From: a virus
Strand: one strand, 5' to 3'
DNA length: 60,637 nt
IMG/VR virus record: IMGVR_UViG_3300028854_000022
Coordinates: 1-60,637 of that record
Part shown: positions 1 through 60,637 of the stretch, piece after piece
Layout of the letters: each line of letters begins with the position of its first letter
How positions within the stretch are numbered: the first letter of the stretch is position 1
Program-made: the position numbers and the translations under genes
Notes under the pieces: generated by a model
What the model was told of the DNA's origin: nothing
Seen by the model: only the letters and a program-made list of their open reading frames with translations
The model's database searches: none

Positions 1-235
1 TCCATCCAGACGGCAATCCTGTAAAACTAGAGCAAGTAATTGCTCCATTAGATGCGGTTGCTAATACAGGACAGTTAGCCGCAATGCCGGCGCCAGTAAA
101 AAGATTTGCCCAAGCTCCTGCGGCGGTATTTGCTCCGGTTCCCCCATTATGGATGTTAACGGTTGTTATATTTTGGGCAATTAAATTAATGGGCAATAAA
201 CATAAAAATAAGAATAATAATTTTTTAGCTAACAT
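1..235 (-). CDS. Fibre-like protein with Sec-type N-terminus (partial)
   Basis: The frame starts at the ATG at 233-235 and is open to the left edge, so the C-terminus lies outside. The N-terminus has two Lys followed by a long Leu/Phe/Cys stretch ending in LIAQ, a typical signal peptide. A Gly/Ala/Asn/Thr-rich stretch containing NGGTGANTAAGAW follows, a phrase common in tail fibres and host adhesins. It overlaps the end of the upstream fibre gene by 11 bases, so the two are probably co-transcribed. Role inferred: receptor-binding fibre or fibre-associated protein. A signal peptide is odd for a cytoplasmically assembled fibre. Confidence 0.6.
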   Translation of the reverse strand, partial: MLAKKLLFLFLCLLPINLIAQNITTVNIHNGGTGANTAAGAWANLFTGAGIAANCPVLATASNGAITCSSFTGLPSGW

Positions 236-875
236 AATAAGCCTTCAATATAGAATTTGTTTGCGGTGCTGTAAACATAGTAATAGTAGTTCCCGATAAC
301 GTGTAATCGTCATTTTGTGATAAGACTACCCCGCCTAACGTCAAAATAAGTGAATCCGGCGTTGACGGTAAAGATGCCAAATTAAAAATTAAGTTGACAC
401 CATTTATAATGCCGGATACCGTAGTATTTCCATATACGGTTGAACTTCCAGTAGATATTAAATACTGCCAATAAAAAAAATATAAATTATCGTCCGGCTG
501 CGGAGCTTCTGTAAAAGTAATTGTGCTTCCGGCGATAGAATATCCTACCCCAGGTATTAATGGAAAATTTTTCCATACAATTAATGTATTTCCCATCGGC
601 GTGGATGGAAGATGAAAAACATTATTGCTTCCATCAACTGAGCCGGACGGAACTCCGGCAATCGGAAGACCTGAGCCGGAACTAGTTTCCGTTGAATTAG
701 GAACAGTAACAATTTCGGTGTTGCCAGAATATGGGGCGCCGTCGACGATGGTTCCATTTCCAACAAATAATCGTTGAGTATCTACAGCCCAGCAAAGTTC
801 ACCTTTCGCCAATTGCGGCAAATTCTGCTGAAGGCCCGAACGAATTTGAATTCTAGAATTTTGCTTGATAGCCAT
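225..875 (-). CDS. Tail fibre / virion adhesin protein
   Basis: 216 aa from the ATG at 875, chosen because GAGAGG lies just upstream; the frame itself extends further. Residues 1-45 (RIQIRSG, LPQLAKGELCWAVDT, RLFVGNG) match the N-terminal module common to phage fibre and hyaluronidase-type proteins, where a repeat-type head precedes the fibre. The rest is two similar beta-rich repeats (NVFHLPSTP... and NLIFNLASLPSTP...) with TITFTEAPQ/TITMFTAPQ motifs, suggesting a duplicated small beta domain. A TATAAATA late motif lies 17 bases upstream. It is a structural late protein; its exact place in the virion is unknown. Confidence 0.7.
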   Translation of the reverse strand: MAIKQNSRIQIRSGLQQNLPQLAKGELCWAVDTQRLFVGNGTIVDGAPYSGNTEIVTVPNSTETSSGSGLPIAGVPSGSVDGSNNVFHLPSTPMGNTLIVWKNFPLIPGVGYSIAGSTITFTEAPQPDDNLYFFYWQYLISTGSSTVYGNTTVSGIINGVNLIFNLASLPSTPDSLILTLGGVVLSQNDDYTLSGTTITMFTAPQTNSILKAYYVS

Positions 876-891
876 TAAGATTCCTCTCTTA

Positions 892-899
892 TATTTATA
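892..899 (-). promoter_or_regulatory. T4-type late promoter (TATAAATA)
   Basis: A perfect TATAAATA on the minus strand, 17 bases before the fibre gene start at 875. In T4 this octamer is the whole recognition site of gp55-RNA polymerase, and a gp55 homologue is encoded at 49.2-50.05 kb. Confidence 0.6.
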
Positions 900-1067
900 T
901 CCAACTCGCAAATGTAAAACCAATAACTAGAGTTAGTAGATATAAGCGAGTTGTGTGGCCTGCCGCATAAATGTGGCGGCTCACGTTAATGAATATTTTT
1001 TACAAAGAGAAACGACCAATCACTAAGATTGGCCGTTTCTAACTACCCGCGTTTAAAAGATTAATTT

Positions 1068-1616
1068 CTATGGACGATAAATTGCAACAGAAGTTGGCGT
1101 TTCCTTAAAAGTAACACCGGTAAGGTATGCCTGTTTATTTGTGGCTTCTAAAATTTGCGGCGCTAGTATATAGAAAAAATGTTCTGCCAAAGATTCCGCC
1201 GTAGGAAACTCATTAATAATATATGTTTTACCAAATGCAGTTTTTCCTGACCAAAACGAATGTTGTCGAACAGTTTCCGTAATTTTATTTACCCAATCAG
1301 AAAAGATAATGCCCTTAGCTGAGGGCAAGGACTCTTCATATGCCAGACCAACATACTTCGCATCTTGTAAGGAAATAATCATGGCATGATCGCACATTGC
1401 ATCAATATGGGTCATCATTAAATTTTTAAGAATTCCATAATCAAGAACCATTTCAGTTTGCGGGCCGCTACCGAATAACTCACCCACCATTTCTGCAATA
1501 ATCACACCCGAATGCCCGTGACAGGATGAACATTTCCCTGGTCCGCCTTCTGCATTTTGGTGTCTTGCCACTCGGTGGCCGTAATCTATTCGAATTTCTT
1601 TTGAAATAATATTCAT
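1068..1616 (-). CDS. queD: 6-carboxy-tetrahydropterin synthase (QueD)
   Basis: 182 aa. QueD converts dihydroneopterin triphosphate to 6-carboxytetrahydropterin, the second step toward preQ0/7-deazaguanine. Zinc ligands H14, H33 and H35 are visible (GHR and CHGH), with C29 in the C-x3-HGH arrangement expected for the catalytic cysteine. The DYG-x7-HID-x-CDHA block and the late EFPTAESLAE stretch also match the family. Phages use this pathway to modify DNA with deazaguanines or to supply queuosine; no QueC, QueE, FolE or DpdA is in the window, so the product's use is unclear. Start: ATG at 1616, with TAGGAG nearby. A possible extended -10 (TGCTATAAT) lies just upstream. Confidence 0.85.
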   Translation of the reverse strand: MNIISKEIRIDYGHRVARHQNAEGGPGKCSSCHGHSGVIIAEMVGELFGSGPQTEMVLDYGILKNLMMTHIDAMCDHAMIISLQDAKYVGLAYEESLPSAKGIIFSDWVNKITETVRQHSFWSGKTAFGKTYIINEFPTAESLAEHFFYILAPQILEATNKQAYLTGVTFKETPTSVAIYRP

Positions 1617-1647
1617 ATATCTCCTAGTAATTTATTATAGCATACAG

Positions 1648-2082
1648 TTACAAAAATATCACATCAAAATTGTACCCACGCAATTCTTTTTCTGGATCAG
1701 CAAAAATAACGGTATTCCCATTTGAAAATGTCATACGGTCATTCCTATTACTTTCCAAAAAATTCGCCGAAATAAAGACCGCCCACACCTTTAAATTCTC
1801 TTGAATTATACTGGGTAAAATACCGCGGTTCTCGCAAAATATAAAAATAGGTTTATCCGAATTACTTAAAATATACTGCTGTAGTAATTCAATCGACCAT
1901 TCACCAGGAAAGAATATCTTTGATGAATATCTCATTGAAAATGCAAACAACCTCGACAATTGGTGTTTAATTCGATTTTCAAGATGAGTTAACTTTTCAT
2001 CATCCCAACTATCCGGATTAGAGAACGGCGATAATAAATTTAGAAGAGTTTCAATTTCTTCCCTATCTAATTCTATTTTCAT
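1648..2082 (-). CDS. Hypothetical protein, 144 aa
   Basis: Not recognised. The N-terminal third is helical and acidic (LDREEIETLLNLLSPF). The C-terminus is a hydrophobic/glycine block, GNTVIFADPEKELRGYNFDV, with an alternating beta pattern. It abuts the upstream exonuclease gene with one base between them and ends about 30 bases before queD's start, so it is likely in the same minus-strand operon. It could be a small ATPase-fold or terminase-like remnant, but no Walker A is visible. Confidence 0.6.
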   Translation of the reverse strand: MKIELDREEIETLLNLLSPFSNPDSWDDEKLTHLENRIKHQLSRLFAFSMRYSSKIFFPGEWSIELLQQYILSNSDKPIFIFCENRGILPSIIQENLKVWAVFISANFLESNRNDRMTFSNGNTVIFADPEKELRGYNFDVIFL

Positions 2083-2083
2083 A

Positions 2084-2656
2084 TTATCCTCGAATCTTTC
2101 GAATCATTTCAATATGCAGCCTTCCTAAATTAATAGCATCCGTTACTGCGCTATGCGGTTTTCCTTCGAATGTTAAATGAAGATATTTTAACGCATTTGC
2201 TAACGTCAATTTTTTCTTGATCGAATAGTTACTTCGAAAAATAACACCCAAATCCCAAATACCGGTATTACCCCAAGGATTTTCAATATTATCTTTTAAA
2301 CATTGCTCAATGATAGCATCATTGTCCGATCCCCATGCGTAAGAAACTTTTCCTCGCGGAGAAAATTCATTTCGAATGGTATTCATAACATCCGAAAATC
2401 GTCTCCCTTCTTTTAATAATAATTCTTTTGTTATTCCGGTGAGGTTAGTACAATACTCAGATACTTCAAAATCTTTATAATTCGGACGAATATAATAATT
2501 AGCTGTTCGAGTAATTTTCAAATCGTATGAGTCAATTTCACATATACCGACTTGAATGATATGCTTCGATTGGCCCAATGGGCATTTTCCATCCGGCCAG
2601 CATAACATTTCTAAATCCATAAAACTAATTTTTTGTGATGATAAATTCTTTGTCAT
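2084..2656 (-). CDS. DEDD-family 3'-5' exonuclease
   Basis: 190 aa. The RNase T/DnaQ-like fold is shown by three Exo motifs: Exo I FMDLEMLCW near residue 12, Exo II around SYAWGSDNDAII near residue 105, and a C-terminal HSAVTDAINLGRLH, the H-x4-D signature of DEDDh enzymes. Probably trims single-stranded DNA or RNA during replication, repair or host-nucleic-acid turnover. A second exonuclease of this superfamily is at 18726-19271. The ATG at 2656 is close behind the small gene ending at 2667. Confidence 0.75.
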   Translation of the reverse strand: MTKNLSSQKISFMDLEMLCWPDGKCPLGQSKHIIQVGICEIDSYDLKITRTANYYIRPNYKDFEVSEYCTNLTGITKELLLKEGRRFSDVMNTIRNEFSPRGKVSYAWGSDNDAIIEQCLKDNIENPWGNTGIWDLGVIFRSNYSIKKKLTLANALKYLHLTFEGKPHSAVTDAINLGRLHIEMIRKIRG

Positions 2657-2666
2657 TACATCTTTC

Positions 2667-2861
2667 TTATTCAGATAATTTCATAATCAATAATGCAGAC
2701 TTGGCTTCGTGAGCAGTAATATATCGATCCTTCAACCAAAACCAATCTTCAAGCATGTTAACTTGAATACCAAATGTATTGCCTTCGGCTGGATATATTC
2801 TAGTAGGATATGCGTTAACAACGGCATCTGATAGATACCAGGTTGATTGAAGTTTTGGCAT
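2667..2861 (-). CDS. Tiny 'RLSE-tail' paralogue, 64 aa
   Basis: Member of a family I define here: proteins of about 50-90 aa that end in [KR]-[LF]-[ST]-E or close variants, preceded by a helix rich in Ala/Leu. Two flavours exist. Flavour 1 (this one) ends EAxxALLIxKLSE. Flavour 2 has an IYPxAK-like N-terminus and an AWxxAxxxI helix before the tail. Members lie in tandem, often with ATGA start/stop overlaps. Function unknown; no known fold recognised. Here the tail is HEAKSALLIMKLSE, and the middle is Trp/Tyr rich. Confidence 0.6.
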   Translation of the reverse strand: MPKLQSTWYLSDAVVNAYPTRIYPAEGNTFGIQVNMLEDWFWLKDRYITAHEAKSALLIMKLSE

Positions 2862-2863
2862 AA

Positions 2864-3019
2864 TTACTCGGATAATTTCATAATCAATAATGCAGAATTG
2901 GCTTCTGCTTCAGATGCAAACGGGCCAGATCGTACATACCATTGTCCATTAAAATAAGGACGTATACACCATCTAATTAGCCCGGTTATAGTTTTATAAC
3001 TTTCTATCTTATATTTCAT
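2864..3019 (-). CDS. Tiny RLSE-tail paralogue, 51 aa
   Basis: Found by reading the minus strand. It starts MKYKIESYKT and ends EAEANSALLIMKLSE, nearly the same last 9 residues as the downstream neighbour at 2667-2861, pointing to a recent duplication. It begins inside the upstream member (4-base overlap) and stops 2 bases before the next start, so the run is translationally coupled. Confidence 0.6.
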   Translation of the reverse strand: MKYKIESYKTITGLIRWCIRPYFNGQWYVRSGPFASEAEANSALLIMKLSE

Positions 3020-3267
3020 TCTGATAGTCGATCATCTAGTTGATCGCTCACCGTGGCAATTCGGCCATAAATATCTACCGTGTCTATCCATCGTTCTAAC
3101 GGGAAAAAGAATACTCTATGCATACGGCAACTTCGTATTTTATAACAACGGTTGGTATTAGTACACGCCATTACTATGCACTCTTCTCGCGTGCGAGCGG
3201 AAAACCTATCAAAAATATTGCCGTATACTACAACCCGATCTCCAATTTGATATTTTGTTTCATTCAT
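3016..3267 (-). CDS. RLSE-tail paralogue, 83 aa
   Basis: Start set at the ATG at 3265-3267 (MNETKYQIGDRVVVYG), which has a GGA-type ribosome site; an in-frame TTG lies 12 bases upstream. The N-terminal half (YQIGDRVVVYGNIFDRF) looks like a small beta-barrel (SH3/KOW-like) segment, unlike other members. The last residues DQLDDRLSE carry the family tail. It may be a fusion of a different N-terminal domain to the common tail. Confidence 0.6.
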   Translation of the reverse strand: MNETKYQIGDRVVVYGNIFDRFSARTREECIVMACTNTNRCYKIRSCRMHRVFFFPLERWIDTVDIYGRIATVSDQLDDRLSE

Positions 3268-3288
3268 TTGTGAATCCAATCTGTTTTA

Positions 3289-3525
3289 TTATTCGGACAA
3301 TTTTAAAATTAGTAATGCAGCTTCCGCTTCTTCCTTCGTTGTATATAACTCTGGGCTAAGATAATACCAGCCGCCCCGCAATATTGAATGAAATCGAGTT
3401 TGAATTCCATACCAATTACCCAGCTCTTCTATTCGATATTCTCTAATTAATTTCGGCAATGGCTGTATCTCGGAAAACGTAAAATTTTTGCACATCTCAA
3501 TTATTAATTTGGTATCAAGATTCAT
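3289..3525 (-). CDS. RLSE-tail paralogue, 78 aa
   Basis: Flavour-1 member ending TKEEAEAALLILKLSE. Its start overlaps the stop of the upstream member by 3 bases. The middle contains a Trp/Tyr/Gly segment (RGGWYYLSPELY) preceding the tail helix, as in the 51-aa and 64-aa members. Confidence 0.65.
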   Translation of the reverse strand: MNLDTKLIIEMCKNFTFSEIQPLPKLIREYRIEELGNWYGIQTRFHSILRGGWYYLSPELYTTKEEAEAALLILKLSE

Positions 3526-3683
3526 TCGGATAATTTTTCTATCAAAATATAATTTTTAGCTTCGATTTCAGTATCAAATACTCGTAAAAATTGGGCGAGC
3601 CCTCGATAATCTAAGCGATAAACTAGCCATCTATCGCATATTAATATAGGTGGCAAAATTTCATATGTATATTCAGTATTCAT
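3522..3683 (-). CDS. Tiny RLSE-tail paralogue, 53 aa
   Basis: Starts MNTEYTYEIL and ends EAKNYILIEKLSE. First gene of this run, directly after the tmRNA 3' hairpin. Its TGA overlaps the next ATG. Found by hand translation. Confidence 0.6.
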   Translation of the reverse strand: MNTEYTYEILPPILICDRWLVYRLDYRGLAQFLRVFDTEIEAKNYILIEKLSE

Positions 3684-3689
3684 ACAATT

Positions 3690-4049
3690 TGTATACCCCG
3701 TTTCTTTTACATAGGCGGGGTCACCCTACGGCGCACAGTTTTTAGGCTAGTGCGAGCTCGCGATTGCTAATTTTTACAGGGTACGTAAAAATCTTGGTCG
3801 CGCCATTGACGATTGAATCGGCAATTATACATATCATTTTTCAATTATGGGCGAAAATAACAAAGACCCAAGCCGTCCACATGACTTTCATTTATCCGTC
3901 GAAACCGTGACGCGCCCTAGTAGAATACTGGGGTGTAACACCACATCCATCTAATACGAAACTATCTAACTAGTTCAGTATTCTTTTGGACGCGCGGAGA
4001 GTTGAACTCCGGTCCGCATAAAGAAATTCATGCTTCGTACGACTCTAAC
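3690..4049 (-). ncRNA. ssrA: Circularly permuted tmRNA (two-piece ssrA)
   Basis: Read on the minus strand, the acceptor half comes first. 4011-3995 forms a T-arm with a 5-bp stem CGGAG/CTCCG and loop TTCAACT, followed by acceptor 3' strand CGCGTCC (3994-3988). A 70-base intervening segment follows, containing the 9-bp inverted repeat AGAATACTG/CAGTATTCT. Then comes the coding half: acceptor 5' strand GGGCGCG (3917-3911, pairing 7 bp with one G-U), the tmRNA-type D-region GGTTTCGACGG, and a tag frame ending SNRELALA-stop at 3742. No CCA is encoded after the discriminator A. The order acceptor-spacer-coding is that of two-piece tmRNAs of alphaproteobacteria, cyanobacteria and some betaproteobacteria. 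Exact ends, the resume codon and pseudoknots were not resolved. Confidence 0.85.
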
Positions 4050-4709
4050 TTATGCAAATTTTTTTTCGTTGATCATAATTGGTTTCGAATACAATTCTTT
4101 CATTACTTTTGCATAACCGACTGAATTAGTACACAATGTCTTAAGATGATCCCGATATAATCTTTTTCTGAGTATTGCATGATGCCCTTCATCCAAATTA
4201 GTTAATAAACCACCATTAGTTAAAAGTCCAAAAATATCGATTAATTTAGATTCAGCTTGAAATGCTTCTGCTTCAGTTAAACTTCCTTTAACTCGAAATA
4301 CTATATGCTTTTCATTTAACGAATTTATAGATTGCAAAATTTTTCGATGTGTTTCATTTCGCCGCGAATTTTTATCACGATCATTTACTCCTTTTCCTAT
4401 ATAAAAAGGAACATACTCCATACCCAGGCTAGCGGCAAACGCGTCTTTTGCTTTTTCTAAATCAAGATCAAACAATGGATTCAAGTGAGCATACACAAAA
4501 TATTTCTTTTCGTTTGATAATTCTAAATCTTCATAAATCGAGCTAATATCGGAATTCCATATAGAATTATATGCTTCGAATTTTGGACCCTGCCTAACGA
4601 TATTCTCCGCTCCTAGACCATTCTTTTCTAACGCTCGAATTCTAGATTTTAAATATCGAACTTTACCTTTCAGCGAATCAATCGAATTCCAATTAACCTT
4701 AATATTCAC
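4050..4709 (-). CDS. GIY-YIG family endonuclease (homing-type)
   Basis: 219 aa from a GTG at 4707-4709, chosen because GAGG precedes it and the late motif lies between it and any earlier start. GIY-YIG core: YFVYAHLNP near residue 80, then VPFYIGKG, an Arg/His segment (RRNETHRKIL) and the metal-binding Glu in AFQAESKLIDIFG. The spacing resembles the LEM-3-like GIY-YIG proteins frequent in T4-type phages. An N-terminal coiled-coil segment (SLKGKVRYLKSRIRALEK) may serve DNA binding. Its stop codon abuts the tmRNA, suggesting a free-standing homing nuclease established beside the RNA gene. Confidence 0.75.
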   Translation of the reverse strand: MNIKVNWNSIDSLKGKVRYLKSRIRALEKNGLGAENIVRQGPKFEAYNSIWNSDISSIYEDLELSNEKKYFVYAHLNPLFDLDLEKAKDAFAASLGMEYVPFYIGKGVNDRDKNSRRNETHRKILQSINSLNEKHIVFRVKGSLTEAEAFQAESKLIDIFGLLTNGGLLTNLDEGHHAILRKRLYRDHLKTLCTNSVGYAKVMKELYSKPIMINEKKFA

Positions 4710-4723
4710 TTTTATTTCCTCAA

Positions 4724-4731
4724 TATTTATA
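4724..4731 (-). promoter_or_regulatory. T4-type late promoter (TATAAATA)
   Basis: Perfect octamer on the minus strand, 15 bases before the GTG start of the GIY-YIG gene. It would also transcribe the tmRNA that follows. Confidence 0.55.
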
Positions 4732-4763
4732 GTATACAACAATAATAAAAATATAGCAACAAC

Positions 4764-5045
4764 TTATTTTACATATTGCCCAATACTAACACCTAATTGG
4801 CCGGTGTCTGATGAATTCAAACTCTCTTTAATTTCGATTATTAATTTAGGTATATCTAACAAGTCGGAATCCTCTAGGAAAAAGCACTTAAAATCTCCGG
4901 CATCATTAATTTGAAGAGCGAGCTTATCTTCCCAACCGGTGTCATTACTACCATATCTAGCGTAGGTCAATACATGATGGCAACGCGCCGGCGGCGGAAT
5001 ATCGGCTTCTACTGCTTTCAGAAAATCGATTAAAAATTGTCGCAT
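4764..5045 (-). CDS. Conserved phage hypothetical, 93 aa
   Basis: The central part, YARYGSNDTGWEDKLALQI followed by FKCFFLEDSDL, resembles a short protein often seen in phages and prophages, but no function is known to me. An acidic helix (IPKLIIEIKESL) follows. AGGAGTGAT lies directly before the ATG at 5045. Confidence 0.6.
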   Translation of the reverse strand: MRQFLIDFLKAVEADIPPPARCHHVLTYARYGSNDTGWEDKLALQINDAGDFKCFFLEDSDLLDIPKLIIEIKESLNSSDTGQLGVSIGQYVK

Positions 5046-5234
5046 ATCACTCCTAATATTAAGAAGATATCGAACGTTGGTATTTGCGCCTTACAAATAT
5101 GATACACCTTAAATAAGTCTAATTTAAGAATATTTGCAATCGGTGATACTCCATTCAGGATATCGATTTCTATCCTCGAGCTCGATACCATCTTAATTCT
5201 TTTAAATCAACTGCATAAAATCATATTATTTTTC

Positions 5235-5316
5235 ATATTTAAAATTGGGGGCGCACGAAGCGATAATCAACATGCGCCGCCTCCACCACCGAATCAGAAA
5301 GGATTCGGACTTATTA
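5235..5316. other. Two hairpins in a gene-free stretch
   Basis: Between 5046 and 5316 I see no convincing ORF. Near its right end are a GGCGCA...TGCGCC hairpin within a GC-rich patch and a strong CCGAATC-AGAAAG-GATTCGG stem-loop. On either strand these could be part of a structured RNA or a terminator; there is no T-run. The CCTCCACCA text suggests a tRNA end, but no T-arm is present. Confidence 0.3.
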
Positions 5317-5544
5317 CTACATACTTAATCTTTCGAGCAATAACCAATCTTCTGCTTCCTTTTTTGTAGAGCACGAATGAATAACCGTAGGAGGAATACA
5401 CTCGTCGCATGGATTTCGACTATTTGAAAAATCGTAGGTTTTAATAACGTTCCATTTATTATCTACCCGATCATCTTTAACGATCTTCAAGGAAGTTTTC
5501 ACAATGAAGTGGTAATTCACCTCGGATTTATCACACCTATTCAA
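5317..5544 (-). CDS. RLSE-tail paralogue, up to 75 aa
   Basis: Ends TKKEAEDWLLLERLSM, a flavour-1 tail with Met in place of Glu at the end. The longest frame begins with TTG overlapping the upstream gene. An internal GTG (VNYHFIVKTS) preceded by CCGAG is an alternative. Contains a CDEC pair that could bind metal. Confidence 0.55.
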   Translation of the reverse strand: MNRCDKSEVNYHFIVKTSLKIVKDDRVDNKWNVIKTYDFSNSRNPCDECIPPTVIHSCSTKKEAEDWLLLERLSM

Positions 5545-5704
5545 ATTTCATACCTTTCTTGGGAGTGTACGTCACCAACCAGGCATAACTGCCATCTTTA
5601 TTTTTTGACAAATTTAGATATCCGGCAACTTTTTCTTTTCTGAGAGAATCAATAAAATCAAGGGCGGCCTTGGTCGTTTCAAATTCAGATGTCTTCTGCT
5701 TCAT
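5537..5704 (-). CDS. Small protein, 55 aa
   Basis: Starts MKQKTSEFETTKAALDF, a helix, followed by LNLSKNKDGSYAWLVTYTPKKG, a predicted beta hairpin. AAGGATATT precedes the ATG at 5704. It overlaps the next gene by 8 bases. It lacks the RLSE tail although it lies among members of that family. Confidence 0.5.
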   Translation of the reverse strand: MKQKTSEFETTKAALDFIDSLRKEKVAGYLNLSKNKDGSYAWLVTYTPKKGMKFE

Positions 5705-5715
5705 AATATCCTTTC

Positions 5716-5956
5716 TTATTCTGATAAGCTTTCGATTAAAATCGCTGATTCGGCTTCTTTCAATGAATCATATATTGCATATGTCACCGGGGGCAATAAG
5801 CATACCGGTTTTTATATCATAATGTTTAATTTCCACAGGATATTTTTCATTTTCCTTCGGCAACAATTTAAATGCGGCGCGATACCCATCCCAGATAGGC
5901 GGCCTACAAATCTTACCAAATGCAAAGTTTAAAGAAATTTTCTTCTTACCTTGCAT
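5716..5956 (-). pseudogene. RLSE-tail paralogue split by a frameshift
   Basis: The first frame (MQGKKKISLNFAFGK to KHYDI) stops early at 5768. One base out of frame, reading continues KPVCLLPPVTYAIYDS and ends in a perfect flavour-1 tail EAESAILIESLSE at 5716. The two parts join at an AAAAA run (ATATAAAAACC), so a 1-base homopolymer change is the simplest explanation. It may be a real inactivation, slippage or a sequencing error. The start overlaps the preceding gene (ATGCAAGGTAA). Confidence 0.55.
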
Positions 5957-6236
5957 ATCGCTTTCCCGCAGGAACACCAGTTAACCACGCAAGATTAATT
6001 TTTCGAATATTGGAAACTTGCTCGCCATTATCTAATAGACCATTCCAGATTGCGGAAAGCTCGCGGGCTGTTTGCTCGGGTACATCAATTGCGATAAATT
6101 CATTTGTTGCGCCATTATAAACATCGAAGGTATCAATGGGCGCAGAACTGTTTTGCGCAGGTACAACAATTACATGATTACCTGCTTCACGAATTTTAAT
6201 AGCGATTTCAGAATCAATTTCGTTCATCCAGTTCAT
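5946..6236 (-). CDS. Hypothetical protein, 96 aa
   Basis: Not recognised. Acidic N-terminal helix, then a beta-rich middle (NHVIVVPAQ) and a helix (PEQTARELSAIWNGLLDNG). Its C-terminus (INLAWLTGVPAGKRYAR) overlaps the next start by 11 bases. It is the first gene behind the promoter at 6272-6300, and AGGAAGCAGGACAT lies at its ATG. Confidence 0.55.
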   Translation of the reverse strand: MNWMNEIDSEIAIKIREAGNHVIVVPAQNSSAPIDTFDVYNGATNEFIAIDVPEQTARELSAIWNGLLDNGEQVSNIRKINLAWLTGVPAGKRYAR

Positions 6237-6271
6237 AATGTCCTGCTTCCTGTGATTTTACTCACATTACC

Positions 6272-6300
6272 AGTGTAAACTATTTAGCATGAAAAGTCAA
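6272..6300 (-). promoter_or_regulatory. Sigma70-type promoter
   Basis: Minus strand TTGACT - 17 bases - TACACT, 36 bases before the ATG at 6236. Confidence 0.65.
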
Positions 6301-6314
6301 GCAACATCCCAAAA

Positions 6315-6521
6315 TTATAGAGAAAATCGTTCAATCAAATTACGATCTCGAATAAACTCTTCGGCTTCCTTAAGAGAATTCTTCCCATAAAATCGATAAT
6401 ACTGAACTACTATCCTCCTACCGAAGGCCGAAGATTCGTCGTCCGAATATCTAGACTGAACTACAATTCGATATAGTGGGTTTTTATTCTTCGTTCCTGT
6501 TAGTTCGTAAAAATCAGGCAT
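6315..6521 (-). CDS. RLSE-tail paralogue, 68 aa
   Basis: Begins MPDFYELTGTKNKNPLYRIVV and ends LKEAEEFIRDRNLIERFSL. The tail is a divergent version (ERFSL). It follows the 94-aa gene without a gap. Confidence 0.55.
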   Translation of the reverse strand: MPDFYELTGTKNKNPLYRIVVQSRYSDDESSAFGRRIVVQYYRFYGKNSLKEAEEFIRDRNLIERFSL

Positions 6522-6806
6522 TTATTCCTCTTCAAACAATTTCTTCAAAATAGGTAATGCACGACGATAAAACTTGGCGCGAACACGCGCATGATTCTTT
6601 CTCCAAAGAGCTAAAAAGTTTTCGTGGCGGTTCGAGTAATTCGGCGTTCCATATAGTTGCACGTTAAATCGAATCCGCTCAAGAACTCGGGAGGCCGCCT
6701 GGTCCGCTAATACTGATCCCAGGCCTTTCGATGTTACGTAATTTTTTCCGAAACACGAAACAACAACGGTCTTTTTAACCTTCATATTTTTACCGTAATG
6801 ACTCAT
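6522..6806 (-). CDS. Hypothetical basic protein, up to 94 aa
   Basis: Arg/Lys-rich, with helical C-terminal half (HARVRAKFYRRALPILKKLFEEE). Two starts are possible: 6806, overlapping a tiny frame, or Met8 (MKVKKTVVVSCFGKNY) at 6785. No family recognised; the charge suggests nucleic-acid contact. Confidence 0.5.
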   Translation of the reverse strand: MSHYGKNMKVKKTVVVSCFGKNYVTSKGLGSVLADQAASRVLERIRFNVQLYGTPNYSNRHENFLALWRKNHARVRAKFYRRALPILKKLFEEE

Positions 6807-6842
6807 TCAAACACATCCATTTCTGCCTCAGTAATGAGGCAT

Positions 6843-7043
6843 TTATTCCTTTTCATATCCTTCAAACCACGGACCCATTCGGCGAGTTGCCTCCTTACCA
6901 GACGGGGTTTGCGTGGTCGCCGAACTAGTATCTTCACGCTTGCACCATTCTTGTGCTTGCTCCAAAGTATATCCTCGATACATGGTTCGTTTCCGCTTAT
7001 TGGAATCAGCATAATACCGAACGATTTTGTAGGTTTCAGCCAC
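6843..7043 (-). CDS. Conserved small phage protein, 66 aa
   Basis: GTG start at 7043 with GGAAAGG upstream. The pattern YKIVRYYADSNKRKR...TLEQAQEWCKREDTSS...GPWFEGYEKE is one I recognise as a widespread small phage protein of unknown function, characterised by TxLxxAQxxC and a terminal GPWFxGYE. It starts 4 bases after the CCA-enzyme stop, so it is in the same operon. Confidence 0.65.
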   Translation of the reverse strand: MAETYKIVRYYADSNKRKRTMYRGYTLEQAQEWCKREDTSSATTQTPSGKEATRRMGPWFEGYEKE

Positions 7044-7046
7044 AGA

Positions 7047-8366
7047 TTATACCTTTCCGGAAGAAGCGGTAACCAACGCTACCGCTTCTTCCCTTGTAGT
7101 AACTACGCCTTCGAGTTGAGCAGTTTCGACCGCTTCTAGCAAAGTCTTGAATACCGGGCCTGCCTTAAATCCCATAGCAAGCAAATCGTTTCCGGTGAGC
7201 AAACGAACGGGATGAAGTTCATCCTTCATGTTGTCGCGAAACCCACGGCAAAAATTGTTTGCGGTGAGATCGCCATTACTACCAAGGCTGTCAACCCGGT
7301 TAAGTTCAAGCAGTTCAGAAAAATTTTCCATACGAACAAACCGCTTCATCTTTGACAACGACATCTTTTCCGTGTTAAAAAACCGCATATGATTTTCAAC
7401 CAAAGACGACACCGTGCCGACAACTTCATTTGAAAACCGAAAATCACGAAGCAGCCGTTCAGCCATACGAGCCCCAACGTGCTCATGCCCGTGAAACTGA
7501 TTATGTCCGGTCTTTTCATTTGTCTTTGCTGTGACCGGCTTCCCTACATCGTGAAGCAAGGTTGCAAGCGCCAACGTAAGAGAGCAGCCGGATTCGAGCA
7601 TAGAAAGCATCTTCATTGTATGCTGCCACACATCGCCTTCCGGATGCCACATTGAATTCTGCGTAACCCCATGCATATTGCACAGTTCCGGCATAAAATG
7701 AACTAGCAAACCGGTGGTGTCCATTGTCTGAAAAGCTACCTGTACATTACCGCCAGTAAGAATCTTTGCCAGTTCACCAGCAACACGATCAGCGGGCAAA
7801 GTCGTAACATCCTTCGAACGCAATGTCATTGCGGACACGGTAAGCGGATCAAGCATGAACCCCAAACGAGCTGCAAATCGAACGGCTCGCAGCAGGCGCA
7901 AAGCATCTTCTTGAAACCGATCGCTAGGATTGCCGACCGTGCGCAAAACCTTATTTTCGAGGTCGGCAAGGCCATTAACAAAGTCAAATACCTTGCCCGA
8001 TTCGTCCATCAGAAGTGCATTGACTGTAAAATCACGGCGCTTAACATCTTCCCTAGGATCCGTTGTAAACTTAACAGAATCCGGGCGGCGATTGTCAGAA
8101 TACGCACCATCCTCGCGGAAGGTTGCAACTTCGAACTGCTCACCATTCACATTAACAACCGAAACGCCAAAATTCTTACCAACCAATTTCGAGGTAGAAA
8201 ACAATTCGGTGACCTGATCAGGAGTTGCACTCGTGGCCAGATCCCAATCATGAACCGGAAGATTCAACAGTGAATCTCGCACGCAACCACCCGCGAAGTA
8301 GGATTCAAATCCCGCATTCTTAAGGGTGACTAGTGCTACCATCGCATTGTGATTCATCTCAACCAT
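7047..8366 (-). CDS. cca: CCA-adding enzyme (tRNA nucleotidyltransferase) with HD domain
   Basis: 439 aa, class II CCA enzyme. Head: FAGGCVRDSLL near residues 24-34, the metal pair in HDWDLATSA near residues 40-45, and RRDFTVNALLMD. Neck/body: DALRLLRAVRFAARL. C-terminal HD phosphohydrolase domain: H-x-LLHDVGKP with a downstream HGHEHVGA, as in bacterial enzymes of this type. It adds or repairs CCA at tRNA 3' ends without a template. Here it may also finish the phage tmRNA, whose CCA is not encoded. The first ATG lies about where transcription from 8373-8401 should begin, so the message could be leaderless; Met4 is an alternative start. Confidence 0.92.
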   Translation of the reverse strand: MVEMNHNAMVALVTLKNAGFESYFAGGCVRDSLLNLPVHDWDLATSATPDQVTELFSTSKLVGKNFGVSVVNVNGEQFEVATFREDGAYSDNRRPDSVKFTTDPREDVKRRDFTVNALLMDESGKVFDFVNGLADLENKVLRTVGNPSDRFQEDALRLLRAVRFAARLGFMLDPLTVSAMTLRSKDVTTLPADRVAGELAKILTGGNVQVAFQTMDTTGLLVHFMPELCNMHGVTQNSMWHPEGDVWQHTMKMLSMLESGCSLTLALATLLHDVGKPVTAKTNEKTGHNQFHGHEHVGARMAERLLRDFRFSNEVVGTVSSLVENHMRFFNTEKMSLSKMKRFVRMENFSELLELNRVDSLGSNGDLTANNFCRGFRDNMKDELHPVRLLTGNDLLAMGFKAGPVFKTLLEAVETAQLEGVVTTREEAVALVTASSGKV

Positions 8367-8372
8367 GCTTAA

Positions 8373-8401
8373 AGTATATCAACTTTCGGTTAGTTTGTCA
8401 A
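8373..8401 (-). promoter_or_regulatory. Sigma70-type promoter
   Basis: Minus strand TTGACA - 17 bases - TATACT, ending 7 bases before the cca ATG. The repeat element at 8414-8545 lies immediately behind it. Confidence 0.75.
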
Positions 8402-8413
8402 GAGAAAATTACT

Positions 8414-8545
8414 GGTTGAAAACAAAGGACTTAAATCACCCCAGTATGCCCTGATTCAATTCCGCCATACCAGACCACAACGGGCCCATATTGGGGCCCT
8501 GGTGGGGGAATTATAATATATCGACCCTTTTAAATCAATGACTTA
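8414..8545. repeat. Three-copy intergenic regulatory element, copy 1
   Basis: Related to 12596-12725 and 27913-28046. Shared blocks in this orientation: TTGAAAACAAAGGACTTA at the left, a CCCCA-x-TATG block, an inverted ATATTGGGGCC block in the middle-right, and CCTTTTAAATCAA at the right end. The ends are imperfect inverted repeats. This copy sits directly upstream of the cca promoter. Confidence 0.7.
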
Positions 8546-8728
8546 ATCGGTATCGTGGTCCTCATCGTTGGCCTTGGCAATAAGATCTCGCATAGAAGTC
8601 TTATAACGAGCGGGTTTTTCATGCTTTGGTGTGATTGCAAACGAAGCCTTAGGTGTACCAATACGATCTCGGGCATTCGATTTCACTTGAGCAACAGCAC
8701 TGAAAACATCCTTTTTACGCTTCGACAT
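8543..8728 (-). CDS. Small basic protein, 61 aa
   Basis: MSKRKKDVFSAVAQVKSNAR... with an acidic end (NDEDHDTD). A strong CGGAGAAAATA site precedes the ATG, and the start overlaps the stop of the membrane protein upstream. No family recognised; the Lys/Arg content suggests nucleic-acid or polymerase binding. Confidence 0.6.
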   Translation of the reverse strand: MSKRKKDVFSAVAQVKSNARDRIGTPKASFAITPKHEKPARYKTSMRDLIAKANDEDHDTD

Positions 8729-8922
8729 TATTTTCTCCGATTTCTTAAGGTTTTATAAAGAACAAATCCAGCAACAATGCCAGCAAAATTAGCTGCTCGT
8801 TGTTCGGGAGTCCAATGAAAACATCCGGCCAATTGGCTAATCAAAAACATCAAAAAACCAAAGGACACAAGCGCAATTCCTCCGAATACAATCCAAACAA
8901 TTGCACCTAAAATTAAATTCAT
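8728..8922 (-). CDS. Small membrane protein, 64 aa
   Basis: One or two hydrophobic segments: residues 4-30 (LILGAIVWIVFGGIALVSFGF onward) and a weaker one near 46-57 (FAGIVAGFVLY), ending in Arg/Lys. AAGGAG precedes the ATG. Function unknown. Confidence 0.65.
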   Translation of the reverse strand: MNLILGAIVWIVFGGIALVSFGFLMFLISQLAGCFHWTPEQRAANFAGIVAGFVLYKTLRNRRK

Positions 8923-8942
8923 TTGATCTCCTTACTTAAATA

Positions 8943-8971
8943 AGTATAACAAATATCAGTCTAAATGTCAA
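8943..8971 (-). promoter_or_regulatory. Sigma70-type promoter
   Basis: Minus strand TTGACA - 17 bases - TATACT followed by TATTTAAGTAAGGAG, a version of the leader seen after several other promoters here. Confidence 0.75.
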
Positions 8972-9000
8972 CCGAATATAAAGTCTTTGCTATAAACTGT

Positions 9001-9612
9001 TTACAGTTCTGAAATCGAAAGTTCATTTAGACATTGAAACTCTGTGCCTTCAATTGTCTTTTCCCAGTCGGCATGGTAATGCCCAAAATTCCAATATTTC
9101 GGCTGATATGCCGAAAACATTGCGGACAGTGCTTGCCCTGTTCGAGTCGGATAAACTTCCGGATTGCCATACAATGAATGCCGAAGTAAAATGTGCGCTG
9201 CTACTTTCGTGGGGCAATCATGTGAGAGCACAATTTCTGGTCGTTCATTGATATAAAGTTCAAATGCATCTTCGAGTTCCTTAATCGAAAGCTCTTCATC
9301 GTACCACCAGGTTAATCCCGATCGGCGAAATCTTTGATCGATACTCCAAGCGCCAGACAAGTAAAATACTTTTCGATCATCGATAATTTTAACACCATAA
9401 TCACCCAGATAATTGGGGTGTGCTCTTGCTACTGCGGGGTTATCATGATTTCCGCGAATAAAATAAAAATTTTCAGGGAAAGTTGGAAGCGTAGATTGCC
9501 CTGGAAAACCGACACCAAAATCCCCCACCTGAATAATTGTCTTGCCGGGATTTTCCGTTACAATCTTTTTGCATTCCTTAAATTTTCCATGTACGTCACC
9601 AATTAGCAGCAT
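9001..9612 (-). CDS. Metallophosphoesterase, 203 aa
   Basis: Calcineurin-like fold: GDVHGKF near residue 5, GDFGVG near 31, RGNHDNP near 55, LSHDCP near 130 and GHYHADW near 178 supply the dinuclear metal ligands. The compact size resembles phage serine/threonine phosphatases and Ap4A-type hydrolases; the substrate cannot be read from sequence. GAGAGGAAAAAGT precedes the ATG. Confidence 0.85.
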   Translation of the reverse strand: MLLIGDVHGKFKECKKIVTENPGKTIIQVGDFGVGFPGQSTLPTFPENFYFIRGNHDNPAVARAHPNYLGDYGVKIIDDRKVFYLSGAWSIDQRFRRSGLTWWYDEELSIKELEDAFELYINERPEIVLSHDCPTKVAAHILLRHSLYGNPEVYPTRTGQALSAMFSAYQPKYWNFGHYHADWEKTIEGTEFQCLNELSISEL

Positions 9613-9660
9613 ACTTTTTCCTCTCGGTATAAATGTTAACGGAAATATTTCCGATAGTTT

Positions 9661-9951
9661 CTACTCGTGAAATACCGGTGATTCGATCTCGGGCGGAGCC
9701 CCGTTTTCATTTGAAACATGCTTCCACGTTAATTTACCGGTTCGAATTTCTTCCAATGCAATCTTTGGTAGCCGGCAAAAAGGTATTTCTTCTCGGCCCG
9801 GATTAAATTCTTTTGAAAGTCCATGCTTAATCGACGCTCCGTTGATAAGCTGATTTGTTCGGGCCATTACCATTGTTGCCAGCAGATATCTACTACCAAC
9901 CTTTTCTAAATGTGATTGGATTGTTTTGATTTTTTCTTTTTCGTTTAACAT
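9661..9951 (-). CDS. RNA polymerase omega-subunit-like protein
   Basis: 96 aa. Residues 18-40 (GSRYLLATMVMARTNQLINGA) match the conserved omega helix that clamps the beta-prime C-terminus. LPKIALEEIRTGKL near residues 61-74 matches the second conserved omega block (normally ALEEIxxGKL). Length is that of bacterial RpoZ. If it assembles into host polymerase, it could replace host omega and alter stability or promoter choice, alongside the phage gp55 and omega's usual link to ppGpp. Function here is inferred from resemblance only. Confidence 0.75.
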   Translation of the reverse strand: MLNEKEKIKTIQSHLEKVGSRYLLATMVMARTNQLINGASIKHGLSKEFNPGREEIPFCRLPKIALEEIRTGKLTWKHVSNENGAPPEIESPVFHE

Positions 9952-9963
9952 TTTTTCCTTTTG

Positions 9964-10743
9964 TTATTCTGAATATACTTCTTCGAATTCAACCTGGTCG
10001 TAATACGGATTAACAACTAATTTCGCCATCGGATACCATTGTCCCTTGTGCAAAAATCTATCGTCGACTACTACATAATTCGTTAACTTTTCAAAAAATT
10101 GCGGAAGATGTTTTACAAAATATTGATGCAATGGAATTGCAACCTGCCGCATTGAAGGATGTGCAGTTTCCGGTGTTCGTTTATAGAAAAAATTCCACCA
10201 GCTACCTAAATTTAGACTTGCAGCATATTCTGTCTTCACGCCTTGAGGAAGCCAATACCGAGCCTTTTCTGGGGTCCACCCACGAGTCCGCCATTTTGCG
10301 TATCGGGAATCATCGGCTCGTGTATCACTAACAAATTCTGCCCAATCATCATTGTTATCTGAGGAATATTCATTAACCCACGGTGGCAAAATATATGATG
10401 CACCTTTATTTAACTCGCCTTCTTTTGCATAATCAACGTACCTTGTACTTTCCTGCAGGTAGGCCGCCATTCTGTGACGCACGCCTTCGTGGGAGACTCC
10501 TCGATCTGTAATGAATGTCGACGAAATCATTCGATGCTCGGCAATTCCGGTATGCCGATTTGTATTGAAAAGTCTACCGGGAAATGTGAGATAGGAATCA
10601 TCGGTCATTCGACCTTCTGATTTATAACACTTTCTGGAAAACATTTCAATTTTCTTTAACATGTGTTGCGCCAATGTCATTCCATTAGGCAACAGCATTT
10701 CGAGGTCGTCTTCGACGATAACAACGGGTTTAATGATTCTCAT
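9964..10743 (-). CDS. thyX: Flavin-dependent thymidylate synthase ThyX
   Basis: 259 aa from the ATG at 10743 (MRIIKPVVIVEDD). It makes dTMP from dUMP using methylenetetrahydrofolate, FAD and NADPH. The ThyX motif is RHRMAAYLQESTRYVDY (RHR-x7-S-x-RY form) near residue 92. A second basic/aromatic region follows (KTEYAASLNLGSWWNFFYKR), and the C-terminal MRQVA helix supports the family. It cooperates with the phage dUTPase and thymidine kinase encoded elsewhere in the window. Confidence 0.9.
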   Translation of the reverse strand: MRIIKPVVIVEDDLEMLLPNGMTLAQHMLKKIEMFSRKCYKSEGRMTDDSYLTFPGRLFNTNRHTGIAEHRMISSTFITDRGVSHEGVRHRMAAYLQESTRYVDYAKEGELNKGASYILPPWVNEYSSDNNDDWAEFVSDTRADDSRYAKWRTRGWTPEKARYWLPQGVKTEYAASLNLGSWWNFFYKRTPETAHPSMRQVAIPLHQYFVKHLPQFFEKLTNYVVVDDRFLHKGQWYPMAKLVVNPYYDQVEFEEVYSE

Positions 10744-10754
10744 ATATAATGTCC

Positions 10755-10979
10755 TTAGTTCACAATTGGTACCCATTTACCAGAAAACCATGTGCCTGGA
10801 TTATACCATACCGATGTAGATACGTATTGCTCAGTACGCACAAGAGATAACGAACGACTTCCGGTATTCAAAAATTTGCTGCAAGCCGGACAACGGTCGT
10901 ACGGATCATACCCACTGCAACAGTTCCGATAAAGATGTGCGCCACAGGCGCCGCATTGCATAACAAATCGTCTATCCAT
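10755..10979 (-). CDS. Small zinc-ribbon protein, 74 aa
   Basis: CGACGAHLYRNCC followed by CPAC gives two Cys pairs (C-x2-C near residues 9-12 and 31-34) typical of a zinc ribbon, with a Trp-rich C-terminus. Probably binds nucleic acid or protein. It lies between ThyX and another CxxC protein in one operon. Confidence 0.6.
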   Translation of the reverse strand: MDRRFVMQCGACGAHLYRNCCSGYDPYDRCPACSKFLNTGSRSLSLVRTEQYVSTSVWYNPGTWFSGKWVPIVN

Positions 10980-10991
10980 TTAAATGGCCTT

Positions 10992-11207
10992 CTATTCCGG
11001 TATTTGAACTAATTGCTTTTCTAGAAAATCCCCACAGGTAAGACAGGTATTCGTGTAGAGCAATACATGCCCATCTGACCGTTCGTTATACAGTGAATCG
11101 CGATATATTCTTACAGATTTAAATTCCGAAACAAGTTTCCATTTATCTTTATCAAACGTATGACGATGCGGCGATGCGGTTTCAATCAATCCCCAAAATA
11201 GCTTCAT
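10992..11207 (-). CDS. Small CxxC protein, 71 aa
   Basis: Not recognised. A single CLTCGD pair near the C-terminus; the N-terminus (MKLFWGLIETASPHRH) is not clearly a membrane segment. AAGGAAAAATC lies before the ATG. Confidence 0.5.
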   Translation of the reverse strand: MKLFWGLIETASPHRHTFDKDKWKLVSEFKSVRIYRDSLYNERSDGHVLLYTNTCLTCGDFLEKQLVQIPE

Positions 11208-11230
11208 ATGATTTTTCCTTGAATTACCAT

Positions 11231-11267
11231 AAAAATAACGGGCTGAATCTGTCAGCCCGTTATTTTA
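11231..11267. terminator. Rho-independent terminator
   Basis: Perfect 15-bp stem (AAAATAACGGGCTGA and its complement) with a 5-base loop and an oligo-T side on both strands. It ends the H1-like gene's transcript and separates it from the 71-aa gene. Confidence 0.85.
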
Positions 11268-11280
11268 ATTGATTTTCGAA

Positions 11281-11925
11281 TTAGGCTACGTCGTTGACGG
11301 TTGCAACCTGGGGAGTGGAGGTTAGTGCAGATTGCGCCTTGGCGCGGATCGAATGACCCTTGCGAGCGGAATTGACAATGGTAGTAACCAGCGAGTCGGC
11401 GGCAACCGGACGCTTCTCAATGGGCTCAGGACCTACCGGCTTGACCGGCGTCGGAAGTACGGGAGCAACCGGCTTCGCAGCAGCCTTTGCGGCCGCCTTC
11501 GTTGCCTTCTCGGCATCCTTCACAATCTTTGCATTAGCACGGGCGAGCTCCTTCGCTGCCTTTGCCGCGGCACGCTCAAATACCTTCGCGGCCTTTGCCG
11601 TTTCCTTGGCGAGCTTCGCAGCAGCCTTCTCTTCATCGGTCTTCGTTGCCTTGGTAGCGCGAGGAGTGCTACGCACAACCAATGAAGTTTCCTTGGAGGC
11701 AAGTGCTTCGAGATTAACGCCCACGGGCTTCGCTTCCTGCAGGAATGCAATGGCATCAGTCTTGGTCATAGGATTGGGCAGCTCGACCAGTACAACATCG
11801 GTGTCGCCATAACGCTCCAGCATCTTAACACGTCCAGCAACGTCCTGCGCGAAACGCGCCTTGTAGGAACCGTTAGAAAGTGAAGTACCGGCAACAGTGA
11901 ACAGCTTTGTGTCTACATTACTCAT
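11281..11925 (-). CDS. Histone-H1-like Ala/Lys-rich protein, 214 aa
   Basis: The N-terminal ~75 residues form a folded beta/alpha region (KLFTVAGTSL, DTDVVLVELPNPMTKTDAIAFLQ). Then about 85 residues of low-complexity Lys/Ala/Glu helix with repeated KAAKxxxKAAAKAAA, a PVxP stretch and a short ordered tail. This resembles histone H1/HU-tail proteins that compact DNA. It has its own sigma70-type promoter and terminator, so expression is independent and probably early. An alternative is a coiled structural linker. Confidence 0.6.
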   Translation of the reverse strand: MSNVDTKLFTVAGTSLSNGSYKARFAQDVAGRVKMLERYGDTDVVLVELPNPMTKTDAIAFLQEAKPVGVNLEALASKETSLVVRSTPRATKATKTDEEKAAAKLAKETAKAAKVFERAAAKAAKELARANAKIVKDAEKATKAAAKAAAKPVAPVLPTPVKPVGPEPIEKRPVAADSLVTTIVNSARKGHSIRAKAQSALTSTPQVATVNDVA

Positions 11926-12035
11926 AATTGAATTTGTCCTTTTCGGTTGGGGCGCTGCTTTGCAGTCACCGGGTTAACTTTTATAACGGAATGATCAGTC
12001 GTCATTTCCGTTACGTTTATCTCATCAACATAATC

Positions 12036-12064
12036 AGTATAGCAAACTTGGATTTACTTGTCAA
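12036..12064 (-). promoter_or_regulatory. Sigma70-type promoter
   Basis: Minus strand TTGACA - 17 bases - TATACT with TTTGC before the -10. It drives the H1-like gene through a leader of roughly 100 bases. Confidence 0.75.
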
Positions 12065-12067
12065 CCG

Positions 12068-12211
12068 TTACCTACCAAAAATTACAGAAAAAAATCCAAT
12101 TACGGCAGATGTAATTACGCAACACATCGCGGTAATGGGAAAGTGTGTTAATAGTGCGCACGCTGAGGTAAGCACCAACACCTGCGAACACCAGAGCAAT
12201 CGATTTCTCAT
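12068..12211 (-). CDS. Tiny membrane protein, 47 aa
   Basis: Found by hand. MRNRLLWCSQVLVLTSACA... is almost entirely hydrophobic with two likely membrane segments (residues 10-22 and 25-45), a positive start and a GR end. AGAGG lies 5 bases before the ATG, and a sigma70-type promoter lies 28 bases upstream. Early expression and size suggest a membrane-acting host-takeover peptide; unproven. Confidence 0.55.
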   Translation of the reverse strand: MRNRLLWCSQVLVLTSACALLTHFPITAMCCVITSAVIGFFSVIFGR

Positions 12212-12238
12212 GAAACCTCTTTCTCATTCACTAAACCA

Positions 12239-12267
12239 ATTATAGCAAAATTCGAATACATTGTCAA
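12239..12267 (-). promoter_or_regulatory. Sigma70-type promoter
   Basis: Minus strand TTGACA - 17 bases - TATAAT with TTTTGC before the -10 and GGTTTAGTGAATGAG after it. It serves the 47-aa membrane protein. Confidence 0.75.
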
Positions 12268-12274
12268 CCAAAAT

Positions 12275-12538
12275 TTATTCGGGAACCACTTCCCCGATAA
12301 GCCTAAACTGCGAGAGCCGGTCTTGCGCAGTGATTTTCCCCATCGAAATAGCTCTAGAACGATCCGCGCCATACTGAATTTTGTTGGGTTCTGCGTCGGA
12401 CATATTGCGCCATGAGAAGCCAGTCACATACCAGTTGCAAACAAAGGACTTATTTCGCCCTTTCCCACGATACATGGGAATCTGAATGATGAACTTTTTC
12501 GGGGCAACTGATTGATCCGGCATAGTTGTTCTCCTCAC
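12275..12538 (-). CDS. Hypothetical protein, 87 aa
   Basis: Not recognised. Probable start at Met1 or Met6 (MPDQSVAPKK); GTGAGGAG precedes the first. Beta-rich with a basic loop (RGKGRNKSF). It follows its own early promoter. Part of its coding DNA (around 12438-12462) matches the left block of the three-copy intergenic element, probably by chance or ancient recombination. Confidence 0.55.
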   Translation of the reverse strand: MRRTTMPDQSVAPKKFIIQIPMYRGKGRNKSFVCNWYVTGFSWRNMSDAEPNKIQYGADRSRAISMGKITAQDRLSQFRLIGEVVPE

Positions 12539-12545
12539 TGAAATA

Positions 12546-12574
12546 ATTATAGCAAATGACGATCACGATGTCAA
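12546..12574 (-). promoter_or_regulatory. Sigma70-type promoter
   Basis: Minus strand TTGACA - 17 bases - TATAAT, followed by TATTTCAGTGAGGAG, the shared promoter-leader with a built-in ribosome site. Confidence 0.8.
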
Positions 12575-12595
12575 CTGCAATTTTTACATCGGTAA

Positions 12596-12725
12596 AGTGT
12601 TGATTTTAAAGGACCGATTTCCTGATTTTACCCCAGCAGGGCCCCAATTAGCCTCTGGAGTAGCATTATATTGTCGAAAAAATTGGTGGCATTTTGGGGC
12701 AATATAAGTCCTTTATTTTCAACAG
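12596..12725. repeat. Three-copy intergenic regulatory element, copy 2
   Basis: Inverted relative to copy 1. It lies exactly between two divergent early promoters (12546-12574 minus, 12758-12786 plus). Right end reads ATATAAGTCCTTTATTTTCAA; left end TTGATTTTAAAGG. Central CCCCAGCAGGGCCCCAATTA and GGGGCAATATAAG blocks match the other copies. Confidence 0.7.
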
Positions 12726-12757
12726 ATCATTTTTTGTGTTTTCCGATCATTTTTCGC

Positions 12758-12786
12758 TTGCATTCGGTACCGAACTTTGCTATACT
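12758..12786 (+). promoter_or_regulatory. Sigma70-type promoter
   Basis: TTGCAT - 17 bases - TATACT then TATTTCAGTGAGGA. The -35 to leader sequence is almost the same as the minus-strand promoter at 27851-27879, so this is a duplicated cassette. Confidence 0.75.
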
Positions 12787-12808
12787 TATTTCAGTGAGGA
12801 AATAAGAT

Positions 12809-13108
12809 ATGAGCGTAGGAAAATACAGTCCGACCGTAAGCCGTTGGTATGCCAAGGATCAAAATTGGTGGGCAAAAAATGGCGGAGGACGCGGTAACGG
12901 TATTAATCCTGAATGCTACGATGACGACGAAGGATTTGATTCGTACGGCTATAGCGAAAACGGCGAGGGGCCGGATCGTGCGGGCAATACCGAAAGCGAA
13001 TATTTGTGCGGCGGCGAATGGGATGAGGATGATTATCGTCATCCGTTGTATGACTCCGTTTCCGACGAATGGTGGATGGGAAAGCAGAAATATAAAAATC
13101 AATTGTAA
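12809..13108 (+). CDS. Acidic Trp/Tyr/Gly-rich protein, 99 aa
   Basis: Not recognised. Very acidic (DDDEGFDSYGYSENGEG, EWDEDDYRHP) with several Trp. Such small acidic early proteins are often DNA mimics or inhibitors of DNA-binding proteins; that is speculation. Start follows GTGAGGAAATAAGAT; promoter at 12758-12786. Confidence 0.6.
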   Translation: MSVGKYSPTVSRWYAKDQNWWAKNGGGRGNGINPECYDDDEGFDSYGYSENGEGPDRAGNTESEYLCGGEWDEDDYRHPLYDSVSDEWWMGKQKYKNQL

Positions 13109-13115
13109 TTTTCGG

Positions 13116-13144
13116 TTGACAAGTGATCTGATTTTTGATACACT
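13116..13144 (+). promoter_or_regulatory. Sigma70-type promoter
   Basis: TTGACA - 17 bases - TACACT then TATTTCAGTGAGGG, 19 bases before the ATG at 13164. Confidence 0.8.
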
Positions 13145-13163
13145 TATTTCAGTGAGGGAATGG

Positions 13164-13487
13164 ATGAAAGCTAACGAAAAGGTTGCTGCTCAGGTGGTTG
13201 GTTTTGTTGCCAAGATTCAAGACGAAACGAACAAATATTATGCCGAAAACTTCAAGAATCTCACGCCGTCCATTATCGAAATTTCTAATGGCGGGAAGTT
13301 TTTTAAGGTCATTAAAAGTGACCAAGGCAGCAGAAGCGTTTATTGCTTCATTGACAAGCAAGCCGGCGACATCTACAGGGCCGCTAGCTGGGCCGCTGCG
13401 GCAAAGCATGTGCGCGGAAATATTTTTGATGCCAATTTCGGCTGGGGAACCGCAGTTAATTTGTACGGTGCGAATTACCTTTGCTAA
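13164..13487 (+). CDS. Conserved small phage protein, 107 aa
   Basis: Begins MKANEKVAAQVVGFV. The C-terminal half, KQAGDIYRAASWAAAAKHVRGNIFD followed by GWGTAVNLYGANYL, matches a small protein I have seen repeatedly in unrelated phages, with pattern GDxYxAAxWxxPAKxxRGN. No function is known to me. The ATG at 13164 is chosen for the GAGGGAATGG site and the promoter just upstream. Confidence 0.7.
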   Translation: MKANEKVAAQVVGFVAKIQDETNKYYAENFKNLTPSIIEISNGGKFFKVIKSDQGSRSVYCFIDKQAGDIYRAASWAAAAKHVRGNIFDANFGWGTAVNLYGANYLC

Positions 13488-13502
13488 CTCAGAAAGGAAC
13501 AT

Positions 13503-13724
13503 ATGACAGATCCGATTATTGCAGAAGGACCACATTCAATCACCACATTTATTACCTCGAACGTTAGGCACCTGGAAATTGTTCGATCGGGAGATTGTGA
13601 AAATGTTATTGTATTCACGGACAATAAGTGGCTGAAAATCACTGCGTTCGTTAATAGTGCAAACGAACCGCAAATTCGAATCGCAGAAATCCAGTTTGAT
13701 TCGACGCCGAAAAAGAAGGGGTAA
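13503..13724 (+). CDS. Hypothetical protein, 73 aa
   Basis: Not recognised. AGAAAGGAACAT precedes the ATG. Beta-rich (HLEIVRSGDCENVIVFTDNKWLKI), ends in Lys. It is followed one base later by the secreted 143-aa protein, so the three genes after 13144 form one early operon. Confidence 0.55.
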   Translation: MTDPIIAEGPHSITTFITSNVRHLEIVRSGDCENVIVFTDNKWLKITAFVNSANEPQIRIAEIQFDSTPKKKG

Positions 13725-13725
13725 T

Positions 13726-14157
13726 ATGAGAGCACACATTGGTATTCTGGCACTTTCGCTAGCGGCTATGTCACTTGCAGCGCAAGAACTGCCATCGGTC
13801 CCCACACCAAATCTTGATCGATCTGAAAAGATTTTACTTGGGGCTGACATTACTGCTCGAGGGCTAGATACATTTTCTACTCGATACATGCTAACGGGAA
13901 ACGATCACGACCGTGAAGATTTTTTGCCCAGCAAGATTACAAATCATACTGCGGCACTGATAGGATTTGAAGGCGGAATGGTCGGCGTTGATTATTTTGC
14001 CGCACGATATCTAAATCGGCATGGGCATCGTAGGCTCGCTAGAGTGTGGTTAGCTACGGATGCCTCAATTGTTACACCGTTTGCTACTCATAATTTATTT
14101 TTGCAACGTAATCGTCCGAAGCAGCCGATTATCCCACATTTATTTCCTATTGGATAA
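13726..14157 (+). CDS. Secreted/membrane protein with signal peptide, 143 aa
   Basis: Residues 1-20 (MRAHIGILALSLAAMSLAAQ) form a clear signal peptide with cleavage expected after Ala-Gln or before it. The mature part has the pattern LDTFSTRYML, EDFLPSKI, HGHRRLARVW and HNLF. This recalls a family of secreted proteins I associate with Acidobacteria (ST-x3-L, E-x-LP, HRKLA), which suggests acquisition from the host; this is from memory only. The Arg before LAR and the His residues are retained. Possibly a superinfection-exclusion or envelope protein. Confidence 0.65.
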   Translation: MRAHIGILALSLAAMSLAAQELPSVPTPNLDRSEKILLGADITARGLDTFSTRYMLTGNDHDREDFLPSKITNHTAALIGFEGGMVGVDYFAARYLNRHGHRRLARVWLATDASIVTPFATHNLFLQRNRPKQPIIPHLFPIG

Positions 14158-14241
14158 AAAAGTTTTAATTTTGGAATGAGGAAAATATGACCTGACGATT
14201 TGAAAATTAAAATAGAAAATTGATAATATTGAACAACCAGT

Positions 14242-14279
14242 TAACGAAAAGCCCACCTAGATAGGTGGGCTTTTCGTTA
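14242..14279. terminator. Bidirectional terminator
   Basis: TAACGAAAAGCCCACC-TAGATA-GGTGGGC with complementary TTTTCGTTA arm; T-runs on both sides. It separates the converging early operon and the 500-aa gene. Confidence 0.85.
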
Positions 14280-15779
14280 GTGAATTTTAAAACATATTCG
14301 TCCGTTTGGCCTTGCACTCGCTGAATACGCTTTTTGGGACTGAAATTGGACCTTTCCCTGAAATACTGGTGGCCAGATAACATTGAAATCTGTGAATGCT
14401 GCCCCGGTTCCGGTCTTACTTATTTTGGTCATTACCTGAATCATATTTGACCTAGCTAAGATAGCTTTGAAAAATTCGGTAACTAAATCTTCTTGCTCAT
14501 TAAGGTGAGCAGTTACTAAATGAGCAACTACCGTAAGAAGATGCAACCCGACAGTATAATTAGGACTTGTGGTAACTGGGTTATAAATTTTATTGGCCAA
14601 CAATTTTTGCAGCTTTTTAGTTACGTCGGTTTTAACAAGATTGGGATCATCAATGGCCGCCTTAATTTTAATCAAATCAGCGGCGTCAATAATTCCATAC
14701 ATAACACCTAATTCAAGTGGACCATCAATTGCGGATTTATTCTTTAAAAGATTAATTACATTAAATAGATATTTGTATTTTTTCTTTTTAACAAGATCTT
14801 TAAATCTTTCAGGATTTTTTTCAATTACCGAGGATAAACTTGTAATGCTAGCAGCGGCGCCGCCTTTAGAATTTTTTGAACTAATACCTAATTTTGTATC
14901 AGCGTCAATGTTTAAATAACTATCTACCAACTGTTCGTTGCCTGCCATCGGAAAAGAGCAGGTTTTAATCTTTGCCCAGCTTGATCCCATTGGCTTCAAT
15001 AATTGTTCCTCAACTTGTTGGTATGCGCCGGATATAAAATGACCGGTCATTAATGCAATCGGAGCCCCGGTTTCACCTAAATCAACTTCATATGAACTAA
15101 TATACTGGGCTGCATTTGCAATAGGACTTGAAAACCCGACTTGAATATTCTTAAGAAGTTTGGGCACCTGCTCAATTACTTCTAAAGGAAGTTCGGTATG
15201 GGTTATAATATTTTCGTCAATTTGTTCCAATAGATCGTCAATTGTAAATCTCGCATCGACCCCAACAACGGTTAATGGTTTAAGATTTAATTCAGATTTT
15301 TGTTGAGCATCATTTGATAATGCAAACCCGGTATCTCGAGCGAAATTGCTATTGCTCCAATAAAATGGGATTGCACTCGGACTCTTGGATACAAATAGTT
15401 TTACAAACGCAACTTTTTGATTACGGCTATTTGTCCAGAGAGTAATCATTGCCGCTCTTCCCGCAGTATTCGTAATATGCCAATTGGCGGGTAAAATTTT
15501 TGCGGTGATTTTATATTGTTCCAATGCATCCATTACTTTTTGCTGCCCGGTCTTTAATAATTTTTTCTGCTCGCCTAAAGGCAGCAATCTTGCTTTAGCC
15601 GGAAGGCTGGAAACATCATCATTTGCATAAAACAATCCAGTCTCGGGAAGAAGATAATTTCCGATTGCCGTTAAAACTTCTCCTTCCTTATTTGAAACCG
15701 TAATAGTTTTGCCCGCTGCGGCTTCCTGGGTTCTTACAAAAATTCCTCGACTCGATTCAAACAATTCAAAGTATCGCAT
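14277..15779 (-). CDS. Probable packaged effector, 500 aa (nuclease-like?)
   Basis: N-terminus MRYFELFESSRG resembles the T4 capsid-targeting sequence (Alt begins MELITELF). No known full-length family recognised. Around residues 275-305, VDSYLNIDADTKLGISSKN followed by SKGGAAASI has a D...xSSK arrangement with a glycine turn. That could be a PD-(D/E)xK nuclease core, although it is far from proof. A helical Lys-rich region follows (KDLVKKKKYKYLFN). It is first in the minus-strand block before an ART-like gene and a nucleotidyltransferase with similar N-termini, supporting a shared delivery route. Confidence 0.55.
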   Translation of the reverse strand: MRYFELFESSRGIFVRTQEAAAGKTITVSNKEGEVLTAIGNYLLPETGLFYANDDVSSLPAKARLLPLGEQKKLLKTGQQKVMDALEQYKITAKILPANWHITNTAGRAAMITLWTNSRNQKVAFVKLFVSKSPSAIPFYWSNSNFARDTGFALSNDAQQKSELNLKPLTVVGVDARFTIDDLLEQIDENIITHTELPLEVIEQVPKLLKNIQVGFSSPIANAAQYISSYEVDLGETGAPIALMTGHFISGAYQQVEEQLLKPMGSSWAKIKTCSFPMAGNEQLVDSYLNIDADTKLGISSKNSKGGAAASITSLSSVIEKNPERFKDLVKKKKYKYLFNVINLLKNKSAIDGPLELGVMYGIIDAADLIKIKAAIDDPNLVKTDVTKKLQKLLANKIYNPVTTSPNYTVGLHLLTVVAHLVTAHLNEQEDLVTEFFKAILARSNMIQVMTKISKTGTGAAFTDFNVIWPPVFQGKVQFQSQKAYSASARPNGRICFKIH

Positions 15780-15791
15780 ATTAGTATTTAC

Positions 15792-16379
15792 CTAGAATAT
15801 ACCTAATTTTTTCAAAACCCGTGCGGCGCCATCTGTATATACTTTCAACGCATAATAGTCACCATGTATTAATATTTCATTCCCCGAGTTAACCGCATTG
15901 ACAAAATTTTTATTCTTTAATCCAAAAATAGAAATTGTTGCCGACGCATCAGCTCTGCTAGCAAGTAAAGGACCATGCGGGGTATTAATCCAGGACATAT
16001 ATTTTCGTTTCTTACTCCATGTAAACGAGAATCCATCACAAGGAAAAATTATATACAATTCTCCAAAATTTTTAGCTTGCATATAATCGGCAATGCAAAA
16101 CATACTATTACTTCGTAATGCAGTAAACCCCATTATTCTTAGGCATGAATCAAGATAGAGTTGTTGCTCTTTTGACATACCTCTGGGCGTTCTATGTTCC
16201 GGCGAGTGGCTGGTAAATGAAAATTCGGTGTGGTTATAAATTCCGGAAAACAAAAGATTCTGACATACATTAAATGACTTGATAGCCGTAGAACAATTGT
16301 CTTGAATATTATTTGCTACCATTTCTGCCATCTCCAATCGTTCCAGAGGAGTTGAGTTCTCAATTTCGCATATTTTCAT
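15792..16379 (-). CDS. ART-like paralogue, degenerate active site, 195 aa
   Basis: Starts MKICEIENST (capsid-targeting-like). Family landmarks: ALRSNSM near residue 94, the IIFPCDGFSFTWS block, and SGNEILIHGDYYAL near the C-terminus. The catalytic-Arg position is altered: LLFSGI instead of LYRGI. It may be inactive or a decoy. The start overlaps the stop of the nucleotidyltransferase gene by 4 bases (ATGA). Confidence 0.65.
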   Translation of the reverse strand: MKICEIENSTPLERLEMAEMVANNIQDNCSTAIKSFNVCQNLLFSGIYNHTEFSFTSHSPEHRTPRGMSKEQQLYLDSCLRIMGFTALRSNSMFCIADYMQAKNFGELYIIFPCDGFSFTWSKKRKYMSWINTPHGPLLASRADASATISIFGLKNKNFVNAVNSGNEILIHGDYYALKVYTDGAARVLKKLGIF

Positions 16380-17086
16380 ATCGATCTCAAATCAACTCCG
16401 ACTTCTGCCAATACCGCAGGATAAGCAAATCGAAGTTTTTCCTCTTTTTTAGGATCATTTTTCAATGCAGCCATTATACTTTCAACTGACTCAATATCTT
16501 TTCTCGTTGCTTTAGCATTCAATAATTTTTTCGCAATGAAATCTGGATTATTGCCATTTTTAAGAAGTTTCTTTGTGTCAAGAGTAGTTAATCCTTCCTG
16601 CTCTTGATATCGTAAATTCATCGACTTTGCAAGATTATATAATAGCTTATTCTTTACTAGATTTTTATATTTACTATCAGGATTCGCACGAATTGCCCAT
16701 CTCGCAAATTCAATGTCGGATACAAACATTAAATCTACCTGAACGAAACCATTTTTCGGGTTGCCAGAGATCGGGCAACGCATCGTTACACTACTGCCTA
16801 ATTTTTTTGCAGGCATAACGGCCGTCATATTATGAGCATCTGTCCATTGTCTGATAGTAACTAATAATTCATCTTTAGTTATTTCCGACCTATCAACTGC
16901 TAGATCGATATCTCCACTCGTTTCTTTAATACCCGTTGATCCGAGCATGTTATTCAAAAGCGAGAGACCGGTAATACCCTCTAGAAAAGCGACCGTAGGT
17001 TTTACTTGGGCTCTAGCAATACGAATTACAGCTAAGTCGCCAACAAAGGCATTACCACCCTCAAATAATAATTCTGCAATTTTCAT
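16376..17086 (-). CDS. Nucleotidyltransferase-fold protein, 236 aa
   Basis: N-terminus MKIAELLFEGG fits the capsid-targeting-like pattern. The NTase core is visible: LLGSTGIKETSGDIDLAVD near residues 47-65 (G-S...D-x-D) and the third carboxylate in VQVDLMFV near residue 120. Such domains transfer NMP to RNA or protein (as in MNT/AbiEii toxins) or modify small molecules. Its overlap with the ART-like gene and its N-terminus suggest an injected effector. An AATAAATA sequence lies just upstream. Substrate unknown. Confidence 0.7.
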   Translation of the reverse strand: MKIAELLFEGGNAFVGDLAVIRIARAQVKPTVAFLEGITGLSLLNNMLGSTGIKETSGDIDLAVDRSEITKDELLVTIRQWTDAHNMTAVMPAKKLGSSVTMRCPISGNPKNGFVQVDLMFVSDIEFARWAIRANPDSKYKNLVKNKLLYNLAKSMNLRYQEQEGLTTLDTKKLLKNGNNPDFIAKKLLNAKATRKDIESVESIMAALKNDPKKEEKLRFAYPAVLAEVGVDLRSI

Positions 17087-17119
17087 ATAAGTATTTATTT
17101 CAATGTGCTATAATATTAC

Positions 17120-17959
17120 ATGAGCAAAATACAAGTATATCAAATATGTTATCTAAAGGAACAACTGGAAAAAGTTAAATTGCCGTTTGTTCCCTATAAT
17201 AATTTAGAAAATTTGCATCCCGAATTATGTGAATACCAATCTTTTGAACCAGGACAGACATATGCATTACAGCACGGATTAGATCTATGGGGATTTGTTA
17301 GTCCAAAGTTTGAAGCAAAGACTAATATTACTGGCCAGCAATTTATCGATTTTATCGAAATAGATCCGAATCGAGCCGATGTCTATTTTATTAATCCAAC
17401 TCCGATTAATGAAAGTCTATCTCCTAGTGTAATTACTCAAGGCGAGAATTGTCATCCCGGACTAAAAGATTTGATTCAACGAAATCTTAATAAGATGCAC
17501 ATATCTGTAGATTTAAATAAACTTTGGATGGATTCAGAGACATTCGCGCTTTGTAATTATTTTGTTGGAAATAAAATATTTTGGAAACAGTATATTGATT
17601 TTTTAAAGTTTTTTATCGATATGGTAAAAACGGATTCAGCCGATTACGATATGATGTTTAAAACCGCCGCTCATTATGGACCTAACGCCGCACTCCCTTA
17701 TTTTACCTTTGTCGTAGAACGGCTGTTTAGTGTCTTTATTAATACAAATCATAATATAAAGGTAGAACATTACCGTTATACACGGGATGAATTACTAAAT
17801 AAAACAAAATTGCCGCCTCATATCTTAGATGAACTGCGCTCGTTGTCCGACATAAAAACCGCGGCAATCTCCGGTGGGCGCCATGAATTATTAGAACATT
17901 ATATTTTTTATAGAAATCGATTGGCGCAGGCTAATCCATATCTTTTCAATTTGGAGTAA
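17120..17959 (+). CDS. Glycosyltransferase-like protein, 279 aa
   Basis: I recognise the general style of a phage/bacterial surface-sugar protein: ALQHGLDLWGFVSPKFEAKT near residues 55-75, then FINPTPI and a long helical C-terminal half ending LAQANPYLFNLE. Not assigned to a named family with certainty. It is followed one base later by another GT-like gene, so the pair likely acts together, perhaps on virion or host glycans. A TGTGCTATAAT extended -10 lies just before the ATG. Confidence 0.45.
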   Translation: MSKIQVYQICYLKEQLEKVKLPFVPYNNLENLHPELCEYQSFEPGQTYALQHGLDLWGFVSPKFEAKTNITGQQFIDFIEIDPNRADVYFINPTPINESLSPSVITQGENCHPGLKDLIQRNLNKMHISVDLNKLWMDSETFALCNYFVGNKIFWKQYIDFLKFFIDMVKTDSADYDMMFKTAAHYGPNAALPYFTFVVERLFSVFINTNHNIKVEHYRYTRDELLNKTKLPPHILDELRSLSDIKTAAISGGRHELLEHYIFYRNRLAQANPYLFNLE

Positions 17960-17960
17960 T

Positions 17961-18683
17961 ATGATCAAAACTTTATTTTTAATCGGTAGCGCATTGCATA
18001 CCAAGCATGGTGTCTATTCTGCCGAACAACGATTAGAGCAAACTATTAATACATTAAAAAGTGTGAAAGATAAAATTCCCGATGCGCAAATTATTCTTTC
18101 CGAAAGCAGTGGGGAAAGCAGTATTACAGAAGAAGAATCTGCAATTCTTAAACCGTATCTATTAGGACTTATTAATTATAATACCGATATCCAGGTTCAA
18201 CAAATTTATAAATCAACCGATAATTGGGATGTTGTAAAATCGTATACAGAATTACTTGTAACTGGTAAGACCTTAGATTTTGTAGTTAGCCGGCCGAAAT
18301 TATTAGAAAATATTGATCGAGTATTTAAATTGAGTGGAAGGTATTTTTTATCCGACGGGTTCTCAGTGGAAACGTTTGAACATAGGAACAAATATATGTT
18401 TGCCGCCCGAAGAAATAGCCAATTTCCAGCACAGGTTACCGGTGGGTTAAATTTTCAGTTTATGTCGAGATTGTGGAGTTGGCCGGCTGATCGAACAGCG
18501 TTGGTCTTTTATCGGTATAATCTAATGTTAGAAGAATTTAGTAGTGCATTAGAAATTGGACAATATAAAGATATTGAGCACCTATTGTTCAGATATTTCG
18601 GCAATCATCCTAATACCTTAGAGTTATCAAAAATAGGCGTTAGCGGAAATCTAGGGCCAAACGGAATTAAAGTCACAGACTAA
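17961..18683 (+). CDS. Glycosyltransferase-like protein, 240 aa
   Basis: The N-terminus is a beta strand and loop, TLFLIGSALHTKHGVYSAEQRLEQT, then VKDKIPDAQIILSESSG, like the start of GT-A folds. The DRVFKLSGRYFLSDGF block near residue 115 resembles the KxSGRY motif of sugar transferases of unknown specificity. Forms an operon with the preceding gene. Confidence 0.5.
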   Translation: MIKTLFLIGSALHTKHGVYSAEQRLEQTINTLKSVKDKIPDAQIILSESSGESSITEEESAILKPYLLGLINYNTDIQVQQIYKSTDNWDVVKSYTELLVTGKTLDFVVSRPKLLENIDRVFKLSGRYFLSDGFSVETFEHRNKYMFAARRNSQFPAQVTGGLNFQFMSRLWSWPADRTALVFYRYNLMLEEFSSALEIGQYKDIEHLLFRYFGNHPNTLELSKIGVSGNLGPNGIKVTD

Positions 18684-18684
18684 G

Positions 18685-18706
18685 GAAGGAGCCAATTGGC
18701 TCCTTC
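18685..18706. terminator. Hairpin terminator
   Basis: Perfect palindrome GAAGGAGCCAA/TTGGCTCCTTC between converging genes; the T-tract is weak, so termination efficiency is uncertain. Confidence 0.55.
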
Positions 18707-18725
18707 ACTTGTCTTATATAGCAAA

Positions 18726-19271
18726 TTACTTGCGGGAAAATTCTTCAACACCCAATTTATGCAATGCTTCTGTGACTGCTCTAATTTGCTGACGGCAATC
18801 GTCGAGCGAGTCATGACTAGCCGGATATTCTTGTGTAGTCGTCAATGCACGTAATGTTCTGCTATCTGTTACACGCCAATACTGCCAAGGAATATTCTTG
18901 CTGTGTTCTCGATATAAATTATCAAGCATTGGAAAATCAACTGCGATTCCTTGTGCCCAAAGTCGGTCCTTATTCCATACAAATTTGGTTAACTGGGCTA
19001 GTGCATGTTCAACTGATACCCGTCCGGTATCGCTGAAAATCTTTTCAATAACCGATGGATCTTGCTTGGCCCACCACTCTAGAGTTGCGGGATCTTCATA
19101 ACGATTCTCCTGATCGTCTAAAGACAGCAATAAATCTAAGGTTGGATTATCTGATAAATCTGCTGTATAATCAAACGGATCAAATGCTACCGCAGAAATT
19201 GATAATACTTTCGCATTTGGAATAGTTCCACAGGTCTCGAGATCGAGCATAATATTTGTATAATTCTTCAT
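18726..19271 (-). CDS. dexA: DexA-like 3'-5' exonuclease, 181 aa
   Basis: Start at the ATG at 19271 (MKNYTNIMLDLETCGT). The longer frame upstream is hydrophobic non-coding sequence containing a promoter. Exo I is MLDLET (residues 8-13), Exo II AVDFPMLDNLY, Exo III HDSLDDCRQQI (H-x4-D), so the enzyme is DEDDh. T4 DexA removes 3' ends of DNA and is partly redundant with the polymerase exonuclease. The WWAKQDPSVI and ATLEWW phrases fit this phage/plasmid exonuclease subgroup. Confidence 0.85.
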   Translation of the reverse strand: MKNYTNIMLDLETCGTIPNAKVLSISAVAFDPFDYTADLSDNPTLDLLLSLDDQENRYEDPATLEWWAKQDPSVIEKIFSDTGRVSVEHALAQLTKFVWNKDRLWAQGIAVDFPMLDNLYREHSKNIPWQYWRVTDSRTLRALTTTQEYPASHDSLDDCRQQIRAVTEALHKLGVEEFSRK

Positions 19272-19277
19272 GTTTTT

Positions 19278-19307
19278 ATTATACATTATATTTCTAATAA
19301 AAGTCAA
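19278..19307 (-). promoter_or_regulatory. Sigma70-type promoter
   Basis: Minus strand TTGACT - 18 bases - TATAAT, 7 bases before the dexA ATG. It overlaps the region upstream of the divergent ART-like gene at 19318. Confidence 0.6.
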
Positions 19308-19317
19308 TAAATATAAT

Positions 19318-19965
19318 ATGCGACTAAATAAATTAATGAAACCATTTAAAGATTTTGAAAAAGAGAATCCGGATGACTTATGGGATGAAACGCATGGCGG
19401 GCAAAAAGTATACAACTCTCCTACTAGAGAAATAATGAATTTTATTGATAAGCACTGTAAAAAAGCTGTTACAGCCATGCAAGATACGCAAACATTTTTA
19501 TATCGTCGAATAGGGTATGATGTTGGCGTACCCAATGTATTTCATGGTATAACGCCGACAGCGCGTGAATCATACAGCGCGGAATATGATCAACCGCTGT
19601 TAGATAAAATATTACAACAGTGTGGATTTTCTTCATTACGCTCAAATAGCATCTGTTGCACGGGCAGCAATACAGATTTATACGGATTCGGTAAATTATA
19701 TCATATTTTTCCCGTTAAGGGTTTTGATTTTACATGGAGTCCAAAAATTGAAGATATTGGAGCAAATAACGAATTGGCAAGTTCGTTGGCACGCGAAAAG
19801 CTAGTTAGTTCTCCAAAAAAATTTGTTAAATACTGGCAATTCTCAAAAAATAATTTTGCAATGGCTCTGCACAGTAAAAATGAAATTACTATTCATGGTC
19901 AATATATCGCATTGGCCGATAAGTATCATACCGAACTAGTAAAACGATTTGGTATAGGAATATAA
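19318..19965 (+). CDS. ADP-ribosyltransferase-like protein, 215 aa
   Basis: First of three adjacent paralogues. Start at MRLNKLMKPFKDFE, preceded by AATAAATA. Proposed R-S-E active site: Arg63 in FLYRRI, Ser111 in SLRSNSI, and Glu189 in SKNEITIHGQY, matching the order LYRG / S-x-S / E-beta-strand of arginine-type ARTs such as T4 Alt and Mod proteins. A YGFGKLYHIFPVKGF-DFTWS block, diagnostic of this paralogue set, lies between. Substrate unknown. The Gly of LYRG is Arg here. ART assignment is inference from motif order; a different fold with the same landmarks is possible. Confidence 0.6.
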   Translation: MRLNKLMKPFKDFEKENPDDLWDETHGGQKVYNSPTREIMNFIDKHCKKAVTAMQDTQTFLYRRIGYDVGVPNVFHGITPTARESYSAEYDQPLLDKILQQCGFSSLRSNSICCTGSNTDLYGFGKLYHIFPVKGFDFTWSPKIEDIGANNELASSLAREKLVSSPKKFVKYWQFSKNNFAMALHSKNEITIHGQYIALADKYHTELVKRFGIGI

Positions 19966-20639
19966 TGAAAATATTCGAATTATTGAAACCAATTGAAGAC
20001 GAGGATAACCTCGATGTTTGGACCAACGGGTTTGGTGGTTTTAAAAATTACGAGCAAGAAAAATTGGAACATGTTTTCGAATTTATATCTAAACATTGTA
20101 GTCAGGCCGTAAAAGATATGCAATCAAAGAATAAATTTTTATATCGCGGAATTAACGCGCCCTCGCCGACTATTTTTCTGGGGGCGACCCCGGTTACGCG
20201 GGAACCGTATGGTATGGGAAAAGATCAACAATGGATATTAGATAAAATATTTAAGCTAACAGGATTTATTTCATTAAGAAGAAATTCAATATGTGCAACT
20301 ACCAAACCCGATGAATATGTAAATTTTGGAAAAATATATTATATTTTTCCGGTGAATGGATTTAATTTTACCTGGAGCAAAATTATAAAAGATGTAGGTG
20401 GTAATAATGAAATTTATAATGAGCTGAAAAAATTATATAATTCCTATATAGGAATTAATCGATTAGACCAGGATGCCGCAAATAAATTTATTAAAAAGTG
20501 GGACTTTCGAAATAATAATTTCGATCAAGCTCTTTGGGTAGGTAATGAAATTACAATTAATGGGCAATATGTTGCTATTAAATCATCAGATTATCCATAT
20601 ATCTATGCAGTTAAAGAATATTTTGGGATAACAGGCTAG
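19965..20639 (+). CDS. ADP-ribosyltransferase-like protein, 224 aa
   Basis: Best-preserved copy: R61 (FLYRGI), S108 (SLRRNSI), E195 (VGNEITINGQY). N-terminus MKIFELLKPIE is closest to the T4 Alt-type capsid-targeting sequence, and a KxIE/xxE end could be the prohead-protease cut. It overlaps the previous gene by one base (TAATG), so the three copies are translationally coupled. Confidence 0.65.
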   Translation: MKIFELLKPIEDEDNLDVWTNGFGGFKNYEQEKLEHVFEFISKHCSQAVKDMQSKNKFLYRGINAPSPTIFLGATPVTREPYGMGKDQQWILDKIFKLTGFISLRRNSICATTKPDEYVNFGKIYYIFPVNGFNFTWSKIIKDVGGNNEIYNELKKLYNSYIGINRLDQDAANKFIKKWDFRNNNFDQALWVGNEITINGQYVAIKSSDYPYIYAVKEYFGITG

Positions 20640-20644
20640 GTACA

Positions 20645-21313
20645 ATGAAAATATACGAAATAATAAATCCGAGTGACATTAATACCAGTACAGTAGATGA
20701 CTGGGCCGATAACTACGGTGGCATTAAAAATTACAACTCAGAAAAATTAGAAAAAGTTCTCGATTTTATAACAACACATTGTGATGTACTACCTATTATG
20801 CAGAAGAATAATACCTTTTTATATCGGGGTATTGGAGGTATCAGTAACCGGCCTGTTATTTTCCACGGGCTTACACCCATAAGTAGGTTGTCCATATGGG
20901 CTAGCCCATATGGACAACAACTCTTGGATCATATATTTGAATTGAATAACTTTCCCGCCCTACGAAAAAATTCTATTTGTACCACGTCGAAAGTGGAAAT
21001 GTCATTTGGAGCAACTTATTTAATTTTTCCGTTGACAGGTTTTAATTTTACCTGGAGTGCAAGAATTAAGGATATCGGAAGTAATTCCAATCTATATTGG
21101 GAACTAAAAGATTTTAATGATTCGAGAAGAATAGATGCTATCACCCGTGATGAAGCTAAAAAATTTGTTGATAAATGGGAATTTTTCGGCAATAAGCATT
21201 TTGATATGGCTCTTAGAATTGGAAACGAAATAATAATCAATGGCCAATACATCGCTATTAGTGGGTCGTTGTATGGCGAGGCAGCTAGAAAATATTTTGG
21301 CATAACAGACTAG
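20645..21313 (+). CDS. ADP-ribosyltransferase-like protein, 222 aa
   Basis: N-terminus MKIYEIINPSDI. Landmarks: FLYRGIGG, ALRKNSI, LIFPLTGFNFTWS, and RIGNEIIINGQYIAI. Residues 24-60 (DNYGGIKNYNSEKLEKV) align closely with the preceding copy (NGFGGFKNYEQEKLEHV), indicating recent tandem duplication. It contains an unusual perfect 32-base palindrome in codons for LSIWASPYGQQ. Confidence 0.65.
   Translation: MKIYEIINPSDINTSTVDDWADNYGGIKNYNSEKLEKVLDFITTHCDVLPIMQKNNTFLYRGIGGISNRPVIFHGLTPISRLSIWASPYGQQLLDHIFELNNFPALRKNSICTTSKVEMSFGATYLIFPLTGFNFTWSARIKDIGSNSNLYWELKDFNDSRRIDAITRDEAKKFVDKWEFFGNKHFDMALRIGNEIIINGQYIAISGSLYGEAARKYFGITD
20887..20918. repeat. Perfect 32-bp palindrome within a coding region
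   Basis: GTTGTCCATATGGGC-TA-GCCCATATGGACAAC (arms of 15, centre TA). It encodes a loop between the Arg and Ser motifs of the third ART-like copy and is absent at the matching position of the other copies. Confidence 0.9.
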
Positions 21314-21326
21314 ACTAAATATTAAT

Positions 21327-22016
21327 ATGAAAATATCTGAAGCGATTTTAAATGAGGGCGTCCACGATAATTTTAACTTTAAGGCTATATTTTTAGTCGG
21401 GTCGCCCGGTAGTGGAAAAACTACCATTGAAAAAGAATTTGGTCTCGAGACCCGAGGATTCAAACAATTAGATATAGATCGAACCAAACTACATTTAAAA
21501 ACATTATCAGATTATGAGACAGCCGGTAAAACTACCGAAAAACGTTTTAATCTATGGGCCAATGATTATTTAGGATTAATTATTAATACTACCGGAAGAA
21601 ATGCAGACGTAATAATTCGATTGAACAAAAAATTAAAAGAATGTTATTATCAAACATTCATGATATTTGTAGACGTTGACGAATCTATTGCAAGAGCGAG
21701 AATAGAATCAAGATATCAAACGGCACTAGATCGTGCAGATAAACGCAAAGTAGACCTTGATTATTTCCAGGAAGCATATTCTTCTGTTAAACAGAATATA
21801 GCATTATATGAATTATTATTTGGGCGATATTTTTCGTTAGTACAGAATAATGAAAATATGATTGATCAAGATCTAGATATTGCCCGCAGAAAATTAAATA
21901 ATTTCCTGCTGTCTCCAAATAGTCCAGAAGCGCAATCTATTATGAAGGGTGTTAAAACAAAAGCTATTGCGGGAATAGGTAGAAAATATCCAAAACTTTC
22001 TGGTAGGCGGCCCTAA
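21327..22016 (+). CDS. Zeta-toxin-like P-loop kinase, 229 aa
   Basis: N-terminus MKISEAILNEG (capsid-targeting-like). Walker A GSPGSGKTT near residues 26-34. An Asp in KQLDIDRTKL lies where zeta toxins place the catalytic base. MIFVDVDESIARARIESRYQ forms a lid Arg region. Zeta-type kinases phosphorylate UDP-N-acetylglucosamine; other phage proteins of this shape act on proteins or nucleic acid. The late-like ACTAAATA sequence upstream and position after the ART trio suggest co-delivery. Confidence 0.65.
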   Translation: MKISEAILNEGVHDNFNFKAIFLVGSPGSGKTTIEKEFGLETRGFKQLDIDRTKLHLKTLSDYETAGKTTEKRFNLWANDYLGLIINTTGRNADVIIRLNKKLKECYYQTFMIFVDVDESIARARIESRYQTALDRADKRKVDLDYFQEAYSSVKQNIALYELLFGRYFSLVQNNENMIDQDLDIARRKLNNFLLSPNSPEAQSIMKGVKTKAIAGIGRKYPKLSGRRP

Positions 22017-22938
22017 TTAATATTAAGAAAATATTGACCCAATGCTTCATTAAATTTATTTGACTCTACTGCTACGTACGAACCGTGAATCATAACTTCG
22101 TGATCTAATTTAATCGCGGTATCTAGCCGAGTTTTCAATAATTTATTCAGTTTGACAAATTGTTGGGATGCAATTTTTGGATTAAGTGAATTTGATATTA
22201 GTCTATTAATTTTTGCTCTTAATTCGGGTGTAAAATAATGACGAACTTCTTCAACAGTTGCCGATAATTTTGCAGCAATTTGCATAAACTTTCTTAACTG
22301 GGCAAGATCATAAAAATAGCCATCTCCGCTACCGCCCCACGTAAAAGGCTTAACATATATTTCCACAGCATTTTTTATAGCAATATTTGCAAGGGTTGCC
22401 TTGTGTGTATCGTCTCGGGTACTATAATAGATGTCGTTAAAAATATTTCGCAGGGCACTATAATTCGGGGATAAGAAGCGCGGTTGAATAACCCAATCAA
22501 GATGCTCTAGGTATACTCAAATCCATTAATAGGAAAAATAATATATGGATCGCCATATGTCAACGCATTCTGCTCTTCTCCAGTGCAAAAAATACTATTT
22601 GATCGTAGTGCTTTAAATCCTTGCAATGTTAAATATTCATCGACTATTAACTGAACCGCTGGATCGGTATCTCTAGAACGTCGGTCATTGCGTGGGCTGC
22701 CTAAAAAAATTTTTGAAGGCGAATCATAAGTTTTAATTCCTCGATATAAAAATCTATTGGCGGCTTTGGCCGATGCTAAAAATTCGGAGCAATGTTCTTC
22801 GATAAATTTGCACACTTGTATAAGTCTGTTTCTATCAACCCTAGAATACGTTGAAAAAAGATTGGCTTGAATTTCGGGGGCCTGTCCTCTCGGAAAACTT
22901 GTCGTTTCGCCTGGATTAAGTTCTGGAAAAGTTGTCAT
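22013..22938 (-). pseudogene. ADP-ribosyltransferase-like gene interrupted by a frameshift
   Basis: The first frame (22938 to 22507) has FLYRGI, ALRSNSI and IIFPINGFEYT, then a TAG. Shifting back one base, the frame stays open from YLEHLDWVIQP through TWGGSGDGYF and DHEVMIHGSYVAV to a stop at 22013, so the complete R-S-E set is split across frames. The overlap between frames is GAGTATACC, with no obvious slippery heptamer, favouring a 1-base deletion or a sequence error over programmed slippage. It would encode about 308 aa, longer than its paralogues (195-224 aa). The N-terminus lacks the MKIxEL pattern. Confidence 0.65.
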
Positions 22939-22943
22939 ATAGA

Positions 22944-22951
22944 TATTTATG
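22944..22951 (-). promoter_or_regulatory. Late promoter variant (CATAAATA)
   Basis: Minus strand, 6 bases upstream of the ATG at 22938 of the frameshifted ART-like gene. Confidence 0.45.
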
Positions 22952-22971
22952 CGATGAGGTAATTCGGTGAA

Positions 22972-23154
22972 CTACCACTTCTCTAAAGAGAAGTGGCTTC
23001 CTGTTTCCAAGATGAATCTCTTTTCCAATTGATATCTATCAATATTTTGCTTAAGAAAATTATTCCAAACAAATCTCAACTGCCCTTGCCATTCCACAAG
23101 AGTTTTCTCTTGTTCTTTGGTTGGAGTTAATCGATATTTGAATGACTTGAACAT
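22972..23154 (-). pseudogene. TnpB (IS200/IS605 family) N-terminal fragment
   Basis: 60 aa. MFKSFKYRLTPTKEQEKTLVEWQG followed by LRFVWNNFLKQNIDRYQ matches the N-terminal helix-turn-helix of TnpB/OrfB proteins. The RuvC domain and zinc finger are missing; only the first 60 residues remain, followed by a stop. No TnpA. The flanking 130 bases to 23284 have no gene and contain the inverted repeat TTAAGAGC/GCTCTTAA plus a small CTCG-TAAT-CGAG hairpin. Likely a decayed insertion. Confidence 0.75.
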
Positions 23155-23284
23155 AAATATATTTAGCCATTTATGAAAAATATAACAATTAAGAGCTTAA
23201 AAGGTATATCTTAATTCTAACTCGCTACATCCGTGGCTCTTAAGAACAATACGGGCTTATCTCGTAATCGAGCTAAATAATTAC

Positions 23285-23893
23285 ATGAAAGCCGACGAAT
23301 TTGAAATCAGTATAAATGATACATTAACCCGAATAAATGATTCCTGTAAGGAATTTATTTCCGGTGTCAAAGCCGCTAATACATTTTTATATCGTGGTAT
23401 TGATACAAGAAAACCATTTTTTAATGCGGCGACACCTAATACTAGAATGCCGCTAGGGCAATCATTACAAGAGCAGGCGATGCTGGATCATATTCTTAAA
23501 ACAAACGGATTTACCGCGTTAAGATCAAATTCAAGAAGCTGCACACCAAATATAACAGAAGTCTACCTATTCGGAAATCCATATTTGATTTTTCCAGAGG
23601 ATGGATTTTCTTTTACTTGGAGTCAGCATGTTTCGGATATCGGTATTAGTCGACTTGTTCAAAAAGAATTACATAATTGGATTGCCCCGAGAAATCCATT
23701 TTCAAAACGCGGAAATATTCCAACACATGAAGAAGCATTAACTTTCATTAAGAATTTGGGTTTTAGACACGACAATTTGCCGGAAGCGTTAGCCTCCGGC
23801 AATGAAATTATTATTCATGGAAATTATTTTGCGTTAAGTCGGTATTATATTCAGGATGCATCTAACTATTTTAATATTGAAGAGGGCTCCTAA
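23285..23893 (+). CDS. ADP-ribosyltransferase-like protein, 202 aa
   Basis: Most divergent complete copy. FLYRGIDTRKP, ALRSNSRSCT, LIFPEDGFSFTWS and SGNEIIIHGNYFAL give the R, S and E landmarks. The N-terminus (MKADEFEISIND) does not fit the capsid-targeting pattern, so it may be made in the cell rather than injected. A GCTAAATAA late-like motif lies just before the ATG. Confidence 0.6.
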   Translation: MKADEFEISINDTLTRINDSCKEFISGVKAANTFLYRGIDTRKPFFNAATPNTRMPLGQSLQEQAMLDHILKTNGFTALRSNSRSCTPNITEVYLFGNPYLIFPEDGFSFTWSQHVSDIGISRLVQKELHNWIAPRNPFSKRGNIPTHEEALTFIKNLGFRHDNLPEALASGNEIIIHGNYFALSRYYIQDASNYFNIEEGS

Positions 23894-23895
23894 AA

Positions 23896-24411
23896 TTATA
23901 GCAAGGCTTTAATTTGCTCCCAAGCTACTGGATATAAATTCCAAGCGTCAACCCCAATGTTAATTTTACGGTTGTTACCCGCTAGCATAGGAACATGATC
24001 GTGAGTGTGCCCGTAAAGATTAATTGGATCGTTAGGTAGAACATTTGCTGGGCAATGACTTAACCATAAAGGAATACCGTCTAGTTCAAAATTAACAACT
24101 TTTTTCTCACTGAATTTAACTACTTGCTCGGCTAGTCCCGGACTTTGCAATAATGAATTTCGATCATGATTGCCGCCGATAAACATTTTCCAATTACCAT
24201 TTAATCGATTTCTAAATGGCATAAGCACTTCAGGACTGTGTAATCCAAAATCACCTAAATAATAAACTTCATCATCATTTCGAACAACCTCATTCCAGTT
24301 CTGAATGAGTCGCTCATTCATTTCTTCGACATAAAAAAATGGTCTATCGCAATACTTAATAATGTTACGATGCGAAAAATGGGCATCTGAAGATAGAAAA
24401 ATATTTTTCAA
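23896..24411 (-). CDS. Metallophosphoesterase, 171 aa
   Basis: SSDAHFSHRNII near residue 7, GDFGLHS near 53, GGNHDRN near 79, LSHCP near 119 and GHTHDHVP near 134 are the metal ligands of the YfcE/phage-type phosphoesterases. Unlike the 203-aa enzyme at 9 kb it has the short single-domain form and an FSHRNIIKYCDRPF phrase common in this subgroup. Substrate unknown. Its ATG overlaps the stop of the upstream small protein. Confidence 0.85.
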   Translation of the reverse strand: MKNIFLSSDAHFSHRNIIKYCDRPFFYVEEMNERLIQNWNEVVRNDDEVYYLGDFGLHSPEVLMPFRNRLNGNWKMFIGGNHDRNSLLQSPGLAEQVVKFSEKKVVNFELDGIPLWLSHCPANVLPNDPINLYGHTHDHVPMLAGNNRKINIGVDAWNLYPVAWEQIKALL

Positions 24412-24656
24412 TATGCAAACCTCTCAATTAAATCTGTTTGTATTTCTTTCCAGGCATACTCCCACGCCTTGTCGGATGATCTGAACCAACCATCAATTGG
24501 GGTGCAAAAAGTTAATAGGCCTGGTTCCTCCATCCAAGAATCTAGCATAGGCGAGCGAAAAACTCGATAATATATTCCATACTTGCGACGCAATTTGGCA
24601 TCAGGGTAAATTTTAACGACTTTTTCTTTAATCATCCGTTGTTTCGGAGAAGACAT
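24408..24656 (-). CDS. RLSE-tail paralogue, flavour 2, 82 aa
   Basis: Start at the ATG at 24656 (MSSPKQRMIKEKVVKIYPDAK). Tail AWEYAWKEIQTDLIERFAY, with Tyr in place of Glu at the end. The TAATG overlap links it to its upstream neighbour. Confidence 0.6.
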   Translation of the reverse strand: MSSPKQRMIKEKVVKIYPDAKLRRKYGIYYRVFRSPMLDSWMEEPGLLTFCTPIDGWFRSSDKAWEYAWKEIQTDLIERFAY

Positions 24657-24865
24657 TATTGCTCCAATCGTTTTAACAATTCTTGCTCGCAATGCTCATA
24701 TGCATTTTTCCATGCAAGTTCTAGGTTTTTATCAGCCGGATACAGAGATCGAGTCGGAGTTAAAAAAATCCTAAATAAAATTTTTTGTTCGCCGTTAGAA
24801 GTTCTAATCTCGAATATCCAATTTGCCTTGGGATAAATTTCCCTAACTTTTGCTTTGTAATTCAT
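24656..24865 (-). CDS. RLSE-tail paralogue, flavour 2, 69 aa
   Basis: MNYKAKVREIYPKANW at the start, and LAWKNAYEHCEQELLKRLEQ at the end. Both ends closely match the 30815-31039 and 31036-31254 members of the plus-strand array, showing the two arrays share ancestry. Confidence 0.65.
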   Translation of the reverse strand: MNYKAKVREIYPKANWIFEIRTSNGEQKILFRIFLTPTRSLYPADKNLELAWKNAYEHCEQELLKRLEQ

Positions 24866-25092
24866 TGGCTTAATACCCGAATTAACAATAGATCTTCACC
24901 CAATTGATATAATGATAATGCGTTTTCCCAGGCACCGTCCTTGGTTTTTGATTCGATGCCAAGTGCATTATATCCAGTATACCCGGCATACCAAGACAAA
25001 TTGGATCGATGAATTTGAAATCTACCGGAAGGATTGTATTTTAAATAACATCCGGGTCTAAATTCTCGCATTTTTCTTTCTGCTTCGGTCAT
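24862..25092 (-). CDS. RLSE-tail paralogue, flavour 2, 76 aa
   Basis: Start taken at the ATG at 25092 (MTEAERKMREFRPGC), which overlaps the upstream stop. The IYPxA motif is replaced by FRPGC. Tail AWENALSLYQLGEDLLLIRVLSQ. The middle is Tyr/Ser rich. Confidence 0.55.
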   Translation of the reverse strand: MTEAERKMREFRPGCYLKYNPSGRFQIHRSNLSWYAGYTGYNALGIESKTKDGAWENALSLYQLGEDLLLIRVLSQ

Positions 25093-25343
25093 ATCGACAA
25101 TCTTTCTACTATCTTTTCCTGAATATAATACCAAGAATCTATCCAGGCAGTATCTATTGAATGCGAAAATTTATCAGAAAGCAATGTGCTAGTAGGATAG
25201 TTGGCATTGGATTCAACAATTCGATATCCATTGTCTAAGAGATATGCCTTTTTCGTAACGGCATTCGGAAACATTGCAAGAATTTTATTCTTCGCTTCTA
25301 CTGAGATAATCTCTTCAATAGTAGCTCCTGCAAGCAGATCCAT
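25089..25343 (-). CDS. RLSE-tail paralogue, flavour 2, 84 aa
   Basis: Start at MDLLAGATIEE (GGAGGGAAAC upstream). This would overlap the preceding gene by 46 bases, more than elsewhere; a later non-ATG start near KNKILAMFPNAV is possible. Tail TAWIDSWYYIQEKIVERLSI. Confidence 0.55.
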   Translation of the reverse strand: MDLLAGATIEEIISVEAKNKILAMFPNAVTKKAYLLDNGYRIVESNANYPTSTLLSDKFSHSIDTAWIDSWYYIQEKIVERLSI

Positions 25344-25504
25344 GTTTCCCTCCAAGTACGATTGGAATTTGAACTCCAAGCTGGCTGCAATGGTTTACCG
25401 AGGTGTGTTATTATTTTACACCAGGATCCACAGCGCATCACTCGGGCGGTGGGATAGTGGTATTTTACTTGTTCTTTTGCATACTGCGAAATCTTCGATG
25501 CCAT
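25298..25504 (-). CDS. RLSE-tail paralogue, flavour 2, 68 aa
   Basis: Probable start at Met of MASKISQYAKEQVKYHYPTAR (an in-frame Met lies 30 bases upstream, without a ribosome site). Tail TWRETWICLQELLLKRLSQ. First of the minus-strand array of five. Confidence 0.55.
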   Translation of the reverse strand: MASKISQYAKEQVKYHYPTARVMRCGSWCKIITHLGKPLQPAWSSNSNRTWRETWICLQELLLKRLSQ

Positions 25505-25584
25505 TATATTCGACTTTCCCAAATTATTTGCCATTAATGAAGAACATAATCCTTCTTTCTACCTTGGGCAATTCCAAAATGTTT

Positions 25585-25767
25585 TTACAGGCCGTCTAGC
25601 ATACGTTCGATGGTGCCGTCGTCGTACTCCCAATAACGGCATCCATTATAACAACTCCAATGAGTTGAACCATCGGTATAGTCAACGGGCTTACACCCCG
25701 ATCGCCCGCATACCTGGCAATCGTATCCACCGGTTAGCGCTTTCCAAAAAGCAATCAATCGTTTCAT
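25585..25767 (-). CDS. Small zinc-binding-type protein, 60 aa
   Basis: Cys pairs CQVCGRSGC and a later CYNGC suggest a zinc knuckle. The acidic end (YDDGTIERMLDGL) completes it. Its start overlaps the stop of the 166-aa gene. Confidence 0.55.
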   Translation of the reverse strand: MKRLIAFWKALTGGYDCQVCGRSGCKPVDYTDGSTHWSCYNGCRYWEYDDGTIERMLDGL

Positions 25768-26267
25768 TATTTACCGCCAAATTTTGCTGTTAGGCGTTCG
25801 AATTCTTTCCGATCATGCGCTTCCCTCTCCCGCTCTTTACGTGCTTCTTCAATCTTATATGCTTCTTCCGCCTCGGTTTGAGCTCGGCGTGCGGCGGCCG
25901 CGGCCTTTGCCAACGCGTCGAATTCGTTACGCTTAATCGTGGCTCTTGCATCAGCCATGAGTTTTCGACCGGGCTCTTCGTCGTAGTCATACTCACCTTC
26001 GGAATTGGTGATAAGATTGTCATAATCTGTAGTTTCACCATTAAGATTGTTGTACTCCGAGGTCTTGCCATCGATGAAAATGGTAAAGTCATAGCCATAT
26101 TCGCGGTCCTCGACTTTGTAAGTAATTTTATCCACAAGGAAACGAAGAGCCTCCTCGCGGTCGGTGGTATTTAAATACTGAAAATCGGACGAGTAGGAGG
26201 CCACGTGACACCCCATACAGTAATCTTCATTATCAGCCTTGTAGGCGAGTATTAAATATTTTACCAT
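25767..26267 (-). CDS. Hypothetical protein with charged coiled coil, 166 aa
   Basis: Residues 1-90 are mixed, with a CMGC pair and acidic patches. Residues 105-160 form a long charged helix (ARRAQTEAEEAYKIEEARKE...), probably a coiled coil. AAAGGATTGT precedes the ATG. Function unknown. Between this gene and 26466 (about 200 bases) I see no ORF. Confidence 0.55.
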   Translation of the reverse strand: MVKYLILAYKADNEDYCMGCHVASYSSDFQYLNTTDREEALRFLVDKITYKVEDREYGYDFTIFIDGKTSEYNNLNGETTDYDNLITNSEGEYDYDEEPGRKLMADARATIKRNEFDALAKAAAAARRAQTEAEEAYKIEEARKEREREAHDRKEFERLTAKFGGK

Positions 26268-26465
26268 AATACAATCCTTTCTTTAATTAATGGATTAAAA
26301 TTGTTTCCCACTCTTCAAAAAAGAGCAGCAACACGCATCTCATTAATCTTGCATTCGACTTAACTAGCTAGAATAACTTAAATTTTCGCATTCTTATCTG
26401 TTTTGTTTGCCATTTAATTATAGGTTTTCGGCGTTCATATTTTGACCGCAAGAAGAACAGACGTC

Positions 26466-26663
26466 TCAATTAGCAGACGACAAAACAACCATATTTACCT
26501 CTCTAGATAGGTTGTCCCATCGAATGGTAACTCTATTACCTGCAATGGTAATTCCATTAATGTTAATTTCAGCGCCACCCTTACCGGTAACAATGTTGCC
26601 CAATTCATCCGAAACCTTCTTAACATTGATAGGATCGGTAATCTCGTAAACACCATTTTTCAT
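26466..26663 (-). CDS. Small beta-rich protein, 65 aa
   Basis: Not recognised. MKNGVYEITDPINVKKVSDELGN then beta strands (AEININGITIAGNRVTIRW). AAAGGAGATGC before the ATG. It follows the AAA ATPase gene across a terminator. Confidence 0.5.
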   Translation of the reverse strand: MKNGVYEITDPINVKKVSDELGNIVTGKGGAEININGITIAGNRVTIRWDNLSREVNMVVLSSAN

Positions 26664-26678
26664 TTAAGCATCTCCTTT

Positions 26679-26720
26679 AATTTTAAAATAGTGGGATTTA
26701 AATCCCACTATTTTAAAATT
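26679..26720. terminator. Bidirectional terminator (42-bp palindrome)
   Basis: AATTTTAAAATAGTGGGATTT mirrored perfectly around 26700/26701; T-rich arms on both strands. It overlaps the last codons of the AAA gene. Confidence 0.75.
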
Positions 26721-27750
26721 GGTTTCCCATCATAGAAAGTTCAGCAACTCGCATCCACTTGTCATTCTCGTCGAACGTCCTGGCGAGACCGGCCAATTTA
26801 ATGACAGTGCGCAGGCTAAGCTCGTTAAATTTCGAAGCGTTATCACGCACGAACTTCATAACCTTTGCGCTCATTTTATCGGACAGTTTGAACTGGGAAA
26901 GCATCTTATGATTCGTAACCAGGTCTTCAATTCTGAGCAACTTTTCGCGATCCGTATGAACAGTAAGATCAAGAAAATGCGAACGGCTCATGAGGGCCTC
27001 GAGATGGTTACGCATACGCTCAGAACGAACCTTCTTGAAGTTAATGTTCGAAATGAAGATAATAGAACCCTTGAACTCAAATTGGTTAGGGCAATCACCC
27101 TTCCGAAGTGAAACCGAATCCACGTTCCAGTGAATCATGCGGCGCTTGCTCGTATCCAATGCAGCTTTCAGCAGGTTCAAGCAAAGTTCGTCGGTAAAAA
27201 CCGAATCGCAATCGTCAATGACGAGAACATTGTTATCGTCACGGAATTCGTACAACTTCATATACATACCGACCGCAGACATTGCACCAGAAATAACTTC
27301 ATACCGAGGAGGAAGATCGGAAAAAATTTCAACCAACCCCGCATCTTGCAGCGTCTTTTCAACACCGAAAGTCTTTCCAACTCCCGGGGCGCCGGTTACA
27401 AACAATGCGCGAATATCTCCAGTGAGAGCACCCTGGGTCAGTTCAGTTAAAATCTGAAACCTATCACTGATACGCGCAAGTACGGCTGCATCTGTTTCAA
27501 CAACTTCCGGCTCAGAGGATTCCTCTTCAACAGAAATCTGATCATCAACCGTTTCAACCGTGCCGGCAATGACAAAATCCTTCTGGCTCTTCACGCGAAT
27601 TCGAGCTGTCGGACGGCCACAAAGTTTTGTTCCTTCGACCGTAACATGCTTCGAATTCGGCGTTTCCACGTACCCATTAATCAGCGTAAACGTTTGGTTT
27701 TTGATTTCCTGGTTGCGATACGAACCCTGAATGATTTTCACTGTTGCCAT
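26713..27750 (-). CDS. AAA+ ATPase, 345 aa
   Basis: Walker A GAPGVGKT near residues 119-126 and Walker B VLVIDDCDSVF near 176 (DDCD); sensor-1 Asn in IIFISNINF. The N-terminal ~95 residues form a beta-rich extension (KIIQGSYRNQEIKNQTF...), unlike any I know. Could remodel a protein or nucleic acid complex; not one of the standard T4 clamp-loader or helicase types. Expressed from two stacked early promoters, and divergent from the 392-aa gene through repeat copy 3, so the two may be co-regulated. Confidence 0.8.
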   Translation of the reverse strand: MATVKIIQGSYRNQEIKNQTFTLINGYVETPNSKHVTVEGTKLCGRPTARIRVKSQKDFVIAGTVETVDDQISVEEESSEPEVVETDAAVLARISDRFQILTELTQGALTGDIRALFVTGAPGVGKTFGVEKTLQDAGLVEIFSDLPPRYEVISGAMSAVGMYMKLYEFRDDNNVLVIDDCDSVFTDELCLNLLKAALDTSKRRMIHWNVDSVSLRKGDCPNQFEFKGSIIFISNINFKKVRSERMRNHLEALMSRSHFLDLTVHTDREKLLRIEDLVTNHKMLSQFKLSDKMSAKVMKFVRDNASKFNELSLRTVIKLAGLARTFDENDKWMRVAELSMMGNQF

Positions 27751-27778
27751 GCGGTGTTACCCCTTTCACTACTTGTTA

Positions 27779-27807
27779 AGTGTAGCAAAGTTCCTGATTC
27801 TTGTCAA
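27779..27807 (-). promoter_or_regulatory. Sigma70-type promoter (proximal)
   Basis: Minus strand TTGACA - 17 bases - TACACT with TTTGC before the -10, upstream of the AAA ATPase; GAAAGGGG serves as ribosome site. Confidence 0.75.
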
Positions 27808-27850
27808 CAGCCAACTTCTGCTTCGTTAGCTCTGTTCCATTCACTAAAAT

Positions 27851-27879
27851 AAGTATAGCAAACTCCGGTACCGAATGCA
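27851..27879 (-). promoter_or_regulatory. Sigma70-type promoter (distal)
   Basis: Minus strand TTGCAT - 17 bases - TATACT. Nearly the same sequence as the promoter at 12758-12786, including flanking bases. Confidence 0.75.
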
Positions 27880-27912
27880 AGCGAAATCAGCCTAAAAACC
27901 AAGAAAAATGCG

Positions 27913-28046
27913 CCATTGAAAACAAAGGACTTATATCGCCCCAATATGACCCCACTATAATGATGGTACTCAGCTACTCCTGGGGTCATATTGGGGCCAT
28001 ACGGCGCCATATTTACGATATCGGCCCTTTAAAATCAACAACTTAA
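27913..28046. repeat. Three-copy intergenic regulatory element, copy 3
   Basis: Same orientation as copy 1. CGCCCCAATATGACCCC is mirrored by GGGGTCATATTGGGGCC about 35 bases later, giving a strong stem-loop of 15 or more pairs. Outer ends TTGAAAACAAAGG and CCTTTAAAATCAA are imperfect inverted repeats. Lies between divergent promoters at 27851-27879 and 28064-28092. The whole 27751-28098 gap otherwise has no gene. Confidence 0.75.
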
Positions 28047-28063
28047 AAATCTGAAAATAGTGG

Positions 28064-28092
28064 TTGACAAGTGTATCGTATTCTTGTATATT
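28064..28092 (+). promoter_or_regulatory. Sigma70-type promoter
   Basis: TTGACA - 17 bases - TATATT; the expected start point coincides with the ATG at 28099, so the message may be leaderless. Confidence 0.65.
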
Positions 28093-28098
28093 TAAATC

Positions 28099-29277
28099 AT
28101 GACGAAGACAGTAAAAAGATCATTCAAGCCAGAGCATGTAAAGCCAACCCCGATACTCCGTTTCAAGGGAGAAGGGGCGAAGTATATCGGCCTTGACGAG
28201 CCCTATTGGCCTTCCGTTGAAGAGCAGGCGCAGTGGTCCCAGGATGAATATGATCGCCAACTGCTCGCAGCATTTGCCTGGTATACAGCAACCCAGGATG
28301 ACGATCATGGTCACGAGCTTGCTCTGAAAGCCTTGGCCGTTTCAAACAATATGCCAGAATTAGTTCAGGCATTAAAAAAGAGCAAGTTGCAAATTCCGCA
28401 CGCATCGGCTTGGATGATCCGCATGATTCAGATGGGATTCAAGATACGATTCCGTGAAAGCAAGTTTATTGTTCGTGACCTGCGCAAATGCCTTGAAAAT
28501 ATGAAAGTTTCAGTTCCGGCAGTTGACGGGGTCGCGAAGCCGAATATTCAAGACTTCATTGACGCAAAATTGCGTCGGGTGAAGGGTGAGATCAACGCCG
28601 CGTTCGACCAGTTCGTTGAATCGAATTATCAGAAGTCGGAACGAAATATCATGCAGATTTTGCATGATCCGAAAACGACTGCCCCTGGTAATCGTACCAA
28701 GGATCTGATTGAGTTTGCAAATGTGTATCTTTCGGAATTCAAGATTGCACTTGCTGGCAAGAATGATGAAATCAACGAAGCGTATGCGCATCTTGGCAAG
28801 CGCGAATTGAAAGCATCGGTTGCCTGGTGGGAAACAGCCATCACTGACATTACCGGTTTCGGTATCGTCAAGAAGAGCACGCGCAAGTCCCGCAAGAAGA
28901 AGATGACAACTCCTGATAAGGTTGTTAGCAAGTTGCGCTTCCTTCAGGTTCAGCCGGAAATGCATCTCACTAGCATTGACCCTGTTCAAATTCTCAAGTC
29001 AACCGTATTATGGGTTCTAAATACCAAGACGAGAAAAATTGGACGCTATGTTGCTCTTCCGAATTCAACACTTGACGTTAAGGGCAACAAAATTCTTAAC
29101 ATGGACCCGACCAAGAGCACGTCGAAAACGCTGCGCAAGATCGCCGAACAACTAAAGCAGTTTAACAGTATGAGCAAGGTTGGAGCGTTCAAGTGGTTCG
29201 ATAATATCAAGGCGGTAGAAACTTCATTGCGGGAAAGCATGAATGCAGATACTATCCTGCTGAAAGCGATCAAATAA
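28099..29277 (+). CDS. Hypothetical protein, 392 aa
   Basis: Not recognised. Mostly helical, with a basic patch near residues 260-275 (KKSTRKSRKKKMTTPDK) and a second basic/Trp region near the end. Early promoter, divergent from the AAA ATPase. GC content is higher and codon use less AT-biased than the small genes that follow. Possibly a nucleic-acid-binding host-takeover protein. Confidence 0.6.
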   Translation: MTKTVKRSFKPEHVKPTPILRFKGEGAKYIGLDEPYWPSVEEQAQWSQDEYDRQLLAAFAWYTATQDDDHGHELALKALAVSNNMPELVQALKKSKLQIPHASAWMIRMIQMGFKIRFRESKFIVRDLRKCLENMKVSVPAVDGVAKPNIQDFIDAKLRRVKGEINAAFDQFVESNYQKSERNIMQILHDPKTTAPGNRTKDLIEFANVYLSEFKIALAGKNDEINEAYAHLGKRELKASVAWWETAITDITGFGIVKKSTRKSRKKKMTTPDKVVSKLRFLQVQPEMHLTSIDPVQILKSTVLWVLNTKTRKIGRYVALPNSTLDVKGNKILNMDPTKSTSKTLRKIAEQLKQFNSMSKVGAFKWFDNIKAVETSLRESMNADTILLKAIK

Positions 29278-29489
29278 TGAAAAGCGTACTAATAAATCGC
29301 GTCCGGGCAGTTTATCCGGACGCGATTGCGGTATCTGGCCGTTCACCCGTCACAGGCAAGCCGATCTGGAGAATACTTCAAAATAATTCCGGCGCGACGC
29401 TGTCAAGTTGGGGGTGTGACGAAGAATTTGCATGGGAAGATACAATTGAAAGGATCGAATGGCAATTTTTACGATGTCTATCAGAATGA
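29277..29489 (+). CDS. RLSE-tail paralogue, flavour 2, 70 aa
   Basis: Head of the plus-strand array. Starts on the last base of the previous stop (TAATG). MKSVLINRVRAVYPDAIAV, then tail AWEDTIERIEWQFLRCLSE. Contains GRSPVTGKPIWRI in the middle. Confidence 0.65.
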   Translation: MKSVLINRVRAVYPDAIAVSGRSPVTGKPIWRILQNNSGATLSSWGCDEEFAWEDTIERIEWQFLRCLSE

Positions 29490-29704
29490 TGCAGAACCCG
29501 AATAAAAAAATTGTTCTCGCTCAATATCCATATGCGCGAGCCTATCTCAGCCCACTGTTTAATGGTTGGCGCATTGAGAAGTATGCTAATATAGTAGATG
29601 TATTTCCTTATCCGCTATCGAAATGGAGTAAAACATCTAGCGATGCCTGGAAAGATGCGGCCGATAAGATCAATGAAAACTTAGTTGAAAGATTATCAGA
29701 ATGA
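29486..29704 (+). CDS. RLSE-tail paralogue, flavour 2, 72 aa
   Basis: ATGA overlap with the preceding stop fixes the start (MMQNPNKKIVLAQYPYARA). Tail AWKDAADKINENLVERLSE, the most typical form of the family. Confidence 0.7.
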   Translation: MMQNPNKKIVLAQYPYARAYLSPLFNGWRIEKYANIVDVFPYPLSKWSKTSSDAWKDAADKINENLVERLSE

Positions 29705-29904
29705 ACAACAATAAAGAATTCGTGCTATCGATTTATCCCGGTGCATATGTTCGGCACAACCAATTTTTAGGATGCTTTAATATTAGTTTTTCGGGTCGTT
29801 CCGACAAGGAAGCAATATCAGCCTGGTGTTCGACTGCCGCCGATGCGTGGCGCAGTGCAAAAAATTTTATTAATGCCGAGCTGCAAGCAAGATTATCAGA
29901 ATGA
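29701..29904 (+). CDS. RLSE-tail paralogue, flavour 2, 67 aa
   Basis: MNNNKEFVLSIYPGAYVRH at the start and AWRSAKNFINAELQARLSE at the end; ATGA overlap with its neighbour. Confidence 0.7.
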   Translation: MNNNKEFVLSIYPGAYVRHNQFLGCFNISFSGRSDKEAISAWCSTAADAWRSAKNFINAELQARLSE

Positions 29905-30151
29905 TTATATTAATATTTTATGCGATATATATATATGTTTCACGATTGTCTTCATTTTATTCGTGATCCTTCGTAAAAATCCAACGATAGTTAAAACTAT
30001 TAATAATTACCCAGAATTAATTCTGTATTATCGTATGAATTTTTGCCGTAAAATAAAGGTTGAAGTAGTATATAATACCGGTGAAACATATGAATATGGT
30101 CCGTTTAAAAACCTCAGAGAAGCGGAATTTTTTATGGCATTACAATCATGA
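29901..30151 (+). pseudogene. Membrane protein split at an (AT)6 repeat
   Basis: The ATG at 29901 overlaps the preceding TGA as in all its neighbours, but reads only about 20 codons (MIILIFYAIYIYV...) to a stop. Dropping two bases from the (AT)6 tract at 29925-29936 would open a full frame: a membrane segment (FTIVFILFVILR), a basic region, and an end EAEFFMALQS at 30151 that resembles the flavour-1 tail. Length about 82 aa. It could be a length-variable switch or simply broken. A shorter ORF from a downstream Met (MNFCRKIKVEVV) could also be translated. Confidence 0.5.
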
Positions 30152-30348
30152 CTGATAAAGATCTAGCTATTTCAATATGCCCTAAAATTAGAATTTCCCC
30201 AGGGGTATCTATTTTAAAAGGACACTACGGATTTTTTCGTGGGGAGTGGCCTTTCTTATTTTCGGTTATCGCCGAAAACGAGGAAGAAGCCTGGACGACG
30301 GCGGCAGCGATTTTATCGGATCGATTAATAGATAGGTTAGCGCAATGA
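30148..30348 (+). CDS. RLSE-tail paralogue, flavour 2, 66 aa
   Basis: MTDKDLAISICPKIRIS; IYPxA is replaced by ICPKI. Tail AWTTAAAILSDRLIDRLAQ. ATGA overlap. Confidence 0.65.
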   Translation: MTDKDLAISICPKIRISPGVSILKGHYGFFRGEWPFLFSVIAENEEEAWTTAAAILSDRLIDRLAQ

Positions 30349-30545
30349 CCGATAAAGAATTTGTATTATCGATTTATCCAGACGCAAAATGCACCAATGA
30401 TAATTCTTCCACGCATCAATACACTAAATATGTTATAATTAAAGTAGAACAAATATTAGCAATTAGTTTTATCAGTGAAGAAATGGCATGGCAATGGGCT
30501 GCTAAAACAATTAACTCAAAAATTTTAACCCAATTTTCAAAATGA
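30345..30545 (+). CDS. RLSE-tail paralogue, flavour 2, 66 aa
   Basis: MTDKEFVLSIYPDAKC gives the clearest N-terminal consensus of the family. Tail AWQWAAKTINSKILTQFSK. ATGA overlap with the copy before it. Confidence 0.7.
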   Translation: MTDKEFVLSIYPDAKCTNDNSSTHQYTKYVIIKVEQILAISFISEEMAWQWAAKTINSKILTQFSK

Positions 30546-30557
30546 ATCAGGAGTAAC

Positions 30558-30773
30558 GTGGCATCAGTTGATCTAGTCGAATTAAAAGGTAAAATCGTTA
30601 AAACTCTTCCCAACACAACATGGATTGTAGAAATTCCTGGTGGACAAACAGTCATTGGTTACCTAGGCGGCAGAATGCGTAAAAACAATATTCGTCTTGA
30701 ACCAGGGGATTTCGTTCAGGTTGAACTTTCTCCGTATTCGCTCTCTTTAGGTAGGATTGTTTACCGATTTTAA
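30558..30773 (+). CDS. infA: Translation initiation factor IF-1 homologue
   Basis: 71 aa from a GTG with CAGGAG upstream. It aligns by eye along its whole length with bacterial IF-1: DLVELKGKIVKTLPN, then the OB-fold loop GGRMRKNNIRLEPGDFVQVELSPY and the C-terminal GRIVYRF. IF-1 occupies the ribosomal A-site during initiation. A phage copy could favour phage messages or replace a host factor. It is located inside the array of tiny RLSE-tail genes. Confidence 0.9.
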   Translation: MASVDLVELKGKIVKTLPNTTWIVEIPGGQTVIGYLGGRMRKNNIRLEPGDFVQVELSPYSLSLGRIVYRF

Positions 30774-30814
30774 AAAATTCTTAAAATTAATACTAGAATT
30801 TGGGGATTCTCAGA

Positions 30815-31039
30815 ATGAATTACAAAAAACAAGTTCAAAAGATTTTTCCAAATTCAAAATGTATTGAATGGCATAATTATTTCTTCCAAATAATTTGCTC
30901 GGATCCGCGAGAAGAATACGTTGATTCATATGGGCAATATGATAAGGCAATTAGTATGTTGTATGCCGACGAGCAGGCCGCTTGGCAAAACGCATATACA
31001 AAAATTGCGGAAGATATGATAGACAAATTCACAGAATGA
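30815..31039 (+). CDS. RLSE-tail paralogue, flavour 2, 74 aa
   Basis: Start at MNYKKQVQKIFPNSKC (an upstream TTG in the same frame is less likely). Tail AWQNAYTKIAEDMIDKFTE. N-terminus matches the 24656-24865 member closely. Confidence 0.65.
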   Translation: MNYKKQVQKIFPNSKCIEWHNYFFQIICSDPREEYVDSYGQYDKAISMLYADEQAAWQNAYTKIAEDMIDKFTE

Positions 31040-31254
31040 CATACAAAGAGCAGGTTAAAGCGATTTATCCAAATGCAAAATGCTATTGGTTTGGCGGCTA
31101 TGCGTATATTGCAAGCATCGGTGATGAGCCGGAAGAATTCACTCGGTTAACTCCAACCAAATTTTTTCCTTCGGGAATTATTGGCCATTCAGAATTATGG
31201 GGAATTGCATGGAAAACCACTCAGCTTATAGTTTTAGAACAATTTTCGCAATGA
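31036..31254 (+). CDS. RLSE-tail paralogue, flavour 2, 72 aa
   Basis: MTYKEQVKAIYPNAKCYWFGG at the start; tail AWKTTQLIVLEQFSQ. ATGA overlap with the previous gene. Confidence 0.7.
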   Translation: MTYKEQVKAIYPNAKCYWFGGYAYIASIGDEPEEFTRLTPTKFFPSGIIGHSELWGIAWKTTQLIVLEQFSQ

Positions 31255-31445
31255 CCGATAAAGAATTTGTATCTACTATATATACGACTGCACGATGCCG
31301 TAAAATTGGAAAATTTTACGAAATAGTTCACCGTTCTTCCCACGAAATTTTTCTATTATCCGGAATGACACATAATGAAGAATCTGCCTGGGCAGCGGCT
31401 AGATATCTAATAGAACGGCAATTTTTAAAAACCTTAAGCATGTAA
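31251..31445 (+). CDS. RLSE-tail paralogue, flavour 2, 64 aa
   Basis: MTDKEFVSTIYTTARC at the start; tail AWAAARYLIERQFLKTLSM. Last member, followed directly by a terminator. Confidence 0.7.
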   Translation: MTDKEFVSTIYTTARCRKIGKFYEIVHRSSHEIFLLSGMTHNEESAWAAARYLIERQFLKTLSM

Positions 31446-31447
31446 CT

Positions 31448-31481
31448 GACAAAGAAACGGCACTAGTGCCGTTTCTTTGTC
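31448..31481. terminator. Bidirectional terminator
   Basis: Perfect palindrome GACAAAGAAACGGCAC-TA-GTGCCGTTTCTTTGTC, closing the small-gene array before the virion genes. Confidence 0.8.
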
Positions 31482-31483
31482 GG

Positions 31484-31491
31484 CATAAATA
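31484..31491 (+). promoter_or_regulatory. Late promoter variant (CATAAATA)
   Basis: Six bases before the ATG of the 930-aa virion protein. Confidence 0.5.
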
Positions 31492-31496
31492 TCAAT

Positions 31497-34289
31497 ATGC
31501 CAACATGGATAACAGCCCCAGGATATATCGCTAATGTAAATTTAGGTAACACCTTTTCTGTTAACCTAAACTGTAATGCTAGCAATACAGCAACCTATAA
31601 TATTATTGCTGGATCGTTACCTAGCGGAGTAACATTAGCTCTTCCCAAGCAAAATCAATTTATTCCTAGTATATGGGGTATGGCGAATTCCGAAAATCTA
31701 CCCGGAACATATTCATTTACTATTAGAGCAACTGATAATAATTCAATAGCCGATAGAACGTTTTCAATTTGTGTATCTAATGTTGAATTATTAGATATTT
31801 TTCCTAATGCAAATCTAGGAATTTTTCCAGCAGGAGCCTGGATGTCGGCCAATATTGCGCCAATTGCCGGTTTACCATTCACGCCTAATATTAGTCTTTC
31901 ATCCGGCGGCTTGCCGGGAAATCTTACTATTGATTCATCCGGATATATTTCTGGGTATATTAATCCCGCAGTATTATATGATACTCCTGCAATTTATCCT
32001 AATATCGAAGTTGGCAAGCCAAATATTTCTCTAAGCATGTCTTCTAATACTTTTTCTTTTACCGCCGCATACGGTTCTAATCTTACTGCAAATTTTACGT
32101 TAACCGTAGCATCCTCCGGCAGTTATTATTCTCCGATTTTTCTAGAATCAGATGAAGGAAAATATATTAATATCGGAAATATAACAGGCAATTTTTTACA
32201 ACATCAATTTGAAGCGGTAGATTATGAAAACAATACTATTAATTACCAATTAATTAATGGAAATGTTTTTCCCAATAGTAATTTATCGCTTAATGCAAAT
32301 ACCGGCTGGTTAACCGGCTATGTCGATAATTATTATAGCAATGCTTCCCCATATGAATTTAATGTAAGAGCCTACAAAAAAGTTACTGAACCGACATCTG
32401 GAATTAATCCATATCAAACTATTCTTCCCGTGTATCTTACTGTTGAAAGTCCATACCAAAAAAATGTGCAATGGACAAGTCCTATTAATATTGGCAACGT
32501 GACTCCGGGAGTCCCTAGCACAATTTCATTTAAAGCAGAAATTTTAGAATCTACTACACCGCAAATTGCAGGCGGCGCGACTGCAAATGCAACATTAAAA
32601 GTAATAGATGCTACCATTATTAATGGGGGAAGCAATTTTAACATTGGGGAATGGTTCATTGTTACCGGGGGAATTAATTCTTCGAATGCAAATATTGTCG
32701 TTACTGGAAATACCTCCAATGGATCTATATCATCTGTTAGTATAAGCCCAGGGGTTCAACAATATACAGAATTACCAAATCTTTCTAATATTATATGGAA
32801 TAATCCCAATGGGCTGAATGCAATTATTGATCTTAACTTTGGAATTGACACGGTTAATGTACTATCAACCGGAGAATTTTATGATTCCGCGTTGGTTGGA
32901 TTTGGGCTAACGGGAGAAACATCACCTGCTAGCGCAACCGTTCTAGTCTACAATGGCGGTATATCAAATATAATCTTAACCAACACAGGCAGCAATTATC
33001 TAGCAATTCCACCGGTCATAATAACCGAAAGATCGGCAATAACCCCAGGAAATCCAATTAATTATTCATTAACCGACGGGATGATACCTACCGGATTAAG
33101 AGTATTATCGAACGGTGATTTAGTTGGCAGCCCCAGCTTCCAATATTTTAGTTTCAATGATTGTACCTTATTAAACGATAAAACAGAATTTGACCTTCAA
33201 TTCACATTTACCATAACGGCTATTGTAGGATCGAATAAATCGTCAATGGTTCCAGAAACAGATTTACCCGGTCCCAATAATATTGTGAACAAAGACTTCC
33301 AATATCTTGCAAAAACTTCACAAACATTTACTCTTAATTTAGTGCCGTCACCGATCTCATCATATAATACATCACCGAAAACAAATTTGAGCCTAGAATT
33401 TTTATTAAACGACGAGGATAGCGAAACATTATTCACACCATTATTGGACCAAGCAATAATTCCAAACTCTGCAATTTATCGCCAGCAAGATTTTTATTTT
33501 GGCATTCAAAATACTATAAGAATGTTAATCGGATATGGAATTGCAGCAGTAACACCTGCGGAAATTGCAGCCTCATTGGACAAATATTACCATCGAAAAA
33601 CTTTTCTATTTACTAATCTTAAATGGGCCCAGAGTACAACTGATGGTTACGAAATCATCTACATTCAACCATTAGACTCATACACCGATTTAGCCGGTAA
33701 TTCATATTCGGGTAGTATAACGACAGCCAATTATGAAACGCTATATCCACCGACTATTCCAAATATGATTAATCAGCTTAATACAACGTTAAGTGGATTT
33801 GATGAAAACTTCCTCCCGACTTGGATGACTGATACTCAGCCAAATGGTGAAATATTGGGTTTTGTACCCGCAATTCCGCTTGTCTACGTTAATCCTGGGC
33901 AGGGGCAAAAAATATTATTCTATCTACAACAATACTATGATAATAATAGGCCGCTTAATACAATTTTTGCAGAAACTGATAGATATGTTTGGAACTACGG
34001 TATTTTGCAAAATTGGAACACAGAAACAAATACTTGGAGTTTATCGGAAATAACAGAATTCACCAAAGTAAGCAGCATATTCGATATGTTAACCGAACTA
34101 GGCATAATATTAACAACAGAAGCAGGCATTAATATTTCCACAGAAGAGATAGATATCGGAGACTCTACTACTTTCTATAATGTTACTTTTGTTGATACTA
34201 GCGATAAATTTTTACATCAAGATGAAGGCAGCATTTATCTAAAATTTAAAAATTCCCCATTGGATTATCGCAGAATAGTTGGGGTATAA
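31497..34289 (+). CDS. Large virion protein with Ig/cadherin-like repeats, 930 aa
   Basis: N-terminal two-thirds shows repeated He_PIG-type Ig units: YNIIAGSLPSGVTL, SLSSGGLPGNLTIDSSGYISGY, NYQLINGN...LSLNANTGWLTGY and YSLTDGMIPTGLRVLSNGDLVG. The C-terminal third is different (YIQPLDSYTDLAGNSYSG, PLVYVNPGQGQ). Large Ig-repeat proteins decorate tails or baseplates of T4-type phages. The late motif and the neighbouring baseplate-associated protein support a structural role. The repeats show Ser/Thr/Asn richness usual for beta adhesins. Confidence 0.65.
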   Translation: MPTWITAPGYIANVNLGNTFSVNLNCNASNTATYNIIAGSLPSGVTLALPKQNQFIPSIWGMANSENLPGTYSFTIRATDNNSIADRTFSICVSNVELLDIFPNANLGIFPAGAWMSANIAPIAGLPFTPNISLSSGGLPGNLTIDSSGYISGYINPAVLYDTPAIYPNIEVGKPNISLSMSSNTFSFTAAYGSNLTANFTLTVASSGSYYSPIFLESDEGKYINIGNITGNFLQHQFEAVDYENNTINYQLINGNVFPNSNLSLNANTGWLTGYVDNYYSNASPYEFNVRAYKKVTEPTSGINPYQTILPVYLTVESPYQKNVQWTSPINIGNVTPGVPSTISFKAEILESTTPQIAGGATANATLKVIDATIINGGSNFNIGEWFIVTGGINSSNANIVVTGNTSNGSISSVSISPGVQQYTELPNLSNIIWNNPNGLNAIIDLNFGIDTVNVLSTGEFYDSALVGFGLTGETSPASATVLVYNGGISNIILTNTGSNYLAIPPVIITERSAITPGNPINYSLTDGMIPTGLRVLSNGDLVGSPSFQYFSFNDCTLLNDKTEFDLQFTFTITAIVGSNKSSMVPETDLPGPNNIVNKDFQYLAKTSQTFTLNLVPSPISSYNTSPKTNLSLEFLLNDEDSETLFTPLLDQAIIPNSAIYRQQDFYFGIQNTIRMLIGYGIAAVTPAEIAASLDKYYHRKTFLFTNLKWAQSTTDGYEIIYIQPLDSYTDLAGNSYSGSITTANYETLYPPTIPNMINQLNTTLSGFDENFLPTWMTDTQPNGEILGFVPAIPLVYVNPGQGQKILFYLQQYYDNNRPLNTIFAETDRYVWNYGILQNWNTETNTWSLSEITEFTKVSSIFDMLTELGIILTTEAGINISTEEIDIGDSTTFYNVTFVDTSDKFLHQDEGSIYLKFKNSPLDYRRIVGV

Positions 34290-34292
34290 ATA
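34285..34292 (+). promoter_or_regulatory. T4-type late promoter (TATAAATA)
   Basis: Perfect octamer, 17 bases upstream of the ATG at 34310. Confidence 0.65.
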
Positions 34293-34309
34293 CATTAGGA
34301 GATAATAAT

Positions 34310-35056
34310 ATGGCATCACAAATTAATCCAAATTCAATCGATCCAACCTATCCTGTAGCGGGTGTGAATCAGAGTACCCAAGGCTTTCGTAGTAATTTTC
34401 TTGCCACTCTGAACAATTTCGCCGAAACCGCTGCGGAAATTAATGATTTAATTAATAAGGTGGTAGTTAAATCTGCACTTACCTATGGAGCAAATGCAAA
34501 TATTAATAATATGGGCGGGATGCCGATATCAAATACAGAATTAAATGATTTCGGCTTACAGATTTATAATCATGGATCATTAACTACTTCGGCCACAGAA
34601 AATTTTGATTTTACATTAGGCACATTTCATGAGGTATCTCTTGCGGGGACTGGTAATGTTACCACCACAGTTAATCCTACAAATTTTCCAAATTTAGGTT
34701 ATTCCGAATTGACATTGTATGTAACTGCGGTAGATTCTAGTCATAATTTAAGTTTCGGCGGATTAGCAGTCCAGCACGGGAATAGTATTACTGGCTTTAA
34801 TTCGGTAACCAACGTATTAACATTTAATGCTGCTGGCCCACATACGCTTACCTTAGGTAGTCCTGACGGAACAAACTGGATTCTTACTCGTAAAAATAGT
34901 TTGAGCGTTGCAAAATCATATGTACCAACATCTGTAGGTATTCCTTCAGATACACCTGGGCAACTTGCATACGGCAACGGAAACATATATGTTTGCGTCG
35001 GAGAATACACAGGCAATACCTCAATTTGGTCATATGCACACTTAACAACACTTTAG
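34310..35056 (+). CDS. Virion structural protein, 248 aa
   Basis: The start INPNSIDPTYPVAG, then NQSTQGFRSNFLATLNNFAETAAEINDLINKV, is an N-terminal module I recognise from structural fibre-like proteins of T4-type environmental phages (QGFRxNF...I..L). The remainder is beta-rich with NG-rich turns and an end SDTPGQLAYGNGNIYVCVGEYTG that resembles fibre tip segments. Likely tail or neck fibre; the role is unspecified. Confidence 0.6.
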   Translation: MASQINPNSIDPTYPVAGVNQSTQGFRSNFLATLNNFAETAAEINDLINKVVVKSALTYGANANINNMGGMPISNTELNDFGLQIYNHGSLTTSATENFDFTLGTFHEVSLAGTGNVTTTVNPTNFPNLGYSELTLYVTAVDSSHNLSFGGLAVQHGNSITGFNSVTNVLTFNAAGPHTLTLGSPDGTNWILTRKNSLSVAKSYVPTSVGIPSDTPGQLAYGNGNIYVCVGEYTGNTSIWSYAHLTTL

Positions 35057-35057
35057 A

Positions 35058-35086
35058 TTGACACCTCCTATTAGTAATGTTATAAT
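35058..35086 (+). promoter_or_regulatory. Sigma70-type promoter
   Basis: TTGACA - 17 bases - TATAAT, 21 bases before the dUTPase ATG, with TAGGAG between. Confidence 0.8.
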
Positions 35087-35107
35087 TATTAATAGGAGAT
35101 TTAATTT

Positions 35108-35659
35108 ATGCCACTGTTAGTAAAGAAATTAGCCGCACATGCAATTCTACCAACGGTATCAACTGCAGGTGAAGATTTAGGCTTTGATCTATATGCCGCC
35201 GAAGATACCGTTTTAAATAAGAATACAGTTACACTTGTAAATACCTTTGTTAGTGCCCGGTACGTAGACGCTGAAGAAGATTATGATGTTGTCCTACGGC
35301 AGCCGAGAACTATGTTTGAAAAACTTCTTTTTGTAAATCCATTTAACAACGAAAATTATATTCGCGCTGATATTCGGCTAGTCGAAACAGGTATTAATTA
35401 TGGTCTATTATATCGAGATCGATCAAGTATGGCAGTTAAAGGAATCACGGTATCGGGCGGAGTAATTGATGCCGGGTATACCGGTGAACTTAAAGTATTA
35501 CTTACTAACCACAATAAAGTAAATTATACGGTAAAAGCCGGAGATAAAATCGTTCAAATGATTCCGGTAGAAGTAAAAACAAATGTTGATATTGTCGAAG
35601 TTAATGAATTACCAACTTCAAATCGTGCTGATTTAGGATTTGGTAGTACAGGACGATAA
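35108..35659 (+). CDS. dut: dUTP diphosphatase (trimeric type)
   Basis: 183 aa. All five motifs are visible: I DLGFDLYA (residues 22-29), II RDRSSMA, III GGVIDAGYTGELKVLL, IV GDKIVQM and V RADLGFGSTGR. Hydrolyses dUTP to dUMP, keeping uracil out of DNA and supplying ThyX. Compared with typical 150-aa enzymes there is an insertion of about 35 residues between motifs I and II (EDYDVVLRQPRTMFEKLLFVN), as in some phage dUTPases. Confidence 0.93.
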   Translation: MPLLVKKLAAHAILPTVSTAGEDLGFDLYAAEDTVLNKNTVTLVNTFVSARYVDAEEDYDVVLRQPRTMFEKLLFVNPFNNENYIRADIRLVETGINYGLLYRDRSSMAVKGITVSGGVIDAGYTGELKVLLTNHNKVNYTVKAGDKIVQMIPVEVKTNVDIVEVNELPTSNRADLGFGSTGR

Positions 35660-35902
35660 ATGGGAATAGATGTATTACTAGAAAAATTAACGGATGAAGA
35701 GCTAGATTCAAAAATACTAGCTCTTCAAAAAATTATATTTTCATTAAATCAAAATTTATCACTGCAAGCCCAGAATCTGTTAGGCCAATATATCGACGAG
35801 CAGAGTGAGCGTTCTGATAAAAAATTAGAAGAATATACAAAAAAACGTAATATGAAAAAAGAAGAAGACGATAATGATGGGTGTGTACTTAACATCGGAT
35901 AG
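35660..35902 (+). CDS. Hypothetical charged protein, 80 aa
   Basis: Helical, ends in a Lys/Glu/Asp-rich tail (KKRNMKKEEDDNDG). It starts on the base after the dUTPase stop. No family recognised. Confidence 0.55.
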   Translation: MGIDVLLEKLTDEELDSKILALQKIIFSLNQNLSLQAQNLLGQYIDEQSERSDKKLEEYTKKRNMKKEEDDNDGCVLNIG

Positions 35903-35911
35903 GGGCCTCTT

Positions 35912-36592
35912 ATGAATGTTAGACTTAGTTACGATTTAAATTTTTCTGCTATTATTTGTGATGGTGATAGACTTCTGCCAAATCGGTATACAATGAAGGT
36001 TAATGTTATTACTGCTACAGAAAATAGCAATTATCAGAATATCGCTCTCCAACGAATTTTATTTTTTATGAGAGAAATTTTTGAAAATAGTATTATATTA
36101 AATTCCGAAAATCCACATATTTTAAAATTATCGGAAATGTTTGGCAATAATCATCTAGTGTTTTTACCGGAAGAGCCATATGATCAAATCCTCGGCATTA
36201 TGTTATTTCAAAAATTTTCTGCAATAACAGAAGAGAATTTTGAAATAGAAAGTGTTATAATTGGAAGTGAGCTATCCGATAATATAATGTACACCATCGA
36301 AGACTACAATAATTTTCCAGATTACGCATATATTACAGACGAACACCCAACCGCCTGGTGGGATAGATCAGATATTACAACCGCGGATATTAAGCAAACA
36401 GCCGATAATATTTCCTGGAAAGATTTAGACCTCGATTGGGATACTATATATGCAGATATATTAGAAAATACTTCCAATGATGAAGACGAAGAATTATTAG
36501 AAATTATTTTTGATCCTGAAACAAAAAAGAAAAATCCAAAAATATTTGTTTTAGAAGGTGGAATTAAGAAAGACGACGATAAGGATAAGTAA
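35912..36592 (+). CDS. Conserved hypothetical, 226 aa
   Basis: Not assigned. The N-terminal part is beta-rich (YTMKVNVITA), with a middle EEPYDQILGIMLFQKFSAI block reminiscent of T4-superfamily proteins of unknown function, and an acidic C-terminus (TSNDEDEELLE, KKDDDKDK). Its stop overlaps the next ATG, linking it to the DnaE-fragment gene. Confidence 0.55.
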   Translation: MNVRLSYDLNFSAIICDGDRLLPNRYTMKVNVITATENSNYQNIALQRILFFMREIFENSIILNSENPHILKLSEMFGNNHLVFLPEEPYDQILGIMLFQKFSAITEENFEIESVIIGSELSDNIMYTIEDYNNFPDYAYITDEHPTAWWDRSDITTADIKQTADNISWKDLDLDWDTIYADILENTSNDEDEELLEIIFDPETKKKNPKIFVLEGGIKKDDDKDK

Positions 36593-37113
36593 TGCAAATT
36601 GACGAGTATGGTGAAATCGAATATACAGAAGAAGAAATCTGCGAGGCACTTCGTAAAAACCCCGATTTAGATTTTGAAAATATATTCTTGAAAAATGGGC
36701 AAAAATATATTCAAGCAAAAAAAGAAACTTTTCTTGCTATGCCGAATGTTAATTTATGGAATAATATTCGAGAAACTACTCCAGAAGAATATCATACTCA
36801 GCTTCAACAGATCTGGTTAATGCCAGAAGAATATTCACAATTTGATATCGAATTATGGCTATATAATCAGTGCGCAACCGACGACCAACGACTTAGAGTG
36901 CAAGAAGAATTAACGCTATACAAAAAATTTAATTTATTAAATTTATTACGATATCTTAAATATCTACGAGATACGGCCGAAAAAAATAATATTGTCTGGG
37001 GTGTTGGCCGTGGGAGTTCTTGCTCATCTTATTGTTTGTTTTTATTAAAAATACATCGCGTTGATGCTCTACTCTATAATCTAGATTATAAAGAATTTTT
37101 AAAGGAGAAATAA
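36592..37113 (+). CDS. DnaE-like polymerase III alpha fragment, 173 aa
   Basis: The C-terminal third (WGVGRGSSCSSYCLFLLKIHRVDALLYNLDYKEFL) matches the conserved GVGRGSAAGSLVAYLLGITDVDP block of the PolIII alpha palm, just before the catalytic Asp pair. The remainder of the polymerase is absent. Short DnaE-like proteins of this kind occur in T4-type environmental phages. Its role cannot be synthesis by itself; binding or regulation of replication is possible. Confidence 0.65.
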   Translation: MQIDEYGEIEYTEEEICEALRKNPDLDFENIFLKNGQKYIQAKKETFLAMPNVNLWNNIRETTPEEYHTQLQQIWLMPEEYSQFDIELWLYNQCATDDQRLRVQEELTLYKKFNLLNLLRYLKYLRDTAEKNNIVWGVGRGSSCSSYCLFLLKIHRVDALLYNLDYKEFLKEK

Positions 37114-37383
37114 ATGGGAAAACATTATGTAACAACTGCCTTAGGCAAAAAGATTGATATGTCGGCAATGAGAAACCAAAATCCAAATGCCACACCTGTA
37201 GGATTAAAACCATCTAAGAAAATTACTGCTAAAGAAGAGCAAACACAGGTAACTCCGGTAGCAGCTAAACTACATGCCACGGTTCCATCAAATAAGCCAG
37301 TATCTTCACAAGCTAAATCGGATGCAACATCGACTGAAGAGCCAATTGATTTTCCCGAGCACCACAAAAAAGGTAGGAAATAA
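37114..37383 (+). CDS. Hypothetical low-complexity basic protein, 89 aa
   Basis: Lys/Ala/Pro/Thr-rich, disordered, ends HHKKGRK. It starts MGKHYVTTALGKKIDMS after AAGGAGAAATAA. No family recognised. Tightly packed between the DnaE fragment and the co-chaperonin. Confidence 0.5.
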   Translation: MGKHYVTTALGKKIDMSAMRNQNPNATPVGLKPSKKITAKEEQTQVTPVAAKLHATVPSNKPVSSQAKSDATSTEEPIDFPEHHKKGRK

Positions 37384-37754
37384 TGGAAGAAATGAAGCAA
37401 AACGAAATTCCCCCGATTATTTCGGCTAAGGAAATTATTCCGTTGCATAAGGACGTTCTTATTCAAGATTTATATTTTGGAGAACAAATTACCCCAATGG
37501 GAATTGTCTTGATCGACGATGATAAAAAATCCCGTGGTATTCATGCACGGTGGGCTAAAGTCTATGCGGTTGGCCACGATAATCATGATCTTATTCCGGG
37601 ACAATGGGTATTAGTGGAACACGGGCGGTGGTCTAGAGGTGTACAACTTAAAGAACAAAATATTGTCATCCGTCGGGCAGATCCTAAGGCAATTTTAGGA
37701 TATTCTAACTCAGATGAATTAGCAAAAATCTCTTGCTTTGATGGAAAGGAATAA
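37383..37754 (+). CDS. GroES/gp31-like co-chaperonin, 123 aa
   Basis: The GroES order is visible: IIPLHKDVLIQDLYFGEQITPMGIVLID, then GIHARWAKVYAVGHD and GQWVLVEHGRWSRG, i.e. the beta-barrel with a mobile-loop-like stretch at GEQITPMGIV. T4 gp31 replaces GroES for folding the major capsid protein, and this fits the same role. The N-terminus has an extra ~18 residues. A TAATG overlap connects it to the preceding gene. Confidence 0.8.
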   Translation: MEEMKQNEIPPIISAKEIIPLHKDVLIQDLYFGEQITPMGIVLIDDDKKSRGIHARWAKVYAVGHDNHDLIPGQWVLVEHGRWSRGVQLKEQNIVIRRADPKAILGYSNSDELAKISCFDGKE

Positions 37755-37767
37755 GTATAATTGACTT

Positions 37768-38694
37768 ATGAATATTGAACATAGTCTTTGGACTGAACGT
37801 TATCGACCTAAGACACTCTCGGAATATGTTTTCAGTAATCCACAACAAAAATTGCAGATCGAAGCATTTGTAAAAAATAAAGATCTACCGAACCTCTTGC
37901 TACATGGCAGTCCCGGAACCGGTAAATCAAGCGCCGCCGCAATGTTAATTAACGAATTGCATATTGATCCATATGACGTTTTATGGATTAACGCTAGTCG
38001 TGAACGAAATATCGATACTATGCGAGATCGTATTACAACCTTTGCCAGCACAATGCCCTTTGGTACAATGAAGGTTGTGGTTCTAGACGAATCCGACGGG
38101 CTAACGCCCGTTGCTCAAGCAGCACTAAGGGGTATTCTTGAGCAGTACGCATCCTCCAGTCGATTCATCCTCACCTGTAATTATCCAAATCGAATTATTC
38201 CGGCAATTCACAGTAGAACACAGAGTCTTGAAATCTGTAAAATGGATGTTACCGATTTTACTTCTAAATTAGCAGAGATTCTTTTAACAGAAAATATCGA
38301 CTTTGACCTTGATACCCTAGATGACTATGTAAGGGGCACTTGGCCAGACCTGCGAAAAGGTATTAATAGCTGTCAATTAAATTCGGTCGATGGAAAACTG
38401 TTGAAACAAAACGAAAGTACTTCATCAAGTGATTATAAAATTGATGCTATCGCATTATTCAAGGCTGGAAAAATTAGAGAGGCACGTAAATTAATTTGCG
38501 AGCAAATTCGGCCAGAAGAATTAGAATCATTCTTCCGATTCTGCTATGATAATTTAGATTTATGGGGTAATACTAATGAATTAACTGACCAAGCTATTCT
38601 AATTATTCGTAAAGCAATGGTTCAAATACCAGTATGCGCAGATGCCGAAATTCTTTGCAGCGCAGTGCTTATCGAATTATCACAACTTACATAA
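37768..38694 (+). CDS. 44: Sliding-clamp loader large subunit (gp44)
   Basis: 308 aa. LWTERYRPKTLSEYVF at the start is the RFC box. Walker A GSPGTGKS near residues 48-55, Walker B VVLDESDGL near 105-113, and sensor-1 FILTCNYPNRI. Opens the gp45 clamp on primer ends with gp62. The small subunit is not evident next to it; the following 98-aa gene is in the place of gp62 but too short to identify. Confidence 0.92.
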   Translation: MNIEHSLWTERYRPKTLSEYVFSNPQQKLQIEAFVKNKDLPNLLLHGSPGTGKSSAAAMLINELHIDPYDVLWINASRERNIDTMRDRITTFASTMPFGTMKVVVLDESDGLTPVAQAALRGILEQYASSSRFILTCNYPNRIIPAIHSRTQSLEICKMDVTDFTSKLAEILLTENIDFDLDTLDDYVRGTWPDLRKGINSCQLNSVDGKLLKQNESTSSSDYKIDAIALFKAGKIREARKLICEQIRPEELESFFRFCYDNLDLWGNTNELTDQAILIIRKAMVQIPVCADAEILCSAVLIELSQLT

Positions 38695-38704
38695 GGAGCA
38701 ATAA

Positions 38705-39001
38705 ATGTTTTTAGTTTCAACATTTTTCATCGCACCGCTTAATGAAAAGGCAACTAGTCAAAAAGATTTTTTCTCGGATTCACGAAATTTAGCTAGGGAC
38801 GAACATATCTCATTAGTTCGTAATTTGCGAGCTACCGAATTAAACAGAGCTGATACCGTGTTAAATCTTAAAAAGAAAACTATAGAGAAATGCCGTGATT
38901 ATTCACGATTTGCGTCTGATAATTATTCAGATGTATATGACTACTTTCACGCAATTTATCCGGAACAATTAGATGCGGTGCAATTAACCACAGAGGAATA
39001 A
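38705..39001 (+). CDS. Hypothetical protein, 98 aa
   Basis: Helical, with NLARDEHISLVRNLRATELNR and a C-terminal DYFHAIYPEQLDAV. In T4 gp62 follows gp44, but gp62 is about 187 aa and I see no matching motif. AAGGAGCAATAA precedes the ATG. Confidence 0.55.
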   Translation: MFLVSTFFIAPLNEKATSQKDFFSDSRNLARDEHISLVRNLRATELNRADTVLNLKKKTIEKCRDYSRFASDNYSDVYDYFHAIYPEQLDAVQLTTEE

Positions 39002-39004
39002 TTC

Positions 39005-39490
39005 TTGTTCATAACTCAAGTTGTTATTCATAACGATATCGTTAATGAATTTAAACAAAAAGCGCTAAGAGCGTATCCAAACGAATGCATATCTGCCATA
39101 CTAGGTAAGCAAGTTATGGATACGCTCTATATCTATGCCTTAGACGACTTATCGGTTAACAGAACTAACCCCCGTGGAATTTCCTATCAGAGTGCGGAGG
39201 AAGAAATAGAAGCGGGCACAAATTTAAAATATTTTGGAACTATTCATACCCACCCAAATGCAGTGTTAACGCACAGTTATATTGATAAAAAAGGTTTTAT
39301 CGCGGATCAGTTTAAAGAAACCAATTCGTGTGGTTTTATAGATGAAATTTTAGAAGATCGCATAATGGGTATTATGGCTATTGCCGATAGAAAAAAAGTA
39401 TTTCAGTGGGGATTAATATTTTTTAACGAGCAAATGCAACAAATAGAAACACTAATATCGGAATCAAAGGATCATGATGAAAAGCGGTAG
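39005..39490 (+). CDS. JAMM/MPN+ metalloprotease-like protein, 161 aa
   Basis: TTG start with AGAGGA upstream. The catalytic zinc motif H-x-H-P-x6-S-x2-D is intact: HTHPNAVLTHSYID near residues 80-93, with a Glu near residue 27 (NECISAIL) that fits the catalytic acid. In bacteria such JAB peptidases remove ubiquitin-like tags or process sulfur carriers, and in phages some belong to tail-assembly proteins. Its place beside gp44 and thymidine kinase does not point to tails; an anti-defence role is speculative. It overlaps the next gene by 17 bases. Confidence 0.75.
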   Translation: MFITQVVIHNDIVNEFKQKALRAYPNECISAILGKQVMDTLYIYALDDLSVNRTNPRGISYQSAEEEIEAGTNLKYFGTIHTHPNAVLTHSYIDKKGFIADQFKETNSCGFIDEILEDRIMGIMAIADRKKVFQWGLIFFNEQMQQIETLISESKDHDEKR

Positions 39491-40037
39491 GATAGAAGTA
39501 ATAACTGGGCCAATGTTCTCAGGAAAATCCGAAGAATTAATAAGGCGGCTGCGCCGAGCTACCTTTGCAAAACAACGAATACAATGTTTCAAACCAAATA
39601 TCGATAATAGATATAATGTAACCGATATTGCATCACACAGCAAATTAACTTTCTCCGCGAAAACAGTTCAAACTACTGGCGAGCTAAAAACTATTGCCGG
39701 AATATGTCTTAATAATTTTGATGTAATAGGAATTGACGAAGCGCAATTTTTTGGGGATGAACTAATATCATTTTCTATTGAACTAGCACGTGCCGGAAAA
39801 AGAGTTATTATCGCTGGACTCGATACAACTTTTGCTGGGGAACCATTTCATCCTATACCAGAATTGATGGCTATTGCTGACGAAGTTATTAAATTATCAG
39901 CCGTATGCGTAAAATGCGGGGAACCCGCAATTCATTCGCAACGATTAAGCACTGATACTAGTCGAGTATTAGTTGGGGCAGATACTCTTTACGAGGCGCG
40001 ATGTCGGCAATGCTTTGATCCAATATTGGAATCATAA
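39474..40037 (+). CDS. tk: Thymidine kinase (type II)
   Basis: 187 aa. P-loop GPMFSGKS near residues 11-18; the DEAQFF catalytic/Walker-B block near residues 87-92; zinc pairs CVKCG and CRQC near the end; and the lasso GLDTTFAGEPF. Phosphorylates deoxythymidine, feeding dTTP. A terminator follows directly. Confidence 0.95.
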   Translation: MMKSGRIEVITGPMFSGKSEELIRRLRRATFAKQRIQCFKPNIDNRYNVTDIASHSKLTFSAKTVQTTGELKTIAGICLNNFDVIGIDEAQFFGDELISFSIELARAGKRVIIAGLDTTFAGEPFHPIPELMAIADEVIKLSAVCVKCGEPAIHSQRLSTDTSRVLVGADTLYEARCRQCFDPILES

Positions 40038-40065
40038 AAACGGTGGCCGTCAGGCCACCGTTTTT
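40036..40065. terminator. Bidirectional terminator
   Basis: AAAAACGGTGGCC-GTCA-GGCCACCGTTTTT between converging tk and phoH. Confidence 0.9.
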
Positions 40066-40073
40066 ATCTTATT

Positions 40074-40826
40074 TTATTCTTCCCCTTTTCTAAATATGTC
40101 GATTACTTCTTTTACAACAGGGTGCCTTTCAATATCGTTTTCCGAAAATTCAATACTGGCAATAAACTCACTTCTACCGTATTTTTTAAGTGACTCTGAA
40201 AAATATTTTAATCCATTATCTCCGCTACGTTTATCTGATTGATCATTATCTCCCGTTAATACTAATTTGGAACCTTCACACAATCTAGTACCTAAAGCAA
40301 GAATTTGTTTTTTAGAACAATTTTGAGATTCATCTAAAATTACGAACGATGAAATATTTCGTCCGCGCACATACATCAATGGTAAACATTCGATCCGTTT
40401 ATTTTCAATCATTGTTGCCAATTCTTTAGCAGAAAAATACTCTAAAAGAACATCAAATAATGCCTGAAGCCACGGCGCTAATTTTTCATTAATATCACCC
40501 GGTAGAAATCCGAGATTTTCATCATCGGTTCCAACTGAAGGACGGCATAAAATAATTTTATTTACTTTTTTTTCACTAAATGCCTTAATTGCAGCAAGCA
40601 TCGCCATAACTGTTTTTCCAGTGCCGGCTGGACCTTGTACTATTACAATCATTTTTTCTGGGTTTAATAAATACTCGAGATATTCTTCTTGGTGAATATT
40701 GCGTGGGATAATTTGAACAGCCTTTTTAATTCCTGTTTTAATTGTATAATGAGCGGTATCTGGGTTGTTTTTCTTAGTTGATTCTGAAAACTCGTTGTTG
40801 GAGCGTACCTTTTTGGTTCTCGACAT
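40074..40826 (-). CDS. phoH: PhoH-like ATPase, 250 aa
   Basis: Start at MSRTKKVRSNNEF (ATG 40826, GGGAGA upstream); the longer frame upstream is non-coding. PIN-less PhoH core: QGPAGTGKT near residues 83-91, Walker B FVILDESQNCS near 172, and RPSVGTDDENLGFLPGD, the conserved loop after the first strand. PhoH proteins of T4-type phages are RNA/ATP-linked enzymes of unclear role. Confidence 0.9.
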   Translation of the reverse strand: MSRTKKVRSNNEFSESTKKNNPDTAHYTIKTGIKKAVQIIPRNIHQEEYLEYLLNPEKMIVIVQGPAGTGKTVMAMLAAIKAFSEKKVNKIILCRPSVGTDDENLGFLPGDINEKLAPWLQALFDVLLEYFSAKELATMIENKRIECLPLMYVRGRNISSFVILDESQNCSKKQILALGTRLCEGSKLVLTGDNDQSDKRSGDNGLKYFSESLKKYGRSEFIASIEFSENDIERHPVVKEVIDIFRKGEE

Positions 40827-40967
40827 ATGAAGTGTCTCCCCTAAATTACCCTGCCAAGTATTTACCGGCAGCATTTCAATGCAAATTATTCCTTTAAAAA
40901 TGCTAAATACTTGTATGCGAACTAAGTTCGTGGGATATTCATTGATAAATATGCGTGAAGGATAACA

Positions 40968-41519
40968 ATGGCAAATATTAAAATAAGCGAAATTCTCGAT
41001 AATATTAGGCAAGTCTCAATAAGTGCAAGCGCTATGTCTATTCTTCGAGAATTTGAACGAGTTATTGATGAAAATGGGTTATATGCCTTTCATAATTGGA
41101 AGACACTAGAGTTAGTAGCGGGCCCCGAAATTGCTGCATACCGAGTCCAATGTACATTTTCATCACCGTTATCCAAAATGCCGGACCCATCCGGCGCCTC
41201 TAGATTATTACCATATGGAGTTAAAGTTGGGTATAGAAAAGCATGGCTTGTATATCCTGTAAAAATTGAAGACGCCGATGATTTTCGTCCAAAAATTAAA
41301 AAAGCAAAACTTAAAAAAATGCTTGTTTGGCTAATAACTATCAATATGCCACGATTCCTAATGAAAGACATTACCCAAGGAAGCGAAGAAATTATGGATT
41401 CTGAAATCGATATGGATGATATCGACTCAACTAATATTGAGAAAGCCTACTCAGAAGATCTTGATACTCACGCGGGCGCACAGAAAGCGGCCGAAGAACA
41501 AAATCAGGCTGCCCAATAG
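40968..41519 (+). CDS. Conserved T4-superfamily hypothetical, 183 aa
   Basis: The N-terminus MANIKISEILDNIRQ resembles the MKIxE start of the effector block. The middle, VRKAWLVYPVKIEDADDF-type (here KVGYRKAWLVYPVKIEDA), is basic and beta-rich, followed by a hydrophobic helix (KKMLVWLITINMPRFLMKD) and an acidic/Gln tail. GATAAATATG just upstream is a late-like motif. Function not known. Confidence 0.55.
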   Translation: MANIKISEILDNIRQVSISASAMSILREFERVIDENGLYAFHNWKTLELVAGPEIAAYRVQCTFSSPLSKMPDPSGASRLLPYGVKVGYRKAWLVYPVKIEDADDFRPKIKKAKLKKMLVWLITINMPRFLMKDITQGSEEIMDSEIDMDDIDSTNIEKAYSEDLDTHAGAQKAAEEQNQAAQ

Positions 41520-41526
41520 CTTAGAC

Positions 41527-41534
41527 TATAAATA
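41527..41534 (+). promoter_or_regulatory. T4-type late promoter (TATAAATA)
   Basis: Perfect octamer, 18 bases before the ATG at 41553. Confidence 0.65.
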
Positions 41535-41552
41535 TAGTTGCATGGGAGTGAA

Positions 41553-42110
41553 ATGAAAGTATTAGAATCTTTTGAAATCTCTGATTTAAAATTCGTGCTC
41601 GAGCCCTCGATCCACATCGACGAATTTTGCTCTAAAATTGGTAAAGATGATGAAATTGCCGTTATAAGTTTCTTGGTTAATGATAAGCGAGCAGCTCTTG
41701 ATGTAATTGGTTTTTTTGAAAATGGTTACGATTTTATTTTGGATGCCGACATTTCTGCATCAGAAATTAAACCCGGTAGCTATTTAGTTTATGTAGAAAT
41801 TTTACGACGAAGACGCCTCATTACCCAGATATTCCAACTAATTTCAGACTTATCGGCTGCGTCACAACTAAAACAAAATGAATGGAAATTTAAATATATG
41901 GATGACGAATATCATCCATTATCCGAAAAGAATTTAAAATTATTTGTTCCGTTAAGCCCGCGTAACTACAGAGAACAAATTAATAGGCCAATTGATAATT
42001 TAAAACAGGCGGCGGGAATTAAAACTGAAAGTTATGTATCAACTGATCCATTGATTCAAACCTTGATGCACGCGGCGGGCATTCCTTATGACATTAAAAA
42101 ACATATTTAG
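41553..42110 (+). CDS. Conserved T4-superfamily protein, 185 aa
   Basis: Start at Met of MKVLESFEISD with GGGAG upstream. The DEIAVISFLVNDKRAALDVIGFFENGYDFILDADIS block, then GSYLVYVEILRRR and W-x-FKY, is a combination I associate with T4-type environmental phages, with no assigned function. Late transcription suggests a virion or assembly role. Confidence 0.6.
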   Translation: MKVLESFEISDLKFVLEPSIHIDEFCSKIGKDDEIAVISFLVNDKRAALDVIGFFENGYDFILDADISASEIKPGSYLVYVEILRRRRLITQIFQLISDLSAASQLKQNEWKFKYMDDEYHPLSEKNLKLFVPLSPRNYREQINRPIDNLKQAAGIKTESYVSTDPLIQTLMHAAGIPYDIKKHI

Positions 42111-42219
42111 TCATTTTCTCTCTCATACGTCACCAGTTGAAACTGTGCAGAAAGCTGTTTCAGAAACAATTTTAAACAACACAATTGAAAAAACAATTGT
42201 AACTATTAAGGAGATCAAC

Positions 42220-42651
42220 ATGTCTTTTATTTTATCTTTTAAAACTCACTTCGAAGATATCGAAAACCTATTTAAGAAACTATTCAAATCAGAACCATCT
42301 TGGGCACAGGTTGCAGAAACCGATATTGCTTTTGTAAGCCCAATTCTTGAAAGTATTGTTACTTCTGTCGGCGGAACATCTGTTGATGCTGAAGTTACCG
42401 CTGCCGTCACCGTCATTCAGAATGGTCTAGTGTTAGCAACTAAATTCATTCAGGCCGAAGACGCAAGCACAAATCTATCTGACGCACTTAACGCACTTAA
42501 GACAAATTTAGGAGCATTACTATCGTTAGCGGCTATCAAAAATTCAGCTAAAGTTGCTACTATTACTAACTATGTTGACCTTTTCATTGGCGAGCTAGAT
42601 GCAATTCTTGCCGTTATTCCTAAGGTTGTTACCGCTGTACCAGTTGCATAA
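42220..42651 (+). CDS. Hypothetical helical protein, 143 aa
   Basis: Start set at Met of MSFILSFKTHFEDIE because AAGGAG lies directly upstream; a longer frame begins at 42088. Ala/Val/Leu/Ser-rich helices (VTAAVTVIQNGLVLATKFIQ, LGALLSLAAIKNSAKVA) without charged residues in long stretches. Could be a membrane-associated or tail-associated protein, not recognised. A terminator follows. Confidence 0.5.
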   Translation: MSFILSFKTHFEDIENLFKKLFKSEPSWAQVAETDIAFVSPILESIVTSVGGTSVDAEVTAAVTVIQNGLVLATKFIQAEDASTNLSDALNALKTNLGALLSLAAIKNSAKVATITNYVDLFIGELDAILAVIPKVVTAVPVA

Positions 42652-42669
42652 ATTAATTTTTAGTTAATT

Positions 42670-42697
42670 AAAAAGGGACCTCATCGGGTCCCTTTTT
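42670..42697 (+). terminator. Rho-independent terminator
   Basis: AAAAAGGGACC-TCATC-GGGTCCCTTTTT, stem with T-run. Confidence 0.85.
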
Positions 42698-42711
42698 AAT
42701 TGAGGAATAAT

Positions 42712-43356
42712 ATGGAAAATAAAATTCTTACATGTTCAAAAATTTTAGGTTGGCTAGCTATTACCTTCTGCGCAATATCAATGGGAATATTTTTCATAGC
42801 AACCCCAATAGAAGAATATCAATTAACTAAAAAAATAGATACGCTCCTTTCAACTATAAATTCTCCTTCTGGCCCGATAGTAGTGCTTAATCAAGATTTG
42901 TGGGATCTGCATACTACACTTTACAATCTTAATAATGCTGCGCTTAGTGAAAAAACATATTTCGACAATGTCGCCCCTGTTTCTACTAAAAAAATCAATA
43001 CTATGTTAGATAATATTAATTCATTAACTGCGTCTGCAAATGACACAATAACGTTAGTTAATGCTGCGGTTCCCCAAATTTCTAAAAATACCGATTCTAT
43101 ATCAACAAATGTAAATGATTTTTTAATAACAACAAATGGTACCGTAAAAAATTTCAATCCAGTACTTACTCAGGTCACTAAAAATTTATCTGATCTTGAT
43201 TCGTTCGAAACTGATAATAACATAAAACAAATGCCCGAGCACATTAATAGTTTATTAGATAATAGTGTAAAAATCACAGGGCAAACAAATCAATTACTTA
43301 CAGATGTGAATAACCCACACGGATTTATTCATTGGGCTATTAAGCATATTTGGTAA
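42712..43356 (+). CDS. Membrane-anchored periplasmic-type protein, 214 aa
   Basis: Start ATG 42712 with TTGAGGAATAAT. Cys/Ser/Ile segment (ILGWLAITFCAISMGIFFIAT, residues 11-31) is one membrane helix. The rest is a long helical, low-charge region rich in Asn/Thr/Leu (NTMLDNINSLTASANDTITLVN) that should lie outside the membrane. The architecture (anchor plus extended helical body) fits spanin-like or injection-related envelope proteins, but no motif proves it. Confidence 0.55.
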   Translation: MENKILTCSKILGWLAITFCAISMGIFFIATPIEEYQLTKKIDTLLSTINSPSGPIVVLNQDLWDLHTTLYNLNNAALSEKTYFDNVAPVSTKKINTMLDNINSLTASANDTITLVNAAVPQISKNTDSISTNVNDFLITTNGTVKNFNPVLTQVTKNLSDLDSFETDNNIKQMPEHINSLLDNSVKITGQTNQLLTDVNNPHGFIHWAIKHIW

Positions 43357-43358
43357 TT

Positions 43359-43366
43359 TATAAATA
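43359..43366 (+). promoter_or_regulatory. T4-type late promoter (TATAAATA)
   Basis: Perfect octamer, 17 bases before the gp5 ATG. Confidence 0.65.
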
Positions 43367-43383
43367 CGAGTATAGAGGAATAA

Positions 43384-45618
43384 ATGGAAAATAGACGTAT
43401 AGGAAGTAAGGCAGCACCATATACTCGATCCGATAATTCCGGCCAATTTCGTAGTCCGGGTCCCTATATAGGTATAATCAAAAATAATATTGATCCGACT
43501 AGAAGCGGACGGCTGCAAGTGTACATTCCCCAATTTGGAGCGGCAAATGAAAATGATCCATTGGGATGGATTACGGTATCATATGCTAGCCCTTTTCGAG
43601 GACAGACACGGCAGCGTGTATCAGTTGATTCATATATAGATCCTACTATAGATTTTAATAACACCGATGAAAATAGTTTTCAATCGTACGGCTTCTGGGC
43701 TGTACCACCAGATCTAAACGGGCAGGTACTAATTATTTTTGTGAACGGTGATGTGTCTCAAGGATATTGGTTTGCCTGCATCCAAGAATCAGTTAACGCG
43801 CACATGGTTCCCGCTATTGGTGCGGTAACAGCATCCACTGGCCCCAATGATGGCGGATATATCTGGCAACCATCAGGTGCTAACGCAATACCAACACATA
43901 CGATGTTACAACAATATATTCAATTGAATGTGGCTGGGCAGCAAGAAATTCCATATCGTTTGCCGGTAAGTGAACCAGTTTTAACCGCGCAGGCAAATGT
44001 TAGTCCTACCGCAGTAACCTCTGTACAAATGGTTCCCCAGGTATTTCAATCGAAACAATTAGGAATACAAGGATTGGCATTTGATTTTATCCGCGGCAGT
44101 ACTAGTGCTTCCAGCATTAGAGAAAATCCTAGTCAGGTATTTGGTATAAGTACTCCCGGTAGGTTAAGTAGTTTTGCAAATGTTACGCAAAGTGCTACCA
44201 TAATTGATTTAATTAACAATTATGTAAATTCAAACCCACAAGTAGATGACCCGGCATTAACAAAAGCATTATCGTGTGCTTATCGTACCGGAGGTCATCA
44301 ATTTGTCATGGATGACGGCACTATTGACGGCCAAGATCAAGGTATAAGAATTCGATCAACCTCAGGCAATGAAATTCTATTAGATGATACAAATGGTCAA
44401 ATTTATGTTATTAACAGTTCGGGAACCGCTTGGGTAGAGTTATCCCCTTCTGGCTTTATAGATATTTTTTCTGCCTCGGATTTTTCTGTACGCAGCCAAG
44501 GAAATATTAATTTCCACGCTGACAAAGATATTAATCTAAATGCTGCGGGCAGTATCAAAATGCATAGTGGATCAGATACTAAAATCGATAGTGCTGGTAC
44601 ATTTTCTGCTCGTTCTCAACGGGCGTCTACCATTTATAATTCTACGGGTGATATTAAAATAGGGTCCGGTGGCGCTATTTCATTATCATCAAAAGCAGCA
44701 ACCAATATAACCGCAGGCGCAGCTTTTAATGTAACCGCAGCTCCAGTTAATCTTAACGGTGGGCAACCTTCGCAAGTATCTGACCCCGGTGCGATAGAAA
44801 CAAATAATCAGTTAGAAGTAGGACAGCTTGCTGGCTCACTAGCATGGTGGCAAACTGGTAATTTTAAATCTATATGTGAAAGGGCGCCGGCGCATGAACC
44901 CTGGCCTGGGCACGAAATAAACGGTATCAAAACATTTAATGTTACACAAGGAACTTTCTCAGGATCAGAAATTACTCGACCGCAAACAGGAACAACAAGA
45001 TCAGGCGTGAGAGGAACAACAAAAGGGCATTCAATAACAGAAGCAGACATCGCTAAACAACCAGTAGTTGGGCCAGTTTGCGGTCTCACTGTAAAGGAAA
45101 CACAGGCGCTTATGGCTCAAATTGGGCAGCGTGAATCGGGTGGAAATTATTCAGCCCAAAATCAATTAGGATTTGTAGGAAAATATCAATTTGGAGCAGC
45201 CGCTTTAGAAACATGTGGTTATTTAAAACCCGGTAGTTCTAAACACGGAACTAATTCTCAGGTTATTAGTAATCCAGCAAATTGGTCAGGATTAAATGGA
45301 TGCAATTCTTCTCAATCTTGGTTTAGTAACACAATGGCCCAAGAACAGGCCATGCTACAATTAATGAAAAAAAATTGTCAATCATTATCATCAATGAATG
45401 TTTTAAATAGTAATAGCTCTATTGAAGATCGTGGTGGATTTTTAATGGCGGCCCACTTAGTGGGGGTCGGTGGCGCTGCAAACCTTTATAAAATTTTACA
45501 TAATCTACCGTCTAATACCGGGGCTAGAACCGCTGATGCGAATGGAACGACTGCTAGTTCATATTATGATCTAGGAGCAAGCTCTGTTCAGTTAGGTAGT
45601 TCGGCGCAAAATGCATAA
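43384..45618 (+). CDS. 5: Baseplate central spike / hub lysozyme (gp5-like), 744 aa
   Basis: Residues 25-130: OB-fold hub (GIIKNNIDPTRSGRLQVYIPQFG, LGWITVSYASPFRG, GYWFACIQ). Residues ~300-460: spike beta-prism repeats (QGIRIRSTSGNEILLDD, VRSQGNINFHADKDINLNAAGSIKMHSG). Residues ~580-720: lysozyme-like domain with catalytic Glu in GQRESGGNYSAQNQLGFVGKYQFG. The membrane-piercing spike cuts peptidoglycan at entry. Unlike T4, where the lysozyme lies between OB fold and spike, here it is C-terminal. T4 gp5 is 575 aa. Confidence 0.85.
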   Translation: MENRRIGSKAAPYTRSDNSGQFRSPGPYIGIIKNNIDPTRSGRLQVYIPQFGAANENDPLGWITVSYASPFRGQTRQRVSVDSYIDPTIDFNNTDENSFQSYGFWAVPPDLNGQVLIIFVNGDVSQGYWFACIQESVNAHMVPAIGAVTASTGPNDGGYIWQPSGANAIPTHTMLQQYIQLNVAGQQEIPYRLPVSEPVLTAQANVSPTAVTSVQMVPQVFQSKQLGIQGLAFDFIRGSTSASSIRENPSQVFGISTPGRLSSFANVTQSATIIDLINNYVNSNPQVDDPALTKALSCAYRTGGHQFVMDDGTIDGQDQGIRIRSTSGNEILLDDTNGQIYVINSSGTAWVELSPSGFIDIFSASDFSVRSQGNINFHADKDINLNAAGSIKMHSGSDTKIDSAGTFSARSQRASTIYNSTGDIKIGSGGAISLSSKAATNITAGAAFNVTAAPVNLNGGQPSQVSDPGAIETNNQLEVGQLAGSLAWWQTGNFKSICERAPAHEPWPGHEINGIKTFNVTQGTFSGSEITRPQTGTTRSGVRGTTKGHSITEADIAKQPVVGPVCGLTVKETQALMAQIGQRESGGNYSAQNQLGFVGKYQFGAAALETCGYLKPGSSKHGTNSQVISNPANWSGLNGCNSSQSWFSNTMAQEQAMLQLMKKNCQSLSSMNVLNSNSSIEDRGGFLMAAHLVGVGGAANLYKILHNLPSNTGARTADANGTTASSYYDLGASSVQLGSSAQNA

Positions 45619-45630
45619 GAGGAGATAATA

Positions 45631-46002
45631 ATGTCTTGGAAATATGAACAAACAACTGGAAATCTAATAGATCCATCTGGAAAATTAATTGGAAAAGGTT
45701 ATAGCGGTAATGGCGCAGATCTAGATAATTCTTCAGAGCAGCAAATTAAAAACCACGGACCTATTCCCCAAGGATTATGGACTATACAGACATTCGTCGA
45801 TGATCCTGGAGGGAAAGGCTTATTGGTAACTCATCTTACCCCAACATTCGGTACTAATACGTTTGGACGGACAGGATTTATGATTCATGGAGATAATTCC
45901 AATGTTAATCATACCGCAAGCGACGGCTGCATAATTTTAGCAAAACCATTACGAGAATTAATTAGTTCTAGTACAGATAGAACATTAGAAGTATCAGAAT
46001 GA
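45631..46002 (+). CDS. L,D-transpeptidase-like protein (Tlde1/DUF2778 type), 123 aa
   Basis: MSWKYEQTTGNLIDPSGKLIGKGYSG matches the opening of DUF2778 proteins. The catalytic region is FMIHGDN then ASDGCIIL (H-x-G, S-x-GC), the His/Cys pair of L,D-transpeptidases; the Cys is C101. In type VI secretion the Tlde1 effectors cut or exchange peptidoglycan crosslinks. In this phage it sits 12 bases behind the gp5 spike gene (GAGGAGATAATA ribosome site), so it may be a late wall-modifying or lysis enzyme. No signal peptide. Confidence 0.75.
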   Translation: MSWKYEQTTGNLIDPSGKLIGKGYSGNGADLDNSSEQQIKNHGPIPQGLWTIQTFVDDPGGKGLLVTHLTPTFGTNTFGRTGFMIHGDNSNVNHTASDGCIILAKPLRELISSSTDRTLEVSE

Positions 46003-46035
46003 AAAATGCCTGAAGAGTTAATCTTCAGGCATTTT
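46003..46035. terminator. Bidirectional terminator
   Basis: AAAATGCCTGAAGA-GTTA-ATCTTCAGGCATTTT between converging genes. Confidence 0.9.
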
Positions 46036-46036
46036 G

Positions 46037-47827
46037 TTATTCATCGAAACTAATGGTTGAAAACCCGCTTTCTTTAATAATTTTACAAATTGTGTTTGCT
46101 TTTGAAATTAATTCATCCTTATGTGAAATTAACCAAACTGATTTTCCTTGATCTCTAGTTAGATCTCTTAGCAAATTCATTGCATCTAATCCACCTAAAA
46201 TATCTAGCCCATTATCGAGAATTTCATCTGCAAAAAATAAATTAATTTTCTGATATAAATTCTCATACACATCTCGGAAACTAAGACTTAATCCCAATGA
46301 AAGCCTTGCCATTTCTCCCCTACTTAAATTGCCAGGACTTAATTCTCGTCCTAACTCATTAATAGAAACGCTAAGGTCATTTTCAAAAATTACACTATGC
46401 GGCAACCCTAGTTTAGTTAGATAATGATCTAACCTTGAATTTAAATAACTTAAATTTTGATCAATTATCTTTTTTCGAATAAAACTGTCTTTATTAACCA
46501 GTAATTTTAATAAGAATTCTTGATGTTCGTTAAATTTTGTTAATTCATTCATGGTCGAAAAATCTATTGTTTCAAGTGCAGAATTTTTCATATCAAAAAT
46601 TGAATCTTTATATGGATCTTCACTATTTTTAGCCGTTTCATATTGTTGCATTAAAAGACTCAATTTATTTTTATGATCGTATGCTTCGGCTATTGTATCA
46701 TAAGACGGCTGAATTGGAACTTCTATCATCGGAAAATCGGCTAGCCGACGTTCTAAATCTGCAATGGTTTGCTCCAATCTTAATTTTTCCGAGGTCACTC
46801 GTTCATATTCTATCTGTTTATTATTAAGAAGTGTGGTGTGAACATCTGTCTGTAATTTTTGATGGCATGTATGACAGCATTGATCTTTTAAACTATCAAG
46901 ATCTAATTGAAGTGATATCTGTTTTTTATCTTCTTTTGTTAGTAATATTTTTTCTTGCCGAAGGGAATCGGCTAATTCTGCCTTGTAACTTTTTAAGATT
47001 TTGTATTCATCCCACAACTCGTACAACACTAATTCTTTTTCAATATCAATGGTCGACAAAAAAGAAATTGCTTCTTCTAATTCAACCAAAGAGCTGGTAT
47101 GATTTAAAGCCCACTTTTTTTGTTTCGTTAGTAACGAATTAATTTGCATTTGAATACGAGTATTTGCTTCTTCCGTACTTTTAATTCGTATTTGTTCTTT
47201 AACAATTTGCTCGTTAACCGATTTAATATCTTTCTTTAATTTTTCCGCTTTTTCTGATAACAAGGTAATGCCCAATAACTGTTCAATAATTGCCCGTTGT
47301 TCATGCACACGCTGGAATAAAAAAGGAACAGTATATGTATTAAGCGCAACAACCTGGCAAAACATAGCCTGACTCATGCCTAAGATTTTTTCTATTTCAA
47401 GCTGTGTCTCTCTACTATCCCCTTGAGCATCATCGTCGGCAGAATTTTCACACACTTGTTGTTTAGTTCCGCTAACATAAAATTCTAAATTATTTGGACG
47501 ACGCCCTCGAACTATTTTATATGTCTTACCATTCGATTCGAAATCTAAAGAAACTTCCATATTTTTCCCATTTGATTTGTTTATCAAATGTTCTTTCTTA
47601 ATATTAGATACTGCCCAGCCAAATAACGCATAAGAAATTCCATTAAGAATTCCTGTTTTCCCTACGCCATTTCTACTGCCCGCATCTTCGCCGCCCATAT
47701 CTAAATTTTCACCTAGTATAAGCACTAACTCTTCTCTATTAAGATCAATTTCTTGTACTGCATTTCCAAAAGAAAGGAAATTTTTCATCTTAAGATTTTT
47801 TAATTTTAGCATAAATAAATTTTCCAT
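46037..47827 (-). CDS. 46: Recombination endonuclease subunit gp46 (SbcC/Rad50-like)
   Basis: 596 aa, probably from the second Met (MLKLKNLKMKNFLSFG). Walker A is GENLDMGG...SRNGVGKTGILNGI near residues 39-61 (with the insertion seen in phage gp46); zinc hook CHTCHQK near residue 322 flanked by long coiled coils; signature LSPGNLSRGEMARLSLGLSLS near 495; Walker B INLFFADEIL; D-loop. With gp47 it resects DNA ends and makes recombination substrates, and in T4 it also degrades host DNA. Confidence 0.92.
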   Translation of the reverse strand: MENLFMLKLKNLKMKNFLSFGNAVQEIDLNREELVLILGENLDMGGEDAGSRNGVGKTGILNGISYALFGWAVSNIKKEHLINKSNGKNMEVSLDFESNGKTYKIVRGRRPNNLEFYVSGTKQQVCENSADDDAQGDSRETQLEIEKILGMSQAMFCQVVALNTYTVPFLFQRVHEQRAIIEQLLGITLLSEKAEKLKKDIKSVNEQIVKEQIRIKSTEEANTRIQMQINSLLTKQKKWALNHTSSLVELEEAISFLSTIDIEKELVLYELWDEYKILKSYKAELADSLRQEKILLTKEDKKQISLQLDLDSLKDQCCHTCHQKLQTDVHTTLLNNKQIEYERVTSEKLRLEQTIADLERRLADFPMIEVPIQPSYDTIAEAYDHKNKLSLLMQQYETAKNSEDPYKDSIFDMKNSALETIDFSTMNELTKFNEHQEFLLKLLVNKDSFIRKKIIDQNLSYLNSRLDHYLTKLGLPHSVIFENDLSVSINELGRELSPGNLSRGEMARLSLGLSLSFRDVYENLYQKINLFFADEILDNGLDILGGLDAMNLLRDLTRDQGKSVWLISHKDELISKANTICKIIKESGFSTISFDE

Positions 47828-48159
47828 TCCTCGGGAATAATTACATTTTTTGATACACCGCTAAACATAGGAGCGATTTGCGAATGTTTATATCCTGCTA
47901 ATCCCGTTCCAATCGGAGTTAATCTAAACGTTAATTCAGGATGTGTTTCGGAAAAAATTAAAAATTCGTCTACATATGATTGAATATTAGATAATGGCAA
48001 TGGTTTCAGCCTTCCATCTTTAGTGGGAATTGCATAAGAATTGCCTTGAAGGCCGTTCCCCTGCCCATAAATTGCTCCACACTGTTGTCGGGCATATAAT
48101 GCCGCGCCTTTTCCGTGAATTCCCAGCAAATTTGACCCAAAAATAAAAATTTCTTTCAT
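47806..48159 (-). CDS. Macro-domain-like phage protein, 117 aa
   Basis: FIFGSNLLGIHGKGAALYA, then GNGLQGNSYAIPTKD and RLTPIGTGLAGYKHSQIAPMF are the signature of a phage protein family (A1S_2505-like) that looks like a stripped macro domain. Macro domains bind or hydrolyse ADP-ribose. Activity is unproven for this family, but with six ART-like genes in the same phage an ADP-ribose link is worth testing. It sits between gp46 and gp47 and overlaps gp46's start by 22 bases. Confidence 0.75.
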   Translation of the reverse strand: MKEIFIFGSNLLGIHGKGAALYARQQCGAIYGQGNGLQGNSYAIPTKDGRLKPLPLSNIQSYVDEFLIFSETHPELTFRLTPIGTGLAGYKHSQIAPMFSGVSKNVIIPEEWKIYLC

Positions 48160-48160
48160 T

Positions 48161-49180
48161 TCACAATTCTCTATAGATACTTAATAAAAGATTAGAGTCG
48201 TAAAAATCACTATTAATTGCTGTTATTTGTCCCTGCACAATAGAATCAACCGATTGAAAAGAAATATTGCCGCCATTTGCTAGATCTTCGGCGTACATAT
48301 CTTTTTTAACCGGTACCAACGACATTTCGCGCAATTCATATTCCTTCACTAAAGTTTCCTTTAAATAACTGGCCTCTTCATATGATATTGCCGTATCTAA
48401 GACCAATTTAATATAACTATGCGCTGGTAGGTATGAAGAGGGATCAACAACTAAATCACTAATTTTAACAACTCTATATTTTGGAGCATCCGGCCAGGAC
48501 AAAAAAGTTGGCTCTTGCCCATATGGTAAAATCATCATTCCTCTAGAATCATCCCCGGCATCTGTATAATTATGCGGGAAAGCATTACCGATATAGGTGA
48601 TATTACCTTGAGTTTGTCTCATATGAAAATGCCCACTATATACGTGCTCGAATCCAGAAAAATTCTTTGCACGTATTTCGCCAACCTCAGGCATTGCCGT
48701 CTGAGCATTCATTAAGAAATTAGGAATCTCGGCGTGGCACATCAGATATTTTGCTTTTTCTACCGAAATCTTTTTATATTCATCCTGGACCATCCAGGGT
48801 GCAAAGATAACATCGCCCATTTGTGTCCATTCATTTATAATTTCGATATTCGGAATGTGGTTAGCCCAAGATACGCTACTAACTGTTCGTTTGTCTTTAT
48901 AATAAAGATCATGATTTCCGGTGATCATAATAACTCGAGCAAACGAATCACTTAAAATTCGTAATCCCTGCAATCCATAATTCATTGTAACAAGATTTGT
49001 ATTATTTCGATTATGAAAATAATCACCTAAGAAAATACAAATATCACAGCCTTCAGATATTGCGGTTTCCGAAAACCATCTAATAAAATTTAAACAATCT
49101 TCATTATGAACAAGCCCGTTTCCTTTAAGCCCAAGATGAATATCCCCGAAAATAGCAGCTTTCCTAAACAATTCACTCAT
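48161..49180 (-). CDS. 47: Recombination endonuclease subunit gp47 (SbcD/Mre11-like)
   Basis: 339 aa. Metal ligands of the Mre11 phosphoesterase: FGDIHLGLKG near residue 11, FLGDYFHNRN near 50, MITGNHDLYY near 90, CHAEIP near 148, and GHFHMRQ near 178. The exo/endonuclease partner of gp46. A one-base gap to the macro-like gene implies co-translation. Confidence 0.92.
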   Translation of the reverse strand: MSELFRKAAIFGDIHLGLKGNGLVHNEDCLNFIRWFSETAISEGCDICIFLGDYFHNRNNTNLVTMNYGLQGLRILSDSFARVIMITGNHDLYYKDKRTVSSVSWANHIPNIEIINEWTQMGDVIFAPWMVQDEYKKISVEKAKYLMCHAEIPNFLMNAQTAMPEVGEIRAKNFSGFEHVYSGHFHMRQTQGNITYIGNAFPHNYTDAGDDSRGMMILPYGQEPTFLSWPDAPKYRVVKISDLVVDPSSYLPAHSYIKLVLDTAISYEEASYLKETLVKEYELREMSLVPVKKDMYAEDLANGGNISFQSVDSIVQGQITAINSDFYDSNLLLSIYREL

Positions 49181-49188
49181 GATAATAT

Positions 49189-50052
49189 TTACTCACTCTC
49201 GAAAATTGCGGCCTGGCTTGTTGCGCTATAGGAAGGATTCATATGGTTATCTATTAGAAGTTTGTCTCTAATCTGCTGATTTTTCTTTTCAATGTTTAAA
49301 ATACGTAAAAATGCATTTCTAGCAACGGTCGTAAAAAATGAAAATGGATTACTGCTCTTACTTTCATCAAACTGAAGACAAACCTGAATTAACTGCATAA
49401 TAGCCTGGCCTTCAAATTCTTCTCGATATGAATAATTACGCCAATTTCCTTTCGATGCGTATTTTTCAACTAATTTCATAATCATACGAGCCAAAGTATC
49501 TGTTAAATTACCTTGCGTCTTACAAAATGATCCCGAATCAAACTCCCCGATCCAATGGCTTTTGCCTACCTGAAATGCATTACCTAATTCATCTAATCTA
49601 TAATGAAAAAATGGAGGAAAATTAATACGTATATGATCGGCTTTAATATTTGTCTGTATTAAAGTTTCAATCTCTGCGTCTAATTCTACCACATCTTCTT
49701 CTTCGTTATCTTCAAAAAATTTATTAATGCTTAGACCAGAAGATGCAGAAGCCAACTTTTCTTCAATAGTTTTCTTAGGCGGTAACATCGGAATATGTTC
49801 CCAAGTCATAACACGAAAAACTAAATCAGTATCTAAGATACTAGCTGGGTCTATCTTATTTGCAGTTTCCCGAAAAATTCTAGCTGCTCTATTGATCTTA
49901 GCTGTCTGAATACTATTCGATATTTCTGTAACATCAAATATAATAACATCATATTGATGATCTAATTCAACATTTCGATAAGAGCAATATGAATTCTTTG
50001 AAAGATGAATTTCCTTGAGTAAATCACGATTATTTAAATAATTAACTTTAAT
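49189..50052 (-). CDS. 55: Late-transcription sigma factor gp55, non-ATG start
   Basis: Longer than the ATG-initiated frame (49809): the same frame stays open upstream to an in-frame TAA just past 50060. It encodes VNYLNNRDLLKEIHLSKNSYCSY..., then YDVIIFDV, NRAARIF, and DLVFRVMTWEHIP, which matches the N-terminal part of T4-type late sigma proteins. No ATG is available before residue 80, so initiation probably uses ATT at 50050-50052 (GGGGGA five bases upstream) or a nearby GTT. Core sigma2 region: EEFEGQAIMQLIQVCLQFDESKSSNPFSFFTTVARNAFLRIL. It directs RNA polymerase to TATAAATA promoters. Confidence 0.8.
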   Translation of the reverse strand: MKVNYLNNRDLLKEIHLSKNSYCSYRNVELDHQYDVIIFDVTEISNSIQTAKINRAARIFRETANKIDPASILDTDLVFRVMTWEHIPMLPPKKTIEEKLASASSGLSINKFFEDNEEEDVVELDAEIETLIQTNIKADHIRINFPPFFHYRLDELGNAFQVGKSHWIGEFDSGSFCKTQGNLTDTLARMIMKLVEKYASKGNWRNYSYREEFEGQAIMQLIQVCLQFDESKSSNPFSFFTTVARNAFLRILNIEKKNQQIRDKLLIDNHMNPSYSATSQAAIFESE

Positions 50053-50081
50053 GGGGTCCCCCGTACTACTTACATTTTAAG

Positions 50082-50089
50082 CATAAATA
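50082..50089 (+). promoter_or_regulatory. Late promoter variant (CATAAATA)
   Basis: Plus strand, 48 bases upstream of the baseplate gene cluster (50138 onward). Confidence 0.5.
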
Positions 50090-50137
50090 TGTTATAAGTT
50101 AATATTAACATAAGTTGCTTCCGGGGTCAAGAAAAAA

Positions 50138-51178
50138 ATGCAAATTCCATTGCCAGATATGAGTCAAAGTGAAGATCAATTTGCGCCGACTCCATCTGTA
50201 ACAGATGCATCGGGAGTTGACTCAGTAACATCATTTACCCCGACGCAAATAGGAACAATGTTTCCTAGTACTTCAAGAGTATCGAGCTTAAATATACCAT
50301 CATTAAAAGCCACTACCCCCAAAGTAACATTTAATGGCGCTTCGGGTAATGATAAACGAGTTAAAATCAGTATGCTGTCAGGAAGTCCTGCAATTTTTTA
50401 TAGAGACCCAGCAAATACTTTATTAAAAATTCTTAATCAAACAAATGGCGTCGTCTTCCCCTTTCAGCCGTCAGTTCCTCTTTCATTTTCTTCAACATAT
50501 GAGAATCAAGCTGTTACTCATAGTAATTTTACATATCACTCGTACAAAAATAGTGAAATTAAGCCTTTTGATATAAGTGGTGATTTTGTCGTTAGAACCC
50601 CATATGAGGGCCAATATGTAGTTGCGGCAATCCACTTTCTTCGTTGCCTAACTATGATGTTTACCGGAAATGACGCAAGCGCGGGATCCGGAAAAATTAA
50701 CTTAGCAGGAGCGCCGCCATTAATTGTCAATTTAACAGGCATCGGGTTTGTAGGGTTAGATAGTCTTCCGGTTGTTGTTACTAACGTTACTACTACTTTT
50801 CCCGACAATGTCGATTATGTTACCGTTGCATTACCAGGATTAAACGGAGAAATAACTAAAATTCCGTGTCAGATGACTGTTAATATTTCTGTTGTACCCG
50901 TGTTTAGCCGATTATTTGCCTCGCAATTTGGTTTGCAAAATTTTTCTAACGGAACTACCCGACTTTTAGGTCCAAATCCTGATTTATCCCCATCTTTAAA
51001 TGGAACCATTTCTAGTCTAACACCGTCTGCTATTCCATCGTTTTCTGGGTTTTCAGCTAACTCACCAACAGTTATATTAGGAAGTGATAACACTGCGGTT
51101 AGCACGAACACAAAAAGCGGTGACTTCCCCACAATCGAAACGCAAGCTGATACTAGCCTTAGCGATATACAACTTTAG
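50138..51178 (+). CDS. Baseplate tail-tube cap protein (gp48/gp54-like), 346 aa
   Basis: The central part, RVKISMLSGSPAIFYRDPANTLLKILNQTNGVVFPFQPSV followed by SFSSTYENQAVTHSNFTYHSYKNSEIKPF, belongs to the T4 gp48/gp54 tube-initiator class, with the C-terminal VNISVVPVFSRLFASQFGLQNF strand. The position before gp53 and the hub gene agrees. Whether it is gp48 or gp54 cannot be settled. Confidence 0.75.
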   Translation: MQIPLPDMSQSEDQFAPTPSVTDASGVDSVTSFTPTQIGTMFPSTSRVSSLNIPSLKATTPKVTFNGASGNDKRVKISMLSGSPAIFYRDPANTLLKILNQTNGVVFPFQPSVPLSFSSTYENQAVTHSNFTYHSYKNSEIKPFDISGDFVVRTPYEGQYVVAAIHFLRCLTMMFTGNDASAGSGKINLAGAPPLIVNLTGIGFVGLDSLPVVVTNVTTTFPDNVDYVTVALPGLNGEITKIPCQMTVNISVVPVFSRLFASQFGLQNFSNGTTRLLGPNPDLSPSLNGTISSLTPSAIPSFSGFSANSPTVILGSDNTAVSTNTKSGDFPTIETQADTSLSDIQL

Positions 51179-51184
51179 GAAATC

Positions 51185-51490
51185 ATGACTACTTATACTA
51201 GCGCAAGTGCATACTACGATACATCTATTTCAGCTAATGGAATATTAAATACCTGGACGCCGCGATATGTCCCAGCTAGTCCATCTGATAATTTAGTAGT
51301 AATAAGCGATGCATATGATTCTCGCCCGGATCTAATGGCGTTTGATCTTTATGGATATGCCGAACTCTGGTGGATTTTTGCTCAACGAAATCCAGGAACG
51401 TTATCTGCTGACCCGTTAGGTAATTTTACCGCGGGTACTGCAATTTATATACCCGATCCATCGGCAGTCAAAGCAGCATTGGAACTTTAA
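51185..51490 (+). CDS. 53: Baseplate wedge protein gp53, 101 aa
   Basis: TPRYVPASPSDNLVVISDAYDSRPDLMAFDLYGYAELWWIFAQRNPG is the characteristic gp53 core, ending in a LysM-like FTAGTAIYIPD. T4 gp53 is 196 aa; this is a shorter version. Joins wedges to the hub. The gap to the previous gene is 6 bases. Confidence 0.85.
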   Translation: MTTYTSASAYYDTSISANGILNTWTPRYVPASPSDNLVVISDAYDSRPDLMAFDLYGYAELWWIFAQRNPGTLSADPLGNFTAGTAIYIPDPSAVKAALEL

Positions 51491-51492
51491 AA

Positions 51493-53892
51493 ATGGCAAT
51501 TAATACAAATGAAGGACTAAGTTTAGAAGAGATTATTGCAAAGAAAAAAGCTGCGGTAGCAAACGAAGTTTCTGCTCTTAACACCCCACCTGCGGCGTTG
51601 GTAGCCCAAGTTAATAATTCTCAAAATCAATTAGCATCATTCCGATCACAAGGCGCAGCCGACAAAAATTTAGATGATCAACAATTATCCACGACGTCTG
51701 CTACTGCAAACAGCTCTATTAGGCCCAATTTGCTTAACTCTTATGCAAGTTATACCCCGTTAATAACATTACAAGTTACTACCCCAAAATTACATGCATT
51801 AATGATGGCTGCACAACGGTATGTACCGTCAGATTGGACAACTATTTGTCAATCAGGAGGAATGGGTACAAATAAATTATCAACATATTTCCCTACAGAT
51901 TTAGGCATTGATAATCTTGATATGAAGACTATAGCCGGCCAAAATCAAGAAAATCGTGGGTCAAATGCAACAAATATAACTTTCGATATAATAGAACCAA
52001 ATGGAATGGACTTAATTGAAAATCTTTATGATTTTTGCCAATCTATAAACGAGTATAACTATTGTCAACTACCATACTTACTTAAAATCTCATTTAATGG
52101 ATTTTTTGATGATGGTTCACTCAATACTATTGCAGGAACAACTAAATATATTCCAATAGTATTAGCCAACATGGAAATTAAAGCGGGATCCACCGGAGCA
52201 ACCTATAAAATTACAGCAATTCCAATTAATGAATTATCAAATACAGAAATAGCCGGAAGAATTGATTCGATGGTTGAAATTTCTAACAGCAGCACAGTGC
52301 AAAATTACTGCGATGGATTAGCATATTCATTGAATCAGCATCAAAAACATTATGTAGATACAAATACATATACAGTAGCAGATAATTATGAAATTATATG
52401 TTTACCTCAGATAAGTACAGAACTTAGCTCGAGTTCATCAAATATTAATATTGGAGCAAGTTTGTTTGTAAATCCTGTATATACAAATACAACGTCTGCC
52501 CCTAAAGATGCAAAAATGACATCTGGGGCAACACCGATACAGGTAATGGCAAATAATTATGCATATAACCTTGGGCAAACACATGCAATTAAAAATGCAA
52601 CAACTACCGCTAATATTAATGGGCAAACAGTAACAACGGGTGAAATTTCAACAACATCTATTGGGCCTGGAATAACCGCGGTTAACCAGGTATATTTTAA
52701 CCCTGATGGCAGTTCATCTGGCCATAGTATTGTACGATTTGGCGTCGGCGCTAGTATTCTTGATTCAATTAATACTTTAATTATAAGTAGTGAGTATATA
52801 ACCAATCAAATTAAAGTATTCGAGAAAAAAATAAGCGACATAATTAATATGGCAAATTTAGTATCGGGCGACCCGACAACAGATATCGGAATTAAGGAAG
52901 CGATTAAACAATTACAAGGACCGTTTCAATGGTTCATGATTAGCAGCGAAACAACAATTCTTGGTTATGATTTTTTACGTGGAAAATACGCGGCTAATTA
53001 TCGATACATCGTAAAACCATATATAATCGATAACGCAAAAATATTTGAAGTACCTAATCAGACTCCGGCGTTGCGAGTTTTAAAAGAATATAACTATATA
53101 TTAACCGGCAAAAATACCGAAATTCTTAACTTTGATATGGAATTCAAAACTGCTTTTTTAACATATACCCAAGTTGCTAATAAGAGTACTAAGCAGCAAG
53201 GAACAGGATCATCGACTCCGGCAGATCAACCAACCGCATCTAATTCAACATATGTAATAGCTCAAAAAGGTACAGCAGTAAACGCCTCTAGAGTTCTATC
53301 GGCAGCACCAAGTAGTATCAAATCAACTAATATAACGGCCGAGCAAACTCCCGAAAGAACTACAGCGGCAGATGTCGCTGCGACAATTTATGCTCCCGCA
53401 GAAATGTTATCGGTTAGATTAACTGTTAACGGTGACCCTGATTATATTAAGCAAGATGGACTATTTCTAAATCCATCAGCAAATTCAACCTTAGTACCAT
53501 ATATAACAGAAGCGAGCGGAGCACCTGGAGGAATTATGTTCAATAGTGGAGAAATTTACATGAATCTCAATTTCCTAATTCCCAGGGATATAGATCTTTC
53601 AAGTGGATTAATTACCCCACCAGATAAAAGTAATAATGTTGTATATCATCGTAATGTTTTTAGCGGTTACTATCGAGTTTTAGAAATAACTAACAAGATA
53701 GCCAACGGTGTTTTCACCCAAGAATTACAATGTATTCGGTTTGATGACAGTCACGAGATTAACCTCATATCAGCGGCTACACCCGTATCTGTTTCATCAC
53801 CAACTGCACCGAGTAATGCCGCCACGCCCCAAAAAGCATCTACTCCAATTTACGCCGGGGCGCTATCCGGAATCAAAGCTGTATTGGGATGA
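51493..53892 (+). CDS. Baseplate hub-type protein, 799 aa
   Basis: Near residue 160 the phrase NITFDIIEPNGMDLIENLYDF, then LLKISFNGFFDDG and YIPIVLANMEIKAGSTGATYKITAI, matches a beta-barrel hub-type structural module frequent in myoviruses. The C-terminal half has Ser/Thr/Ala linkers and FRVLEITNKIANGVFTQEL-type strands (YRVLEITN). The place between gp53 and gp25/gp6 suggests a hub or wedge component (gp27-like), assigned by position and motif only. Confidence 0.6.
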   Translation: MAINTNEGLSLEEIIAKKKAAVANEVSALNTPPAALVAQVNNSQNQLASFRSQGAADKNLDDQQLSTTSATANSSIRPNLLNSYASYTPLITLQVTTPKLHALMMAAQRYVPSDWTTICQSGGMGTNKLSTYFPTDLGIDNLDMKTIAGQNQENRGSNATNITFDIIEPNGMDLIENLYDFCQSINEYNYCQLPYLLKISFNGFFDDGSLNTIAGTTKYIPIVLANMEIKAGSTGATYKITAIPINELSNTEIAGRIDSMVEISNSSTVQNYCDGLAYSLNQHQKHYVDTNTYTVADNYEIICLPQISTELSSSSSNINIGASLFVNPVYTNTTSAPKDAKMTSGATPIQVMANNYAYNLGQTHAIKNATTTANINGQTVTTGEISTTSIGPGITAVNQVYFNPDGSSSGHSIVRFGVGASILDSINTLIISSEYITNQIKVFEKKISDIINMANLVSGDPTTDIGIKEAIKQLQGPFQWFMISSETTILGYDFLRGKYAANYRYIVKPYIIDNAKIFEVPNQTPALRVLKEYNYILTGKNTEILNFDMEFKTAFLTYTQVANKSTKQQGTGSSTPADQPTASNSTYVIAQKGTAVNASRVLSAAPSSIKSTNITAEQTPERTTAADVAATIYAPAEMLSVRLTVNGDPDYIKQDGLFLNPSANSTLVPYITEASGAPGGIMFNSGEIYMNLNFLIPRDIDLSSGLITPPDKSNNVVYHRNVFSGYYRVLEITNKIANGVFTQELQCIRFDDSHEINLISAATPVSVSSPTAPSNAATPQKASTPIYAGALSGIKAVLG

Positions 53893-53893
53893 G

Positions 53894-53901
53894 TATAAAT
53901 A
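53894..53901 (+). promoter_or_regulatory. T4-type late promoter (TATAAATA)
   Basis: Perfect octamer, 17 bases before the ATG at 53919. Confidence 0.65.
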
Positions 53902-53918
53902 CAAATAAGGTGATATAA

Positions 53919-54290
53919 ATGAGAATAATAGAATTATTTGAAGATTTACCGTCAATACCAGGGTTAGCACCGTCGGTTAATCAATCTGGACTTAAAAACA
54001 ATATAAAGACAGCTACCCCAGGCGTGGCAAATTCTGCAAATATAAACACAAATTCTCAAGCGGTAAAACCAATTGATCCCGCAATTTCCCAGCAATTATC
54101 AACTCGAGGATCTACAATCCAATTGCCATCGGGGCCCACAAACCAGCCGACCAATTTTAAAATAACAGGCATGGATAATCAAACCGGAAACGTAACACTT
54201 AATAATCCCCAATCACCCAATCAACCTGGCGTGTCTTATTCTAAAACCCAATTAGCGCAAATGATTGCCGCTAGCAAGCCAACAATGTAA
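53919..54290 (+). CDS. Low-complexity protein with capsid-targeting-like start, 123 aa
   Basis: MRIIELFEDLP at the N-terminus, then a disordered Asn/Pro/Thr/Ser/Gln-rich body (NINTNSQAVKPIDPAISQQ). It lies within the baseplate block behind a late motif. Either an internal (packaged) protein or a small baseplate linker. Confidence 0.5.
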   Translation: MRIIELFEDLPSIPGLAPSVNQSGLKNNIKTATPGVANSANINTNSQAVKPIDPAISQQLSTRGSTIQLPSGPTNQPTNFKITGMDNQTGNVTLNNPQSPNQPGVSYSKTQLAQMIAASKPTM

Positions 54291-54299
54291 GGGTAAACT

Positions 54300-54674
54300 A
54301 TGTCAATATATTCAGGCTTTTCAACGGTATCGTCAGATGCTCAAAAGAAATTTGTTCTTACCGATAGGAAACTTATTCAGCAGGATTTATTGAATGCGTT
54401 AAAAACTCGGCGTGGGCAACGTCTTATGCAACCTAATTTCGGATGCATAATTTGGGATAAATTATTCGATAATATAACACAGACCGATTTAGATGACATT
54501 AGTGCTAACATTAGTTCAATCATTAATAACGATCCTAGAATAACATTAGTAAGTCTCGATCTTACTCAGGGACAACATACAATTACAGTAACAGTAATTA
54601 TTCAATATGTTAACACAAATGAAACGGATCAACTAATAGTGAACTTCAATTCTGAACTGTCTAGTGATTTCTAA
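54300..54674 (+). CDS. 25: Baseplate wedge protein gp25
   Basis: 124 aa. KKFVLTDRKLIQQDLLNALKTRRGQRLMQPNFGCIIWDKLFDNIT is the gp25/gpW-lysozyme-like core, with the sheath-initiator region. T4 gp25 is 132 aa. Located just before gp6 as usual. Confidence 0.9.
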   Translation: MSIYSGFSTVSSDAQKKFVLTDRKLIQQDLLNALKTRRGQRLMQPNFGCIIWDKLFDNITQTDLDDISANISSIINNDPRITLVSLDLTQGQHTITVTVIIQYVNTNETDQLIVNFNSELSSDF

Positions 54675-54727
54675 CCCATCCTGTCAGCCGCGAATTCATT
54701 AATGAATTAACCGTCTTGTATCTAGAG

Positions 54728-54735
54728 CATAAATA
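54728..54735 (+). promoter_or_regulatory. Late promoter variant (CATAAATA)
   Basis: Five bases before the gp6 ATG, within the 66-base gap after gp25. Confidence 0.5.
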
Positions 54736-54740
54736 ATCAT

Positions 54741-57700
54741 ATGGGAACATCACTGCAAGCAACAACGGCTTTTGGCATTCAAGATTGGCAGGCTTTCTAT
54801 ACTTCTATGGGCAGCCCGAATCTCGCGTCGTACGATTTTTCCACACTACGAAAATCGTTCATAAATTATTTGCAACTAAAAAATCCAGAAAATTTCAATG
54901 ATTATATTGAAAGCAGCGAGTTCACGGCATTAATTGATCTAATTGCATTTATGGGACAAAGTATGTCCTTTCGTTATGATATGAATGCGAGAGAAAACTT
55001 TCTTCCTACTGCGCAAAGTAGAAATTCTATTAATTATCTGGCTAATCTTGTTAATTATATTCCGAGTCGAAATTTAGCTGCAAATGGCTATCTAAAAATA
55101 AATAGTCTTTCTGTTAACGATAATGTATATGATTCGCTAGGAAATAATCTTAATGGAATAACAATTAATTGGAATGATCGCACTAATAGAAACTGGCAAG
55201 ATCAGTGGAATACTATTATCAATGCAGTTTTAATTAGTTCTCAAACCATTGGCAATCCTGGTAATACAAATGTAATTAATGGAATTAATTATTCAGAATA
55301 CGGCTTGTCTTCGTCGGCAGGACAGGCGCCGCCATATGCATTCACAGCATCTATTAATAGTTCAAGTACAAATTTTGAAATAGTTAACCCTACTTCTGTT
55401 GGCGAAACATTTATATATGAAATCGACCCCGAACACACTTCTACTTTTAATCTTCTTTATGAAAATGATGGACTAGGATTTGCTAGCCAAAATACGGGGT
55501 ATTTTCTCTATTTTAAACAGGGAACATTGTCGTCGCAAACTTTTAGTATTGCATCTGGGTTACCTAATACATCTATCAATTTATCCCAAACCGGCGTTAA
55601 TAACTCGGATGTATGGCTATATCAACTTAATACAGACGGAACAATTACAGAATGGACTCAGGTACAAACAATTTACGGAGAAAATACAGCTTTCAATAAT
55701 CTTCCATCGCAGCAGCAAACAATTTTTTCTGTAACTAATCAAATCAACGATGCTATTACTTTAATCTTCGGTGACGGTGTTTTTGGAGCAATTCCTCAAG
55801 GTAATTTTATATGCTTTACTCGTTCATCTAATGGGCTAACATATAGAATTAATCCTTCAGAAATGTCCAATTTATCTTTTCCTATTAACTATACGAGTAA
55901 GACAAATCGTACACAGCTATTAACAATCAATGCGAGTTTACAATACACCGTAGGTAATAGTGCGGGTACCGAATCGTTAGCAAATATTAAATTAAAGGCA
56001 CCCCAAAGTTTCTACTCGCAAAATAGAATGGTAAATGGTCAAGATTATAACTCTTTTCCCTTTACAAAATATAGCAATATTTTACAATTAAAAGCAATCA
56101 ATAGGACGGCTAGCGGAGTAAGTCGATATCTCGATGTAATTGATCCAACTGGAAAATTTAGTAGCACAAATGTTTTTTGTGACGATGGTTTTATATATAC
56201 AGATCCGTCAGTTATAACAAATAATTATACCTATGCAAATCAAAATAATTTAGCAACAATTGTAGAAAGTCAGATAACCTCGCTAATATCGTCTAATAAT
56301 ACGCTGTCGTTTGTCCTTAATCCCAGTAATTATCCAATCACTATTCCCTCGGCAGCGACCGCCTGGAATTTAGTGTTAACTGACAATACTTCTAGCTCTG
56401 GATGGATAAGTGATGTTGCCACCGGCAATCTAATTACAATAAACGATGGACGTTTCGCGCCCGTCTCGCATTCATCAATTCTGAAAATTGGATCATTATT
56501 ACAATTTACCGCTCCCACTGGTCAATTTTTTGACATTAACAATAATCTAATCACTTCGTCTTCCCAATTATTGAATCAGAAATCTATAATTTATGCGGCT
56601 ATTACTTCTGCTGATTCGGCTGGCATCGGAAACTCGATCTCAATGAATGGGATAAATGTTGACGGTAGTGGAGCAATTTTACTATCGCAAAAAATTCCTA
56701 CCGGGGCATTATTAACCGGCATTTTACCATTATACATTCCCGTATTACCGAGTAATTTAATTCAAAAATTAATCACCTATTTAACTAATGGAAATGCGGT
56801 AGCTCTATCATATAATTCATACACTCTTTCATGGAGTTTAGATAACACATTACCATTAAATTTTAGCCCAGCAATTTATGGTTCCCAGTTTATTGCTCCG
56901 ATGAGTCCAGCGGCGATTAATACAAACGATTGGCTATTGGCGTTCGTACCAACGAGTACTACAACTTTTACTGTATATCAACAATCAAATGCCTATTATT
57001 TTGGATCTGAACAGCAAACAACCTTTTATTTTGATCCTAATGCTAAGGTATACGATCCAACCAACGCGTCTACACTAACCGATCAGATAATAATCTTAGA
57101 AACTAACAGTGCGCCCGGCGTTGCCGTTAACCTCGGATTACCGAACGATATATCAGTAGATGTTTACGCAGTCGTTGATGAAATTAATGGTTTAATTGAT
57201 AATAGTAGGGTGCAAATTCAATATGCAGGGCTAGCATATACTGGTATTCCCACTGACCCTTTTTTCTTTAAAGATTGTGTGTCTGATAGTAATTTTATAT
57301 TTTTAGTAACCGATAACTCGCAATCTACTACAAAATTAATAAGCTCTGGAGCTAATCAGGTAGTTGTTGTTAATTTACCCACGGACATAAATAATAATTT
57401 ATACTCGTATGCAAATGGAGCAATTATTTTTTGCCTCTCAACTCTTCAATTTTATCAGATATCAAGGGTTGGGAGTTTAGCAACTAAAACAACACTTAAT
57501 CAGCCAGGAAGTACTTTAACATATTCGTATTATGTAGGACGACAAAATTTAAAATTTCAATATCAGCATAATGCGTCTGATAATCGTAGAATAGATCCTA
57601 GTCCGTCGAACATTATAGATATGTATTGTCTCGAATCAAGTTATGCTACCGCATATCAACAATACATAACAGATCAAACGGGACAAATAGCATTACCAAC

Positions 57701-58163
57701 ACCACCAACAACCGAGACGCTATCAAACGATTTTAATGATCTTAATAATTACAAAATGGTATCTGATGAATTAATTTTTAATTCGGCTCAGTTTGTTCCA
57801 CTTTTTGGTGATAAAGCCGACCCCTCGGTTCAGGCAACATTTGTGGCCGTAGCAAACCCAAATAGTGCAGTGGGTGCCGGCGAAATTGCAAGCCAAATTA
57901 TTACTCTTGTAAATAATTTTTTTACAATTGGTAATTTTAATTTTGGCCAAACATTTTTCTGGGCACAACTATCTAACTATATTTTGTCGAATATGACCAA
58001 TATTATTAATGCGGTTCATCTAGTTCCAAATGCAGGAAATCTTTCGTATGGTGCGTTAGAGCAAATTGTCTGCAACCCATATGAAATTTTTATATCAGCG
58101 GCTACAGTAAAAAATATCTCTGTCGTAACTAGTCTAAACAATCTTAATTTGAGGATTTCATGA
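54741..58163 (+). CDS. 6: Baseplate wedge protein gp6-like, very large, 1140 aa
   Basis: The N-terminal region, FTALIDLIAFMGQSMSFRYDMNARENFLPTAQSRNSINYLANLVNYIPSR (residues 50-105), is the conserved gp6/J-type wedge opening. RINPSEMSNLSFPINYTSKTNRTQ and QSFYSQNRMVNGQDYNSFPFTKYSNILQLKAINR near residues 370-460 are the gp6 ring-forming part. T4 gp6 is 660 aa; the added ~480 residues are beta-rich and Asn/Ser-rich in the middle. The C-terminus (NILSNMTNIINAVHLVPNAGNLSYGALEQI) is similar to gp6 ends. Overlaps the fibre gene by 4 bases. Confidence 0.85.
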   Translation: MGTSLQATTAFGIQDWQAFYTSMGSPNLASYDFSTLRKSFINYLQLKNPENFNDYIESSEFTALIDLIAFMGQSMSFRYDMNARENFLPTAQSRNSINYLANLVNYIPSRNLAANGYLKINSLSVNDNVYDSLGNNLNGITINWNDRTNRNWQDQWNTIINAVLISSQTIGNPGNTNVINGINYSEYGLSSSAGQAPPYAFTASINSSSTNFEIVNPTSVGETFIYEIDPEHTSTFNLLYENDGLGFASQNTGYFLYFKQGTLSSQTFSIASGLPNTSINLSQTGVNNSDVWLYQLNTDGTITEWTQVQTIYGENTAFNNLPSQQQTIFSVTNQINDAITLIFGDGVFGAIPQGNFICFTRSSNGLTYRINPSEMSNLSFPINYTSKTNRTQLLTINASLQYTVGNSAGTESLANIKLKAPQSFYSQNRMVNGQDYNSFPFTKYSNILQLKAINRTASGVSRYLDVIDPTGKFSSTNVFCDDGFIYTDPSVITNNYTYANQNNLATIVESQITSLISSNNTLSFVLNPSNYPITIPSAATAWNLVLTDNTSSSGWISDVATGNLITINDGRFAPVSHSSILKIGSLLQFTAPTGQFFDINNNLITSSSQLLNQKSIIYAAITSADSAGIGNSISMNGINVDGSGAILLSQKIPTGALLTGILPLYIPVLPSNLIQKLITYLTNGNAVALSYNSYTLSWSLDNTLPLNFSPAIYGSQFIAPMSPAAINTNDWLLAFVPTSTTTFTVYQQSNAYYFGSEQQTTFYFDPNAKVYDPTNASTLTDQIIILETNSAPGVAVNLGLPNDISVDVYAVVDEINGLIDNSRVQIQYAGLAYTGIPTDPFFFKDCVSDSNFIFLVTDNSQSTTKLISSGANQVVVVNLPTDINNNLYSYANGAIIFCLSTLQFYQISRVGSLATKTTLNQPGSTLTYSYYVGRQNLKFQYQHNASDNRRIDPSPSNIIDMYCLESSYATAYQQYITDQTGQIALPTPPTTETLSNDFNDLNNYKMVSDELIFNSAQFVPLFGDKADPSVQATFVAVANPNSAVGAGEIASQIITLVNNFFTIGNFNFGQTFFWAQLSNYILSNMTNIINAVHLVPNAGNLSYGALEQIVCNPYEIFISAATVKNISVVTSLNNLNLRIS

Positions 58164-60637
58164 GAAAAATAATTTTATCAATAATGTTAGCCTGTATAGG
58201 CCCCTTTAGCCTTGCGCAGAATCCAGCGACTCAAATTGCTCCAATTTCTGCGCTTAATGCAAAATATTCTAACGGTACTGCGCCCGGGTATTGGGTTACC
58301 GCTGGCACAGGATTGCAAGCAGAAATATCGGCTGGAACTGTTAACTGCCAAGGGTCAATATTTATATATAGCGGAGGGACATTAACACTTACTGCCTCAT
58401 CCCTAAATTATATCTATCTTAATACCTCGGCATCGTGCGTACCCGCAGTGAAAACGACGAATTTTGGTGTAACCGATATTCCTGTTGCGATTGTTCTAAC
58501 AAATGCTAGTGTGATAACATCGATAACCGATGAACGAACTATTTTTTCAGGTGAAACCGCCAGAGCTATTACCGCAGAAACTGCCGCCCAAGCGACCGCT
58601 AATGCTGCATTACCTGCAAATGGTACGTCAACCACACCAGGGGGTAACTTCCAGGCTACTAATATAATTATAGGTTCCGGTACCCCGTTATTAACGATGT
58701 ATAATTCAGGCGGTGAGGCCTTATTCTCTGGACCTCTAGGATCCGGACTAGTGAACCCAGTAATTATTGGAGGGGCAAGCGGAAGTTGCACAGGACTTTA
58801 TGCCAAAGCAGACGGCACTGGATGCGGACCAGGCGGCTCGACAACTTGGAACGCGATGACAAACGGAGCACAGACTGGTAGCGGACCATCACAATTAAAC
58901 ACGCTCCCAGGAGGTTTAAGCGTTGGCACCGGCGCACCGTCTATTACCCTGGGCGGGTCCACTGGCAATGGCACATTCCCAGGCACCGTCGTGGCTGGCA
59001 CTACGAACGGCCAGATCAACGCAGCGCAGCAGCAAACCCCAGCAGGAACGGGGAACAACGGCATTGCCAACTCGTTTCTGGCGTGCCTCGCCGCTCCGTC
59101 GGTTGCCTGTTCCATTCTGGCTCCCGCGAACTATGCGCAGACGGAAGCACAGCCCTGGGGCATGGGAAATACGACAGATTATGGCATTCCAGTGAATGGG
59201 CCTGCCGCCACAACTACTAGCGGTTGTGTGACTGATTATAGATGGGGTCCACCGCAGGTGATTTGTAATGGTGGCATGTCACTTGGGGATAATCGGCACT
59301 ATGCCCAGCCCCTGTTTGCTCAAACGATTACCAGTGCCGGAAGCGGCAATACTCCGCATCCTGCTGCCGCGCTTAATCTTCAACAATCCGTTTTCGGGGG
59401 TACGCGAGATTTTGACGGGGATGAAACCAGTCTGAATACTATGATTACCCAGATGTGGGTGCATTCGTCGGGTTCGCAGGCTGGGCATAACATCAGCTTG
59501 ACCAGTTATGCGCCAGGTGACTCGATACCGCTCCTTACAGGAGCCTTTAGTGTGGGCCAAGGTTTAGCACAGAACGAGGGCCTGGAATGGCGCTCACGCC
59601 TGGGAGAGACGGGGAATGTTCCAGAGGGCAGGCTCAATACACAGACCTGCGGAGCTACCTGCACATTTGCCCTCACGCAGACTCAGGGAGTCACCGGAAG
59701 CTGGGGCAATGATCTGGCTTTAATTGATGTGACGCAGAGCTACAACGCAGGGTATATCTCAGGCATCAGTGCAGGCACATTTACCGGCTCCAGCGCAGCC
59801 AATTGGGACTCAACGTTTGGCCTGACAACTGCCACAACGACGACCACGGCGGCTATAACCACCGGCTCCCAAACGGGCGGCACGAACACCATGCCGCTGC
59901 CCAACGTGACGATCCCTGTTGCCAGTTCGACAGGATTCAGTACCGGCCAGACGGTCTGCATGTTCGACAAGGTGGACCCTAGTTGGCAATGCTCTCATAT
60001 CACGGCAGTGCCGGACGGGACGCACATCACCGTGGATGTGATGAATTACCCTCTCACAAATAACTCGACAGTAGCTGCGGGCGGACTTACCGGTTATGGC
60101 TTTGGTATGGATGCCGATTGGGTAGTTCCGGGTGTGACGAACGGGATGGCCGTCAGCGGAGAGAGTGGGCTGGACGGAACTGTCCGGGTGATATATCCTA
60201 TTGTTTCCAGTGCCAGCGGAAACACATTGACGATTTACAACGGCGCCGGAGTGAACGGCACCATCAATACGCGGTCCTATGGCTATGCCCCAGCCTTGAC
60301 AGGCTCAGGCGGTACGGCTACGGTGTCGGTGAGCGGCGGCGCAGTTACTGCTTGCACAGCGACTGGCGGCACAAGTTACACAGTAAACTCGCCTCCTACC
60401 ATCCAGATTACAGGCATCACTTACACTTCCGCGCCGATGATCTATCCCACAGTGGTAGGCACCGCGCTCTCAGGATGCACTATTTTAAATGCAGGTGCGG
60501 GCATTACCGGGACGCCGGTGGTGGCTGTGAACAATAATCCGTATCACATCTACCCGCAAGGACGAACTCTAAATGTCTACAACGGGGCCACCGGAGCTGT
60601 GGATGGATCGGCAATCGTCACGACTCCGGTTGTCGGT
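58160..60637 (+). CDS. Large fibre gene with host-like C-terminal part (partial)
   Basis: Open frame of at least 826 codons running off the right edge. ATG at 58160 with GAGG. The N-terminus, MRKIILSIMLACIGPFSLAQNP, is signal-peptide-like. Next comes a short module ISALNAKYSNGTAPGYWVTAGTGL...YIYLNTSASC, then from about 58800 a Gly/Thr/Ala/Ser-rich beta region whose DNA is markedly GC-richer than the phage average. Such composition steps mark a horizontally acquired C-terminal (receptor-binding) part. Likely a tail fibre; the style recalls secreted acidobacterial adhesins. Confidence 0.75.
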   Translation, partial: MRKIILSIMLACIGPFSLAQNPATQIAPISALNAKYSNGTAPGYWVTAGTGLQAEISAGTVNCQGSIFIYSGGTLTLTASSLNYIYLNTSASCVPAVKTTNFGVTDIPVAIVLTNASVITSITDERTIFSGETARAITAETAAQATANAALPANGTSTTPGGNFQATNIIIGSGTPLLTMYNSGGEALFSGPLGSGLVNPVIIGGASGSCTGLYAKADGTGCGPGGSTTWNAMTNGAQTGSGPSQLNTLPGGLSVGTGAPSITLGGSTGNGTFPGTVVAGTTNGQINAAQQQTPAGTGNNGIANSFLACLAAPSVACSILAPANYAQTEAQPWGMGNTTDYGIPVNGPAATTTSGCVTDYRWGPPQVICNGGMSLGDNRHYAQPLFAQTITSAGSGNTPHPAAALNLQQSVFGGTRDFDGDETSLNTMITQMWVHSSGSQAGHNISLTSYAPGDSIPLLTGAFSVGQGLAQNEGLEWRSRLGETGNVPEGRLNTQTCGATCTFALTQTQGVTGSWGNDLALIDVTQSYNAGYISGISAGTFTGSSAANWDSTFGLTTATTTTTAAITTGSQTGGTNTMPLPNVTIPVASSTGFSTGQTVCMFDKVDPSWQCSHITAVPDGTHITVDVMNYPLTNNSTVAAGGLTGYGFGMDADWVVPGVTNGMAVSGESGLDGTVRVIYPIVSSASGNTLTIYNGAGVNGTINTRSYGYAPALTGSGGTATVSVSGGAVTACTATGGTSYTVNSPPTIQITGITYTSAPMIYPTVVGTALSGCTILNAGAGITGTPVVAVNNNPYHIYPQGRTLNVYNGATGAVDGSAIVTTPVVG

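Follow-up and report, generated by a model that had tools for sequence, protein, structure and literature searches.

Background

Genes for tmRNA are reported from 402 of 18,146 public phage genomes and correspond to 133 unique structures, 53 of which ARAGORN calls two-piece, with 50 of these 53 being marine or aquatic (PMC9004378). A further source lists 79 bacteriophage tmRNA sequences (PMC11915505), and huge phages with tmRNAs, SmpB and CCA-adding enzymes have been described (PMC7162821). Here we describe a tmRNA gene on a 60,637-base virus record (the window, by which we mean the whole stretch of DNA that was analysed), a fragment of an RaK2/Atu_ph07-like jumbo myovirus. The baseplate wedge protein of the window has matches in 68 phage records, every one below 60% identity; the best matches (31-34% identity) are jumbo phages including fENko-Kae01, Munch, RaK2 and Atu_ph07. 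Its matches to families of baseplate hub proteins, clamp loaders and SbcCD-like nucleases fit a T4-like myophage. Positions 1-18366, tmRNA included, are identical in metagenome records 3300028859_000030 and 3300029915_000009, which represent the same virus, so the tmRNA region is not a one-off assembly error. A direct DNA search of 50,697 phage records with the window tmRNA gave no match even at E 10, and isolates were therefore reached through the baseplate wedge protein and through the tmRNAs of relatives. Elsewhere in the window, 225-923 matches Mtd_N (major tropism determinant N-terminal domain; 31.4 bits, cut-off 26.3) and is possibly a receptor-binding protein.

A permuted tmRNA gene in a jumbo phage

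The minus strand at 3690-4071 carries a circularly permuted tmRNA gene (Table 1). Rfam family RF04321 (tmRNA_permuted) matches 3742-4044 on this strand with 60.3 bits (E 3.3e-9), above its curated cut-off of 47, and is the sole Rfam family above its gathering score across the whole window. ARAGORN reports a tmRNA* at 3651-4076 with the tag ADSIVNGATKIFTYPVKISNRELALA. An earlier note on this DNA, made from its letters, had proposed a circularly permuted tmRNA and had named tmRNA covariance models and ARAGORN as ways to check it; the tag called by ARAGORN is the frame that it had read, and all elements that it placed on the minus strand (T-arm, acceptor strands, 70-nt stretch, inverted repeat and a frame ending SNRELALA-stop) are there. 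RF01850 (beta_tmRNA) also aligns end to end over 3690-4071, terminal hairpin included, but its 34.6 bits (E 5.4e-9) fall short of the gathering score of 84 curated for betaproteobacterial tmRNA.

Table 1. Coordinates of the permuted tmRNA gene, its parts and neighbouring genes in the window.
Feature	Position	Strand	Basis or remark
Permuted tmRNA (ssrA) gene, full extent	3690..4071	-	RF01850 alignment; RF04321 core 3742-4044
Acceptor (3') piece: P2 strand, T-arm, acceptor strand, discriminator A	3987..4055	-	5' end estimated
T-arm CGGAG-TTCAACT-CTCCG	4011-3995	-	Sequence
Acceptor 3' strand CGCGTCC	3994-3988	-	Sequence
Discriminator A; next bases AAA, no encoded CCA	3987	-	Sequence
Intervening segment, expected to be cut out	3918..3986	-	Sequence; 9-bp closing inverted repeat
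9-bp inverted repeat AGAATACTG/CAGTATTCT	arms 3922-3930 and 3976-3984	-	Inside intervening segment
5' acceptor strand GGGCGCG	3911..3917	-	7/7 pairing with CGCGTCC, third pair G-U
GGTTTCGACGG, D-loop region of tRNA-like domain	3896..3906	-	RF04321 alignment, sequence
Tag reading frame ADSIVNGATKIFTYPVKISNRELALA-stop, 26 codons, resume codon GCC	3742..3822	-	ARAGORN, translation; ends SNRELALA-stop
3' terminal hairpin ACCCCG...CGGGGT of coding piece	3695..3721	-	RF01850 alignment, sequence
CCA-adding tRNA nucleotidyltransferase homologue	7047..8366	-	Profile matches; possible partner for CCA-less tmRNA
DnaQ/RNase_T-type 3'-5' exonuclease homologue, syntenic downstream neighbour	2084..2656	-	Profile matches, synteny with relative G008
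PTPS/QueD family protein, syntenic downstream neighbour	1068..1616	-	Profile match, synteny with G008
96-aa ORF, syntenic upstream neighbour	5946..6236	-	Synteny with G008
Homing-endonuclease-like ORF (weak GIY-YIG), abuts tmRNA gene	4050..4742	-	Profile matches

The order of the parts is permuted, with the 3' acceptor strand and T-arm preceding the 5' acceptor strand and tag, and the intervening segment between them. As the earlier note had stated, the acceptor strands pair at seven of seven positions; the third pair is the G-U that, as G3-U70, is the alanine identity pair of the tmRNA acceptor stem. Scored without a bonus for G-U, a seven-pair stem with G3-U70 is found in 56 of 57 distinct permuted tmRNAs (the window's included), the 57th being a mis-call with two pairs; this survey took in 83 loci, five of which (L201, L206, L225, L245 and L246) gave no call. 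Both the RF04321 alignment and cofolding predict that the two pieces also pair beyond the acceptor stem, as P2, and the tag frame opens at a resume codon and closes with a stop codon. These last elements also bear on whether the RNA might act as a decoy, titrating SmpB or blocking the host tmRNA in the manner of the tRNA-like-domain-only RNA of mycobacteriophage DS6A; an RNA of the DS6A kind is reported to inhibit tmRNA (PMC4131195, PMC11915505); the window gene retains the resume region, tag frame and stop that the DS6A form lacks, and we consider a decoy highly improbable.

The stretch between the acceptor strands is 70 nt (3987-3918, counting the discriminator A), and the inverted repeat within it is a common feature of long intervening segments rather than a peculiarity of this gene. 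Of the 40 distinct segments that reach 50 nt, 35 are closed near the acceptor stem by a helix of at least 7 bp and 33 by one of at least 9 bp (one of the 40 segments is probably mis-called), against 5% and 0.7%, respectively, of letter shuffles. Since 35 of 40 share such a helix, we take the 9-bp repeat to belong to a general design that long intervening segments have in common and that probably holds the precursor in shape for cutting. In the phage permuted tmRNA L206 (record G029) the intervening segment (1275-1616) is 342 nt long and contains a 101-aa open frame, for which Pfam gave no match at E 0.001, so that a gene may sit between the acceptor strands.

The fold of the window gene, with the strand taken alone, is only moderately better than that of shuffled sequences (z -1.9 and -2.0; 4 of 100 and 1 of 100 shuffles fold equally well), a weak signal. 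A promoter scan found 12 sites against 11.0 expected, with nothing standing out, and a terminator scan likewise stayed at chance level.

Conservation in a related phage

The closest informative relative (G008, IMG/VR 3300024331_000007, 359,890 bases), whose wedge protein is 68% identical to that of the window, carries a permuted tmRNA gene (L204) in the same slot. As in the window, it is flanked by the homologue of 5946-6236 on one side and those of the RNase_T and PTPS genes on the other, and all of these genes share one strand. Genes near this slot are 51-59% identical to those of the window over their aligned parts; the order differs in part, the homologue of window 225-875 lying on the opposite side and the opposite strand. 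The 96-aa ORF at 5946-6236 has no Pfam, NCBIfam or PHROGs match at E 0.001, the endonuclease-like ORF at 4050-4742 has no counterpart in the 40 kb fetched around the G008 tmRNA, and scans with the endonuclease-like and CCA-enzyme proteins returned only this virus. Together with the virus record itself and the baseplate wedge matches, the synteny upholds the earlier view that the tmRNA is encoded by a phage. It also disfavours an origin as a piece of host ssrA that was picked up when a prophage excised imprecisely or that stayed behind at an attachment site: tmRNA genes are reported as common integration sites (PMC9004378, PMC11915505), but the gene here is complete, is surrounded by genes of a T4-like jumbo phage and has its slot occupied in G008 as well, and we judge such an origin so improbable as to be nearly negligible.

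Beyond gene slot and permuted order, the two genes have in common the G3-U70 pair, a tag of 26 codons and the stop context, where both read GCCTAAAAACT. The acceptor stem of L204 is GTGGGTG/CACCTAC, so that relative to the window pairs 2, 4 and 6 are changed on both sides while G3-U70 is kept. Cofolding the two pieces predicts 41 inter-piece pairs for the window tmRNA and 32 for L204, with P2 helices that are spelled differently; because shuffles reach the pair number (11 of 200 for the window, 29 of 200 for L204) and the energy (8 of 200 and 14 of 200), the cofold pairing on its own gives only moderate support. The tags agree at 6 of 26 residues, a marginal likeness and a weak signal (1.1% of shuffles reach the score and 4.2% the identity). 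L204 differs from the window gene in encoding CCA, in an intervening stretch of 28 nt rather than 70 nt, in a tag ending VAVPVA and in the lack of a PF01743 match in its record.

The window gene has the lowest RF04321 score among the eight hits above cut-off in records selected by the wedge protein, has lost an encoded CCA and specifies an unusual tag, as might be expected of a former tmRNA gene that is decaying and has lost its function. We nevertheless hold decay to be very unlikely: the identity elements persist while the differences from L204 are paired, the tag frame is open as far as the shared stop context, and the gene for a CCA-adding homologue lies close by. The gene is real and probably functional.

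The CCA end and the tag

A permuted tmRNA without encoded CCA is unusual when the intervening stretch is long. Among 42 distinct cases with a stretch of at least 28 nt, the acceptor strand is followed by ACCA in 38, by ACCG or ACCT in 3 and by AAAA in the window only; CCA is absent in 12 of 13 distinct cases with a stretch below 28 nt (all counts from an acceptor table scored with a G-U bonus). Given that the gene does not encode it, CCA would have to be added later, and a candidate enzyme lies 3 kb away: the homologue at 7047-8366 matches NF009814 with 285.7 bits, just under the cut-off of 290, and a PHROG of tRNA nucleotidyltransferases at E 1.7e-75. The corresponding Pfam family, PF01743, matches 10 of the 24 records scanned for it. 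RaK2 and Atu_ph07, neither of which has an RF04321 match, are among the 10; G008, which has a tmRNA, is not. As the homologue thus also occurs in relatives with no detected tmRNA, we treat the enzyme as a plausible rather than a proven functional partner.

The tag of 26 residues is long, the median over 55 distinct ARAGORN tags being 14, with 12 of the 55 having at least 24 (the sample contains some near-duplicates, and L015 and L074 are doubtful). It ends Leu-Ala, and so departs from the Ala-Ala end of the ClpXP ssrA degron. The earlier note had called the ELALA ending unusual, which is correct insofar as the ending is uncommon, but terminal Ala-Ala is absent from 16 of the 55 tags, the window's counted, and some bacterial tags end AVA. 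Terminal Ala-Ala is described as the main ClpXP determinant of the ssrA tag, with changes at the last two residues raising KM and having little effect on Vmax (PMC7652416); on these kinetics, such changes should weaken degradation but need not stop it.

It is reasonable to infer that the window tmRNA rescues ribosomes with a phage-specified tag. A further, tentative reading is that rescue occurs here without destruction, the tag being freed from its role as a degron and the tagged proteins surviving or passing to another protease. The ELALA ending would fit this, as would VAVPVA in the orthologue, ELATA in L202 and L203 (whose tags, like that of L225, were picked by eye and translated, and stand outside the 55-tag count), the number of tags without Ala-Ala, and the weight of that motif for ClpXP (PMC7652416). 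Several phage relatives, however, keep usual endings (ANDSVYALAA, ANDSVFQLAA, ANANTFDYALAA), degradation may be weakened rather than abolished, as noted, and bacteria too have tags without Ala-Ala: a DNA-pattern scan of bacterial sequences gave at least 119 stretches, and among the 80 matches listed 17 yielded an ARAGORN tag, 3 of them ending LAVA and 1 YAVA. We therefore regard rescue without destruction as possible but not probable. The bacterial set is unsuitable as a control for permuted genes, since 16 of the 17 loci lack a seven-pair permuted acceptor and so look one-piece (judged by pairing, not gene by gene). Bacterial tags that end LAVA, without terminal Ala-Ala, occur at L265, L267 and L299, from Helicobacteraceae and Sulfurimonas MAGs. 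At L253 (4565-5030) and L254 (7-484) the tag ANDDSFDVSAISFTGNSVANDSRFALAA resembles two consecutive tag beginnings, ANDDSF... and ANDSRFALAA.

PF00574, a candidate phage protease for tagged proteins, is present in 7 of 16 records, G008 among them, and gave no match in the 105-kb record of this virus, itself a fragment. Two jumbo phages belonging to this group, Atu_ph07 (463656-464201, 268 bits) and Phosso (30245-30790, 262 bits), encode strong ClpP homologues.

Proposed mechanism

The best explanation of these observations as a whole is that a jumbo myophage has a working permuted tmRNA gene in its translation toolkit, and we consider this very probable. The RF04321 and ARAGORN results, the acceptor stem with G3-U70, the synteny with G008, the paired changes and the cofold all speak for a working gene. 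Host tRNA-processing enzymes would cut the 70 nt between the acceptor strands out of a single transcript, leaving two pieces that are predicted to stay paired through a long P2 helix and the acceptor stem. CCA would be added after transcription by the host enzyme or by the phage CCA-adding homologue, and host AlaRS would charge the tmRNA by way of the G3-U70 pair seen in its sequence. Because SmpB was found in none of 50 relative records (one of which is this virus, and many of which are fragments, so that this is not proof of absence), the charged tmRNA would presumably enter stalled ribosomes with host SmpB. Alanine and the 26-residue phage-specified tag would be added, with release of the ribosome at the tag stop codon, and, since the tag ends Leu-Ala instead of Ala-Ala, we predict that tagged proteins are poorer ClpXP substrates than those with the usual bacterial tag. 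A more ambitious proposal is that, in this branch of jumbo phages, the permuted tmRNA serves as a rescue device with a long tag without Ala-Ala, so that ribosomes are released but the proteins they tag escape destruction or are directed to another fate, with CCA addition needed in this virus and available from the phage; we think this unlikely as a whole.

Within a known kind of RNA, the window tmRNA thus presents two oddities, the missing CCA and the missing Ala-Ala, and with them two sharp predictions. This phage tmRNA is strongly diverged and well supported, and a related phage has an orthologue at the corresponding position; it can therefore serve as a clean test case for what phages use tmRNA for (rescue, tagging of host proteins or a changed fate of tagged proteins), a question that has been raised in the literature.

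Occurrence in other phages

Among 50 records selected by the wedge protein (and picked from 76 loci), 8 pass RF04321, one of them (G001) being the same virus; a ninth (G029) was below cut-off at first and reached 101 bits on a rescan of its stretch (L206). Two of 11 isolate relatives pass in a scan under stricter filters that may lose weak matches: Sinorhizobium phage Phosso, and Xanthomonas phage XacN1 with two copies. In a control on 14 well-known genomes RF04321 gave a signal in 5 and exceeded its cut-off in only 1, so that a miss by this model counts for little. In viral contigs, at least 120 stretches fit a DNA pattern for permuted tmRNAs, and among the 80 matches listed 61 viral records pass RF04321 (36 of 50 and 25 of 30), although contigs selected in this way can include prophage or host DNA. 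Seven of 8 isolate stretches picked from DNA hits also pass, and those of Bhz51 and Marzo, both Stenotrophomonas phages, are among the seven; the remaining stretch is part of a standard tmRNA. Permuted tmRNAs are present in isolates of several phage groups. The earlier note had thought a two-piece phage tmRNA unusual; the 61 of 80 viral records, and the two-piece share of unique phage tmRNAs given above (PMC9004378), contradict this, and the phage-encoded permuted tmRNA is a known kind.

The GenBank records of Bhz51 and Marzo annotate a tmRNA feature at the permuted stretch; those of XacN1 (first copy) and Phosso have none at the stretches inspected. In XacN1 (AP018399) the permuted tmRNAs lie at 37231-37530 and 356026-356325 (L224, L226), with a GOLLD RNA about 1 kb downstream. 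We take the tmRNA of Xanthomonas to be one-piece, in which case phage and host forms would differ. The Phosso gene (PV764938, 349596-350198; L225) spans an unusually long 603 nt and is also above the alpha_tmRNA cut-off.

Comparison with known systems

The window gene resembles the two-piece tmRNAs of OM43 phage Melnitz and of SAR11 phages in being phage-encoded and permuted, but those are reported to be nearest to alphaproteobacterial tmRNA and to be accompanied by a glutamine riboswitch (PMC9004378), whereas the best match of the window gene among the older Rfam types is beta_tmRNA. With the betaproteobacterial two-piece form it shares an alignment over its full length, terminal hairpin included, at a score below the gathering score. 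The Menderavirus phages Bhz51 and Marzo, as well as XacN1 and Phosso, have tmRNAs that, like the window's, exceed the RF04321 gathering score; two of these phages, XacN1 and Phosso, are jumbo phages to which the baseplate wedge protein led as well. Unlike the window tag, their tags end IAA or LAA, and Bhz51, Marzo and XacN1, again unlike the window, encode CCA.
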